From Thermoanaerobaculia bacterium (GTDB lineage Bacteria; Acidobacteriota; Thermoanaerobaculia; Multivoradales; JAHZIX01): a DNA stretch of 48,224 nt. Location of the stretch: assembly GCA_027069135.1 (NCBI GenBank), contig JALXFE010000393.1, forward strand, positions 1-48,224, in the 5' to 3' direction. This document shows, in pieces, positions 1 through 48,224 of the stretch (within the stretch, counting starts at the first letter, position 1; each line of letters opens with the position of its first letter). The notes beneath the pieces were generated by a model that did no database searches, was not told the origin of the DNA, and was given only the letters and a program-made list of their open reading frames with translations. A program made the translations under genes and the position numbers.

Positions 1-259
1 TTGGAGTAGGTACCCGTGCAGGGCAAAGAGTGCTGCGGTTCCGAAGTAGGAGATGAGCCGTAGCCGCTGGTACCGGCTCTGCTGTACGCGATGGAAACCA
101 AGGCCTGCCCAGAGGTACAGGACAAAGAGGGCATTGATCGCCAGGAGGGTACCGGCAAGGGTCTGCCGCCACGTCTCTCCGTCCAAGAGCAAGCCTTCAA
201 GGATGAACCAGAAGAGAGACTGGCTTTGAGCCAGGGGGACGAAGGGTGGACAGGGTCAT
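1..259 (-). CDS. Partial membrane protein with an apparent 1-bp frameshift near its start
   Basis: The gene runs off the left edge on the minus strand. An ATG at 259 has a good upstream AAGAGG ribosome site, but its frame stops after about 20 codons. One base fewer in the run of five G (234-238, C on the coding strand) joins this start to a long open frame reading ...LAQSQSLFWFILEG..., followed by a hydrophobic segment (TLLAINALFVLYLWAGLGF) and a second one at the edge. I recognise no family. It lies 69 bases after recQ on the same strand. The shift may be a homopolymer sequencing error or a real mutation; the read depth would tell. Confidence 0.45.
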
Positions 260-328
260 GGCGCCTCTTTTCTTGAGAAACGACAACCAAGGTAGCCATC
301 ATATTCTCCCACTACCTGCGCGAAACCC

Positions 329-2440
329 CTATGTTTCGGCGTTCGGGGATTCCTTCAGGACCCCCAACACCGCCTTACCGTATTTCTCCAGCTTTGCGGG
401 GCCGATGCCTTTGACGCCCAGAAGCTCTTGGGCCGTCGATGGGCGCTGAGACGCGATGGCTTTGAGGGTCTTGTCCGCGAAGATATAGAAGGGGGGAATC
501 TTGTCCTCCCGGGCGAGCTCGAGGCGCCAGGTCTTGAGGCGGCTGTAGAGGTCTTCCCCCTCGCCGTCGAGGGGGATGTCTTCCGGAGCTCCTCGGGGTC
601 CCGTCCGCGCCGTCGGGGATCCTGAACGGGGGGCTTTGAGGGGGGGAGCGGACTCCGGACCGGAGGTGGAGGACTGGCTCTTGGGCCAGGCGAGGCGGGG
701 GGCAGCTTCCGCCTTCATGACGTCCCGGCCCTCCGGTGTGAGGCCGAGGACGAAAGTACCGGGCCGGGCGTTGGGGATGGGTTGACGTTCGACGTAGCCT
801 CCGTCCAGCAACGCTGCAAGGAGCTCTTTGACGTCCTCGAGCCGCATCGACCGGAGCTTGCCGTGGGTCGGAAGGCGGTGGAGGCCCCGGGAGGTGACCT
901 CTTGGGATTGACTGCCGATCAAGACCTGGGCAATGCGGGCAGCGCCGAAGCGGCCCGAAAGACGGGCGACGGCGGAAAGAGCGATCCGAACTGTGAGGAC
1001 CTCTCGGTCTGAAAGCTCTCGGCCTTCGGCGAAGCGCCAGCCCTGGCAGACGTCGCAAGTGCCGCATTCCGGGGGCTCCTCCAGGGCATCCCCGGCGAAG
1101 TAGTCGAAGATGAACCTCGTCCGGCATGTCCGGGAGTGAGCGTAACGCACCATCGCCCGCAGCCGGTCACCGTCCCGGCGGGCCTTCTCCGCCACGCGGG
1201 CAAGGTCGACGGGGACAGGGCCTTCCCCCAGGGGGCAGCTCTGCGTTTCCGCGGCTTGGCGCAGCAGTCGGAGGGCGGTTCCCAGGGCCATGCGGTTGGC
1301 TGCCTTGGGGGCCGAGGCTTCGATCTCCCCGTCGTCGGCTCCCTGGCCGAGCAGGTGCCAGGCTTCCCGAAAGAGCGAGGCCGGCGGGTTGGAGCCGGAT
1401 AGAAAGAACTCCTGGGTTCGAATATCCGCCGGGGAGTAGAGCAGGACGCAACGAGCGGGGAGACCGTCGCGGCCCGCTCGCCCGGCCTCCTGGTAGTAGG
1501 CCTCGACGCTGCCGGGTAAGTCTGCGTGGATGACGAAGCGGATGTCCGCTTTGTCGATCCCCATGCCGAAGGCGTTGGTGGCGGCGATCGCTTCGAGCCG
1601 GCCAGCGAGAAATTCATCCTGGGCATGGTGGCGGTCGGCGTCGTCTCGGCCGGCGTGGTAGCTGTCCGCGGCGAGGCCCCGCTCCCGTAGCAGGGCGGCC
1701 CACATCTCGACATCCTTGCGGGTGGCGGCGTAGACGATTCCCGGGGGGCCGACCTCTCGCACCACTCGGTCGAGGGCCTGGGCTTTGGCAACTCGGCTAG
1801 AACACTCTTCGATAGCAAGCGTCAGATTCGGCCGGTCGAAACCGGTGACTAACTGCAGAGGCGACCGGAGGTTCAGCTGCTGGCAGATATCTGTACGCAC
1901 ATCCGGGGTCGCCGTGGCGGTAAACGCTGCCGCCGGAACCCCGAGCTCCTCCCGAAGGCCGCCGATGCGGCGGTAGTCCGGGCGAAAGTCATGGCCCCAC
2001 TGGCTGATGCAATGGGCCTCGTCCACGACCAGGCGGGCGATGTTGACCGTGCGTAGGAGTGAGCGGAAGCGATCACTGCGCAGTCTCTCCGGGGCGACGT
2101 AGAGAATCCGAAGCTGGCCGTTACGGAAAGCGTTTTCTGCGGCGAAGCGTTGCGATCCGGAAAGGCCGGAGTGGATGGCGGCGGCGGGGAAACTTCGGCT
2201 TCGCAAGGCGTCAACCTGATCTTTCATCAGGGCGATGAGGGGCGAGACGACCAGGGTTGTACCTTGAAGTAGCGCCGCGGGCAATTGGTAGCAGATAGAT
2301 TTGCCGGCGCCGGTGGGCATCACAGCGACGACGTCGCGACCTTCCAAGACCGCTTCGGCGGCCTGCTGCTGGCCGGTGCGGAAATGGTGATGGCCGAAAA
2401 CGTCGAGAAGCGCCTCTTGGAGCGCGGCGGAAGCGGACAT
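329..2440 (-). CDS. recQ: ATP-dependent DNA helicase RecQ
   Basis: This is a 3'-5' superfamily 2 helicase acting in recombination and fork repair. The start at 2440 (MSASAALQEALL) gives 703 residues; the open frame continues 86 codons upstream, but that extension is low-complexity and Arg-rich, unlike RecQ. In order one sees motif I (MPTGAGKSICYQLP), motif II DEAHCISQWGHDFRPDYR with the aromatic-rich loop, motif III (FTATATP), motifs V and VI (NAFGMGIDKADIR, YYQEAGRAGRDG), the RQC zinc-binding cysteines (CRTRF...CGTCDVC), a winged-helix region, a Pro/Ser-rich linker and a C-terminal HRDC domain (IFADKTLKAIA, LLGVKGIGPAKLEKYG). All catalytic motifs are intact. It is divergent from the SDR gene, with a 211-base intergenic region. 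Confidence 0.97.
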   Translation of the reverse strand: MSASAALQEALLDVFGHHHFRTGQQQAAEAVLEGRDVVAVMPTGAGKSICYQLPAALLQGTTLVVSPLIALMKDQVDALRSRSFPAAAIHSGLSGSQRFAAENAFRNGQLRILYVAPERLRSDRFRSLLRTVNIARLVVDEAHCISQWGHDFRPDYRRIGGLREELGVPAAAFTATATPDVRTDICQQLNLRSPLQLVTGFDRPNLTLAIEECSSRVAKAQALDRVVREVGPPGIVYAATRKDVEMWAALLRERGLAADSYHAGRDDADRHHAQDEFLAGRLEAIAATNAFGMGIDKADIRFVIHADLPGSVEAYYQEAGRAGRDGLPARCVLLYSPADIRTQEFFLSGSNPPASLFREAWHLLGQGADDGEIEASAPKAANRMALGTALRLLRQAAETQSCPLGEGPVPVDLARVAEKARRDGDRLRAMVRYAHSRTCRTRFIFDYFAGDALEEPPECGTCDVCQGWRFAEGRELSDREVLTVRIALSAVARLSGRFGAARIAQVLIGSQSQEVTSRGLHRLPTHGKLRSMRLEDVKELLAALLDGGYVERQPIPNARPGTFVLGLTPEGRDVMKAEAAPRLAWPKSQSSTSGPESAPPLKAPRSGSPTARTGPRGAPEDIPLDGEGEDLYSRLKTWRLELAREDKIPPFYIFADKTLKAIASQRPSTAQELLGVKGIGPAKLEKYGKAVLGVLKESPNAET

Positions 2441-2651
2441 ATTCGGCAAGTTTATCAGCGGTTCCCGCTTTCGGTGCGGGGGTCTCGGCTCCCGGATTTC
2501 GTTCCGCTCTCGTCTCCACGAGCGTGCTAGATTGCCGAAACCGTGGCACGCTCCAGTCTGCGACAGGTGCCGGATCCGGAGTCTCCGGAGGAGGCCCCAG
2601 GTCCTGCCGTGAAACCACGAGGTGTCTGCCGGCCATCGAGAGGAGGTGACC

Positions 2652-3425
2652 TTGGGACGACGACGAAGTCCGTACGACGACAAGACGGTCTTCATCACGG
2701 GAGCTTCCTCCGGTATCGGGGCTTCCCTGGCGAAGGAGTTGGTTCAGCGTGGCGCCCGCGTGGGACTCTTGGCTCGACGCCAGGACCGGCTCCGGGATCT
2801 TGCGGCGGAGATCGCCACCGCTGGTGGCACGGCCGCCTGGGCAGCAGCGGATGTCTGCGACGACCGCGCCTTGGTGCAGGCTCTGGAGGCCCTAAAGGAG
2901 GAATTGGGTCCTCCGGACGTCGTCGTGGCCAACGCCGGAACCAATCGGCCGGAAACCCCGAAGAATTTCCAGCCCGGAAATGCGCTCCATCTCTACGACA
3001 TCAATCTTCTAGGCATGATCCGCCTTATCGATTGGGCTCTGCCGGGTTTCCTGGCCCGTGGAGCCGGACAGATCGTGGGCATTGCCTCCCTCGCCTCCTA
3101 CGTCGGTCTGCCGGCCAACGCGGCCTATAGCGGCAGCAAGGCGGCCATGCGAATTCATCTCCAAAGCTTGAGGGTTTCCTTGCGGCGTCGAGGAGTCGCG
3201 GTGACGACGATTTGTCCGGGGTTCGTCAAGAGCGAGCTCACGGATCGGGTGAAATACCCCATGCCTTTCAAATGGGAAACGGAGCGAGCCACGCGCTATA
3301 TCGCGACGGCTATGGAGCGCCGCCGGGGAGAGGTCACCTTTCCTTGGCAGATGGCCTGCATCCTCTGGGTTCTCGTCCGGCTGCCCGGCCGCCTGGCGGA
3401 GCGAATCCTCCGCCGGATGGCGTGA
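2652..3425 (+). CDS. Short-chain dehydrogenase/reductase (SDR)
   Basis: A classical SDR of 257 residues from the TTG at 2652; that start is chosen because AGGAGGTGA (2641-2649) sits just in front of it. An in-frame ATG at 2622 would add ten residues. The Rossmann motif TGASSGIG, the NAG motif (VVANAGT), the catalytic Ser in IASLASYVG and the YSGSK pair (Y-x3-K) are all present, so it should be an active NAD(P)H-dependent oxidoreductase. The C-terminus (PWQMACILWVLVRLPGRL) is hydrophobic and may sit on the membrane, as in ketosphinganine-reductase-like SDRs. The substrate cannot be told. The MFS gene follows after four bases, so the two are probably co-transcribed. Confidence 0.9.
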   Translation: MGRRRSPYDDKTVFITGASSGIGASLAKELVQRGARVGLLARRQDRLRDLAAEIATAGGTAAWAAADVCDDRALVQALEALKEELGPPDVVVANAGTNRPETPKNFQPGNALHLYDINLLGMIRLIDWALPGFLARGAGQIVGIASLASYVGLPANAAYSGSKAAMRIHLQSLRVSLRRRGVAVTTICPGFVKSELTDRVKYPMPFKWETERATRYIATAMERRRGEVTFPWQMACILWVLVRLPGRLAERILRRMA

Positions 3426-3429
3426 CGTC

Positions 3430-4599
3430 TTGCCAGTGCGCCCGCCCCCTCTGTCTCTGTTTTGGTTGCTCTCTATGGCTGGAATGGGGGTCTTTTTTCC
3501 CTTTTGCAGCCTCTACCTTCGGCAGAATCTGGGGTTTAGCGCCGGGCAAGTCGGGATCTTGATGGCGGCGGTACCGCTTGCCAGCCTCTTCTTCCAACCG
3601 ACCTGGGGCGTGGTCGCCGATCGAACCGGTTCGAGACAGAGGGTTCTCGTCGTCTTGACCTTGGGAATCTCGGCCAGTGCCTGGATGCTCTCAGGTCTTG
3701 CGGGTTTCGTTCCCGTGCTTCTTGGCTTGATCGCCTTCGCAGCGTTCCATTCCTCAGTTCTTCCCGTGGCGACGTCGGTGACCCTTGCGGTTGTCGGGTC
3801 CGAGGGATTCGGCAAGGTTCGCATGTGGGGAACCGTCGGGTTCCTCCTTGCGGTCGTGAGCTTTCCGCGGGCCATGGGTTGGCTTTCCACCGAGAGCTCC
3901 GACGCAGCACAGCTGCGGTGGCTTTTTCCGTCCGTGGCGGTCCTGGCCCTGGCCGCGACGGCGGGAGCTCTCCTGCTGCCTCGGAGCCATGGGTCGGAAG
4001 CCCGCTCCCGGCGAGGCCAAGCGGGTCGTCTGCTGCGCCAGGGCCCCATGTTGCGGCTGCTGGCGGTCGTGATGGCGATTCATTTCTTCATTCAGGGACC
4101 GATTTATCTATTTCCCCTCTACATTTCTTCGCGGGGCGGGGACGCCAGCACCATCAGCTATATGTGGGTCCTGATGCTGGCTTTGGAGATTCCCTTGGTG
4201 GCCCTCTCCGGTCGAACCCTGCGGCGATTCGGCGCTCGTGGCTTGTTGAATATGGGCTTGTTCACCGAAGGCTTTCGGTGGTTGATCTGTGCCAACATTC
4301 ACGATTTGCGGTGGATCGCGGCGGTTCAGGTTCTGCACGGGGTCGCTGTCGCGGGCATCCTGGTGGGTGCAGCTTTGTATGTCGAGCGTCTGGTCCCCCC
4401 GGAGCTGCGGTCCACGGGGCAGGCGATGGTCTCCATGGCCGGCGCCGGTGCCGGAGCGATTCTCTCCAACGCTCTGGCCGGTTGGTCGATGGAGTATTTT
4501 TCGGTCGAAGCCCCCTATTGGCTGGGGGGAAGCGGGGCTCTGGTCCTAGCCCTGACCCTGCGGTTTCTGATCCCCAAGCCCCAACGCCTATCCTGCTAG
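3430..4599 (+). CDS. Major facilitator superfamily transporter
   Basis: A polytopic inner-membrane transporter of 389 residues, a little short of the usual 400 but with about twelve hydrophobic segments. The MFS motif A is visible between segments 2 and 3 as GVVADRTGSRQRV. The C-terminal half carries YVERLVPPELRSTGQA and a Gly/Ala-rich helix, resembling the phenylpropionate/nucleoside-symporter-like MFS branch. The start is the TTG at 3430; a GTG at 3436 is equally possible, and neither has a clear ribosome site, consistent with coupling to the SDR gene that ends four bases earlier. The substrate is unknown. Confidence 0.88.
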   Translation: MPVRPPPLSLFWLLSMAGMGVFFPFCSLYLRQNLGFSAGQVGILMAAVPLASLFFQPTWGVVADRTGSRQRVLVVLTLGISASAWMLSGLAGFVPVLLGLIAFAAFHSSVLPVATSVTLAVVGSEGFGKVRMWGTVGFLLAVVSFPRAMGWLSTESSDAAQLRWLFPSVAVLALAATAGALLLPRSHGSEARSRRGQAGRLLRQGPMLRLLAVVMAIHFFIQGPIYLFPLYISSRGGDASTISYMWVLMLALEIPLVALSGRTLRRFGARGLLNMGLFTEGFRWLICANIHDLRWIAAVQVLHGVAVAGILVGAALYVERLVPPELRSTGQAMVSMAGAGAGAILSNALAGWSMEYFSVEAPYWLGGSGALVLALTLRFLIPKPQRLSC

Positions 4600-4650
4600 T
4601 GGGGCTCGACTTTTCCCCGGGCTGTTAGACTTCACGGCCACGGAGGCTAC

Positions 4651-5352
4651 ATGCGTCAACTTCTTCTGATCAGCAGTTCTCGAGTACACGGTACAGGCTA
4701 CCTCGACCATTGTGCGGAGCAGGTTCAGGACCTTCTCTCCGGACTCCACCGTGTTCTTTTCATCCCCTGGGCGCTGGCGGATCATGACGCCTACGCCGAG
4801 ACGGCTCGGGCGCGTTTCGAAGCGATGGGTCTGGGCCTCGATTCGATCCATCGGGCATCGAGTCCCGCCGCCGCGGTGGAGGCGGCAGAAGCGGTCTTTA
4901 TCGGCGGCGGAAATACTTTCCGCCTGCTCAAGACCCTCTGGGAGAGTGGTGTCGTAGAGCCCCTGCGTAGAAAGGCCGACGCAGGGATGCCCTACATGGG
5001 TACGAGCGCTGGGTCCAATGTCGCCTGCGCCACCATCAAGACCACCAACGATATGCCGATCATCTATCCGCCGACCTTCGAGGCTCTGGCCTTGGTGCCC
5101 TTCAATATCAACCCTCACTACCTGGACCCGGATCCGAGCTCAAAGCACAAGGGAGAAACCCGGGAGACGCGAATCCGCGAATTCCATGAGCTCAACGAGA
5201 CCCCGGTCGTCGGCCTTCGGGAAGGCTCGATGTTGCGCATCGAAGGCGGCAGCGTTGAGCTTCGGGGAGGGGTGGGGGCACGGCTCTTTCGTCGCGGGGA
5301 GGAGGCTGAAGAATTCTCGTCCGGAGCAGATTTGTCGTTTCTGGTAGGCTGA
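4651..5352 (+). CDS. pepE: Peptidase E (alpha-aspartyl dipeptidase)
   Basis: A cytoplasmic serine dipeptidase (family S51) that hydrolyses dipeptides with N-terminal aspartate. The 233-residue length matches the family. The nucleophile Ser119 lies in MGTSAGSN, the GGGNTFRLL motif is at about 85-93, and the His156 motif INPHYLDP follows, all as in Salmonella PepE. The ATG at 4651 is preceded by GGAGG with suitable spacing. It stands alone, with a TAGACT hexamer at 4625-4630 that could be a -10 box. Confidence 0.93.
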   Translation: MRQLLLISSSRVHGTGYLDHCAEQVQDLLSGLHRVLFIPWALADHDAYAETARARFEAMGLGLDSIHRASSPAAAVEAAEAVFIGGGNTFRLLKTLWESGVVEPLRRKADAGMPYMGTSAGSNVACATIKTTNDMPIIYPPTFEALALVPFNINPHYLDPDPSSKHKGETRETRIREFHELNETPVVGLREGSMLRIEGGSVELRGGVGARLFRRGEEAEEFSSGADLSFLVG

Positions 5353-5494
5353 GAACTTGTTGGCTAGAGAGGGATCCTGTCCCGCTCGCCACTTCCAGAG
5401 GCACTGAATTCTGAGGGACGGTTCTCTCATTCCGGGAACCGAAGCTTCCCTGAGAGCCTAGGTCGACCACGGCAATATTGTTTGGAGAAATACC

Positions 5495-5737
5495 ATGAGC
5501 TGGGATGAAGAAGAAGACACTACCGTCTACAAGGTCGTCATCAACCACGAAGAGCAGTACTCGATCTGGCCGGAAGATCGGGAGAATCCGTTGGGCTGGA
5601 ACGATGTCGGTCGCAGCGGCAACAAGCAGGAATGCTTGGACTACATCGAGGAAGTGTGGACGGATATGCGCCCCTTAAGCCTGCGCAAGAAAATGGAAGA
5701 AGACGCGCGGCGCCAAGCGGCTGAAGGCGGTAAATAG
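5495..5737 (+). CDS. MbtH-like protein
   Basis: MbtH proteins bind adenylation domains of non-ribosomal peptide synthetases (NRPS) and are needed for their folding or activity. This 80-residue protein has the whole signature: an N-terminal beta strand ([15 protein letters not shown]), GW at 34-35, the invariant tryptophans W25, W35 and W55, and [19 protein letters not shown]. The C-terminus is a charged tail ([16 protein letters not shown]) beyond the usual end. No adenylation, condensation or carrier domain occurs anywhere in the window, so it is an orphan MbtH here. The next gene on the strand, 84 bases downstream, is another small acidic protein. Confidence 0.88.
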
Positions 5738-5821
5738 AGACTCGAGCGAGCGTTTTCCATGCGCGCATCAAGTCGCTTATGATGCCTTTTTCTTAGAATC
5801 GTGTGCAAGGAAGGATTTTCG

Positions 5822-6079
5822 ATGAGGAAATACAGCAAGGCCTACCATCTCAAGGACCTTCGGGCCTATGAGGGTTGGAAAGAGCTCGAACGCAGCGATA
5901 GTGAGGAGCTGACCGACGAGACCATCGTCTATCTTCAGGACAACTACACTGTCGTCAAGGATGTCTTCGACGAGGAGGACTTTCTATTCTCGGAAGTCGA
6001 CGACGCGTGGACGAGCTTCTGCAAGGACCGGCTGGAATTCGAGATTCCAGATTACAGTGCCGAGACGGCAGCGAATTAG
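5822..6079 (+). CDS. Small acidic protein following the MbtH-like gene
   Basis: An 85-residue protein starting at the ATG at 5822, behind an AAGGAAGG ribosome site; an upstream GTG at 5801 is less likely. It is rich in Asp, Glu and aromatic residues (KAYHLKDLRAYEGW, IVYLQDNYTVVKDVF, VDDAWTSFCKDRLEFEIPDY) with one cysteine. There is no signal peptide or membrane segment. I do not recognise the family with certainty; the style is that of small stand-alone proteins found with NRPS genes, and its position after the MbtH-like gene suggests a functional pair. That is inference. A TAGAAT hexamer at 5794-5799 could give it its own promoter. Confidence 0.72.
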   Translation: MRKYSKAYHLKDLRAYEGWKELERSDSEELTDETIVYLQDNYTVVKDVFDEEDFLFSEVDDAWTSFCKDRLEFEIPDYSAETAAN

Positions 6080-6115
6080 AGCTCAAGAGGAGTCGCGGAA
6101 TCCGGCTCGGTAGAT

Positions 6116-6145
6116 GGCCCCAGGGAGTTCCATACCCTTGGGGCC
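6116..6145. terminator. Hairpin between convergent genes
   Basis: The arms GGCCCCAGGG (6116-6125) and CCCTTGGGGCC (6135-6145) pair with a single bulged base around a 9-base loop. The hairpin lies between the ends of the small acidic protein gene and the convergent kynureninase-like gene, so it may serve both. There is no good T-run on the plus strand, so termination strength is uncertain. Confidence 0.5.
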
Positions 6146-6159
6146 GTGCTGTTTGTGGC

Positions 6160-7359
6160 TCAGATCTCCCGGGCCACCTGCCCCAGGGCGGCCATAGCAT
6201 CTCGGAGTTGCCGGTCCGATAGGTAGGGAGCGGGGCCGAAGCGCAACCAGGCACCCCTCGAATCCGTCGTAACCCCCGCCCGCGCCAGGTTGAGGCATAG
6301 CTCATCGGCGCGGGGAGACTTGAAGGCGAGGAAGCCGCCGATTTCATCGAGGTCTAGCGACCGGTCCCTCGAAACGAGAGCCGGGTCCAGATCCAGAGTA
6401 TCGAAGGCCTGCGCCAGAATCCGGATCTGATGGGAACTCACTTCTCGGAGTCTCTCCGGCGACAATTCCATGTTTCGAAAAAAATCGAAGACCCGGCTAG
6501 CCCGATAATGACTGGTCGGGTCGTAGGTCGCTCCCGCGAAAGCATCCGCTCCGTCGCCGTAGGCCAGGGTTCCGTCGGCTGCCGTGGCGGCCAGGGTGGT
6601 GAACTCGCTGTACCAGCCGGTAATGACCGGCCGAAAGCATCGCCCCGGGGGGATGCGAAGGAAGCAAACACCTTCTCCCAGCTGGCAGTATTTGTAGCCG
6701 CCCCCGACGGCGAAGGCGCCTTCCAGGCCTTGATGTCGCAGCGAGAAGGGCACAGCGTTGAGGGCGTGGTAGGTGTCGACGAGCAGTTCCGCACCATGCC
6801 GTTGGCAAGCTTCAAGAACTCGGTCTAAATCATGGACTCGTCGGCTGTTCTCAAAGAGTACCGAAGAGACGAGGGTCGCCGCTGTCCGGTCCGTGACGGC
6901 CGCCGTCAGGCGTTCAGAGAGGGTGTCGATGGGCTCCGCCTCGACCCAACACACCTCGATTTCCTCTTCCTGCAACCGGCGAAGCTGACGGCGGATGGAG
7001 TGGAATTCACCGGTCGTGGTGACCAGCCGGGGCCGTTGGGACAGCCGGAGCGCGGAAAGGAAGCGCAGGACGAGCTCGTGGGTGTTGCTGCCGAGGGCAT
7101 AGAGGCCTTGCCGGTCGTCCATGAGAGATGCGAATCCCCGGCGCACGTCTTCCGCCTTTGCGAAGGCCCTCTCCCATTTGTCACCGCCGAAGGCCGCTGC
7201 GTCGTCCCAGGCCTCCAACTGACCTTGGCGAGCGCAGTCCGGCCAGGCTTGGTGGGAATGCCCATCGAAGAGCAGCCTCTCACTCACCCGGAACCGCGAG
7301 TAATAGGGAGCCAAAGGGTTGGGGTCGGCACCGAGCGGGTACTGCTGAGAGGATTTCAT
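6160..7359 (-). CDS. Kynureninase-like PLP enzyme (aminotransferase class V fold)
   Basis: A 399-residue fold-type I PLP enzyme. The general layout matches kynureninase: an N-terminal substrate loop (FDGHSHQAWPD), the SNTHELVLRF and GEFHSIRRQL phosphate-side motifs, DTYHALNAVPF (Asp195 contacting the PLP ring) and GGGYKYCQLGEG with the Schiff-base lysine K223. Kynureninase cleaves kynurenine to anthranilate and alanine. No other tryptophan-degradation gene is near, and several kynureninase signature stretches differ, so a related beta-lyase or desulfurase role remains possible. The ATG at 7359 overlaps the end of a possible 35-codon leader frame by ATGA. Confidence 0.8.
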   Translation of the reverse strand: MKSSQQYPLGADPNPLAPYYSRFRVSERLLFDGHSHQAWPDCARQGQLEAWDDAAAFGGDKWERAFAKAEDVRRGFASLMDDRQGLYALGSNTHELVLRFLSALRLSQRPRLVTTTGEFHSIRRQLRRLQEEEIEVCWVEAEPIDTLSERLTAAVTDRTAATLVSSVLFENSRRVHDLDRVLEACQRHGAELLVDTYHALNAVPFSLRHQGLEGAFAVGGGYKYCQLGEGVCFLRIPPGRCFRPVITGWYSEFTTLAATAADGTLAYGDGADAFAGATYDPTSHYRASRVFDFFRNMELSPERLREVSSHQIRILAQAFDTLDLDPALVSRDRSLDLDEIGGFLAFKSPRADELCLNLARAGVTTDSRGAWLRFGPAPYLSDRQLRDAMAALGQVAREI

Positions 7360-7463
7360 GGGGAGATTCGCCCGCTCTTGCTCAGCTCGGGGTGGCAGGC
7401 ACGAGACGCTTGGAGAGCCGAGAGCTCATCCGGTGTGAGGTATTCTGAAGACGTCCGGCTCAT
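7356..7463 (-). CDS. Possible 35-residue leader peptide upstream of the kynureninase-like gene
   Basis: This minus-strand frame starts at ATG 7463 behind AGGA with seven-base spacing and ends in a TGA that overlaps the kynureninase-like start (ATGA). The predicted peptide begins MSRTSSEYLTPDEL and has one cysteine. The kynureninase ATG itself has no ribosome site, so translational coupling through this frame would explain how it is read. It has no known family and could be chance. Confidence 0.35.
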   Translation of the reverse strand: MSRTSSEYLTPDELSALQASRACHPELSKSGRISP

Positions 7464-7587
7464 ATGGGGTTCCTGCTGGTGTTTGACACTCTTGGCCTTG
7501 TATGCCCTGGCGAAGGCTATCCGAAGGCTTCGAGAGGGGTCAACGATGGCATGCTCTGCCCCGGTACTCACCGGACCGCATTAGACT

Positions 7588-9879
7588 ATGCCGATGAAAC
7601 ACAACTCCCGAGAAGACGCCCTGCGCTACCACTCCACGGGTCGCCGGGGAAAGATCGAGGTGGTACCCACCAAACCGACCGCGACCCAACGGGATCTCTC
7701 CTTGGCGTACACGCCGGGGGTTGCCGTTCCGTGCGAGGAAATCCACCGCGACCCGTTAGCCGCCTACGAATACACCGCCAAGGGAAATCTCGTCGCGGTC
7801 ATCACCAACGGCACTGCCGTTCTGGGCTTGGGCAATATCGGAGCTTTGGCGGGAAAGCCCGTGATGGAGGGGAAGGGTGTCCTCTTCAAGCGCTTTGCGG
7901 ATATCGATGTCTTCGACCTCGAAGTGGCGACCGAAGATGTGGATGAGTTCATCCGAACCGTCAAGTTGCTGGAGCCAACCTTCGGCGGCATCAATCTGGA
8001 AGATATCCGGGCGCCGGAGTGCTTCGAGATCGAGCGCCGTCTGAAGGAAGAGATGAATATCCCGGTTTTCCACGACGATCAACACGGTACGGCGATCATC
8101 TCCGCTGCGGCGTTGGTCAACGCCCTGGAGCTTGCCGGTAAGAAGTTCAAAGAGGTGAAAGTGGTCTTCTCCGGCGCCGGGGCCGCGGCTTTGGGCTGTG
8201 TGCGCCTTTACCTTCGCCTCGGGTTGAGGAAAGAGAATGTCACCCTCTGCGATAGCCGCGGGGTCGTGCACACCCAGCGGGAGGACACGTTACCCCCCCA
8301 GAAGGCGGAATTCGCGCGAGATACCGAGCGGAGAACCCTCGCTGAAGCCCTCGAGGGAGCGGACGTCTTCGTGGGCGTCTCGGTGGGCGGCATCGTCGAT
8401 CGGGAGATGGTGCGTTCCATGGCTCCCAATCCGATCGTCTTCGCGATGGCCAACCCGGACCCGGAGATCTCCTATGCGGAGGCCAAGGCAGCGCGGGACG
8501 ATGTCATCCTGGCAACCGGGCGCAGTGATTTTCCGAACCAGGTCAACAATGTTCTTGGCTTCCCTTTCATCTTTCGGGGGGCCTTGGACGCCCGGGCGCG
8601 AGAGATCAACGACGAGATGATCCAAGCGGCGGTCCAGGCTTTGGCGGACCTCGCCAAGGAGGACGTGCCGGACTCGGTCCTCAAGGCCTATGGGCTCGAC
8701 AGCCTGCGCTTCGGCCGGGACTACCTGATCCCCAAACCGTTTGATCATCGGGTGCTGCTACGAGTGGCCCCGGCCATTGCCCGGGCGGCGATGGATACCG
8801 GTGTGGCCCAGCGAGAGATCGCCGACGATATAGCCTACCGCCGTTCCTTGGAAGTACTCATCTCCCGGCGTTTGGAGCTCATGCGGGGCCTCATCGATCG
8901 AGCTCAGCGCAACCCCAAACGAGTGGTCTTTCCGGAAGGGGAGCACGAAAAGATCCTGCGGGCGGCGAAGATTCTCGTCGACGAGGGCATCGCTCACCCG
9001 ATCCTCCTGGCCCGCCGGGAGGTCATCGCGGAACGGTTGGCCGAATTGGATCTACCGGAAGACAAGCTGACGATCATTCACAACCTTTCTTCGGAGGATC
9101 TGAAGCCCTATGCCCAGGCCCTCCACGAGCGTCGTCGTCGGGACGGCATGACCCTCGAAGATGCCCACCGTCGATTGAGGGCGCGCAACTACTTCGGCTC
9201 GATGATGGTGGCCGAGGGGGATGCCGACGGCCTGATCTCCGGCCTGACCCAGGAGTATTCGGATACGATTCGCCCGGCCCTCGAGCTCATAGGAACGGAG
9301 AAAGATGTGCATCGGGTTGCCGGAGCCTACGTTCTGATCTTGAAAGACCGCTTGCTGGTGTTCGCGGACACGACCGTCAACATCGAGCCCACCTCAGAGG
9401 ATCTCGCCGAGATCGCGTCGCTGGCCGCTCGCTTCATCCGCCGCCTGAATCTAGTGCCGAGGGTCGCGATGCTCTCCTTCTCGAACTTCGGGTCCAACCG
9501 TCACCCGGCAGCGCTGCGGGTGCGGCGGGCGGTGGAGATCGCTCGGCAGCGATCACCGGGTTTGGAAATCGATGGCGAGATGCAAGCGGATACCGCCGTA
9601 GTGGAGTCGATTCTCAAGGATTCCTTCGCTTGGTCTGACCTCTCCGGCCCGGCCAACGTGCTGATTTTTCCGGAGTTACAGAGTGCCAACATCGCGTACA
9701 AATTGATCTGGCGCCTTGCGGACGCAGAGGCCATCGGCCCCGTTCTCCTCGGTATAGGAAAGCCGGTTCACGTACTGCAGCGGGGGGTAGAAGTGTCCGA
9801 TATCGTGAATATGGCAGCGATCTGTGTTGTGGATGCTCAGGAGACCGAAGCGGTCCCTAAGGCCCGACGGAAGCCTTGA
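7588..9879 (+). CDS. maeB: NADP-dependent malic enzyme fused to a phosphotransacetylase-like domain
   Basis: The enzyme decarboxylates malate to pyruvate with NADP. The 763-residue length is typical of MaeB. Residues 1 to about 420 are the malic enzyme part ([42 protein letters not shown], the nucleotide-binding [13 protein letters not shown] and [18 protein letters not shown]). From about 430 to the end is the PTA-like domain ([31 protein letters not shown]), which in this family regulates rather than catalyses. ATG codons occur at 7588 and 7594. A TAGACT hexamer at 7582-7587 abuts the first, so the transcript may be leaderless from the second. Confidence 0.96.
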
Positions 9880-9882
9880 GAG

Positions 9883-9904
9883 GCAAGAAGATCTTGCTGC
9901 TTTT
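9883..9904 (+). terminator. Weak intrinsic terminator after maeB
   Basis: GCAAGA (9883-9888) pairs with TCTTGC (9892-9897) around a three-base loop, and TGC then TTTT follows. The stem is short, so this is a modest candidate. Confidence 0.35.
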
Positions 9905-9965
9905 GTCCCAATTCAGACCTAGAAATCGTGGTTAAGAGTGAGTCAATAGTAAGGAGGACCGAAGC

Positions 9966-10679
9966 TTGAAGAAAATGATGATGTTCCTGATCTGTGCGGC
10001 CGCCGTGGCCTTTAGCACCGGCGCTGCGTTCGCTGAAAAACCCGTTCTTGGCGTTGCAGAGTTTCGAAACACGGCCAGCGGCGTGTATTGGTGGGGAGGC
10101 GGGGTCGGCTGGGAGCTTTCCGGCATGTTGACCAACGAACTCGCCGCTACCAACAGCTTTCGCGTCGTGGAGCGATCGAAGCTAGAGCACGTGCTGCGGG
10201 AGCAGGACTTGGCGGATTACGGTCGGGTCGCCAAGGGGACCGGCGCGAAGATCGGCAAGTTGACCGGTGCCCAATACCTCGTTTTGGGGACCGTGTCCGC
10301 TTTCGAGCGAAATGTTTCCAAAACCCGTGGTGGGGTCGGTTTCCGCGGCGTACGGGTCGGCGGTAAGAAAGAAGACGCCTACCTCGCCGTCGATCTTCGG
10401 GTGGTCGACACCACCACCGGTGAGATCAAATTCGCTCGCACGGTCGAAGGACGAGCTGCCAGCAAGGGGATCCGCCTGGGTCTCTATCGGGGCGGCTTCG
10501 GCGGCAATCTGGAGAAAGAGAACAAGACGCCGGCAGGCAAGGCCATCCGCGCGGCCATCGTCGAGATCACCGACTTCCTGGAATGCGCCATGGTCAAGAA
10601 GGGAGGCTGCATGGCGGAGTACGATGCCAAGGAGCGGAAGCGCCGGGATAGCTTGAAGGATTCGATCAAGCTCGACTGA
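9966..10679 (+). CDS. CsgG-like secreted protein
   Basis: A 237-residue periplasmic or outer-membrane protein with a clear Sec signal peptide ending in AAFA|EK. The body has CsgG/HfaB-family features: VLGVAEFRNTASG near the mature N-terminus, a helix LSGMLTNELAATNSFRVVERSKLEHVLREQ, LTGAQYLVLGTVSAFE, and AYLAVDLRVVDTTTGEIKFARTVEG. CsgG proteins form the curli secretion pore, but many homologues lack curli partners and no curli gene is seen here. There is no lipobox cysteine, unlike E. coli CsgG. The TTG start at 9966 is supported by AAGGAGG eight bases upstream. A strong intrinsic terminator follows the gene. Confidence 0.82.
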   Translation: MKKMMMFLICAAAVAFSTGAAFAEKPVLGVAEFRNTASGVYWWGGGVGWELSGMLTNELAATNSFRVVERSKLEHVLREQDLADYGRVAKGTGAKIGKLTGAQYLVLGTVSAFERNVSKTRGGVGFRGVRVGGKKEDAYLAVDLRVVDTTTGEIKFARTVEGRAASKGIRLGLYRGGFGGNLEKENKTPAGKAIRAAIVEITDFLECAMVKKGGCMAEYDAKERKRRDSLKDSIKLD

Positions 10680-10725
10680 TCCCGGTTGCCGCGGGCCAAT
10701 AGGCTCGCGATGAACTCTCTACAAG

Positions 10726-10757
10726 CAGGGTCCGGATGGAAGTCCGGGCCCTGTTTT
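10726..10757 (+). terminator. Intrinsic terminator after the CsgG-like gene
   Basis: An 11-bp stem, CAGGGTCCGGA (10726-10736) with TCCGGGCCCTG (10743-10753), has one T-G wobble and a six-base loop, and is followed directly by TTTTGTCTT. It lies between the convergent CsgG-like and pseudokinase genes. Confidence 0.88.
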
Positions 10758-10776
10758 GTCTTGGGGAATGCGGCTC

Positions 10777-12744
10777 CTAGGGGCGGAAGTCGAAGCGTAG
10801 CGAATGCCACATCTTGACGGGGACACCGTTCTTGCTCGCGGGTTTGAATCGGGAGTCTTTAGCAGCTGACAGAGCAGCATCATCGATTCCCAGCCCCACT
10901 TTCTTACCCAGAGTCTCCGCCTTGATCACCTTGCCCGTCTCGTCCACCAGGACGCGAACGATGACCGTGGCCTCACGGCGTATCCGGCGAGCCATGGGGG
11001 GGTAGCGGGCTGCCGACTGGCGAACCAATTTTGGCGCTACCACGCCGGGCCCGGGAGCTACCAACTGGCCGGGGCGAGTCTTGGGAGCGGCGGGCGGCGG
11101 CTCGGCTTTGGCGACCACCGGAGCGGTCTTTTCAGCTGTCTCGACCGGGCGGCTCGAGGTTCCAGGTTTTTGCGCTGCCGCTCCACCCCCCGCGGCGGCT
11201 TGCTTGGAGTCCGCGGAGGGGGGCTTGGTCGGCGCTGCCGTCGGTGGTGCCTTCGCTGCCGCGGTCTGGGATTGAGCCTGACGCTGGGCCTCGGCGGCGA
11301 TGGAGGCTTGCTGGGCTGCCAATGCGGCTTCTTGTTCTTTCCTCCGTCGCTCCGCGGCGAGCTTCTGGCTACCGTCGTACTGATTCTGGAGCTCTTGGAT
11401 TTTCCCTTCGTACTGGGCCGCCAGAGTCTTCTTCATCTCCTCGCTTTGGGCCGCCAGGGCCTCTGTCATCTCCAAGCGCATGCGTTCCAGCTCTGCCTGG
11501 ATCTCTTCCTGGGAAGGTCCGGCGGGCACCACCGGTTCCGGTTCTATCGGTGCGGCGACCGGGGCCGAGGCGGGCTTCGAGGCCTGAGCCTGCCTCTGGG
11601 TAAAGAACCAATAGCCCAGACCTCCCAGGGTGAGAATCGCGAGGAGAGCAGCGATGGCTCCGAGCAGGCCCTTGCGGTTTTGGGGCTGCGGGGGCGGTGG
11701 AGCCGCCGCAGCGACTGCCGACCGGCTGACCATGACGGTCTCCGCCCCCTCCCCGGCAGCGCTGGCGACGACCGGTGCCGCCACCTCCGAGGTGTCTCCG
11801 GCAGTTTCCAGATGCTTCTCGACTTCGATCTCCTGGGATTCCCTCTCGATTTCGTCCCTAAAGAGGTTGTGCATGAAGAACGCGAGATTGAAGGTCGTCG
11901 GGTTGTATTGCTGATCGATCATCAGCTGGCTCAAGGTCTTGTGCCAGGCCGGGCTGTCAGAAATCCGAGTCTCCCGAGGAGCCAGACTGGTCTGGAGAAA
12001 TTGGGAGATGGGGGCCGGCAGAGGCTCCCCTTCATTGGCCAACAGGACCTGTTGGAGGAGAGCGGGTACCCCGCCCGCCCCCGGCGCGAAGGCTTGCCCG
12101 GTAAGGAGCTCGCAAAGCATGACGCCGAGGGAGTAGACATCGTCTGCCTTGTCCGGCGGATTGCCCGCGAGGGCCTCCGGTGCCAGATATCTCTCCAAGG
12201 AGCGGAGCGACGGGCTCGTAGCTGCAAGCTCTCGCAGGCCCGAGGAAACTTCGAAGCCGAGAAGACGGGCTTCACCTTCGTTCGAGACCATGACCATGCC
12301 AGGGATCAGGAAGCCGTGGAGGATTCGAGAGCCCTGGTAGCGATTCTCGTAGGCGGCGGAGAGGCCCAACGCGATCCGTTCCATGATCAACAGGGCATGG
12401 TCCAAGGGGATCGGGGAAAATTGACGTTCCGCCCGTTCCATCAGGGAGGAGAGATCGGTCCCGGAGATGTAGTCGTAGGCGACGAAGGGAACCCCCTGCA
12501 ATTCGCCGAAGTCGATGCCGTTGCCCAGGTTCGGGCTCAGCAGGCCCGCTTGAATCGATCCTCGCTCCGAGACGCGCTGCCAGAGGGCCGCGGCGTCCAG
12601 GCCCGGTGCGTCGAAAACCCGCAAGAGGACGACCTGTTCGATGCCCTGATCCCCGAATCGCCCGGCGCGAAAGGTTTCTCCTAGAGCATCCTCTGAAAGT
12701 TTTTTCAGTAGGACGTAATTGCCAAATTTTTCACGGGTATTCAT
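10777..12744 (-). CDS. Transmembrane pseudokinase fused to a TonB C-terminal domain
   Basis: A 655-residue, two-part membrane protein. Residues 1 to about 290 have the Ser/Thr kinase fold: glycine-loop region GNYVLLKKLSEDALGETF, the APE motif at 188-190 and DVYSLGVMLCELLTG. The catalytic residues are gone: the beta-3 lysine is R42, HRDLKPxN reads HGFLIPGM (143-150), and DFG reads GFE (163-165). A membrane helix follows at about 359-381, then a Glu/Gln-rich coiled coil (about 415-500), an Ala/Pro linker, and a TonB C-terminal domain from about 575 (RYPPMARRIRREATVIVRVLV). I infer a scaffold or sensor coupling the cytoplasm to an outer-membrane partner. It lies downstream of mltG and has its own consensus promoter. 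Confidence 0.88.
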   Translation of the reverse strand: MNTREKFGNYVLLKKLSEDALGETFRAGRFGDQGIEQVVLLRVFDAPGLDAAALWQRVSERGSIQAGLLSPNLGNGIDFGELQGVPFVAYDYISGTDLSSLMERAERQFSPIPLDHALLIMERIALGLSAAYENRYQGSRILHGFLIPGMVMVSNEGEARLLGFEVSSGLRELAATSPSLRSLERYLAPEALAGNPPDKADDVYSLGVMLCELLTGQAFAPGAGGVPALLQQVLLANEGEPLPAPISQFLQTSLAPRETRISDSPAWHKTLSQLMIDQQYNPTTFNLAFFMHNLFRDEIERESQEIEVEKHLETAGDTSEVAAPVVASAAGEGAETVMVSRSAVAAAAPPPPQPQNRKGLLGAIAALLAILTLGGLGYWFFTQRQAQASKPASAPVAAPIEPEPVVPAGPSQEEIQAELERMRLEMTEALAAQSEEMKKTLAAQYEGKIQELQNQYDGSQKLAAERRRKEQEAALAAQQASIAAEAQRQAQSQTAAAKAPPTAAPTKPPSADSKQAAAGGGAAAQKPGTSSRPVETAEKTAPVVAKAEPPPAAPKTRPGQLVAPGPGVVAPKLVRQSAARYPPMARRIRREATVIVRVLVDETGKVIKAETLGKKVGLGIDDAALSAAKDSRFKPASKNGVPVKMWHSLRFDFRP

Positions 12745-12841
12745 GATGTCCCCTAGGCAGCTCCTCTCCTTTTCAGGCGAGCTACGGTCAGTGGCTTGAT
12801 CTCCTGGTCTCTTGGGGAGGCTTTTGAGAACCTATGCGTCG

Positions 12842-12870
12842 TTGATACACCAGCACCAGGCATGTGTCAA
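12842..12870 (-). promoter_or_regulatory. Sigma-70-type promoter for the pseudokinase-TonB gene
   Basis: On the minus strand TTGACA (12870-12865) is a perfect -35 box, followed by exactly 17 bases and TATCAA (12847-12842) as a -10 box with four of six matches. The pseudokinase start is about 98 bases downstream, so the gene can be transcribed independently of ruvX-mltG. Confidence 0.68.
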
Positions 12871-12925
12871 CGTTGAGCTATTGTGGAGGCAGCCGATTCG
12901 AGGTCCTCGAAAGCCTGGCTTTTAG

Positions 12926-13996
12926 CTAGCGGGCCTTCTGGGTCCAGCGTTTGCGCCAGTAGCGTTTCTGCCATTGAGCGACATTGCGATTGTGCTCCCG
13001 CAGGGTTTCGGCAAACACGTGGGATCCGTCGTTTCTCGAAACGAAATAGAGGTAGGGGACGTCCGCCGGGTCGGCGGCGGCCTGGAGGCTGCGCAGACCT
13101 GGGGAGGCGATCGGTCCCGGAGGAAGGCCGGGATATCGGTAGGTATTGAAGGGGGAATCGACCCCAAGGTCCGAGCGACGGATGTTGCCGTTCCAGGATC
13201 CGAGGCGCTTGAGGGCGTAGATGACCGTCGGGTCCGCATATAGAGCGATGCCGTGCTTCAGGCGGTTGGCGTAGACCGCGGCGATGATCGGCCTCTCCTC
13301 GTCGAGACGGGCTTCCTTTTCTACGATGCTCGCCAGAGTCACGATGTCTCGGATCCTGCCTTGATCTTCGGCCCCGAGCCTCGGTCGGACTCCCTGCTGC
13401 CAGTTCCGCCGGAACGTGGCGACGAGGGTGTTGACGATCTCGGCCTCCGCGGTCCCTGCGCTGAACCGATAGGTATCCGGAAAGAGGTAGCCTTCCAGAT
13501 CCGTCGCCCGGGGGTCCAGGTCAGCGATGAGGCGAGGGCTCTTCATGGCTTTTAGGAAGGCGGCCTCTTCGCCGAAACCCTCCCGTGCGAGATGTTCCGC
13601 TTGTTCTTCGAGCGTCAGCCCTTCGATCAGGGTCACGGAGTAGGTGACGACGTCCCCGCGGATCAATTTGTCCAGGACTTGAGGGGCGGAAAGCGGTCCG
13701 GAGAACCGGTATTCACCGGCCCGCAAGACCGGATCCTTGAGGATCTTGACGAGATAGAGGCGCGTTAGATCGCTATGGGCCAGAACCCCTTCGCGAGCAA
13801 GGCGGTTCAGAATCTGTCGAGCTCCGGTGCCGGGTTCGATCCGGACGATCTTTTCCTCGCCGGCAAATCCCTTGAACGGAGTCATGAGAGTCGAGCGGGC
13901 CCAAGAGAAACCCGCGTAGAGGCCGGCGCCGACGAGGGCGGCGAGAAGGAGCCCCAGGATTGCCCAGAAACGCCACCGATTCTTTTTCTTCGCCAT
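12926..13996 (-). CDS. mltG: Endolytic murein transglycosylase MltG
   Basis: MltG cuts nascent glycan strands in the inner membrane and sets peptidoglycan chain length. This 356-residue protein has a cytoplasmic Lys/Arg-rich start, a single membrane helix at about 9-29, a LysM-like region (VRIEPGTGARQILNRLAREGV), and the YceG domain: LEGYLFPDTYRF at 168-178, TLASIVEKEA with the catalytic glutamate at about E226, and the conserved SPFNTYRYPGLPPGPIASPG. It starts two bases after the end of ruvX, the same order seen in many bacteria, so the pair forms an operon. Confidence 0.96.
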   Translation of the reverse strand: MAKKKNRWRFWAILGLLLAALVGAGLYAGFSWARSTLMTPFKGFAGEEKIVRIEPGTGARQILNRLAREGVLAHSDLTRLYLVKILKDPVLRAGEYRFSGPLSAPQVLDKLIRGDVVTYSVTLIEGLTLEEQAEHLAREGFGEEAAFLKAMKSPRLIADLDPRATDLEGYLFPDTYRFSAGTAEAEIVNTLVATFRRNWQQGVRPRLGAEDQGRIRDIVTLASIVEKEARLDEERPIIAAVYANRLKHGIALYADPTVIYALKRLGSWNGNIRRSDLGVDSPFNTYRYPGLPPGPIASPGLRSLQAAADPADVPYLYFVSRNDGSHVFAETLREHNRNVAQWQKRYWRKRWTQKAR

Positions 13997-13998
13997 CT

Positions 13999-14466
13999 TC
14001 AGGTTTCCCGCTTCCTGTCCGTATCCGTATCCGTATCCGTATCCGGCTTCGGGGCCTGGACCTTCCGGTCGAGGGCTTCCTGAAGCAAAATCTGGGCCGC
14101 CACCGCATCGATTCGCTCTGGGTTCTTACGAAGGTCGACTCCGGCGATCCGAAGCCGCTCTTCGGCTTCGACGCTGGTGAGCGCTTCGTCGATCAGCTCG
14201 AGAGGAAGCTCGGTCGTCCTCTCCAACCGTCGAGCGAATCGATGCACCCTCGCCGCCGCTTCCCCGCGGCTGCCGTCCACGTTCAGCGGTTCCCCGAGGA
14301 CCAGGCGCTCGACCCCTTCCGCCGAGGCGATACGGGCGATGTGGCGTGCCGCCCCGCGGTCGTCGTGACGCTCGATGGTGCGCAGGGGCACAGCGAGCCG
14401 TCCCGCGGGGTCGGAGATCGCCAGACCGATGCGGCGTTCCCCGAAATCGATGCCTAGGGCCCGCAT
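13999..14466 (-). CDS. ruvX: Pre-16S rRNA nuclease / Holliday junction resolvase-like RuvX (YqgF)
   Basis: A small RNase H-fold nuclease implicated in 16S rRNA 5'-end maturation. The ATG at 14466 is preferred because GGAGG lies seven bases upstream; an in-frame TTG at 14472 adds two residues. Conserved parts are LGIDFGERRIGLAISD with the first acidic residue, VLGEPLNVDG, and DEALTSVEAEERL and ERIDAVAAQILLQ with the others. The core ends at about residue 140, and the tail (APKPDTDTDTDTDRKRET) is encoded by a hexanucleotide repeat and is not part of the fold. It is followed after two bases by mltG. Confidence 0.93.
   Translation of the reverse strand: MRALGIDFGERRIGLAISDPAGRLAVPLRTIERHDDRGAARHIARIASAEGVERLVLGEPLNVDGSRGEAAARVHRFARRLERTTELPLELIDEALTSVEAEERLRIAGVDLRKNPERIDAVAAQILLQEALDRKVQAPKPDTDTDTDTDRKRET
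14021..14044. repeat. Hexanucleotide microsatellite (GTATCC x4) in the ruvX tail
   Basis: Four perfect copies of GTATCC run from 14021 to 14044, with a partial copy before. Read from the minus strand they encode alternating Asp-Thr in the dispensable C-terminus of RuvX. Copy-number change would alter the tail length but not the frame. Confidence 0.9.
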
Positions 14467-14564
14467 GGGCAAACCTCCGCTTGTGTTAGCATCGAAGGCT
14501 CTTACGCGACGTCGAGAAAAGAGGTCGAGGCCGCGGAATCCGCCGAAGTAGGACAGGAGAATTC

Positions 14565-15758
14565 ATGGACGATATCGTCATATTGAGCGCCGTGCGTACG
14601 CCCATCGGTGCGTTTCAGGGAGGGTTTGCTTCCCTCCCAGCCCATGCTCTGGGGGCAGGGGCTCTCGCCGGAGCCATGGAGGCTGCCGGAGTCGACCCGG
14701 GGGATGTGGAACAGGTCAATCTGGGTTGTGTTCTGCCGGCGGGCCAGGGTCAGGCTCCGGCTCGCCAAGCGACTCTGGCGGCGGGCTGCCCGGAGACCAC
14801 GGGTGCTCTGACCCTGAACAAAGTCTGCGGCTCCGGAATGAAGGCGGTGATGATCGCCGCCAACGATCTGCGCTGCGGCGACTTCGAATTGGTCGCTGCC
14901 GGCGGGATGGAAAATATGAGCCAGGCCCCCTACCTCGCCGCCGGTGTCCGGGACGGTCTGCGACTCGGTCACGGTCGGTTGATCGATTCGATGATTCATG
15001 ACGGTCTCTGGGATCCTTACAACGACATGCACATGGGCAATTGTGCCGAATTGTGCGTGGCCGAGTATAGCTTCAGCCGAGAGGATCAGGATGCCTTTGC
15101 CCGGGAGAGTTATCACCGGGCTCAGCAAGCCATCGAGAACGGTCTCTTCGACGCCGAGGTGGTGGCGGTAGAGGTACCGGGCCGCAAGGGCTCGGTGACC
15201 GTCGAGCGGGACGAAGAGCCCTATCGGGTAGACCTCGACCGCCTGCCCACATTGCGACCGGCCTTCAAGAAGGACGGTGGAACGGTCACGGCCGGCAATG
15301 CCAGCACGATCAACGACGGTGCGGCGGCCCTGATCCTGGCTACCGCCTCCTATGCCGAGAAGCTCGGCGTGGAGCCGATGGCCCGAGTGGTGGCCCATGC
15401 CTCCGCGGCCCAAAAGCCGGAGTGGTTTACCACCGCTCCGGTAGCGGCGGTGCATCAGCTCCTGGAGCGCTCGGGTCTTCAGGCGCAGGACATCGACCTC
15501 TGGGAGGTCAACGAGGCCTTTGCCGTGGTCACGTTGGCCTTCGTCAAGGAGTTGGGCATTTCCGGCGATGTGGTCAATGTTCATGGGGGCGCCGTCGCCC
15601 TGGGGCACCCCATCGGTGCTTCCGGAGCGAGAATCCTCGTGACGCTGCTCCACGCGATGGAAGCTCGAGGGGCTCAGAGGGGCGTCGCGGCGATTTGTCT
15701 CGGCGGCGGAGAAGCGACCGCGGTTCTCGTCGAACGAGAGGTGGGGTCGGTGGCGTAG
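14565..15758 (+). CDS. Acetyl-CoA C-acetyltransferase (thiolase)
   Basis: A biosynthetic-type thiolase condensing or cleaving acetoacetyl-CoA. The 397-residue length is standard. The nucleophilic cysteine C88 is in LNKVCGSGMKAV, the NEAFAV loop is at about 318-323, the catalytic histidine is in GGAVALGHPIGASG and the second cysteine in AICLGGGEA. The ATG at 14565 has AGGAG upstream. No beta-oxidation or PHB partners are adjacent, so the pathway (acetoacetyl-CoA supply, butyrate or fatty-acid breakdown) cannot be fixed. A TAGCAT hexamer at 14487-14492 may be a -10 box. Confidence 0.95.
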   Translation: MDDIVILSAVRTPIGAFQGGFASLPAHALGAGALAGAMEAAGVDPGDVEQVNLGCVLPAGQGQAPARQATLAAGCPETTGALTLNKVCGSGMKAVMIAANDLRCGDFELVAAGGMENMSQAPYLAAGVRDGLRLGHGRLIDSMIHDGLWDPYNDMHMGNCAELCVAEYSFSREDQDAFARESYHRAQQAIENGLFDAEVVAVEVPGRKGSVTVERDEEPYRVDLDRLPTLRPAFKKDGGTVTAGNASTINDGAAALILATASYAEKLGVEPMARVVAHASAAQKPEWFTTAPVAAVHQLLERSGLQAQDIDLWEVNEAFAVVTLAFVKELGISGDVVNVHGGAVALGHPIGASGARILVTLLHAMEARGAQRGVAAICLGGGEATAVLVEREVGSVA

Positions 15759-15790
15759 AACAGATCTTGGCCAATAGGGAATAAGAAAAC

Positions 15791-18157
15791 ATGAAGCGGA
15801 ATGGGCCAAGAGGTCTCTGTTCAGTCTTTGCTTTGACGGCTCTCTTTTTGGGAGTTCCGCTCATCGCCCAGCCAGCGAAAGAGGAGCTCGAGCAGGAGCT
15901 TGTCAAGCCACCGGATAAGCCGGTGGACGAGATGACCCCGGAAGAGCTCAAGATTTTCCGACAGTGGCGCCGCCACCAGCTGGAGCTGCGAGAACAGGAG
16001 CAGGCGGAGAAGAATAAGGCCCCAGCGGGTAGCGTGACCTTCGAGCTGCCCTTCCCGGCGGAGAAGGGTGGGGGCAGTGCCCAGGGTTGGGCCGGCGGAA
16101 TCCAATACCAGCAGGACGACCTCGCGGTGCTGACGGACGGCGTCGTGATCCGGTACCAGGAAATCGAGATCAAGGCGGATCTCCTGGAAGTAGACCTCAC
16201 CCAGAAGGTCGTGAGCGCTTTCGGCAACGTCGTGCTCGACCAGGGGCCCCGTCGGTTGGCGGGCTCCACTCTCACCTTCGACCTGGAGTCCAAGACCGGG
16301 ACCGTGACCGACGCCAGCGCCTATGTCGATCCGGACTTCTACTTCACCGGAGCCCAGGTCAGCAAGACCGGCGAGGACACCTACCACGTCGAGGACGGCA
16401 TCTTTACCTCTTGTGAGGGTGAGTCGCCGGCATGGAGCTTCAGCCTCGGAAAAGCAGACATCGAAGTCGACGGTTACGCCCGCGTCCGGCACGCCGCGAT
16501 GCGGGTCAAGAACGTACCGGTTCTCTACTTGCCCTATGTGGTCTGGCCCGTCAAGCCGGACCGTACCTCCGGTTTCCTCGTCCCTAACATCGGATACTCC
16601 GAGCGCCGCGGCGGATATTTGGGGTTGGCCTACTACAAGGTTCTGGGTCAGAGCTACGACACGACCTTCCATGTAGATTATTACTCGAAGGATTACCTTG
16701 GCCTGGGGAATGAATTCCGATACCAGCCGACGGAGGGAACCCAGGGGAAGTGGCAGTTCTACGCCATCGACGATCCCGTGGAAAACGAATGGCGTTGGAA
16801 GCTGGATCTGGAGCACACCACCACCGATCTACCCTTCGGCATGCGAGGGGTTCTGAAGGTCCGGGAATTCTCGGACTTCGACTTTTTTCGAGATTTTGAA
16901 CGCAGCGCCGACCGCAACACGATTCGCACGCTGGAATCCCGCGGATTCGTCACCGGGAACTGGGGGCCGCACTCCCTGAATATCCTGATCAACAATCGGG
17001 AGACCTTCGTCAATCAGGGGAGGAACGTCGTCCTGCAGCGTCTCCCCGAGATCGAGTACGAGTTGCGCCCGACCCGCCTCGGTTCTCTACCTCTCTTCTT
17101 GAAGGTTCAAAGCTCCGTCAATTATCTGAGCGTCAACCGTTCCGCAAACTTGAACGAAGATTACGGCCGGGCCGATCTGGCGCCCCAGCTGATCTTGCCG
17201 GTGAAGTTGGCGTCGTGGTTGTCCATGTCCGTCGCGGCGGGCTACCGGGCGACCTGGTACGGTGATTCCGTGGGCCGCAACGCCGAAGGGCAGGATGTCT
17301 TCACGGGGGAGACTCTGACCCGTGACTTCTCCTTTGCCAGCGCCTCCTTTGTCGGACCCTCTTTCTCGAGGATCTACGAGAAGAAATCGGGCCGCTACGA
17401 GAAGCTCAAGCACGTGATCGAGCCACGGTGGGATTACAGCTTCATCGAAGATATCGACGATCGCAGCGCGGTTCCCCTCTTCGACGAGATCGATCGGTTG
17501 AACTCCAACAACGTAGGGAAATTCTCGTTGGTCAACCGGTTGCTAGCCAAGGCTCGCCCGAAAGAAGGAGAGAAGTCCAGTGCCGGCGCCCGGGAAATTC
17601 TCTCCTGGGAGATCTCCCGCAGATATAGCTTCGATGACGACCGGCCCCTCCAGACCGGGAGCTTCGCGGCTTTTGGGGGCGTGGACGACGGCCTCGGAGA
17701 CGGCCGTGTGGAACGCCAGGCCGGGCCGATCTCGAGCCTTCTGCGGTTCAATCCCAGCAACAAGACGAATCTCACGGCCCGGATGAACTACAACACTCTC
17801 TTCAGCCAGATCACCTCCACTTCCCTTTCCGGTTCTTTGGGCCTGGGAAGGAATACCGTGGGCCTGAGCTGGCGGACGAATTGGAATGCCGAGACGGGGG
17901 ATAAGCGGTCGGACCAGGCCCGTGTCGGTGGATCTTTCACCCTGCTTCCCCAGAGGCTCAACCTCAAGGCCGATTGGGTGTACGACATCGAGAAGTCGTT
18001 GCTCCAGCAGCAACGATACCTGCTCAACTATCGCGGATCCTGTTACGGGTTTACCTTCGAGTGGCGGGAATCGGAATTCGGTACCCGCCAGGAAAAAGAC
18101 CTGCGTTTCTCCTTGACCTTGAAAAATGTCGGCACCTTCCTCGACTTGACCCATTGA
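15791..18157 (+). CDS. lptD: LPS assembly outer-membrane protein LptD
   Basis: LptD with LptE inserts lipopolysaccharide into the outer leaflet. The 788-residue protein has a Sec signal (FALTALFLGVPLIAQ), a charged periplasmic spacer, an OstA/LptA-like beta-jellyroll at about 105-230 (ADLLEVDLTQKVVSAFGNVVLDQG, GTVTDASAYVDPDFYFTGAQ) and a C-terminal beta-barrel with the conserved VPVLYLPYVVWPVKPDRTSGF junction. The final strand ends FSLTLKNVGTFLDLTH. This marks a diderm envelope with LPS or a similar glycolipid. The gene directly precedes the nucleotide-sugar genes. Confidence 0.94.
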   Translation: MKRNGPRGLCSVFALTALFLGVPLIAQPAKEELEQELVKPPDKPVDEMTPEELKIFRQWRRHQLELREQEQAEKNKAPAGSVTFELPFPAEKGGGSAQGWAGGIQYQQDDLAVLTDGVVIRYQEIEIKADLLEVDLTQKVVSAFGNVVLDQGPRRLAGSTLTFDLESKTGTVTDASAYVDPDFYFTGAQVSKTGEDTYHVEDGIFTSCEGESPAWSFSLGKADIEVDGYARVRHAAMRVKNVPVLYLPYVVWPVKPDRTSGFLVPNIGYSERRGGYLGLAYYKVLGQSYDTTFHVDYYSKDYLGLGNEFRYQPTEGTQGKWQFYAIDDPVENEWRWKLDLEHTTTDLPFGMRGVLKVREFSDFDFFRDFERSADRNTIRTLESRGFVTGNWGPHSLNILINNRETFVNQGRNVVLQRLPEIEYELRPTRLGSLPLFLKVQSSVNYLSVNRSANLNEDYGRADLAPQLILPVKLASWLSMSVAAGYRATWYGDSVGRNAEGQDVFTGETLTRDFSFASASFVGPSFSRIYEKKSGRYEKLKHVIEPRWDYSFIEDIDDRSAVPLFDEIDRLNSNNVGKFSLVNRLLAKARPKEGEKSSAGAREILSWEISRRYSFDDDRPLQTGSFAAFGGVDDGLGDGRVERQAGPISSLLRFNPSNKTNLTARMNYNTLFSQITSTSLSGSLGLGRNTVGLSWRTNWNAETGDKRSDQARVGGSFTLLPQRLNLKADWVYDIEKSLLQQQRYLLNYRGSCYGFTFEWRESEFGTRQEKDLRFSLTLKNVGTFLDLTH

Positions 18158-18244
18158 CCGTCCGGGCAACGGGTGCGACGCAGCGGCCACAGGCCCGCAG
18201 CCCGATCGCCTGGAGGCCCCGGATTGTCCAGTAGTGGAGACACC

Positions 18245-19312
18245 ATGAAAGGTTTGATTCTCTCCGGTGGAAGAGGCACGCGGCTTAGGCCTCTGACCTA
18301 CACTTCCGCCAAGCAACTCGTCCCCATCGCCAACAAGCCCATCCTTTTCTTTTGTATCGAATCCGTGGTCGCGGCGGGCATCACGGAAATCGGAATCGTC
18401 GTGGGAGAAACGGCGGACGAAGTACGAGCTGCGGTGGGAGACGGGAGCCGATTCGGCGCCCGGGTGACCTACATCGAGCAGGAGGCCCCTCGAGGTCTGG
18501 CCCATGCGGTCCTGATCGCGGAAGACTTCATCGGTGACGAACCCTTCGTCATGTACCTCGGGGACAACCTCATCGCCGGCGGGATCACGAGCCTGGTGGA
18601 CGAGTTCCAGGAGCTCGGTCCGAGTGCTGAGATTTTGCTGGCCGAAGTCCCGGATCCCCGCCAGTTCGGGGTCGCTGAGCTGACAGAGAACGGGCGCATC
18701 CGCCGCTTGGTGGAAAAACCTCCGGAGCCCAAGAGCAATCTCGCTCTGGTGGGTGTCTATTTGTTCTCATCGGAAATTTTTGAGTCCGTCCGGCGGATCA
18801 AGCCCTCCCCCCGCGGCGAGTTGGAGATCACCGACGCCATCCAGGATCTCATCGACCGGGATCTGTGGGTTCACCCCCACAAAGTCCAGGGTTGGTGGAA
18901 AGATACCGGGAAGCTCGAGGATGTCCTAGAGGCCAACCGCATCATGCTCGACACCTTCGATACCCAGGCGCACCGGACCTGGCCGCCGGGGGTGAAAGTG
19001 GAGGGCCGCGTCGAGTTGGGAGAAGGCGTGGAGCTGGTCGATGCCCTGATCCGTGGCCCGGTCGTCATCGGTGCCGGCACCCGCGTCGAGAACGCCTTCG
19101 TGGGGCCCTATACCGCGATCGGAGAACGCTGCGTTCTCAAGCGCTGCGAGGTCGAGAATTCGATCATCCTGTCGGATTGTGAGATTCAAGACATCCCCTT
19201 GCGTATCGACGGCTCCCTGATCGGACGCAACGCCCGCATCGTCAAGACCGACTTCAAGCCGAAGGCCTACCGCTTCATGCTCGGGGATAATAGCGAGGTC
19301 GGAATCACCTAG
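18245..19312 (+). CDS. Glucose-1-phosphate thymidylyltransferase, long form
   Basis: The enzyme makes dTDP-glucose from glucose 1-phosphate and dTTP. The nucleotidyltransferase signature LILSGGRGTRLRPLTYTSAKQ is at the N-terminus, with the FVMYLGDNL metal-site motif at about 100 and KVQGWWKDTGKLEDVLEAN. At 355 residues it is the long form: a C-terminal left-handed beta-helix (VEGRVELGEGVELVDALIRGPVVIG...) follows the transferase domain, unlike the roughly 290-residue RmlA. It is the first of four sugar genes; the RmlD gene starts two bases after its stop. Confidence 0.92.
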   Translation: MKGLILSGGRGTRLRPLTYTSAKQLVPIANKPILFFCIESVVAAGITEIGIVVGETADEVRAAVGDGSRFGARVTYIEQEAPRGLAHAVLIAEDFIGDEPFVMYLGDNLIAGGITSLVDEFQELGPSAEILLAEVPDPRQFGVAELTENGRIRRLVEKPPEPKSNLALVGVYLFSSEIFESVRRIKPSPRGELEITDAIQDLIDRDLWVHPHKVQGWWKDTGKLEDVLEANRIMLDTFDTQAHRTWPPGVKVEGRVELGEGVELVDALIRGPVVIGAGTRVENAFVGPYTAIGERCVLKRCEVENSIILSDCEIQDIPLRIDGSLIGRNARIVKTDFKPKAYRFMLGDNSEVGIT

Positions 19313-19314
19313 AG

Positions 19315-20157
19315 ATGAGAGTTCTGGTCTTTGGGGGTACCGGCATGTTGGGGCGCTCGGTGGTGGGTGAGGCCCGCCGTCGCGGCTACCCAGCCCTGGG
19401 CTTGTCCCGGGAGCAGGGGGATATCACGCAGTCGGACGTACCGCGTCAGTGGGTGGAGCGGTTTCGGCCCCAGGTGGTGGTCAATTGTGCCGCCTTTACG
19501 CGCGTGGACGATTGCGAGGCGCACAAAGAGCAGGCCCTTGAGGTGAACGGTCACTCGGTCGCCCATGTGGTCGCGGGGGCCCAGAGCCTCGGTGCCCGGT
19601 TGGTACAGGTTTCGACCGACTACGTGTTCGACGGCCGTGGGACGTCCCCGTATCCCAATGATGGCCGGACCGGGCCGGTCAGCGTCTACGGGGAGAGCAA
19701 GCTTCTGGGAGAGCAAGAAGCTTTGGCCTACGACCGGTCCTTGGTGTTACGAGTGAGCTGGCTCTTCGGCGCCGGCGCCGGCAACTTCGTAACGACCATG
19801 CTGCGTCTGGCCAGGCAGGGCATGAACCCTCTGCGGGTCGTGGACGACCAGGTCGGTGGGCCGACCTATACGAGATTCCTGGCGAGGGCTCTGCTGGACC
19901 TCGCCGGGGCAGAGGCTACAGGAGTGCTGAGCTACCAAAACCGCGAGGCCGTTTCCTGGTACGGTTTCGCTCGCGAGATCCTGCGTCAGGAGTACCCTGC
20001 CGTCGCCGTCGAGGCGGTGAAAACGGAAGATTTTCCCCGTCCGGCTCCTCGGCCCGCCTACTCCGTTCTGGACGTCTCCCCCACGGAGGCGATTCTGGGC
20101 CGACCGGTGGAGACCTGGAGCGCGGGGCTCGCCCACTATCTAGCAGAGATCGGCTAG
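19315..20157 (+). CDS. rfbD: dTDP-4-dehydrorhamnose reductase (RmlD-like)
   Basis: A 280-residue extended SDR expected to reduce dTDP-4-keto-rhamnose to dTDP-L-rhamnose. It shows the nucleotide-binding VLVFGGTGMLG, VVNCAAFTRVDDCE, the QVSTDYVFDG segment, YGESKLLGE with the Y-x3-K pair, and the C-terminal DVSPTEAILGRP. The start ATG lies two bases beyond the thymidylyltransferase stop. Genes for RmlB and RmlC, needed for the complete dTDP-rhamnose route, are not in the window, so they must lie elsewhere or the enzyme acts on another keto sugar. Confidence 0.92.
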   Translation: MRVLVFGGTGMLGRSVVGEARRRGYPALGLSREQGDITQSDVPRQWVERFRPQVVVNCAAFTRVDDCEAHKEQALEVNGHSVAHVVAGAQSLGARLVQVSTDYVFDGRGTSPYPNDGRTGPVSVYGESKLLGEQEALAYDRSLVLRVSWLFGAGAGNFVTTMLRLARQGMNPLRVVDDQVGGPTYTRFLARALLDLAGAEATGVLSYQNREAVSWYGFAREILRQEYPAVAVEAVKTEDFPRPAPRPAYSVLDVSPTEAILGRPVETWSAGLAHYLAEIG

Positions 20158-20188
20158 CGCAAAATGCGCCGCATAGGGAGTGTAAGAG

Positions 20189-21172
20189 ATGAAGAAGGCT
20201 TTGATCACCGGCGTTACGGGCTTTGCGGGCTCGCATCTGGCGGAATATCTTCTGGCAGAGCATCCGGATGTCGAGATTCACGGGACCTACCGCTGGCGTA
20301 GCCGGACGGAGAATATCCGTGGTTTCAAGGAGCGCATTCGGCTGCACGATGGCGAGCTACGGGACTATTCCTCGATGCGCAACGTCCTCGAAGCCGTAAA
20401 GCCCGATTGGATTTTTCACCTGGCGGCCCAGAGTTACGTACCCGCCAGCTGGACGGCTCCCAGTGACACCTTGACCACCAACATCACGGGGCAGACCAAC
20501 CTCTTTGAAGCGATCCGCGACCTGGAGCTGGATCCGGTCGTGCAGATCGCCTGCTCCAGCGAGGAGTACGGCCTGGTTCGGCCGGAAGAAACCCCCATCG
20601 TCGAAACCAACGCTCTCCGGCCCCTCTCTCCCTATGCGGTTTCCAAAGTGGCCCAGGATCTGCTCGCCTACCAGTACTTCCAGAGCTATGGCATGAAAGT
20701 GATCCGCACCCGTGGTTTCAATCACACGGGGCCGCGGCGGGGGCCGGTCTTTGTCACCTCCAACTTCGCCCGCCAGATCGCCTCCATCGAAGCCGGGCTG
20801 CAAGAGCCGGTGATCCGCGTCGGGAATCTGGAGGCCGTGCGCGATTTCACCGACGTCCGTGACATGGTCCGGGCCTACTGGCTCGCGGTGACGAAAGGCC
20901 GGCCCGGCGAGGTGTACAACATCGCCAGCGGATTCGGCATCACCATTCGAGAGCTCCTGAACCGGCTGCTGGCGCTCAGCTCGGCCCAGGTCAAGATCGA
21001 GGTCGATCCCGACCGGTTGCGACCTTCCGACGTGGAGATTCTCATCGGGGATTGCTCAAAATTCCACCAGGACACCGGTTGGAAGCCACAGATCTCCCTG
21101 GAGAAGACCCTGAGCGACACCCTCGACTTTTGGCGCGATCGTCTATCGGCTTCTTCGTCCAGCCAAGGCTAA
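20189..21172 (+). CDS. GDP-mannose 4,6-dehydratase-like NAD-dependent epimerase/dehydratase
   Basis: A 327-residue extended SDR. It has TGVTGFAGSHLAEYLL, IFHLAAQSYVPASWTAP (typical of GDP-mannose dehydratases), the catalytic SSEEYG and SPYAVSK, RTRGFNHTGPRRGPVFVTSNFA and an ending like that of Gmd proteins. It probably converts GDP-mannose to GDP-4-keto-6-deoxymannose. The following gene is a fitting reductase, so the pair would give GDP-D-rhamnose or a related 6-deoxyhexose. It is 31 bases after rmlD. Confidence 0.88.
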   Translation: MKKALITGVTGFAGSHLAEYLLAEHPDVEIHGTYRWRSRTENIRGFKERIRLHDGELRDYSSMRNVLEAVKPDWIFHLAAQSYVPASWTAPSDTLTTNITGQTNLFEAIRDLELDPVVQIACSSEEYGLVRPEETPIVETNALRPLSPYAVSKVAQDLLAYQYFQSYGMKVIRTRGFNHTGPRRGPVFVTSNFARQIASIEAGLQEPVIRVGNLEAVRDFTDVRDMVRAYWLAVTKGRPGEVYNIASGFGITIRELLNRLLALSSAQVKIEVDPDRLRPSDVEILIGDCSKFHQDTGWKPQISLEKTLSDTLDFWRDRLSASSSSQG

Positions 21173-21173
21173 C

Positions 21174-22127
21174 GTGAGGTTCTTTCTCACCGGCTTCTCC
21201 GGTTTCGTCGGGTCGCGCTTAGCGCGGCTTCTCCTCGACGCCGGAGAGTCCGTCAGCGGGACCTACGTCGGGGAGCCTCCCTCGATGAGGGATTGTGGCG
21301 CCACCTGTGTAGATCTGCGGGACGTAGAAGGCCTGCGCCATGCGATCGAAGCTTTCGATCCGGAGGTGGTCATCCACCTGGGGGGCTTGAGCCACGTCGG
21401 CGCTTCCTGGGAGCGCCCAGCAGAGTATTTTCAAGTCAACGTCATGGGTACGGAATCGGTCCTCGAGGCCGCCGCTGGGCGACGGATCGTCATCGCTTCG
21501 AGCTCCGAGGTGTACGGCAAGGTGCCGGCCGAGGAACAGCCCATCTCCATCCATCGTCCGCTGGCTCCCCAAACTCCCTATGCCTTGACCAAGGCCGCAG
21601 CGGAGCGGCTGGCCATCGCCAAGGGTGCTGTCGTCGTCCGTTCGTTCAATGCCGTCGGAGCCGGTCAAGCTCCGAGCTTCGCCTTGCCGGCCTTCGCTCG
21701 TCAGCTGGCCCGGATCCGAGCCGGGAAGCAGAAGCCGATCCTCTCCGTGGGCAATCTGGAGGCGCGGCGAGACTTTGTCCACGTAGAGGATGTCGCCCGC
21801 GGCTATCGTGCGGTGGCCCTGCGGGGAGATCCCGGGAGTTGCTACAACCTGGCCACGGGAAAAGCCCCTTCGATGGCGGAGGCGCTGGATCGGCTGCTGC
21901 AGATTTCCGGTGTCGAGGCGGAGATTTGCCAAGACCCACAGCGGATGCGGCCGGTGGACATGCCCTTACTCCGCGGGGATGCCAGGGAATTACGTGACCT
22001 GGGTTGGAAGCCCTTGAAGACCTTAGAGGAGGCTCTCGAAGAGCTCTGGGATGCCGAGCTCCGTGTTTCTGAGCTCCGTGTTTCTGAGCTCCGTGCTTTC
22101 GAGTCCCCGGAGGGAGGGGCGCGATGA
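21174..22127 (+). CDS. GDP-4-keto-6-deoxy-D-mannose reductase-like SDR
   Basis: A 317-residue extended SDR starting at GTG 21174, directly after the dehydratase stop. It has FLTGFSGFVGSRLARLL, VIHLGGLSHVGASWERP, IASSSEVYG, TPYALTKAAAE (Y-x3-K) and VRSFNAVGAGQAPSFALPAFA. This pattern fits Rmd, which reduces the product of the upstream enzyme. The C-terminus carries three 15-bp repeats encoding ELRVS-like units, beyond the domain. Its stop overlaps the next start (ATGA), linking the sugar genes to the isoprenoid run. Confidence 0.87.
   Translation: MRFFLTGFSGFVGSRLARLLLDAGESVSGTYVGEPPSMRDCGATCVDLRDVEGLRHAIEAFDPEVVIHLGGLSHVGASWERPAEYFQVNVMGTESVLEAAAGRRIVIASSSEVYGKVPAEEQPISIHRPLAPQTPYALTKAAAERLAIAKGAVVVRSFNAVGAGQAPSFALPAFARQLARIRAGKQKPILSVGNLEARRDFVHVEDVARGYRAVALRGDPGSCYNLATGKAPSMAEALDRLLQISGVEAEICQDPQRMRPVDMPLLRGDARELRDLGWKPLKTLEEALEELWDAELRVSELRVSELRAFESPEGGAR
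22056..22100 (+). repeat. Three 15-bp tandem repeats at the end of the reductase gene
   Basis: Units start at 22056, 22071 and 22086. The first two are identical (GAGCTCCGTGTTTCT) and the third differs at three positions. They are in frame and lie beyond the end of the enzymatic domain. The core CTCCGTG recurs in the 15-bp repeat inside the terpene cyclase gene at 33479. Confidence 0.92.
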
Positions 22128-23467
22128 TTTCCCGAGGAGAGTTGCTTCGCAAGTTGCTGCATATGGCAGTTGGGCTCATCGCCTTTGCCGTGCGCTTTCT
22201 CGGGCCCGTGGGGTCTGCCGCCTGCGCTTTGACGGCGACCCTTTTCAATCTCCTCCTGCTGCCTCGCATCGGAGGCAAGAATCTGTGGCGAGAAGCCGAG
22301 ACCGCCCGCGGCGCTTCTCTGGGAATCGTCCTCTACCCGCTGACGGTCCTCCTGCTGATCCTCGCTTTCTGGCGACATCTCGAGGTGGCAGCGGGAATCT
22401 GGGGCATCCTGGCCTTCGGCGATGGGATGGCCTCCCTGGTGGGAATGTCCGTGGGCCGACGGAAATTGCCCTGGAATCCGGGCAAGAGCTGGGCCGGCTC
22501 TCTGGCCTATTGGATCTTCGGCACTGCCGCCTGCACGACCCTCTTGTTGTGGACCGCCGGGGGGACGGACCGCGTGTACTCCCTGCCCTTCGTCCTGGGA
22601 ATCAGCGCTGTCGCGGCCCTCGTTGCCGCTGCCTTGGAGTCCCTACCCCTGGGACTGGACGACAATCTGGGGGTTCCCTTGGTGACCGGCCTCCTCCTCT
22701 TCGGTCTGACCCTGACCATGGGAGGTTACGGAATTTTCTCCTCGGAGGAATTCTTGCAGCGTTTGGTGGTCGCCGCCGGGGTGAATCTGGTTCTCGCCGG
22801 TCTCGGCTACGCCAGCCGAGGAGTGAACGTCTCCGGCGCCGTGGCTGGGTTCCTGGTTGGCACATTGATCTACGTATGCCTCGATTGGCGAGGCTACGCG
22901 TTGCTCCTGGCTTTTTTCGTTCTGGGAACGGCGGTGACGAAGCTCGGGTACCAACGCAAGGCCGCCGCCGGCCTGGCCCAGGAAGGCGGGGGGCGCCGCG
23001 GTGCCAAGCACGCTTTGGCCAATACTTCCGTGGCCGCCGCTTGCGCCTTCTTTGCTCTGATGACGCCCTATCCGGAGCTCTTCACCCTCGCCTTCGCCGC
23101 CGCCTTTGCCACCAAGACCTCGGACACTGCTTCGAGCGAAATCGGCCAGCTCTGGGGCCGGCGAACCTTCCTGCTAACGACTCTGCGTCCCGTTCCCCGG
23201 GGAACCGAAGGGGCCGTGTCCATGGAGGGTACCGTCGCCGGTATCCTGGCCTCTGTCTTGGTGGCCGGGCTCGGGGCGGCGGCAGGTCTCTACGCCTATT
23301 CGTGGATCTGGGTGATCGTCCTCGCCGCCTTCGTCGGCACGACCCTCGAAAGCCTGGTCGGCGCCACCCTCGAAAGACAAGGCCTCCTCGACAACGAAGC
23401 CGTCAACTTCCTAAACACTCTGATCGGCGCGCTGACAGCGGCCGCCGCCTACGGGTTCCTTTCCTGA
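22124..23467 (+). CDS. Fused phytol/dolichol-kinase-like and DUF92 (phytyl-phosphate-kinase-like) membrane protein
   Basis: A 447-residue polytopic membrane protein made of two kinase-like halves. The N-terminal half (about 1-205) resembles phytol and dolichol kinases: LLRKLLHMAVG, the AFGDGMASLVGMSVGR motif and GKSWAGS. The C-terminal half (about 220-447) is DUF92, the family of plant VTE6: VSGAVAGFLVGT, ATKTSDTASSEIGQ, VPRGTEGAVSMEGTVAG, GTTLESLVGATLE and LDNEAVNFLNTLIGA. In plants VTE5 and VTE6 phosphorylate phytol twice. A single chain with both activities would turn a polyprenol into its diphosphate. The start overlaps the previous stop, with GGAGG upstream. The neighbour is a UbiA prenyltransferase. 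Confidence 0.85.
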   Translation: MISRGELLRKLLHMAVGLIAFAVRFLGPVGSAACALTATLFNLLLLPRIGGKNLWREAETARGASLGIVLYPLTVLLLILAFWRHLEVAAGIWGILAFGDGMASLVGMSVGRRKLPWNPGKSWAGSLAYWIFGTAACTTLLLWTAGGTDRVYSLPFVLGISAVAALVAAALESLPLGLDDNLGVPLVTGLLLFGLTLTMGGYGIFSSEEFLQRLVVAAGVNLVLAGLGYASRGVNVSGAVAGFLVGTLIYVCLDWRGYALLLAFFVLGTAVTKLGYQRKAAAGLAQEGGGRRGAKHALANTSVAAACAFFALMTPYPELFTLAFAAAFATKTSDTASSEIGQLWGRRTFLLTTLRPVPRGTEGAVSMEGTVAGILASVLVAGLGAAAGLYAYSWIWVIVLAAFVGTTLESLVGATLERQGLLDNEAVNFLNTLIGALTAAAAYGFLS

Positions 23468-23477
23468 GAGTCGATCG

Positions 23478-24464
23478 ATGAGCAACTATCCTCATTACGT
23501 CAAGCTGGCCCGACCGTTCACATTGCTGCCCCCGCTTCTGGGCATCATCTCCGGTGCGGTCTGTGCGTTCGGGTCCATCCACAATCCGGACCCGGAGGCG
23601 CGGCTGACTCTGGCGGTCGTATTGACCGTAGCCCTCGGATCCCTGTGCGCCGGCTTCATGAACGCGGCTTCGAACGCCATCAATCAGATCTGCGACCTGG
23701 AGATCGACCGTCTCAACAAGCCCGAGCGCCCCCTGGTGACGGGAGCTCTGTCGCTGCGTCAGGGGTGGCTCTTCACCTGGGTCTTTTATGCCTTGGCCTT
23801 GGTGCCCACCTGGCTCGTAGTGGTCTATCCCTACAACAGCTGGTTGGAAAAACTGGGCGCTCCCCTGGCCTCCCACGAGACGTTCTTCATCTATCTGGCG
23901 GGTCTGATTTTCACCTTCATCTACTCGGCTCCCCAGCTGGGCCGCACCAAGACGAAGGGTTTTCTCGCCAGTTTGACGATCGCCATTCCCCGGGGGGTTC
24001 TGCTCAAAGTCGCCGGCTGGGCCATGGTGGCCCGGGTCGCCCACACGGAGCCCTGGTTCATCGGCGCGGTCTTCGGCCTCTACCTCATCGGCGCCTCTGT
24101 GACCAAAGACTTTGCCGATATGGAGGGGGACCGTGCCGGTGGTTGCCGGACACTCCCCATCGTTTATGGCGTCCGCAAGGCTGCCTGGATGATCAGCCCG
24201 TTCTTCATTTTTCCGTGGCTCCTGCTGCCTCTGGGTGCCTACTTGCCAGATCCCCAAGCACCGGAGCACCCCATCCTGACCGGCAACGCGAACCTCCTCA
24301 CAGGGCTGGGCATCCTCCTGACCTTCTGGGGGATCTACACCGTCTACCTCCTGCTCCGCGACCCGGACTCCTTGGCAGAGACCGAGAACCACCCCTCTTG
24401 GACCCACATGTACATGATGATGATGGCGGCGCAGGTGGGTTTTGCGCTAGCGTACGTGTTGTGA
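23478..24464 (+). CDS. UbiA family prenyltransferase
   Basis: A membrane enzyme that transfers a prenyl chain from its diphosphate to an aromatic ring or another acceptor. The 328-residue protein has the first aspartate-rich motif at 69-77 (N69-x3-D73-x3-D77, in NQICDLEIDRLNKPERPLV) and the second as KDFADMEGDRAGG, with about eight or nine hydrophobic segments. It resembles the chlorophyll synthase/geranylgeranyl transferase branch more than UbiA itself, but the acceptor cannot be read. It starts ten bases after the kinase fusion, which could supply or recycle its prenyl donor. Confidence 0.92.
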   Translation: MSNYPHYVKLARPFTLLPPLLGIISGAVCAFGSIHNPDPEARLTLAVVLTVALGSLCAGFMNAASNAINQICDLEIDRLNKPERPLVTGALSLRQGWLFTWVFYALALVPTWLVVVYPYNSWLEKLGAPLASHETFFIYLAGLIFTFIYSAPQLGRTKTKGFLASLTIAIPRGVLLKVAGWAMVARVAHTEPWFIGAVFGLYLIGASVTKDFADMEGDRAGGCRTLPIVYGVRKAAWMISPFFIFPWLLLPLGAYLPDPQAPEHPILTGNANLLTGLGILLTFWGIYTVYLLLRDPDSLAETENHPSWTHMYMMMMAAQVGFALAYVL

Positions 24465-24587
24465 GTCTTGCTGGCGACGGTCGAAACCTAATACCGTAGC
24501 TCTCGTACTTGGGATAAGGGGACCGAGCGAGACCATCCTGCGAAGGAGTCCTTTTCATGCTGCATCATTCTTTGCGAGGGTTTATCG

Positions 24588-25889
24588 ATGGCGCCGGAAG
24601 CTGCGAAAAAATCGCCCGAGGCTACATCTGCGTCGCCTCTCCCTCCCTCTCCCCTTCCCGAGATTTCTAGCCAGCGAAGCTTCTTCCGTGAACAGGCGGT
24701 GCTCGCCCGGATGGCCTGGCGGGCGGTTCGAAGCTTGTCCCCCAAGGTCGCCTTCAAGGCCGGGCATCTCTACGCCTACAAGGGTGCTAAGGCCATCTGG
24801 TCTTATAAGCGGCGTCTCAAACGGGGTGAGCTCTACCCTCCCTTCATGTTCATCGCCCTCACCAACACTTGCAACCTGCGATGCCACGGTTGTTGGGTGG
24901 AGAAGGAGGGTACGGCGCATTTCATGGGCGAAGAGGATCTCGATCGCATCATCGAGTCCGGCAAGCGCCAGAACGCCTATTACTACACTCTCCTGGGAGG
25001 AGAACCGTTCCTCTTCAAGGGAATCTGGGACGTCTTCGAGCGCCACTCCGACTGTTATTTCCAGGTCATCACCAACGGCATGTTGTTCACTGAGGAGAAC
25101 GTCCGCAGTCTGGCCCGGGCGGGCAATGTGACCCCCCTCATCAGCCTCGACGGCTGGCAGGGGCAAAACGATCTACGCCGCGGCGAAGGGGTGTGGGAGT
25201 CCGCCCTCGAAGGACTCGAGCGGTTGCGCCGGGCCAAGCTTCTCTTCGGCATCGCCACCACCGCCACGGGCCTCAACATGCACGAGGTGATGTCTGATGA
25301 GTACCTTCAATTTTTCATCGATCGGGGCGCCATGTACCTTTGGTATTACGTCTACCGGCCGATGGGGGAGGTGGCCCATCCGGAGTATTGCGTTTCCAAG
25401 GATCAGCTGATCTGGATGCGTCGCCGGCTCCTGGAGTTGCGTCGAACCCAACCGATCCTGGTCATCGATACCTATTGGACGGCGGACGGCGAGGCCTTCT
25501 GCCCCGCGGCCACCGGCATGGGGTACCACATCGGGCCTCGGGGCAGTATCGAAATCTGCCCCGCCTTATCGTTTGCAACGGATACGGTGCAGGGTGAAGG
25601 GGATCTCTACGATACCTTCAATGACAGCGGTTTCCTGCGAGGATTCCAACGCTTCGTCAAGGACCGCACCAAGGGCTGCGTGATCCTGGAGCATCCCCAG
25701 GAGCTCCATGACTATATTCGGGACAGCGGTGCTAAGGATTACAGCGGCCGGGACACAGCTTTCGCCGAGCTCGACTCGATCACCCCGCGCCACAGCCATC
25801 ACCTACCGGATCATGAGATACCCGAGGATTTCTGGGTCTATCGACTGCTCAAGAAGAATGTCTTCTTCGGTATGGGGGCGATCGGTTGA
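24588..25889 (+). CDS. Radical SAM protein with C-terminal cysteine motif
   Basis: A 433-residue radical SAM enzyme. The cluster motif is C95-x3-C99-x2-C102 in TNTCNLRCHGCW, and YYTLLGGEPFLF is the SAM-contacting GGE motif. Further on, GEAFCPAATG and SIEICPALSFA give extra cysteines in the place where SPASM-like domains bind another cluster. Residues 1-80 are a poorly conserved basic extension. The ATG at 24588 has GAGGG upstream; a separate 37-codon frame begins at 24557 with an even better ribosome site and overlaps it. The stop overlaps the cysteine desulfurase TTG start. The substrate is unknown; the setting suggests the isoprenoid or a protein carrier. Confidence 0.88.
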   Translation: MAPEAAKKSPEATSASPLPPSPLPEISSQRSFFREQAVLARMAWRAVRSLSPKVAFKAGHLYAYKGAKAIWSYKRRLKRGELYPPFMFIALTNTCNLRCHGCWVEKEGTAHFMGEEDLDRIIESGKRQNAYYYTLLGGEPFLFKGIWDVFERHSDCYFQVITNGMLFTEENVRSLARAGNVTPLISLDGWQGQNDLRRGEGVWESALEGLERLRRAKLLFGIATTATGLNMHEVMSDEYLQFFIDRGAMYLWYYVYRPMGEVAHPEYCVSKDQLIWMRRRLLELRRTQPILVIDTYWTADGEAFCPAATGMGYHIGPRGSIEICPALSFATDTVQGEGDLYDTFNDSGFLRGFQRFVKDRTKGCVILEHPQELHDYIRDSGAKDYSGRDTAFAELDSITPRHSHHLPDHEIPEDFWVYRLLKKNVFFGMGAIG

Positions 25890-27100
25890 ATCAAGCCCTG
25901 GACGCCAAGACCGGCGGCACCCCTTCCCTGCCGGTCTACCTCGATCACCATGCGACCACCCCCTGTGATCCCCGGGTCGTGGAGGTCATGCTCCCCTGCT
26001 TCGGTGAGGTCTACGGCAATCCCGCGAGCCAGCAACACTCTCCCGGGTGCGCGGCACGGAGTCTCGTCGAGGGAGCCCGCGAGCAAGTGGCAGATCTTCT
26101 CGGCTGCGGCACCTCGGAAGTGGTGTTTACCTCCGGCGCTACCGAATCCGACAACCTGGCCATCAAGGGTGTGATGGAGTCCACCGCGACCCGGGGGCGT
26201 CACCTGATCACCGCGGCGACGGAGCATAAAGCGGTACTGGATGTCTGCACACGCCTCGAGCGGCGGGGCTATGAAGTGACCTATCTGGCCGTCGAGGCGG
26301 ATGGCCGGGTGTGTCCCGACAGAGTGTCTCAGGCCCTGCGCGAGGAGACCGTGCTGGTGAGTCTGATGCTTGCCAACAACGAGATCGGAGTGCTGCATCC
26401 CATTGCCCAGATCGCCGAGTGCTGCCGGGAGCGAGGCGTTCTTCTGCACTGCGACGCCGCCCAAGCCCTGGCGACTCTCGATTGTGACGTCAACGCTCTG
26501 GGAGTCGACCTGATGTCGGTCTCCGCCCACAAGGCCTATGGTCCCAAGGGGGTCGGGGCTCTTTACGTGCGCCGCCGCCGGCCCCACGTACGGCTTTCGG
26601 CGCAACTCGACGGCGGCGGCCATGAGGGAGGCCGGCGCTCCGGCACCGTCAATGTTCCCGGGGTGGTCGGTTTTGGTGAGGCCTGTGCGATCATCGCCGG
26701 CCGCCGGGAGGCCGACGCTCGCCAGCAGCGCTTCCTTCGCGACCGCCTGCTGCACCGACTGCGGCGGGGCAGATCGGATCTGCGGGTGCATGGCAGCCTC
26801 GAACACCGTCTGCCGAACAACCTCAACGTCTCTTTCCCGGGTATCGACGCCGGCCGCCTGGTGCGGGAGGTGGGCTCCGTCGCGGTCTCCTCCGGCGCAG
26901 CTTGTAGCGCTCCGGGGACCGACGGCTCCTATGTCCTCAAGGCCCTTCCCGGCTCCGCCGCTGAGCTCGGGTCCATCCGCTTCGGCCTCGGCCGAGGTAC
27001 CACGGAGGCGGAAGTAGATTTCGCCGCCGGGGAGATCCTCGCCGCTGTCGCCGCCCATGAGCCCGATCCCAAGGTCGACGCTTGTGCTGCTACCTGCTGA
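25886..27100 (+). CDS. Cysteine desulfurase (NifS/IscS family)
   Basis: A PLP enzyme that takes sulfur from cysteine as a protein persulfide for iron-sulfur clusters or other thio-products. The 404-residue protein has YLDHHATTP, SGATESDNLAIKG, TEHKAVLDVC, the PLP lysine K216 in SAHKAYGPKG, RSGTVNVPGVVGFG and the active cysteine C340 in SSGAACSAPGTDGSYVLKAL. It starts with TTG overlapping the radical SAM stop. No scaffold protein (IscU, NifU, SufBCD) is adjacent, so the sulfur may go to the Fe-S proteins of this run or into a product. Confidence 0.94.
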   Translation: MNQALDAKTGGTPSLPVYLDHHATTPCDPRVVEVMLPCFGEVYGNPASQQHSPGCAARSLVEGAREQVADLLGCGTSEVVFTSGATESDNLAIKGVMESTATRGRHLITAATEHKAVLDVCTRLERRGYEVTYLAVEADGRVCPDRVSQALREETVLVSLMLANNEIGVLHPIAQIAECCRERGVLLHCDAAQALATLDCDVNALGVDLMSVSAHKAYGPKGVGALYVRRRRPHVRLSAQLDGGGHEGGRRSGTVNVPGVVGFGEACAIIAGRREADARQQRFLRDRLLHRLRRGRSDLRVHGSLEHRLPNNLNVSFPGIDAGRLVREVGSVAVSSGAACSAPGTDGSYVLKALPGSAAELGSIRFGLGRGTTEAEVDFAAGEILAAVAAHEPDPKVDACAATC

Positions 27101-27117
27101 GGCATAGGGAGTCGTCA

Positions 27118-27603
27118 TTGTCTAACCAACCCACCGAGACCGTTCGATTTCAACGCAGCCGCTTCATCGCTCGGCTACCCAAGGACTACCTTTACAGTCC
27201 GGCCCATTTCTGGCTCGCCGAACAGAGTCCGGGGCGCTGGCATATCGGCCTGACCAGCTTCGCCACTCGCATGTTGGGAGAGATCGTCGAGGTGGATTTC
27301 GAGGTGGCGCCGGAGGCGCCGGTGGCTAGCGGCCAAGTCGTCGGTTGGATGGAAGGCTTCAAGGCCACCGCCGATCTTTTCTGCGTCGCCGATGGCCGTT
27401 TCGCCGGTGGCAACGAGGAAGTCCTCGAGGACGCCGAGAAGGTCTGCGCCGATCCCTATGGATCGGGGTGGCTCTACGCCGTCGACGGCACGCCGGACCC
27501 CCAGGCAATCCCGGTCGAGGGCTACTTGGAGCTTCTCGGAGAGACCATCGATGCGATGGAGGAAAAACCATGGCAGGCACCGGAGATGGGGCCCGGCGAA
27601 TGA
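27118..27603 (+). CDS. GcvH-like lipoyl-carrier protein
   Basis: A 161-residue protein with the lipoyl fold of glycine cleavage H protein. HFWLAEQSPGRWHIGLTSFA, MLGEIVEVDF, GWMEGFKATADLFCVADGRF (the lipoylated lysine would be K82) and EKVCADPYGSGWLYAV line up with GcvH. It differs by a 25-residue N-terminal part, an unusual MEGFKA for the usual VESVKA and extra cysteines (C89, C110). No gcvT, gcvP or lpd is near, so it more likely serves a dedicated redox or sulfur-carrier role, as LbpA does in the sHdr pathway. The TTG start at 27118 follows AGGGAG. The next gene overlaps its stop. Confidence 0.88.
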   Translation: MSNQPTETVRFQRSRFIARLPKDYLYSPAHFWLAEQSPGRWHIGLTSFATRMLGEIVEVDFEVAPEAPVASGQVVGWMEGFKATADLFCVADGRFAGGNEEVLEDAEKVCADPYGSGWLYAVDGTPDPQAIPVEGYLELLGETIDAMEEKPWQAPEMGPGE

Positions 27604-28745
27604 TGGAATCGAAAGCGCGCTACGTCATGATCGGCGGTTTCCTGGGGGCCGGGAAGTCCACGGCGGTCGGCCGCATGGCCCGCCACCTGACGGACCGCGG
27701 CCTACGGGTGGGCCTGATTACCAACGACCAGGGAGCCGGCCTCGTCGATACGCGGAGCCTGCGGCACCAGGGCTATGCCGTCGAAGAAATCGCCGGCGGC
27801 TGTTTCTGCTGCCGATTTGATTCCCTGGCGAGCGCTGCCGAGCGCCTCGACGAAGCCCGTCGCCCGGACGTCTTCTTAGCGGAGCCGGTGGGCAGCTGCA
27901 CGGATCTGCTGGCGACGGTGAGCTATCCCCTGCGGCGGATCTACGGTGAGCGCTTCGCCCTGGCTCCCCTTTCGGTGATGATCGATCCCCGCCGTGCCGC
28001 CCGGGTGCTCGGGGTCGGCAGCGGCCGGCACTTTTCAAAGAAAGTGACCTACATCTACCTCAAGCAGCTGGAGGAGGCCGAGATCATTGTCCTCAACAAA
28101 CTCGATCTCCTGGATGAGGGAGATCTCGACGCGTTGCGGGGGGCTCTCGGCCAGCGATTTCCCGACAAGACGGTATGCGAGGTTTCCGCCCGGCGCGGGG
28201 ACGGCCTTAAGGAGTGGTTCGCCCGCCTCGAAGGGGACGACGGTGGTCTCGGCTCTCCCCTCGAGATCGACTACCGCCTCTATGGTGAAGGCGAAGCCCT
28301 CCTCGGTTGGCTCAACGCCACGGTCCAGCTCGCCGCGGTCGAAGAATTCGACGGCAACGAGTGGCTCGCCGCCTTGGCCGAGCGGCTGCAGAAGCGCCTG
28401 GTGATCGCCGGAGCGGAGGTAGCGCATCTCAAGATGACTCTCTCCCCGGCACAATCCGGCACGTATCTTCCGGATCTGGCGCTGGTCAATCTCGTGGGCC
28501 TAGATTTCGTATCCGAGCTTTCGCAGCGGCTCCAGGCACCGATCCGTGGGGGCCAGCTGATCGTCAACCTACGGGCTGAGGCACCGCCTCAAGTGCTCCA
28601 GCAGGCGGTCGAGGAAGAGCTTGCAACCCCTCCCTCAAACCCTGCTGTGGAAATGCGGCTCGACCACCTCGAGTGCTTCCGCCCGGGCCAGCCCCTGCCC
28701 ACCCACCGCATGACCGCCGCCGGCCCTTTGAAGGGGGAGCGATGA
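27600..28745 (+). CDS. COG0523 (CobW-type) GTPase
   Basis: A G3E-family GTPase of 381 residues. The Walker A is GGFLGAGKST (12-21), the metal-binding GGCFCC motif has C68, C70 and C71, and the base-specificity motif is NKLD at 166-169. Members insert or deliver metals such as zinc or cobalt. The N-terminal domain is well conserved and the C-terminal half (from about 230) is divergent. The start ATG at 27600 overlaps the GcvH-like stop. In this setting it may load metal into one of the cysteine-rich neighbours, which is inference. Confidence 0.9.
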   Translation: MMESKARYVMIGGFLGAGKSTAVGRMARHLTDRGLRVGLITNDQGAGLVDTRSLRHQGYAVEEIAGGCFCCRFDSLASAAERLDEARRPDVFLAEPVGSCTDLLATVSYPLRRIYGERFALAPLSVMIDPRRAARVLGVGSGRHFSKKVTYIYLKQLEEAEIIVLNKLDLLDEGDLDALRGALGQRFPDKTVCEVSARRGDGLKEWFARLEGDDGGLGSPLEIDYRLYGEGEALLGWLNATVQLAAVEEFDGNEWLAALAERLQKRLVIAGAEVAHLKMTLSPAQSGTYLPDLALVNLVGLDFVSELSQRLQAPIRGGQLIVNLRAEAPPQVLQQAVEEELATPPSNPAVEMRLDHLECFRPGQPLPTHRMTAAGPLKGER

Positions 28746-29110
28746 GCTGTTCCGGGAGTCGCATCCTCTACTGCAATTGCACCTACGCCCGGGTGGTCGC
28801 CCAAGAGACCAAAGCGGCCGTTCTCGACGGGCTCGCTCAATCCGGCGTCGCCTTCGACGCCGTGCCGGATCTCTGTGAGCTCGCCGCTCGTCGCGACCCG
28901 GCCCTCGAGCGCCTTGCCGCCGGGGATTCCCCCCTGGAGATCGTCGCTTGCTACCCGCGGGCGGTCCGGTGGCTCTTCCACGCGGCCGGTGCGCCGTTGC
29001 CGGAAGACGGGGTGACGATACACAACATGCGAACCGAAGCACCCGAAACTACCCTGGCCACCGTTCTCGGGAGCGAGACCGAGCCAACCCAACCGGAGAC
29101 CTCCTCATGA
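28742..29110 (+). CDS. Small cysteine protein resembling the HdrA N-terminal domain
   Basis: A 122-residue soluble protein with C3, C11, C13, C45 and C70. The order YCNCTYARVV, DLCELAARRDP and IVACYPRAVRWLF recalls the N-terminal Fe-S domain of HdrA heterodisulfide reductases (CHCGxN, TCSxxG, VVAACSPRTHExLF) without the flavin part. It overlaps its neighbours on both sides by ATGA. It probably carries or helps to form an iron-sulfur cluster and works with the ferredoxin that follows. The family assignment is my reading of motif order, not a database match. Confidence 0.68.
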   Translation: MSCSGSRILYCNCTYARVVAQETKAAVLDGLAQSGVAFDAVPDLCELAARRDPALERLAAGDSPLEIVACYPRAVRWLFHAAGAPLPEDGVTIHNMRTEAPETTLATVLGSETEPTQPETSS

Positions 29111-29934
29111 CCCTCGCCGCTCCATCCCTGCGGGTCGTTCTCGATCAGCGCCAAGGCCCGGCCTTCGAGGCTGATCGAAAGACATCTCTGCTCCGCACCC
29201 TTCTCGATGCCGGCTACATCGTCAGCTGCAACGGTGAGGAAGGCGAGTTGGCGCCCTTGGATGCCAGCCAGCTGCTGGTACTCCGAGAGGGCACAGCGGC
29301 GGAAGATCAGGAGGCGGAATCGACCGAAGGCCAGATCCCGGTGACCTTTCGTGGTGTTCGGAAGCTCGATGCAGACGCCGTCCTCGGTCTCGTTAGAGAG
29401 TTGCAGGGTTCGACGGCCGAGCCCGGGGACTGGAAACCCTGGTTCCCGGTCATCGACTACGACCGCTGTACGAATTGCATGCAATGCCTGAGCTTCTGTC
29501 TTTTCGGGGTCTATGATGTCGACGAAGACAAGACGATCGACGTGGCCCAGCCGGAGAAATGCAAGACGAATTGCCCGGCCTGCTCCCGGGTCTGTCCCGA
29601 GGTGGCGATTCTTTTCCCGAAGTACAAGAACGGGCCCATCAACGGTGACGAAGTCCAGGCCCAGGATGTCCAGCGGGAGAAGATGAAGACCGATATTTCT
29701 TCTCTGCTGGGGGGAGACATCTACTCGATGCTGCGGGAGCGTCACGCTCGGGCCAACACCCGGTTTTCCAAGGAGCGGGACGAAGAGCGGGCCCTCAAGG
29801 AACGGCGTCGCTGTCTGGTCAAGCTCCAGCAAGAGTTGGATATCCCGGAGGAAGTCCTCGCCCAGCTGCCGTCGGCAGAACAGATTCTGGAGAAGGCTTC
29901 CCGGCACTCTTCGCCTCGGGATGGCTCATCCTAA
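29107..29934 (+). CDS. Ferredoxin-domain protein with two [4Fe-4S] sites
   Basis: A 275-residue cytoplasmic protein. Cluster motif 1 is C121-x2-C124-x2-C127-x3-C131 (DRCTNCMQCLSFC) and motif 2 is C152-x3-C156-x2-C159-x3-C163 (KCKTNCPACSRVCP). Residues 1-110 lack a clear match but hold C41 in VSCNGEEG. The C-terminal 90 residues are charged and probably helical (coiled-coil-like). It would pass electrons to the radical SAM or another partner in the run. The start overlaps the previous stop (ATGA). Confidence 0.84.
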   Translation: MTLAAPSLRVVLDQRQGPAFEADRKTSLLRTLLDAGYIVSCNGEEGELAPLDASQLLVLREGTAAEDQEAESTEGQIPVTFRGVRKLDADAVLGLVRELQGSTAEPGDWKPWFPVIDYDRCTNCMQCLSFCLFGVYDVDEDKTIDVAQPEKCKTNCPACSRVCPEVAILFPKYKNGPINGDEVQAQDVQREKMKTDISSLLGGDIYSMLRERHARANTRFSKERDEERALKERRRCLVKLQQELDIPEEVLAQLPSAEQILEKASRHSSPRDGSS

Positions 29935-29986
29935 GGACGTATTGAGGCCCCAGGGGCTTTTAAGGAATAAGTTAAGGAGACCCGCC

Positions 29987-31708
29987 GTGTCACTGCCCAT
30001 CGTCAGCTTGCCTCAAAGTGTTCCGCCGCTGCCTCAGCGACCGACCCAGGATGACGTCCCGGCGACCCGGGCCGAACGCGACGAGATCCTCGCGCAGGCG
30101 CGGACGTTTCTTAGGCAGCACAAGCTGGTGCCGCCGATGCCCATGGGGGAGCTGCGGACCCAGGCCGGCACCTTCTGCGAAACTTACGAGATCGACCCGA
30201 GGTATCTCGAATTCTGTGCCTTGATCCTCAGCAACGAGCTATGGCGGGAAGACCTGGCGACGATTCCCTATAACCGGCGACTTCTCCTCCTGCCCAAATG
30301 CCTGCGGGTGGAGGATAAGTGCCCGGCTCCTTTCGATGAATTCGGTCTCCTGTGCAAGAAATGCGGCCTGTGTACGATCCAAGACCTTCAGGAAGAGGCG
30401 GAGCGCCTCGGATACGCCGTGCTGGTGGCGGAAGGGTCGCCCATCGTCATGGCGATCATCGAAACCGGCAAGATCGAGGCCATCGTCGGTGTCAGCTGCC
30501 TGAGCGTGCTGCGCAAGGTCTATGGCTATATGGAGGCGGCGGCGATCCCCGGCGTAGCCCTGCCGCTGCTCCAGGACGATTGTGTGGACACCAGCGTCGA
30601 CCTTGAGTGGGTGTGGGATTCGGTACACCTCACCAGCGATGACAAGACGCGTCGGCTGGATCTCGTCGGCCTACGGGAAGAGGTCGACGGATGGTTCACC
30701 GCCGAAGGCCTGGCGAACCTCCTGGGGGCTCCGGACTCCGACGTCGAACGCCTCGGCCATCGTTGGTTGGCGCGCGGGGGCAAACGCTGGCGCCCGTTCC
30801 TCACGGTCGCAACGCACCAGGCCCTCTCCGTGGAACCTGGCGGCTCAATCCCGGAGGATTTGCGGCATGTGGCTCTGGCCGTCGAGTGTTTTCATAAGGC
30901 GTCTTTGGTCCACGACGACATCGAAGACGGTGACGACCAACGCTACGCAGAGGCCACCCTCCACAATTCCCACGGCGTACCCATCGCCCTCAACGTCGGT
31001 GACTACCTGCTGGGCGAGGGCTATCGCCTGCTAGCGGAATCCGCAGCTTCGCCGGAATGCCGGGGGGAGATGATGAGAATCGCCGCTCAAGGACATCGAA
31101 CCCTATCCGTCGGTCAAGGGGAGGAGCTCGCCTGGCAACGGGATCGCCGTCCCTTGAAGCCCGTAGAGGTGGTGGACATCTTCCGCCGCAAGACCGCGCC
31201 GGCCTTCGAGACCGCCCTGCGCCTGGGTGCCGTCTACGGAAACGCGCCGGACGATCTCCACGAGGCCATCGCCGCATATAGCCAGGCTCTGGGCATCGCC
31301 TACCAGATCCGCGACGACCTTGAGGACCTGAAGGACGCGGCGGCTCAGGGTGCGCCACCGGAGGCTCGGCCGACGATTCTTTGGGCCCTCGCTCATCAGG
31401 CTGCCAAGGGGGAGCGCAAGGCCGCCGTCGAGGCGGCCTGGTGCGGTCCCGACGAGGATCTATCGGCGGAGGCGGCCCATGAGTTGATCCGCGAGGCGGG
31501 TGCCGAAAGCCGAGCCCAGGAGCTTCTCGATGCCTACAAGGACGAAGCGGTGCGCACTCTCCGACGGGTGCAGAACGCCAACGTCAAAGGCCTCCTGCGG
31601 CGCACCGTAGGAAAAATCTTCAACGATCTCGAGATCCAGGGCTGGTGTAATGAGTTTGAGGCTCGAAACGCTCCAAGTGTCGCGCCTCGCGCCCAAGCTG
31701 TTGGGTGA
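29987..31708 (+). CDS. DUF116 domain fused to a polyprenyl diphosphate synthase
   Basis: A 573-residue fusion. The GTG start at 29987 has AAGGAG seven bases upstream; an ATG at 29921 is possible but overlaps the ferredoxin gene. Residues 95-210 are a DUF116-type domain with LLPKCLRVEDKCP, CKKCGLC (123-129), VGVSCLSVL (C171) and DDCVDTSVDLEWV (C199), a set able to bind an Fe-S cluster or metal. Residues about 235-560 are a class I trans-prenyl synthase: GGKRWRPFL, the first D-D-x2-D at D310, D311, D314 (LVHDDIEDGD) and the second at D443, D444, D447 (QIRDDLEDL). Both aspartate motifs are intact, so it should make a polyprenyl diphosphate. The linkage to a cysteine-rich domain is unusual. Confidence 0.9.
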   Translation: MSLPIVSLPQSVPPLPQRPTQDDVPATRAERDEILAQARTFLRQHKLVPPMPMGELRTQAGTFCETYEIDPRYLEFCALILSNELWREDLATIPYNRRLLLLPKCLRVEDKCPAPFDEFGLLCKKCGLCTIQDLQEEAERLGYAVLVAEGSPIVMAIIETGKIEAIVGVSCLSVLRKVYGYMEAAAIPGVALPLLQDDCVDTSVDLEWVWDSVHLTSDDKTRRLDLVGLREEVDGWFTAEGLANLLGAPDSDVERLGHRWLARGGKRWRPFLTVATHQALSVEPGGSIPEDLRHVALAVECFHKASLVHDDIEDGDDQRYAEATLHNSHGVPIALNVGDYLLGEGYRLLAESAASPECRGEMMRIAAQGHRTLSVGQGEELAWQRDRRPLKPVEVVDIFRRKTAPAFETALRLGAVYGNAPDDLHEAIAAYSQALGIAYQIRDDLEDLKDAAAQGAPPEARPTILWALAHQAAKGERKAAVEAAWCGPDEDLSAEAAHELIREAGAESRAQELLDAYKDEAVRTLRRVQNANVKGLLRRTVGKIFNDLEIQGWCNEFEARNAPSVAPRAQAVG

Positions 31709-32534
31709 GGCGACGGATCTGGTACGGGATTTCGTCGTCGAGCAGCTCCATGACGACGGCGGATTCTGCGACCGCCAGGGGGAGGCTGACCTCTATTACA
31801 CGGTCTTCGGCCTGGACTGTCTGCACGCTCTCGATGTAGCAGTCCCCACGGCGAAGGTGCGGCCCTACCTCGAAACTTTCGGCGACGGCGAAGGCCTCGA
31901 CCTCGTCCATTTGAGCTGCCTGGCCCGGAGTTGGGCCGCCCTGGGGACCCTGCCTGTCCAGCGCCCGGGCCTCCTGCGTCGGCTGTCGAGCTTTAGAAGC
32001 GGCGATGGCGGGTTCGCTTCCGCCTCCGGGGCCCGGGAAGGCAGCGTCTACGATGGTTTTCTCGCCGCCGGTGCCTTCGAAGATCTCGGCGAAGAGGTTC
32101 CCGAGCGCAACGTCCTCGCGGAGTACATCTTGGGCTTTGAAACCGCGGACGGAGGCTTTGCCAACGATCGTCGAGTAGAAACCGGTACCACCCCGGTCAC
32201 CGCCGCGGCGGTGGTTTTGCTCCCTCATCTCGGCCGGGAGGCGCCCCCTCGGGCCGTCCGGTGGCTGCTGGCGCAGGCCCATCGCCAGGGCGGCTTTGTG
32301 GCGGCTTCGGGGGCTCCTATGCCAGATTTGCTTTCCACCGCCACGGCCCTCCACGCTCTGGCGGCCCTCGAACACCCCCTCTCGGATTTGACCGAGCCCT
32401 GCCTGGATTACGTTGATTCTCTATGGACCAACCGGGGCGCCTTCCATGGCAATTGGGCGGATGACTCGGTAGACGTGGAATACACCTTCTACGGTCTGCT
32501 GACCCTCGGTCATCTGAGCCTCTGGAGCCGCTGA
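31650..32534 (+). CDS. Prenyltransferase/squalene-cyclase-repeat protein (alpha-barrel)
   Basis: A 294-residue protein built of repeats typical of protein prenyltransferase beta subunits and terpene cyclases: LHDDGGF, RSGDGGFAS, ETADGGFAND, RQGGFVAAS, and near the end DDSVDVEYTFYGLLTLGHL. The Asp, Cys and His zinc ligands of protein prenyltransferases are not evident, and there is no DXDD motif. It could be a stand-alone partner or half of a cyclase, or a binding protein for a prenyl chain. It overlaps the polyprenyl synthase gene by 59 bases and its stop overlaps the next start (TGATG). Confidence 0.82.
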   Translation: MSLRLETLQVSRLAPKLLGEATDLVRDFVVEQLHDDGGFCDRQGEADLYYTVFGLDCLHALDVAVPTAKVRPYLETFGDGEGLDLVHLSCLARSWAALGTLPVQRPGLLRRLSSFRSGDGGFASASGAREGSVYDGFLAAGAFEDLGEEVPERNVLAEYILGFETADGGFANDRRVETGTTPVTAAAVVLLPHLGREAPPRAVRWLLAQAHRQGGFVAASGAPMPDLLSTATALHALAALEHPLSDLTEPCLDYVDSLWTNRGAFHGNWADDSVDVEYTFYGLLTLGHLSLWSR

Positions 32535-34462
32535 TGCAAGCCGATCCGGCTCCCCCATCCCAGGATCCGAAGACCCGCCTCGCGACGGCGTTGGTACGGG
32601 TCCAGAGCGAGCTCCTCGGGGAGCGCGGTGGCGACGGGCATTGGCGCGGCGAGCTCTCCGCCAGCGCTCTGTCGACAGCGACGGCGGCCTTCACGTTGCT
32701 TCTGGCTTGTCGGGAGAAAAGCCAGACGGAAACTCCCGCCGGCAGTACCGAGACCCTCCTGTGCCGGGCTCTCGACTGGCTCGCGGCCCACGTCAACGAC
32801 GACGGCGGTTGGGGGGATACCGTTCGCAGCCGCAGCAACCTCAGCACCACCACGATCTGCTGGGCCACCCTCGCCGCAGCGGGAGCCGAAGGAACCGAGG
32901 GGTCGAACCGGCGGGCCCCGGTCGTCGAGGGTGCGCGACGGTGGATCGAGAAGACAGCGGGCAGCCTCGAGCCGGTCGCCCTGGCCCGGGCCATCGAGGA
33001 TGTCTACGGCGAGGATCGGACCTTCTCCATACCGATTCTCACCCTCTGTGCTCTGGCCGGTTGTCTGGGGCCGCCGGAGGAGGCCTTTCGTCGCATGCCG
33101 GCCCTCCCCTTCGAGCTCGCCGCGCTCCCCCAGGCAACCTACAATCTCCTGGGCCTACCGGTCGTCAGCTACGCCTTGCCGGCCTTGATCGCCGTCGGTC
33201 AGGTCCAGCATCACCACGCGCCCAGCTCTTTTGCTCCCATCGCCGGTCTGCGGCAAAGCCTTCGAGGGCTCACGCTCCGGCGACTCGAAGGGCTGCAGCC
33301 CGAGAGCGGTGGGTTTCTCGAGGCCATACCGTTGACCTCCTTCGTGGCCATGAGCCTCCTCGGTGCCGGTAGCGGCAGCCATCCGGTGGTCCGACGCTGC
33401 CTGGCTTTCCTGGCTAGCTCTGTCCGCTCGGACGGCAGCTGGGCCATCGATGTCGATCTTGCGACCTGGGTGACGACCCTCTCCGTGCAAGCCCTCTCCG
33501 TGCAAGCCTTCTCTGTGCCGGCCCTCTCCGTGCCGGCTCTCTCCGTGCGAGGCCTGTCGGCCTCGGGTCCTGCGGCTCCTCCCCTCCAGGCCGACGAGAG
33601 GGAAAAAATCCTCTGCTGGCTTCTCGATCAGCAGTGGTGTCGGCGCCATCCCTATACCGGTTCGCCGCCGGGAGGATGGGCTTGGACGGATCTCTCCGGC
33701 GGCGTCCCGGACGCTGACGATACCGCCGGGGCGCTGCTGGCTCTGCACGCCCTGGGGGAGAGAGGCGACGCCACGCGCTCTGCCGCCAGCGCTGGACTTG
33801 CGAGGCTCCTCGGTCTGCAGAATCGGGACGGGGGGATTCCTACCTTCTGCCGTGGATGGGGAAAGCTACCCTTCGACCGCAGCGCCCCGGACTTGACAGC
33901 CCATGCCGTTCGCGCCTGGGCTCTCTGGCGTCGGGAGGTCGACCCGAAGCTGCGGCGGCGGATCGATCGAGGCCTCCGCCGGGCCCTCGCCTACCTGCGC
34001 CGTACCCGTCGAGCCGATGGATCCTGGCACCCCCTTTGGTTCGGCTGTGAAGCCGCGGAAGACCTCGCCAACCCCACCTTCGGTACCGCTCGAGTGGTGC
34101 GAGCCCTGCAGGATGTCGTGGCCCTCGAACCCTCGGTGGCACGAGATCTCGAGGCGGGGCAGCGTTGGCTCCTCGAAGCCCAGAACTCCGACGGCGGCTG
34201 GGGGGGCGCCAAGGGTGTCCCTTCGTCGGTAGAAGAAACCTCCCTGGCCTTGGAAGCGCTGGCCTCGTCCCCCGCCTCGGCTCCCCCCCTCGAAGCAGCC
34301 CTGAACCACGGCGGCGCCTACCTCTGCGAGCGTATCGAGGCCGGAGCTACGGACCGTGCCGAGCCCATCGGCTTCTATTTCGCCAACCTCTGGTATTACG
34401 AGCGCCTCTACCCGCTGATCTTTTCCGTGGCGGCTTTACGCCGCTTGCTCCAGCGTTCCTGA
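32534..34462 (+). CDS. Class II terpene cyclase, squalene-hopene-cyclase-like
   Basis: A 642-residue alpha-alpha barrel protein with QW-type repeats (NDDGGWGD, RSDGSWAIDVDLATWVTT, NRDGGIPTF, RADGSWHPLW, NSDGGWGGAKG). The protonating DXDD motif is D393-x-D395-D396 in VPDADDTAGALLAL, so it should start a cyclisation by protonating a double bond or epoxide. The length is near that of squalene-hopene cyclases, but five 15-bp repeats insert Ala-Leu-Ser-Val-Gln-like units at about 317-341 between two conserved parts. The presence of its own prenyl synthase and UbiA nearby suggests that the substrate may be a prenylated lipid rather than squalene. Confidence 0.9.
   Translation: MQADPAPPSQDPKTRLATALVRVQSELLGERGGDGHWRGELSASALSTATAAFTLLLACREKSQTETPAGSTETLLCRALDWLAAHVNDDGGWGDTVRSRSNLSTTTICWATLAAAGAEGTEGSNRRAPVVEGARRWIEKTAGSLEPVALARAIEDVYGEDRTFSIPILTLCALAGCLGPPEEAFRRMPALPFELAALPQATYNLLGLPVVSYALPALIAVGQVQHHHAPSSFAPIAGLRQSLRGLTLRRLEGLQPESGGFLEAIPLTSFVAMSLLGAGSGSHPVVRRCLAFLASSVRSDGSWAIDVDLATWVTTLSVQALSVQAFSVPALSVPALSVRGLSASGPAAPPLQADEREKILCWLLDQQWCRRHPYTGSPPGGWAWTDLSGGVPDADDTAGALLALHALGERGDATRSAASAGLARLLGLQNRDGGIPTFCRGWGKLPFDRSAPDLTAHAVRAWALWRREVDPKLRRRIDRGLRRALAYLRRTRRADGSWHPLWFGCEAAEDLANPTFGTARVVRALQDVVALEPSVARDLEAGQRWLLEAQNSDGGWGGAKGVPSSVEETSLALEALASSPASAPPLEAALNHGGAYLCERIEAGATDRAEPIGFYFANLWYYERLYPLIFSVAALRRLLQRS
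33479..33553 (+). repeat. Five 15-bp tandem repeats inside the terpene cyclase gene
   Basis: Units start at 33479, 33494, 33509, 33524 and 33539. The first two are identical (CTCTCCGTGCAAGCC) and the others differ at a few positions. They encode five residues per unit (LSVQA-like) in frame, just after the conserved LATWVTT segment. The core CTCCGTG is shared with the 22056 repeat. Confidence 0.92.
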
Positions 34463-34577
34463 CCGGTGCCGCAGGGCCGAGAGGGAAGGCATTCCTTCCA
34501 GAATCCGGATGTATATGATGAGGCTCGCTGATGAGCCAGATTAGAGATCCGTCGATCCGAGAAAGGTTGGGGCCCCC

Positions 34578-34853
34578 ATGGAAGTAAGGACCGTCACATG
34601 TCCGGAGCACGGTGAGCAGCAGATGACCTTCGTCTGTAGCCACCTCGCGGACTCGCTCCAATCCGGCGAGAGCGTAGGGTTTTTTTGGCACGCGGACCCG
34701 GAGAACCCTCGGGGAGACGCATGGTGTCAGGCCTGTGAGGATTACGCGGCGGCGAACGGTGGAGAGTGGAACGAGAAGACCGAGATCTTTGCCAAGGTCA
34801 CGGTTCTGTGCGGAGCCTGCTACGACCGCGTCAAAGAGATCAGTGGCTTCTGA
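34578..34853 (+). CDS. Small zinc-ribbon-like protein
   Basis: A 91-residue soluble protein. The metal ligand pairs are CPEHG at 8-12, CSH at 20-22, CQAC at 50-53 and CGAC at 78-81, which could hold two zinc ions. The middle reads GFFWHADPENPRGDAWCQACEDYAAANGGEWNE. The ATG at 34578 follows AAAGG at a long distance. I do not recognise the family. It follows the cyclase by 115 bases, a stretch holding a GGAAGG/CCTTCC hairpin (34484-34499), and may be a separate unit. Confidence 0.75.
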   Translation: MEVRTVTCPEHGEQQMTFVCSHLADSLQSGESVGFFWHADPENPRGDAWCQACEDYAAANGGEWNEKTEIFAKVTVLCGACYDRVKEISGF

Positions 34854-35043
34854 GAAGTGCCAGCCAGCCCGTTGTTCGGCGGGAGAGTCTCTTGGGCCAA
34901 GCTCTCTACAGGTCTTGGTAGCACTTCGCAGTGCTTTCTCCCTTGCTCAGGGGAACTCTCAGGCCATATCCTCTCGGCCCATGAAGCCCGTTGCCAATGC
35001 GGGCCTCTAGAAAACGGACGACAGAATCCACACCAGGAAGGTC

Positions 35044-35730
35044 ATGGTCCTCATGATGCCACCAAGGGAAGCCCTTGAACGCCTGCGCCAAGGGAATGAC
35101 CGCTTCGCTTCGGGCGGGACACGAAAAGAGGTGAAGGCCGGCCAAGGGCCCTTTGCCATTATCCTCGGGTGCTCGGATTCTCGCGTGCCTCCGGAAATCA
35201 TCTTCGACCAGGGGTTAGGGAATCTCTTTGTCGTCCGGGTAGCGGGCAATGTCGTGGCTTCCCATCAGCTCGGGAGCCTCGAGCTGGCAGTGAAGGCGTT
35301 TGGGATAAGGCTTGTCGTTGTGCTGGGGCATTCCGAGTGCGCTGCCATCGTCGCCACCTTGGATGAGCTCGCGGCACCGACGGAGGGGCTCTCTCCCCAT
35401 CTCGGCAGCATCGTTTCGAGCATCCGCCCTTCTTTGGAGCCTCTCCTGCAATCCGACGTGCCGCAGGACCGGGCGACGTTACAGGCTCGAGGCGTCCGAG
35501 CCAACATCCACCGGTCTGTGGGGCGCATACTTCACGACTCGCCGATCCTTACCGCGAGGATCGAGAACCACGACCTCCTCGTCCTGGGAGCAGAGTACTC
35601 ACTAGCTAGTGGCCGGGTGGAATTCCTCGCGGATCGGCCGGAGTTGGCGAGTTTTCGCGAAAGTCTTTGCGCCAAAGGGGCTCCTCCGAGTGAGCAGGTC
35701 GTCCGGGCTCGTGAGGACGAGCGTTACTGA
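35044..35730 (+). CDS. Beta-class carbonic anhydrase
   Basis: A 228-residue zinc enzyme for CO2/bicarbonate exchange. The ligands are C43, H96 and C99 (LGCSDSR and LGHSECAA), and the Asp-Arg dyad is D45 and R47. The usual GHTxCGA reads GHSECAA. AGGAAGG at 35035-35041 is very close to the ATG at 35044 and eleven bases from a second ATG at 35053, so the second may be the true start. It may work with the respiratory or carboxylation genes of the genome; no direct partner is adjacent. Confidence 0.92.
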   Translation: MVLMMPPREALERLRQGNDRFASGGTRKEVKAGQGPFAIILGCSDSRVPPEIIFDQGLGNLFVVRVAGNVVASHQLGSLELAVKAFGIRLVVVLGHSECAAIVATLDELAAPTEGLSPHLGSIVSSIRPSLEPLLQSDVPQDRATLQARGVRANIHRSVGRILHDSPILTARIENHDLLVLGAEYSLASGRVEFLADRPELASFRESLCAKGAPPSEQVVRAREDERY

Positions 35731-35773
35731 GCCCCTCCGGGCATTGGGCGGCTGCAAGCACACCTGGGCGGGT

Positions 35774-35863
35774 CTGAGCTTCTACGTCGACACCAGCGCC
35801 CTCGTCCCCTACTACCTTCCGGAGAGCCTCGTCGAGGAAGACCCGGAAGATCCTTTCTACTGA
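35774..35863 (+). pseudogene. Remnant of a PIN-domain toxin (VapC-like)
   Basis: The translated stretch LSFYVDTSALVPYYLPESLVEE is a typical VapC N-terminus with the first catalytic aspartate in the FYVDTSALV motif. It has no usable start and ends after about 30 codons (EDPEDPFY, then TGA) without the rest of the PIN domain. No antitoxin gene is seen. It is a decayed fragment left from a toxin-antitoxin pair, next to the carbonic anhydrase. Confidence 0.62.
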
Positions 35864-35900
35864 GGCCAGCAAGGCTTCAGAGTGCGGCGCACGTTCTCGT

Positions 35901-36500
35901 CTACCACCCCAAATACGTCTTGAGGGCCTGGAGGCCCAAGGCATGGCCCAGGGCGATGGGGAGGAGCACCGCTGCCAAAGCCGCAAGGCGGCGCCCGCCG
36001 CGGAATCGTGTTCGTCGAATCCAGGTCCAGGCGAGAAGAAAGAGCACCGTGAGGCTTGCGTAGCCGATGGGTGCGATGAGGGGAACATCGAGCAGTGTGC
36101 GGGTGCCCTCTTCCCACCGGGCCATCCCGATGAGCTTGAGAAACGGCTCGTAGAAGCCCGCCAGTGCTGCCATGAAGAGGGCCGCCATGGACAGGAAGGA
36201 CCAGGAAGGCCACGGGCGCGAGCCCAGGCGTTCGTCGGTCACTTCTTCGGTCCACAGAATCGTGATGTAGATACTGTAGGCCCAGATGATGGAGCCGATG
36301 ATCGGCGCGGCCCCCAGCCGCAAGGTGAGCGGGGCGAACTCGTAGAGCAGTTTGTGGAGGGCCACGAAGTTCTCCCGCAGAAAGCCCAGGGCGATGAGGG
36401 AGCCGTAGAGCCAGACGCCTTCCCGGCCCCGGCTGGCGACGGCATGGGCTGCACAGACGAGGAAAAATGCGAGAGTGATGAGCTCGATCGACAGGAGCAT
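35901..36500 (-). CDS. Polytopic membrane protein of unknown function
   Basis: A 199-residue protein from ATG 36500, with about six hydrophobic segments (LITLAFFLVCAAHAVA, WLYGSLIALGFLREN, IIGSIIWAYSIYITILW, FLSMAALFMAALAGFY, APIGYASLTVLFLLAWTW, LAAVLLPIALGHALGL). The pattern of charged residues inside helices (RENF, TEEV) recalls carotenoid-biosynthesis DUF422-like proteins, but I am not sure of that. The start overlaps the stop of the upstream gene by TGATG, so the two form a minus-strand operon. Confidence 0.7.
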   Translation of the reverse strand: MLLSIELITLAFFLVCAAHAVASRGREGVWLYGSLIALGFLRENFVALHKLLYEFAPLTLRLGAAPIIGSIIWAYSIYITILWTEEVTDERLGSRPWPSWSFLSMAALFMAALAGFYEPFLKLIGMARWEEGTRTLLDVPLIAPIGYASLTVLFLLAWTWIRRTRFRGGRRLAALAAVLLPIALGHALGLQALKTYLGW

Positions 36501-36733
36501 CAACGGCCCCCTCTCGCAGCCCGCCACCGGCGCAGCGCCAACACCAAGAAGAGACCGATCAGGGGAAGCTTCGAAGGCCATCGGAAGGCGCCGTAGACGG
36601 CCGCTTCGAGAACCAGACCGATCACCACCATGCTCCCCAGGAGCACCAACGGCAAAAGGGGACGTTTCCTTAGGGGCCCCCGCAGCCACCGGCTCGAGGC
36701 CTCCTCTCCGCCGTCGTTCCGTCTTTCCAACAC
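36500..36733 (-). CDS. Small two-segment membrane protein
   Basis: A 77-residue protein from the GTG at 36733, which has AAGGAGG five bases upstream; this decides the start over the in-frame ATG at 36799. A basic N-terminal part (SRWLRGPLRKRP) precedes two hydrophobic segments (LLPLVLLGSMVVIGLVLEAAV, LPLIGLFLVLAL) and a basic tail. I do not recognise it. It is the first gene of the minus-strand pair with the 199-residue membrane protein. Confidence 0.65.
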   Translation of the reverse strand: MLERRNDGGEEASSRWLRGPLRKRPLLPLVLLGSMVVIGLVLEAAVYGAFRWPSKLPLIGLFLVLALRRWRAARGGR

Positions 36734-36852
36734 TTCCCCCTCCTTTGAGGCTTCAGAAGCTCCCCCGGTCCCGGCCACCCTAGCAGTGCAAGGGTTCACC
36801 TAGGCCCCCCTTCGGTGATGGGCCCACAACGGCCGAAGACACTTCGAACTGG

Positions 36853-36872
36853 CCGCGCCTGAAGCGGCGCGG
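36853..36872. other. Perfect hairpin in the divergent intergenic region
   Basis: CCGCGCC (36853-36859) pairs with GGCGCGG (36866-36872) around a six-base loop. No T-run follows on either strand. It lies between the membrane pair and the Cys-rich peptide gene and its role is unknown. Confidence 0.3.
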
Positions 36873-36939
36873 ATGACGGGGTGGGGCCACTCCAGCCGAA
36901 CGCCGCGAGGCCCGTCAGAGTTTCGTTCGTAGCGTCTTA

Positions 36940-36967
36940 TGGACAAAAACACTCTCTTCGTTAGCAT
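36940..36967 (+). promoter_or_regulatory. Candidate promoter for the Cys-rich peptide gene
   Basis: TGGACA (36940-36945, five of six matches to TTGACA) is followed by 16 bases and TAGCAT (36962-36967) as a -10 box. The peptide start is at 37016. Confidence 0.4.
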
Positions 36968-37015
36968 ATAGCCCGCAGCAGAACACTTCTCTTGCTTTCA
37001 TCAAAGGAGGATTCG

Positions 37016-37342
37016 ATGCGAACCATGTTTTTGCTTTCCTTTCTCGTGATGGCTTCCATCATCCCTGCTTCCTTCGTCAGTGCCGATGAGACCCCAGATA
37101 GCCAGGCCACGGTTTCGCCAGCTACGGAGGCTACCCAGGCAGCAGAAGCCCTCCCGGGTGACGCGCCCTTCCTCGCTGGTACCGAGACGGGAGGTGCGCA
37201 AATGATCGGCGGCTGTCCTTGCTTCCCCCTCTGCATATGCAACGCCAAGTGCGGGAATACTGTTATAGGGTGCGCGTGTGTGGCTTCTTCAGGTTTTTGC
37301 CCCTGGCAGGACTGCCAATTTATCCCTCCGAATGCGTGTTAG
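37016..37342 (+). CDS. Secreted cysteine-rich peptide precursor
   Basis: A 108-residue precursor. The ATG at 37016 has AAAGGAGG five bases upstream, the best ribosome site in the region. A Sec signal peptide (about 1-23, ending SFVSA|DE) is followed by an acidic, Ala/Thr-rich spacer and a C-terminal core of about 42 residues with ten cysteines (67, 69, 73, 75, 79, 86, 88, 95, 100, 108). The core is introduced by the double glycine MIGG|CPC, with a second GG at 59-60. There is no known family. The last codons overlap the start of the next gene (GTGTTAG). It could be a disulfide-rich secreted factor or a modified peptide. Confidence 0.78.
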   Translation: MRTMFLLSFLVMASIIPASFVSADETPDSQATVSPATEATQAAEALPGDAPFLAGTETGGAQMIGGCPCFPLCICNAKCGNTVIGCACVASSGFCPWQDCQFIPPNAC

Positions 37343-39720
37343 AAATCCACGTCCGGCGTCTAGTCTTGGGTTTTCTGGCCGGCGCGATGCTCCAGGGGGC
37401 TCCAAGCTCTGCTGCGAGCACGGCCGTGACGTTCTTTTTGGTGCCGAAGGAGCACTGGAACGGAGAAACGCCGGATACTGAGAGGATCCTTCCGGAAGGG
37501 AGAATCTACCTCTACCGCGAAGGTGACACCGAACCGCGCATGGTTGCCACTGCCAACCAACCGCGGGAGCTGCCGCCCGGGCTGTGGCTCTGGATCGCCG
37601 AGGCCCCCGGATATGTCAGCGCCACCAGTGGCGCTATTCGGATCACCACCGGCTTCGATGGCGGAGAACGGCGTCTGTTCTGGCCCGTCGTTCCAGCCTG
37701 CCATATCCTTCTGACCGAAGATGGTGCTTGGCAGGGAGTCACCCGTCTCGATGTCGTTTCCCTCGGGCACCGCGCCGTCTTTCCCGTCAACCCCGGGAGA
37801 CGGAAGGAACTTTGGGTTTCTGAGGGGGCAGCGCTTGCCTACAGCGTGAGTTCCCAGGGTCTTGTAGGCATTCGTCGGTTGAAAGGGTGTCGCCAAAACG
37901 AAGAGCTCCGACTAGCGCCGCCCGAGCCACCTTCGGCGGACCGCCAGGACTTCATGTTCTCCGTGACTCTGCCCCCGGATCTCGAGGTCAAGGCCGAATC
38001 TCTTGCCGTGACGCTACGGCCGGCCCGGGGCAGCCCCAGGGCAGGGTCAACTTTGCCCGCCGGCGTGCTTTGGCATGGCAGAAGGGCGACTTTCTTCTAC
38101 CTCGGCCTCCCCGTGGAAGGAACCACAGTGCTCGCTGTCGAGCACCCTCGGCTACGATCCTTCAGCCAGCCCATCGAACCTTTGGGTGGCAGCGCACGCG
38201 AGCTGCCCGAGGCGAAACTGCGATCCCGACTAGAACTCTCCGTCCCAGTGGACTACCGTCCGAAGAAGGCTCACGAGCGACAAGAAATCGAGGTCTATCA
38301 CTGTGGCAGGGATCGAGATATGAGCCTCCGGAGTCTTGACGCTTGCCAGCTGCTTCCGCAGAGATATTCATTGCAGGAGGGATTTCATGAAGTCCGGATT
38401 GAAGGCTTGGACACCGGTTTCTACATCCTCCAGGCGCGGATCGACGACCATGTCCTTACGGGCCTAGGCAACGGTACCTTCCCCTTCCTCGATGCCGAGG
38501 CTGATGCAGCCCCGGACCTTCTCACCGCAAACCTGTGGGAGATGGAGATCTACGGCAACCTTCTACACGGGGGTGAGGCTGTCCCCGGTGAGGTGATCCT
38601 ACACCCTGCCGACCTAAAGCAATCTATTCAGCGATTTCCTACCGATGAGGACCTTCTCTACCATCTTTTCTACTTCGGCCGTGCCCCAACGGAGGCTGAC
38701 CGTTTTCCTGGCGATGATCGCCGCAAACCCGAGGAACTCCTTGGACACTACGGATGGGGAGGAATACTGAACGTCTGCTCTGCGGCAGGATCGTGTGCTC
38801 TGATCAGCTCCTACACACGGCTCAGAGGCGAGGGAAGGCTCGATCTCGAATTGGGGGCTGATCGTGAGCTCGCGGTCACAGTGGTCGAGGAGGACGGAGG
38901 CACACCGGTTCAAGGCGCTCGGATTTTCCTTCCTGGCCCGGCAAAAGCACTCGACTTCGACAACGGTGACATCCGTTGGAGAGAACCGCCCGGGGCCGAT
39001 CCGGTGTTTCTATATACCGACGTTAACGGTCGCGCCACGGCCCGGAACCTGCCGGCGGGAAAGCTCGGCCTGACCGTGCATAAGCCTGACTTTGAAGTCC
39101 ACCGCGGCGAGTTCCAACTCCCAGAAGAGGGCCTTCTCGAGTACGAGGTTGCATTGAGAAGACAACGCGGCCAGGAAGGCGTTCGCCTGAGCCTACCCGG
39201 GGGTGCTCCCCTGGCAAGCGCTTTTCTGCTTGTCGTACGCGAAGACGGCACCAAAGACCGGCGCTGCTCAACCACCACTTCCTCGTCCGGATGGGCAGAT
39301 TTCCGGCCCGGCTGCCTGGAGAGGGGCCGAGTGGCTGTCCTCCACCCCCACGCCCAGCTCGTGCTGTTGGACGGCGTCGCGCTCGCCGCAGCAGGAGAAG
39401 CCATTGTGCGGCCGGCTCCTGCGAAGCCTCTACGGCTGAGGGTGACAGACGAATACGGCGGGAGGATTTCCGGAGTGCCGGTAGAGCTACATTTTGGCTC
39501 TCTGATCCTCGGCCCCAACGATTTTCTTGCGGGCCTCTCCGCCACCGGAGTACTCCTCTTTTACCTCACCGACGAGGCCGGCGAGCTCATCCTTCGCGGA
39601 GTTGATCCTGCCGGCGTCGAGGTCCCGGAGCTCGCCCTGGCCGTGGAGGGAGGGGACTCCGTACCACTTTCCGCCTACCAGGCCGGTGAGGTTGTGGAAA
39701 TGACGCTGGGCCACGACTGA
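37336..39720 (+). CDS. Large secreted protein with carboxypeptidase-regulatory-like domains
   Basis: A 794-residue protein from GTG 37336, which overlaps the Cys-rich peptide stop; the open frame extends further upstream within that gene but not plausibly. A signal peptide (LVLGFLAGAMLQGAPSSAAS) follows the start. The body is beta-rich and mostly unrecognisable. One part, LAVTVVEEDGGTPVQGARIFLPG...DVNGRATARNLPAGKLGLTV, has the form of a carboxypeptidase regulatory-like (Ig-type) domain, and VTDEYGGRISGVPVELHF suggests another near the end. It probably acts in the periplasm or outside the cell, together with the peptide. No catalytic motif is visible. Confidence 0.75.
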   Translation: MLEIHVRRLVLGFLAGAMLQGAPSSAASTAVTFFLVPKEHWNGETPDTERILPEGRIYLYREGDTEPRMVATANQPRELPPGLWLWIAEAPGYVSATSGAIRITTGFDGGERRLFWPVVPACHILLTEDGAWQGVTRLDVVSLGHRAVFPVNPGRRKELWVSEGAALAYSVSSQGLVGIRRLKGCRQNEELRLAPPEPPSADRQDFMFSVTLPPDLEVKAESLAVTLRPARGSPRAGSTLPAGVLWHGRRATFFYLGLPVEGTTVLAVEHPRLRSFSQPIEPLGGSARELPEAKLRSRLELSVPVDYRPKKAHERQEIEVYHCGRDRDMSLRSLDACQLLPQRYSLQEGFHEVRIEGLDTGFYILQARIDDHVLTGLGNGTFPFLDAEADAAPDLLTANLWEMEIYGNLLHGGEAVPGEVILHPADLKQSIQRFPTDEDLLYHLFYFGRAPTEADRFPGDDRRKPEELLGHYGWGGILNVCSAAGSCALISSYTRLRGEGRLDLELGADRELAVTVVEEDGGTPVQGARIFLPGPAKALDFDNGDIRWREPPGADPVFLYTDVNGRATARNLPAGKLGLTVHKPDFEVHRGEFQLPEEGLLEYEVALRRQRGQEGVRLSLPGGAPLASAFLLVVREDGTKDRRCSTTTSSSGWADFRPGCLERGRVAVLHPHAQLVLLDGVALAAAGEAIVRPAPAKPLRLRVTDEYGGRISGVPVELHFGSLILGPNDFLAGLSATGVLLFYLTDEAGELILRGVDPAGVEVPELALAVEGGDSVPLSAYQAGEVVEMTLGHD

Positions 39721-39866
39721 GAGATCTCGGGGTTCAAATTCCAGAGCTGAGATCGCGCCCCACTTGCCGCGGGTGTGTGTGGGAACACTGCGGTCGAAGC
39801 TTCTCTCGGGCTCCGCCGACCTCTCTCTGCTACGCTTGGGTCGAAGCGGGAAAGCGAAGGATTTTC

Positions 39867-40409
39867 ATGGGATTTGTGCGCAACACGACCTCCGAGACGC
39901 CAGAAGAGGATCGAACGGCTTCGACGGGCGAAGGCGGAGAACGCCTGTTGGGGTTCTACGATCGGCTCCGTCGGCGCATGCTGGCCTGGTCCGAAGGGCG
40001 GGGTGGTCGCGTCGGCGAGAAGGCAGCTCGGGCTCTGATCACGGTGCCGGATATTTTTCTCCTCCTCGTCCGGCTCTCCCTGGACAAGGAGGTCCCCCAG
40101 CGCAACCGGGCCCTCATCGGCGGGGCCCTGGCCTACTTCCTGCTCCCTTTCGATTTCATGCCGGAAGGGCTCGTCGGCCCGGTGGGATACCTCGACGACC
40201 TGGTCCTGGTGGCGATGGTTCTCGAGAGCGCTTTTGATCGCCGCTTGGAGGCCCTGTGCCGGAAGCATTGGAGCGGTACCGAGGATTTGCGGAAGGTTCT
40301 CCAGGAGCTGACCGGGACCGGCAGCCTGCTGTTGGGGGATCGCCTCGAGAGGCGTATTCGCAGGCTGCTTACGCGCCGGGGCTGGTTGACGGCCCGACCC
40401 CAAGTTTGA
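39867..40409 (+). CDS. DUF1232 (YkvA family) protein
   Basis: A 180-residue protein from ATG 39867, preceded by GAAGG. The family signature is LAYFLLPFDFMPEGLVGPVGYLDDLVLVAMVL, a membrane-associating segment at about 95-125. The N-terminus is acidic and the C-terminus basic (LERRIRRLLTRRGW). The function of the family is unknown; it occurs in many bacteria. It stands alone before the alternative complex III operon. Confidence 0.87.
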   Translation: MGFVRNTTSETPEEDRTASTGEGGERLLGFYDRLRRRMLAWSEGRGGRVGEKAARALITVPDIFLLLVRLSLDKEVPQRNRALIGGALAYFLLPFDFMPEGLVGPVGYLDDLVLVAMVLESAFDRRLEALCRKHWSGTEDLRKVLQELTGTGSLLLGDRLERRIRRLLTRRGWLTARPQV

Positions 40410-40542
40410 TGGTGTGCGGCTCACGAGGGCTCCGGTGAGCCTACCTTGATCCGGCGGGATGTCTTAGAATCAGAAAACCCGCCTCTTGCGTGGTGCTCTC
40501 ATCAGCTCTTGGAGAAGTGTTTTGGATCTGTGATAGGGTCCG

Positions 40543-40562
40543 CTTGTGAAAGATTTCACAAG
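40543..40562. promoter_or_regulatory. CRP/FNR-family-type operator upstream of alternative complex III
   Basis: CTTGTGAAA and TTTCACAAG are perfect 9-bp arms with a 2-base spacer. Inside them is TGTGA-N6-TCACA (40545-40560), the textbook CRP consensus. It is 63 bases before actA. Confidence 0.62.
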
Positions 40563-40586
40563 GTTTGCGAGCCCCGCCGCAAACCT
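40561..40586. promoter_or_regulatory. Second inverted repeat upstream of actA
   Basis: AGGTTTGC (40561-40568) and GCAAACCT (40579-40586) are perfect 8-bp arms separated by ten bases. They overlap the end of the CRP-type site and lie 39 bases before actA. It may be an operator or an mRNA hairpin. Confidence 0.45.
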
Positions 40587-40624
40587 GGTGAGGTCTTGCA
40601 ACTACCTATAAAGGCAGAGCAGTC

Positions 40625-41281
40625 ATGGCCCAGATCTTCAGTCGCGGGGCGAACGCGTTCGCTCGTTCGAGCCTCGTCATCGGCCTTCTTCTCCCCGCAG
40701 GCCTCTTTCTAACAGCGCTCAAGCTGGATCGGTCGCCGTTGCAGACGGACCAGGGAGTGGTGCTAGCGCAGCCGGTGCCTTTCAGTCATGATCACCACAC
40801 TGCGGTTCTGGGGATCCATTGTGGCTATTGCCATACCTCGGTGGAGAAATCCGCGTTCGCCGGCCTGCCCCCCACCGAGACCTGCATGAATTGCCACAAA
40901 CAGATTTGGAAGGATAGCCCTACCTTGGAGCCCGTCCGGGCAAGTTTCCGCAACAACGAGCCCATACAGTGGAATCGTGTTCACGACCTTCCGGATTACG
41001 TCTACTTCAACCACAGCATTCACATCGCCAAGGGCGTCGGCTGTGAGACCTGTCATGGGCCGGTCAACGAGATGCCTTTGATGTACCAGGCCAAGAGCCT
41101 TCAGATGCAGTGGTGCCTGGACTGCCATCGCGCACCGGAAAAATTCGTTCGGCCCAAGGACGAGGTCTACAACATGGACTGGGAGTGGGGCAGCGACGTC
41201 GATCCCTTAGAAGAGGGGAAGAAGCTCGTCGAAGCTTACGATATTCGGCCCCAGGACACCTGCTCTACCTGCCATCGGTAA
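40625..41281 (+). CDS. actA: Alternative complex III pentaheme cytochrome c (ActA)
   Basis: ActA is the periplasmic multiheme cytochrome of alternative complex III, the quinol-oxidising complex that replaces bc1. The 218-residue protein has an N-terminal signal anchor (SLVIGLLLPAGLFLTAL) and five heme motifs: CGYCH, CMNCH, CETCH, CLDCH and CSTCH. It is first in the conserved order actABCDEF. Two inverted repeats stand upstream. Confidence 0.95.
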   Translation: MAQIFSRGANAFARSSLVIGLLLPAGLFLTALKLDRSPLQTDQGVVLAQPVPFSHDHHTAVLGIHCGYCHTSVEKSAFAGLPPTETCMNCHKQIWKDSPTLEPVRASFRNNEPIQWNRVHDLPDYVYFNHSIHIAKGVGCETCHGPVNEMPLMYQAKSLQMQWCLDCHRAPEKFVRPKDEVYNMDWEWGSDVDPLEEGKKLVEAYDIRPQDTCSTCHR

Positions 41282-41299
41282 TCTCGGGAGCTTTAGACC

Positions 41300-44200
41300 T
41301 TGAAGGATCACCACCACGACGACCGCGGCAACACCCGCTCCGAGCCCCCCCAGAGCGGTGGCTCTTCATCGATGAGAGGCCCTGGATTACGGGTCTTGGC
41401 CTCTGGCGAAGCGCCGGCAGACTCCCCGCGCAAGAAGCTAGATCTGGAGACCGTCAAGAAGCGGTTGGCCCAGGAGAGCGGCCGCCAGTTTTGGCGCTCT
41501 CTCGATGAGCTTTCCCAAGGGCAAGATTTTCAGGAGTTGATTCACCGGGAGTTCCCTCGGCAAGCGGCGGAATGGGATGACAGCGTCAGTCGTCGAGGTT
41601 TTCTGCAAGTGGCAGGAGCTGGTTTGGCGCTGGCCGGTTTGACCGGCTGCACCCGCCAACCGGCAGAGCGCCTGGTGCCCTATGTCCGCCAGCCGGAGGA
41701 GATCATTCCCGGTCGCCCCCTTCAATTCGCCACCGCCGCGACCCTCGGAGGGTACGCCACGGGCGTTTTGGCCGAGAGTCATATGGGGAGGCCGACCAAG
41801 CTCGAAGGAAATCCCGAGCACCCGGCGAGCCTGGGAGCCACGGATCTAAAGATTCAGGCGGAGATCCTCAGCCTCTACGATCCCGACCGTTCCAAATCGG
41901 TTCTCCATCTTGGTCGCGTGAGCACCTGGGAGGCTTTGACGCCGCAGTGGGAGGCACCGCTCAAGGCCCAGGAAGCCCTCGGAGGAGAGGGTTTGCGGAT
42001 CCTTTCCGGGGTCACGACCAGCCCAACTCTGGCCCGCCAGATGGCCAAGGTTCAGGAGCGGTTCCCGAAGTCTCGCTGGGTTCAATTTGAGGCCGCTGGT
42101 CGCCATGGCGCCGAAGGCGGCGCCCGGCTGGCCTTCGGTGAAGCCGTGGAAACCCGGTTTGACCTCTCCAAGGCGCAGGTGATCCTGACCCTCGACGCCG
42201 ACCTGCTCTGTGAGGGGCCCGGGCATGTGCGCTATGCCAAGGAGTTCGCCGCGGGCCGGCGGGTGCATGAGACCGGCGACAAGATGAGCCGGCTCTATTC
42301 GATAGAGAGCTCCCCCACCAATACGGGAACGCTGGCGGACCACCGTCTGCCTCTTCAGCCGGCGCACATCGGCCATTTCGCTCTCGCCGTAGGAGCCGCT
42401 TTAGGGGTGCCCGGAGTGAGCTCCGGCGGTTCCTTGAATCCCGAAGCGGCGGCGATGGCCGCCGCCGTGGCCAAGGATTTGGCCGAGCATCGAGGCTCCT
42501 GTGTAGTCGTGGCCGGGGAGTACACCTCCCCCGCTCTCCACGCGGTGGCTCACGCGATCAACGCCGCGCTGGGCAATGTGGGCTCGACGGTATTTCACAC
42601 CGAGCCGGTGGTCGCCGAGCCAGCGAACCAGGTGGAGGACTTGCGGGAGTTGGTGGCCGATATGTCTGCCGGCCGGGTGCAGGTGCTCCTGATCCTCGAC
42701 TCCAATCCGGTCTTCTCCGCCCCGGCGGATTTAGGGTTTACCGAAGCGCTCGAGAGTGTGGGCTTGCGCCTCCATCTAGGGCTTCACGACGATGAGACGT
42801 CGGAGTACTGCCATTGGCACGTACCGATGGCGCATTTCCTCGAGGGTTGGAGCGACGCGCGGGCCTTCGACGGTACCGTCAGCCTGGTCCAGCCGCTGAT
42901 CGAGCCGCTGTACGGCGGCAAGACGATCCATGAGATCGTCGCCCTCCTTTCCGGCGCCCCCGGGCTTTCGGCCTACGAGCTGCTGGAGAAGACCTGGAAG
43001 GAAGCGGACCTGACCGGCACCTCCTGGCGTAGGGCGCTCCATGATGGCGTCGTGGCGGATTCGGCGGCACCGACCCAAGCCGTGACTCCGGACGGGGCCG
43101 GTGTGACCGCTGCCGCCGCAGAGCTCGCGGGTGCCGCCGTAGGAGGGAGCGATCTGACGCTCACCTTTCGGCCGGACCCTTCGATTCACGACGGCCGCTA
43201 CGCCAACAACGGCTGGCTGCAGGAGGTCCCCAAGCCCATCACCCGAATGGTCTGGGACAACGCCCTCCTGATTTCACCCGCGACCGTGGAAAAGCTCCAG
43301 CTGGTCGACCCGGGAATGGAGGCCTCGCTCCTGCCGCGTCAACTCAAAGGGGCTGCCGCGAGGGCGGGGCGTCTGTTGTCCGCCAGCGGCAAAATGGTGC
43401 GAGTGAGCGTCGGAGAGCGCACCCTCGAGGTGCCGTTGTGGGTCGTCCCGGGCCAGGCGGAAGGGGTGCTGACTCTCCATTTAGGTTACGGTCGTCGCCG
43501 TTCTGGCAAGGTGGGTACCGGTGTCGGCTTCGACGTCTATCCCCTGCGCACGACGGAGGCCCTGTGGCAAGCCGAGGAGGTTCAAGTGGAGCTGACCGGA
43601 GCGACCTATGAGCTCTCCTCCACCCAATTGCATCACAACATCCCCGTCGAGAGCCGGGAGGCAGAGCGCCGTCATCTGGTACGCACAGCCACCCTCGAAG
43701 ATTTCGTCAAGGACCGGGATGTGATCCACGAGATGGGCCACGCCGAGATGGCCGAGGAGAGCCTGTATCCGGGATGGCCTTACGACGACTACGCCTGGGG
43801 ATTGGCGATCGATTTGAATTCCTGCCTCGGCTGCAACGCTTGTGTCGTGGCCTGCCAGGCGGAGAACAACATCCCCGTCGTCGGCAAGGAGCAGGTAGGC
43901 AAAGGGCGGGAGATGCATTGGCTACGCATCGATCGCTACTTTGCCGGTGATCTGGAGAATCCGGAGGTTCACCAGCAGCCGGTGCCTTGTATGCAATGTG
44001 AGCAGGCTCCTTGCGAGACGGTGTGTCCGGTGGCGGCGACGGTCCACAACGAGCACGGCCTCAACGATATGGTCTACAACCGTTGCGTCGGCACTCGTTA
44101 TTGCTCCAACAACTGCCCGTACAAGGTGCGGCGTTTCAACTTTCTCAAGTTCAATGACACCGACGACCCGGTGGTGGCCATGGGCCGCAATCCGGACGTT

Positions 44201-44503
44201 ACCGTTCGCTTCCGCGGGGTGATGGAGAAATGCACCTACTGTGTGCAGCGCATCGCCGCCGCCAAGATCGACTCCAAGGTGGCGGGTCGCCGGATCAAGG
44301 ATGGAGAGATCGTGACAGCGTGCCAGCAGGTCTGCCCCTCGGACGCCATCGTATTCGGCGATATCAACGATCCCGAGGCGAAGGTCCGGAAGTGGAAAGA
44401 CCAGCCTCTGAACTACGCCCTCCTCGAGGAGCTGGGAACGCGGCCTCGCACCACGTACCTGGCGAAGCTACGGAATCCCAACTCGGAATTGGAGAGGAGC
44501 TGA
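41300..44503 (+). CDS. actB: Alternative complex III iron-sulfur/molybdopterin-fold subunit (ActB)
   Basis: A 1067-residue fusion of a molybdopterin-oxidoreductase-like domain (no cofactor in known complexes) and a ferredoxin-type domain. The Tat motif SRRGFLQVAGAG lies at about 97-108, after a long N-terminal part, typical of ActB. Cluster motifs near the C-terminus are CLGCNACVVAC, CMQCEQAPCETVCP, CVGTRYCSNNCP and CTYCVQRI...CQQVCP. The TTG start at 41300 follows GGGAG. It moves electrons from the quinol site toward the cytochromes. The next gene begins two bases after the stop. Confidence 0.95.
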   Translation: MKDHHHDDRGNTRSEPPQSGGSSSMRGPGLRVLASGEAPADSPRKKLDLETVKKRLAQESGRQFWRSLDELSQGQDFQELIHREFPRQAAEWDDSVSRRGFLQVAGAGLALAGLTGCTRQPAERLVPYVRQPEEIIPGRPLQFATAATLGGYATGVLAESHMGRPTKLEGNPEHPASLGATDLKIQAEILSLYDPDRSKSVLHLGRVSTWEALTPQWEAPLKAQEALGGEGLRILSGVTTSPTLARQMAKVQERFPKSRWVQFEAAGRHGAEGGARLAFGEAVETRFDLSKAQVILTLDADLLCEGPGHVRYAKEFAAGRRVHETGDKMSRLYSIESSPTNTGTLADHRLPLQPAHIGHFALAVGAALGVPGVSSGGSLNPEAAAMAAAVAKDLAEHRGSCVVVAGEYTSPALHAVAHAINAALGNVGSTVFHTEPVVAEPANQVEDLRELVADMSAGRVQVLLILDSNPVFSAPADLGFTEALESVGLRLHLGLHDDETSEYCHWHVPMAHFLEGWSDARAFDGTVSLVQPLIEPLYGGKTIHEIVALLSGAPGLSAYELLEKTWKEADLTGTSWRRALHDGVVADSAAPTQAVTPDGAGVTAAAAELAGAAVGGSDLTLTFRPDPSIHDGRYANNGWLQEVPKPITRMVWDNALLISPATVEKLQLVDPGMEASLLPRQLKGAAARAGRLLSASGKMVRVSVGERTLEVPLWVVPGQAEGVLTLHLGYGRRRSGKVGTGVGFDVYPLRTTEALWQAEEVQVELTGATYELSSTQLHHNIPVESREAERRHLVRTATLEDFVKDRDVIHEMGHAEMAEESLYPGWPYDDYAWGLAIDLNSCLGCNACVVACQAENNIPVVGKEQVGKGREMHWLRIDRYFAGDLENPEVHQQPVPCMQCEQAPCETVCPVAATVHNEHGLNDMVYNRCVGTRYCSNNCPYKVRRFNFLKFNDTDDPVVAMGRNPDVTVRFRGVMEKCTYCVQRIAAAKIDSKVAGRRIKDGEIVTACQQVCPSDAIVFGDINDPEAKVRKWKDQPLNYALLEELGTRPRTTYLAKLRNPNSELERS

Positions 44504-44504
44504 G

Positions 44505-45884
44505 ATGGCCACCACCGAACCCACGCAGGGAGGAAACTCCCTCTCGGTGCCCGTGGTCGGGCCCGGCCATGACAACGTCACCGTCACGGATCAGATCTCC
44601 GGCGTAGTCTTCGGCAAGACGCCCCTCTGGTGGTTCGTGGCGCTGGCGATCTCCGCCGGTGTCCTGATGATGATGCTCTATGCCATCGTCTTCCTGCTCT
44701 TCACCGGCACCGGGGTGTGGGGCCTCAATATCCCCGTGGCTTGGGGTTTCGCCATCATCAACTTCGTTTGGTGGATCGGTATCGGCCACGCCGGTACGCT
44801 GATTTCCGCCATTCTGCTGTTGTTGAACCAGAATTGGCGAACTTCCATCAACCGATTCGCCGAGGCTATGACGCTTTTCGCCGTGGCCTGTGCCGGAATC
44901 TTTCCCATCCTTCACACCGGCCGACCCTGGTTGGCTGTGTATTGGCTGCTGCCGTACCCCAATACGATGGGGCTTTGGCCCCAATTCCGCAGCCCTCTGA
45001 TCTGGGATGTTTTCGCCGTCTCGACGTACCTGACGATCTCGCTTCTCTTTTGGTATGTCGGTCTGATTCCCGACTTGGCCACCATGCGGGACCGGGCCAA
45101 GACCTACGCCGGTCAGAAGATCTACGGCCTTTTCTCCCTCGGCTGGAGGGGCTCCGCCAAGCATTGGCACAACTACGAGTCTCTGTACCTGCTCTTGGCG
45201 GGCATCTCGACGCCCCTGGTGCTCTCTGTGCACACAGTCGTGAGCTTCGACTTCTCTGTCGGCCAGCTCCCCGGGTGGCACGCCACAATTTTCCCGCCCT
45301 ACTTCGTCGCCGGAGCCATCTACGCCGGCTTCGCCATGGTGCTCTTGTTGGCGATTCCCCTGCGCAAGATCTTCCACCTGGAAGACTTCATCACGATCAA
45401 GCATCTGGAAAATATGGGCATCGTGACGCTGGCGACGGGAATGATGGTCGCCTACGGCTACATGGTCGAGCTCTTCATGGCCTTCTACAGCGGCAACCAA
45501 TACGAAGAGTTCATGATGCTCAATCGGATCACGGGCCCCTACCAAATGCAGTGGTGGTCGTTGCTGCTGTGCAACGCGCTCGCCCCGCAGGTGCTTTGGG
45601 TCAAGCGGATCCGCACTTCGCCGGCGGCTCTCTTCGTGGTCGCGATCATTGTCAGCATCGGCATGTGGCTGGAGCGATTCATCATCGTCGTCACGAGCCT
45701 CCACCGGGACTTCCTGCCCAGTTCCTGGGGAATGTACGCGGGTACCAAATGGGATTGGGCGCTGTACATCGGGACCATGGGACTGTTCCTCACCCTGTTT
45801 TTTCTCTTCATCCGATTCGTGCCGATGATCTCGATTTTTGAGATGAGAACCATCGTGCCGGATTCCCGGAAAGGAGAGGTCTGA
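44505..45884 (+). CDS. actC: Alternative complex III membrane subunit ActC (NrfD/PsrC type)
   Basis: A 459-residue polytopic protein of the NrfD family with about ten membrane helices (VALAISAGVLMMMLYAIVFLL, WGFAIINFVWWIGIGHAG, and others). It forms a quinol site. Conserved stretches include WWIGIGHAGTLISAILLL and FHLEDFITIKHLENMG. Its stop overlaps the next start (ATGs at 45884). Confidence 0.95.
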   Translation: MATTEPTQGGNSLSVPVVGPGHDNVTVTDQISGVVFGKTPLWWFVALAISAGVLMMMLYAIVFLLFTGTGVWGLNIPVAWGFAIINFVWWIGIGHAGTLISAILLLLNQNWRTSINRFAEAMTLFAVACAGIFPILHTGRPWLAVYWLLPYPNTMGLWPQFRSPLIWDVFAVSTYLTISLLFWYVGLIPDLATMRDRAKTYAGQKIYGLFSLGWRGSAKHWHNYESLYLLLAGISTPLVLSVHTVVSFDFSVGQLPGWHATIFPPYFVAGAIYAGFAMVLLLAIPLRKIFHLEDFITIKHLENMGIVTLATGMMVAYGYMVELFMAFYSGNQYEEFMMLNRITGPYQMQWWSLLLCNALAPQVLWVKRIRTSPAALFVVAIIVSIGMWLERFIIVVTSLHRDFLPSSWGMYAGTKWDWALYIGTMGLFLTLFFLFIRFVPMISIFEMRTIVPDSRKGEV

Positions 45885-46432
45885 TGCACGAGCGAAACGA
45901 ACCCCAAGAGCTCCACGGCCTGATGGCGGAGTTCGACAACGGCGCCCAATTGGTCAAGGCTGCGGAACAGAGCTACGCCCGGGGGTATCGCCACCAGGAC
46001 GCCTACTCTCCCTATCCGATCCACGCCCTGAGCGACGCGCTCGGTCAGGCTGAGAGCAAGGTGCCTTTCCTGATGCTCTGTGGGGGCATCGTCGGTGCTT
46101 TGACGGGGTTCTTTCTGCAATACATCACCGCGGTGCATTCCTACCCCTTAAATATCGGGGGCCGGCCGCTCAATAGTTGGCCTTCGTTTATCCCGGTGAC
46201 GTTCGAGATGACGATCCTCTTTGCTGGCATTACGGGGGTTCTGAGCATGATCTTGCTCAATGGTCTCCCTCGGCCCTACCATCCGGCTTTCAATGTGGAG
46301 AGATTCTCCGGCGCTTCGATCGATCGATTCTTCCTTTGCATCGAAGCGACGGACCCGAAGTTCGACCGCCAGGAGACGGAAGCCTTCTTACGCAGTCTAG
46401 AGCCCAGCGAGGTGTCAGAAGTTGAGAACTGA
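45884..46432 (+). CDS. actD: Alternative complex III subunit ActD (DUF3341)
   Basis: A 182-residue membrane protein of the DUF3341 family. It has a soluble start with LMAEFDNGAQLVKAAEQSY and YSPYPIHALSDALG, two hydrophobic helices (LMLCGGIVGALTGFFLQY, FEMTILFAGITGVLSMIL) and a cytoplasmic tail with DRFFLCIEATDPKFD. Its order between actC and actE is canonical. It overlaps both neighbours. Confidence 0.95.
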   Translation: MHERNEPQELHGLMAEFDNGAQLVKAAEQSYARGYRHQDAYSPYPIHALSDALGQAESKVPFLMLCGGIVGALTGFFLQYITAVHSYPLNIGGRPLNSWPSFIPVTFEMTILFAGITGVLSMILLNGLPRPYHPAFNVERFSGASIDRFFLCIEATDPKFDRQETEAFLRSLEPSEVSEVEN

Positions 46433-47153
46433 GACGAAGCACACCGCCGCCGTCTACGCCTTGGCGCTGTCCGCTCTGCTCCTCCTGGCGACGGCTTGTC
46501 GCCAGGACATGCATGACCAGGCGAAGTACGAACCGTTGGAGGCGAGCTCTTTTTACGCTAACGGGATGGCCTCCAGGCCCTTGATCGCCAATACGGTGCC
46601 CCGAGGCTTCCTGAGGGAAGATACGGTGCTGTTCACCGGCCTCGATGCTGCCGGGAGCCCGGCTGCAATCTATCCCCAAGCGAGTCTCGCGGAGCGAATC
46701 CCCGGGGCCGGCGAGATGAGCGAGAAAGAGCTTTGGGGACTGCTGCTCAAGCGCGGCGAAACGCGCTACGGAATGTTCTGTACCCCCTGCCACGATCCGG
46801 TCGGCACCGGTCGCGGCATGATCGTCCAACGGGGCTTCAAGTCACCGCCCTCTCTCCACGAAGAGAGGCTCCGGGAGAGTCCGCCGGGGTATTTTGTCAA
46901 CGTCATGACGGAAGGGTTCGGCCAGATGTCGAGCTACGCGCCGCTGGTCAGCCCGGAAGATCGTTGGGCCATCGCCGCCTACATCCAGGCCCTACAGCTG
47001 AGCCAGCATGTGCGTTTGGCGGAGCTGCCGGCGGAGCTGGTCCACAGCTTCGGGGAAGCTCAGAACGAGGCTCCTGCGGACGCGGCGGAACACGGTAGCG
47101 AGGGCCACGGGGAAGAGGTTTCCCATGGCGCTGATCAATCGGGGGAGATATGA
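46422..47153 (+). CDS. actE: Alternative complex III monoheme cytochrome lipoprotein (ActE)
   Basis: A 243-residue lipoprotein: the signal (LALSALLLLATAC|RQ) ends in a lipobox cysteine. One heme motif, CTPCH, lies at about 124-128, followed by the axial methionine region around YFVNVMTEGFGQMSSY. The TTG start at 46422 overlaps the actD end by eleven bases. The tail is Ala/Glu-rich and His-containing (AADAAEHGSEGHGEE-like). It passes electrons to an oxidase or soluble cytochrome. Confidence 0.94.
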   Translation: MRTETKHTAAVYALALSALLLLATACRQDMHDQAKYEPLEASSFYANGMASRPLIANTVPRGFLREDTVLFTGLDAAGSPAAIYPQASLAERIPGAGEMSEKELWGLLLKRGETRYGMFCTPCHDPVGTGRGMIVQRGFKSPPSLHEERLRESPPGYFVNVMTEGFGQMSSYAPLVSPEDRWAIAAYIQALQLSQHVRLAELPAELVHSFGEAQNEAPADAAEHGSEGHGEEVSHGADQSGEI

Positions 47154-48224
47154 GTCAGGAAATCGAGCTTACGGCGGAAGCCTTCGCTCCTCCGAAGGAT
47201 CTGGGCCGTGTTCAACGGGTGGCCCTGGCCGTGGGTGCCGTGGGCATCGTCGTCACCGGCTTGAGCCTCGCCGGCGACCGGGAGCAGTTCTTCCAGTCGT
47301 ACCTGGTGTCCTATCTCTTCTGGTTGAGCATTTCTTTGGGAAGCCTCGCCTTGCTTTCTTTGCAGCATTTGTCCCAAGGGGCTTGGGGCCTCGTGCCGAG
47401 GCGGATAAACGAGGCCAGCGCCGGAGCTCTGGGCCTTTTGGCAGTGCTGTTTGTGCCGATCTGGATGGGCATGGACACCTTATTTGAATGGGTTCACCCG
47501 GAGCACCTCGGCGAGATCGTCGAAGCCAAGCTCTGGTATTTGAACACCCCGTTCTTCGCCAAGCGGATCGTCCTATATTTCGCCGTGTGGCTGATCCTGA
47601 CTTGGCTCCTTACCCGGCTGTCTTCGCAGCAGGATCGACAATCCAGCGAGAAGCTGATTCTGCGCATGCGGCAGGTCGCAGCACCGGGGTTGGTCATCTT
47701 GGCCGTCCTCGCGACGTTTTCTTCCGTGGACTTCCTGATGTCCCTCGATCCCCATTGGTACTCGTCTCTCTACGGGATCTACTTCATCGGAACCCAGTTG
47801 ATCGCAGGTCTGACCTTTCTGATCTTGGTCGGTACCTGGATGAGCCGGCGCGCACCGACAAACCAGGCCTTCACCCCGAAGATCTTTCATGCCCAGGGCA
47901 AGCTGCTCATGGCGTTCACCATGCTCTGGGCCTATTTCGGGGTCTCTCAATTCCTGATCACCTGGTCCGGAAATCTGCCGGAGGAGATCCTCTGGTACAA
48001 GCATCGGCAGGCGGGCGGATGGCAGTACATTGCTTTGGCCCTGGTGTTCATGCACTTCGTCTTCCCGTTCCTCCTGCTTCTCTCGCGCCCTCGGAAGGAA
48101 GCGGCCGGTCGCTTGGCGCGGGTTGCCATCTTGTTGCTGGCAGCTCATTGGCTGGATTACTTCTGGCAGGCCGCTCCGAATTTCCACCACCATCTGAGCA
48201 TCCACTGGCTCGATCTCTCGACCC
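47150..48224 (+). CDS. actF: Alternative complex III membrane subunit ActF (partial)
   Basis: The gene begins at ATG 47150, overlapping the actE stop (ATGA), and is cut by the right edge after 358 codons. Hydrophobic helices include VALAVGAVGIVVTGLSLAG, YLFWLSISLGSLALL, GALGLLAVLFVPIWMGM and RIVLYFAVWLILTWLL. The stretch SSVDFLMSLDPHWYSSLYGIYFI is typical of ActF, the second quinol-type membrane subunit. No further domains can be judged. Confidence 0.93.
   Translation, partial: MSQEIELTAEAFAPPKDLGRVQRVALAVGAVGIVVTGLSLAGDREQFFQSYLVSYLFWLSISLGSLALLSLQHLSQGAWGLVPRRINEASAGALGLLAVLFVPIWMGMDTLFEWVHPEHLGEIVEAKLWYLNTPFFAKRIVLYFAVWLILTWLLTRLSSQQDRQSSEKLILRMRQVAAPGLVILAVLATFSSVDFLMSLDPHWYSSLYGIYFIGTQLIAGLTFLILVGTWMSRRAPTNQAFTPKIFHAQGKLLMAFTMLWAYFGVSQFLITWSGNLPEEILWYKHRQAGGWQYIALALVFMHFVFPFLLLLSRPRKEAAGRLARVAILLLAAHWLDYFWQAAPNFHHHLSIHWLDLST

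Follow-up and report, generated by a model that had tools for sequence, protein, structure and literature searches.

Within the window, a stretch of 48,224 nucleotides from a Thermoanaerobaculia bacterium (Acidobacteriota), one open reading frame joins two membrane domains in a single chain that, judged from sequence and model, is probably a bifunctional CTP-dependent membrane prenol/prenyl-phosphate kinase, predicted to make prenyl diphosphate for the UbiA-family prenyltransferase encoded next to it. The fusion is spread across the phylum and co-occurs strictly with this type of UbiA. A preliminary description had read the gene as VTE5-like and VTE6-like kinases in one chain beside UbiA. Both the two-domain chain and the adjacency to UbiA were borne out, the C half being DUF92 and the N half a distinct kinase-like domain. 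The VTE5 likeness of the N half stands at the level of the superfamily (profile relation, motif and a CdsA-like model), with no match to PF01148.

The fused reading frame and its two domains

The frame contains no internal stops. Its ATG shares bases with the stop codon of the upstream gene (21174-22127), and the UbiA gene starts 10 bases downstream of the frame (Table 1). As full-length fusions at about 30-65% identity recur in many independent genomes, the fusion is neither a chance frame nor an assembly artefact. Motifs are conserved in both halves across 40 homologues, and with these 40 as input the AlphaFold model of the whole fusion reached a pLDDT of 94.3 and a pTM of 0.91.

Table 1. 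Positions of the fused gene, its parts and its neighbours in the window
Feature	Position	Strand	Basis
Fused ORF, 447 aa, two CdsA-like membrane domains (predicted)	22124..23467 (ATG 22124, stop 23467)	+	Open frame, AlphaFold model
N-terminal domain, phytol/dolichol-kinase-like (putative VTE5-type)	22124..22765	+	hhalign to standalone Chloroflexota proteins, model, CdsA match
N-half motif DGMASLVGMSVGRRKLPWNPGKSWAG, residues 100-125, CTP-site-like	22421..22498	+	Fits D..A...G...G-x8-[KG]K[TS]..G
C-terminal domain, DUF92 / VTE6-type (PF01940)	22784..23431	+	Pfam E 5e-59, 200 bits
C-half motif DTASSEIGQLWG...GTEGAVSMEG, residues 334-369	23123..23230	+	Pattern in 39/40 homologues
UbiA-family prenyltransferase, ChlG/DGGGP-synthase type, linked partner	23478..24464	+	PF01040 E 3e-31
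lptD, rmlA, rmlD, two nucleotide-sugar dehydratase/epimerase genes	15791..22127	+	Also near fusion in relatives

The C half is by its sequence a member of the DUF92/VTE6 family and a putative prenyl-phosphate kinase. Residues 221-436 match PF01940 well over the curated cut-off of 27.5, confirming the DUF92 assignment, and the same model was matched by all 40 homologues. TIGR00297 also covers this domain and falls just under its cut-off, with 199.2 bits against 205.85.

The N half alone (residues 1-214) matched no Pfam or NCBIfam model over cut-off, and a search for PF01148 in the N half of our protein and of 40 homologues gave no match. We built a profile of 35 sequences, 34 of them N halves from fused proteins and one a standalone Anaerolineales protein, and searched it against Chloroflexota genomes, which yielded standalone proteins of about 200-290 residues. 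The profile of these proteins aligned with that of the N half over 192 columns (hhalign 99.9%, E 9.7e-36), a value that is somewhat favoured because the Anaerolineales protein sits in both sets; an unrelated membrane protein used as a control scored 0.1%. The standalone proteins are themselves classed as kinase-like through the motif and a few PF01148 matches (2 of 17, best 1.2e-6), and as these relatives match weakly or mostly not at all, PF01148 appears to cover the N-half branch poorly. At residues 100-125 the N half carries DGMASLVGMSVG-RRKLPWNP-GKSWAG, with DxxAxxxGxxxG-x8-xKSxxG intact. The form DGMASLVGMSVG-x8-GKSWAG fits, in spacing too and with the last residues relaxed, DxxAxxxGxxxG-x8-KKTxEG, which we take to be the CTP-site motif of human dolichol kinase. 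All 40 homologues keep D100, G107, G125, E172 and D180, and 39 keep K121. In dolichol kinase a C-terminal CTP pocket is required for activity (PMC11542857). The N half is thereby assigned to the VTE5/dolichol-kinase/CdsA-type superfamily, VTE5-like being a family-level label reached through the standalone Chloroflexota proteins.

Both halves therefore belong to kinase-like families, and the N half lies outside DUF92. A duplication of DUF92 was rejected, with a single DUF92 stretch in the chain and the profiles of the two halves scoring 32% against each other (standalone N-type against C half, 85%). This comparison is weak and pairs GD..A...G in one half with DT..SE.G in the other, so the two are probably distantly related members of one CTP-using superfamily and did not arise by a recent duplication. 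Searching the PDB by sequence gave no match for either the whole protein or the N profile, and the Foldseek rows for the whole model, mainly MATE/MurJ-type, were discarded as their scores were meaningless. The fold of the halves was then judged with a second aligner and with the N half folded alone (pLDDT 94.4). The best PDB match of the N half was CdsA (4q2e; Z 8.4, rmsd 6.1 over 174), followed by CarS (5guf; Z 6.3, rmsd 3.0 over 106), and the C half aligned with CarS (5guf; Z 6.7, rmsd 3.7 over 118) and CdsA (4q2g_A; Z 6.1, rmsd 2.9 over 125). Such scores, Z 6-8.4, are modest and near background for helical models, with CdsA ranked top for the N half.

Distribution of the fusion and its tie to UbiA

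Among 247 sampled Acidobacteriota genomes 113 contained a match, and our sorting of the matches gave about 85 genomes with the fusion, from 40 families, and 22 with DUF92 only; the fusion is thus present in other bacteria. Nearly all fusion-bearing genomes are without chlorophyll genes. A search of genome contigs contributed only two relatives, and plasmid records gave two DUF92 matches and zero fusions, the gene upstream of the Hymenobacter DUF92 being unrelated to the N half. Among the fusions, distances between N halves track those between C halves (r 0.75, 0 of 2000 permutations), the pattern expected if the two domains joined long ago and have been passed on together. A tree of the C halves places one standalone DUF92 protein with a fused protein from the same family (98 SH-aLRT), which suggests loss of the N half. 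This pairing (L073:9111-9800, L052:7042-8394) falls in a family whose phototrophic members carry the fusion.

In Chloroflexota the N-type protein and DUF92 are separate genes, which lie on different contigs or at distances of hundreds of kb. DUF92 is present in all 23 genomes whose N-type match is strong (E below 1e-16), and in 44 of the 121 genomes overall; the E threshold was chosen post hoc, and five weaker matches (1e-16 to 1e-13) come from genomes without DUF92.

The partner UbiA is the third in the host genome, the other two being heme O synthase and MenA. The nearest NCBIfam models are ChlG and PRK12884, both matched far under cut-off (ChlG 104 against 313 bits), as was homogentisate phytyltransferase (60 against 226), and as its scores lie far below every curated cut-off it belongs to an unnamed subfamily. 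The donors of the known ChlG/DGGGP-synthase-type members of the UbiA superfamily are C20 compounds. This UbiA type was found in 73 of the 247 genomes and the fusion in 73 of these 73, within 5 kb of it in 53 genomes and further apart or on other contigs in 20, so that none of the 247 has the UbiA type without the fusion and 12 have the fusion without the UbiA type. The Fisher value for this co-occurrence is 2e-50, a figure inflated by shared ancestry, so that counting families, of which there are 35, gives a fairer measure. Around the non-adjacent UbiA genes the only recurrent neighbour was a prenyl synthase, seen in three loci. Among non-phototrophic Chloroflexota carrying both kinase types this UbiA type was not found.

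Proposed function and alternative readings

We propose that the N domain would phosphorylate an isoprenoid alcohol, probably of C15-C20, with CTP as the likely nucleotide, and that the C domain would then add the second phosphate, turning prenyl phosphate into prenyl diphosphate, with the intermediate possibly channelled between the domains. The co-inherited UbiA would use this diphosphate to prenylate an acceptor. As the fusion and one prenyl-attaching enzyme almost always occur together in relatives, recharging of an isoprenoid alcohol is the probable role. In its favour we count the DUF92 match, the profile relation of the N half, the intact motif, the likeness to CdsA and CarS, the Chloroflexota pairing and the UbiA co-occurrence. 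Against it stand the 12 fusion genomes from which UbiA is missing, the LPS and nucleotide-sugar neighbours and fold scores near background. Given those 12 genomes and the non-phototrophic Chloroflexota that have no such UbiA, the kinases can serve something else. On the side of the proposal, the plant and cyanobacterial proteins of these families are kinases of phytol, farnesol and phytyl phosphate that prefer CTP (PMC9782597).

As the source of the prenol, chlorophyll was rejected for the host genome, in which bchL was not matched, and with bchL over cut-off in only 3 of the 247 sampled genomes it is not the usual source either; those three carry the fusion and lack the partner UbiA type. A true salvage cycle is less likely than a bifunctional kinase simply feeding UbiA, because de novo use is also possible: a non-photosynthetic Euglena keeps both VTE5 and VTE6, and the authors of that study infer that the two act de novo (PMC7580956). 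More speculatively, and with rather less confidence than we place in a bifunctional kinase feeding UbiA, a single enzyme might perform both charging steps in non-photosynthetic bacteria and feed a dedicated, unnamed UbiA within an undescribed prenyl cycle, in which a chain of C20 or similar length would be attached to a lipid or cofactor, set free again as its alcohol and then recharged.

The main rival comes from the genes upstream. Across the phylum, lptD and dTDP/GDP-sugar genes precede the fusion in most relatives, including those in which UbiA lies elsewhere. The N half could accordingly be a long-chain polyprenol (dolichol-type) kinase for an envelope-glycan lipid carrier, with the C half adding or tuning a second phosphate and UbiA acting on the carrier. 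We consider this unlikely, as the UbiA is nearest to the ChlG and DGGGP synthase models and not to polyprenyl-phosphate phosphoribosyltransferase, and since undecaprenyl carriers act as monophosphates a second kinase step would be wasteful. The modest similarity of VTE5 and FOLK to dolichol kinase (PMC9782597) speaks for such an enzyme.

The putative CdsA/CarS-like fold of both halves also allows for one or both being lipid enzymes that use CTP in another way, for instance a DGK1-like diacylglycerol kinase or a cytidylyltransferase, the superfamily including such enzymes. The host genome would leave room for one: it has no PF01148 match over cut-off and hence no recognisable CdsA, while the same search was positive in 14 of 14 control genomes, and this may reflect a gap in the 626-contig assembly or a divergent enzyme. 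We nevertheless regard this reading as improbable given the DUF92 domain in the same chain and the strict coupling to a prenyltransferase, and a housekeeping role is excluded by the lack of the fusion in the majority of the phylum's genomes.

Directly downstream of UbiA lies a cluster of nine genes (24588-34462) encoding a radical SAM protein, a cysteine desulfurase, GcvH-like and CobW-like proteins, a small protein, a ferredoxin, a DUF116-prenyl synthase and two squalene-cyclase-like proteins. The same genes recur patchily in about 10 of 396 genomes of the phylum, and the cluster looks like a mobile pathway for a terpenoid, possibly one containing sulfur. Its DUF116 and trans-prenyl diphosphate synthase domains form one chain (29921-31708), a second unusual fusion in the window. 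Further downstream, at 40625-45884, are genes like ActA, ActB and ActC of alternative complex III, named by reading their sequences. That the fused kinase is part of the nine-gene cluster is very improbable despite the shared strand and direct succession in the window, as none of the nine genes lies near the fusion in 40 loci of relatives (a radical SAM and a prenyl synthase were each matched once, at a distance), and the cluster stands complete or near-complete in other genomes of the phylum, where the stretches read contained neither the fusion nor UbiA. It is therefore a neighbour of the fusion and UbiA and a separate unit. What the preliminary description called this pathway should accordingly be taken as the fusion and UbiA, leaving out the sulfur, radical-SAM and terpenoid genes that follow.

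Comparison with known systems

Only in plants and cyanobacteria are prenol salvage genes firmly established, and they are generally held to encode two enzymes that act independently and are difficult to assay (PMC9782597); the published salvage enzymes agree with the earlier statement that plants use separate proteins (PMC9782597). The enzyme families and their functional pairing in plants are already published. The literature searched, which did not include the key VTE6 paper, nowhere describes the fusion, and we leave priority for it unclaimed. With both domains in one chain, the protein lends itself to demonstrating the two steps and to structure determination. That it is so strictly linked, in non-photosynthetic bacteria, to an unnamed prenyltransferase points to an undescribed prenylated compound, and the link between N-type proteins and DUF92 in a second phylum, Chloroflexota, supports the pairing of both families outside photosynthesis.

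The plant phytol and farnesol kinases VTE5 and FOLK, and ScVTE5 of Synechocystis, resemble the N half by way of the standalone-protein profile and the CTP-site-like motif, whereas here the domain is joined to DUF92 and no chlorophyll genes were found in the host. The phytyl-phosphate kinase VTE6 (At1g78620, COG1836/DUF92) is related through the DUF92 match of the C half, its type of domain being here the second in a longer chain. ChlG, homogentisate phytyltransferase and DGGGP synthase share PF01040 with the partner UbiA and provide the models nearest to it. With CdsA (4q2e) and CarS (5guf) both halves may share a similar predicted fold, CTP being the likely nucleotide here too. CdsA and CarS transfer CMP, not phosphate, and their conserved motifs differ from those in the fusion.
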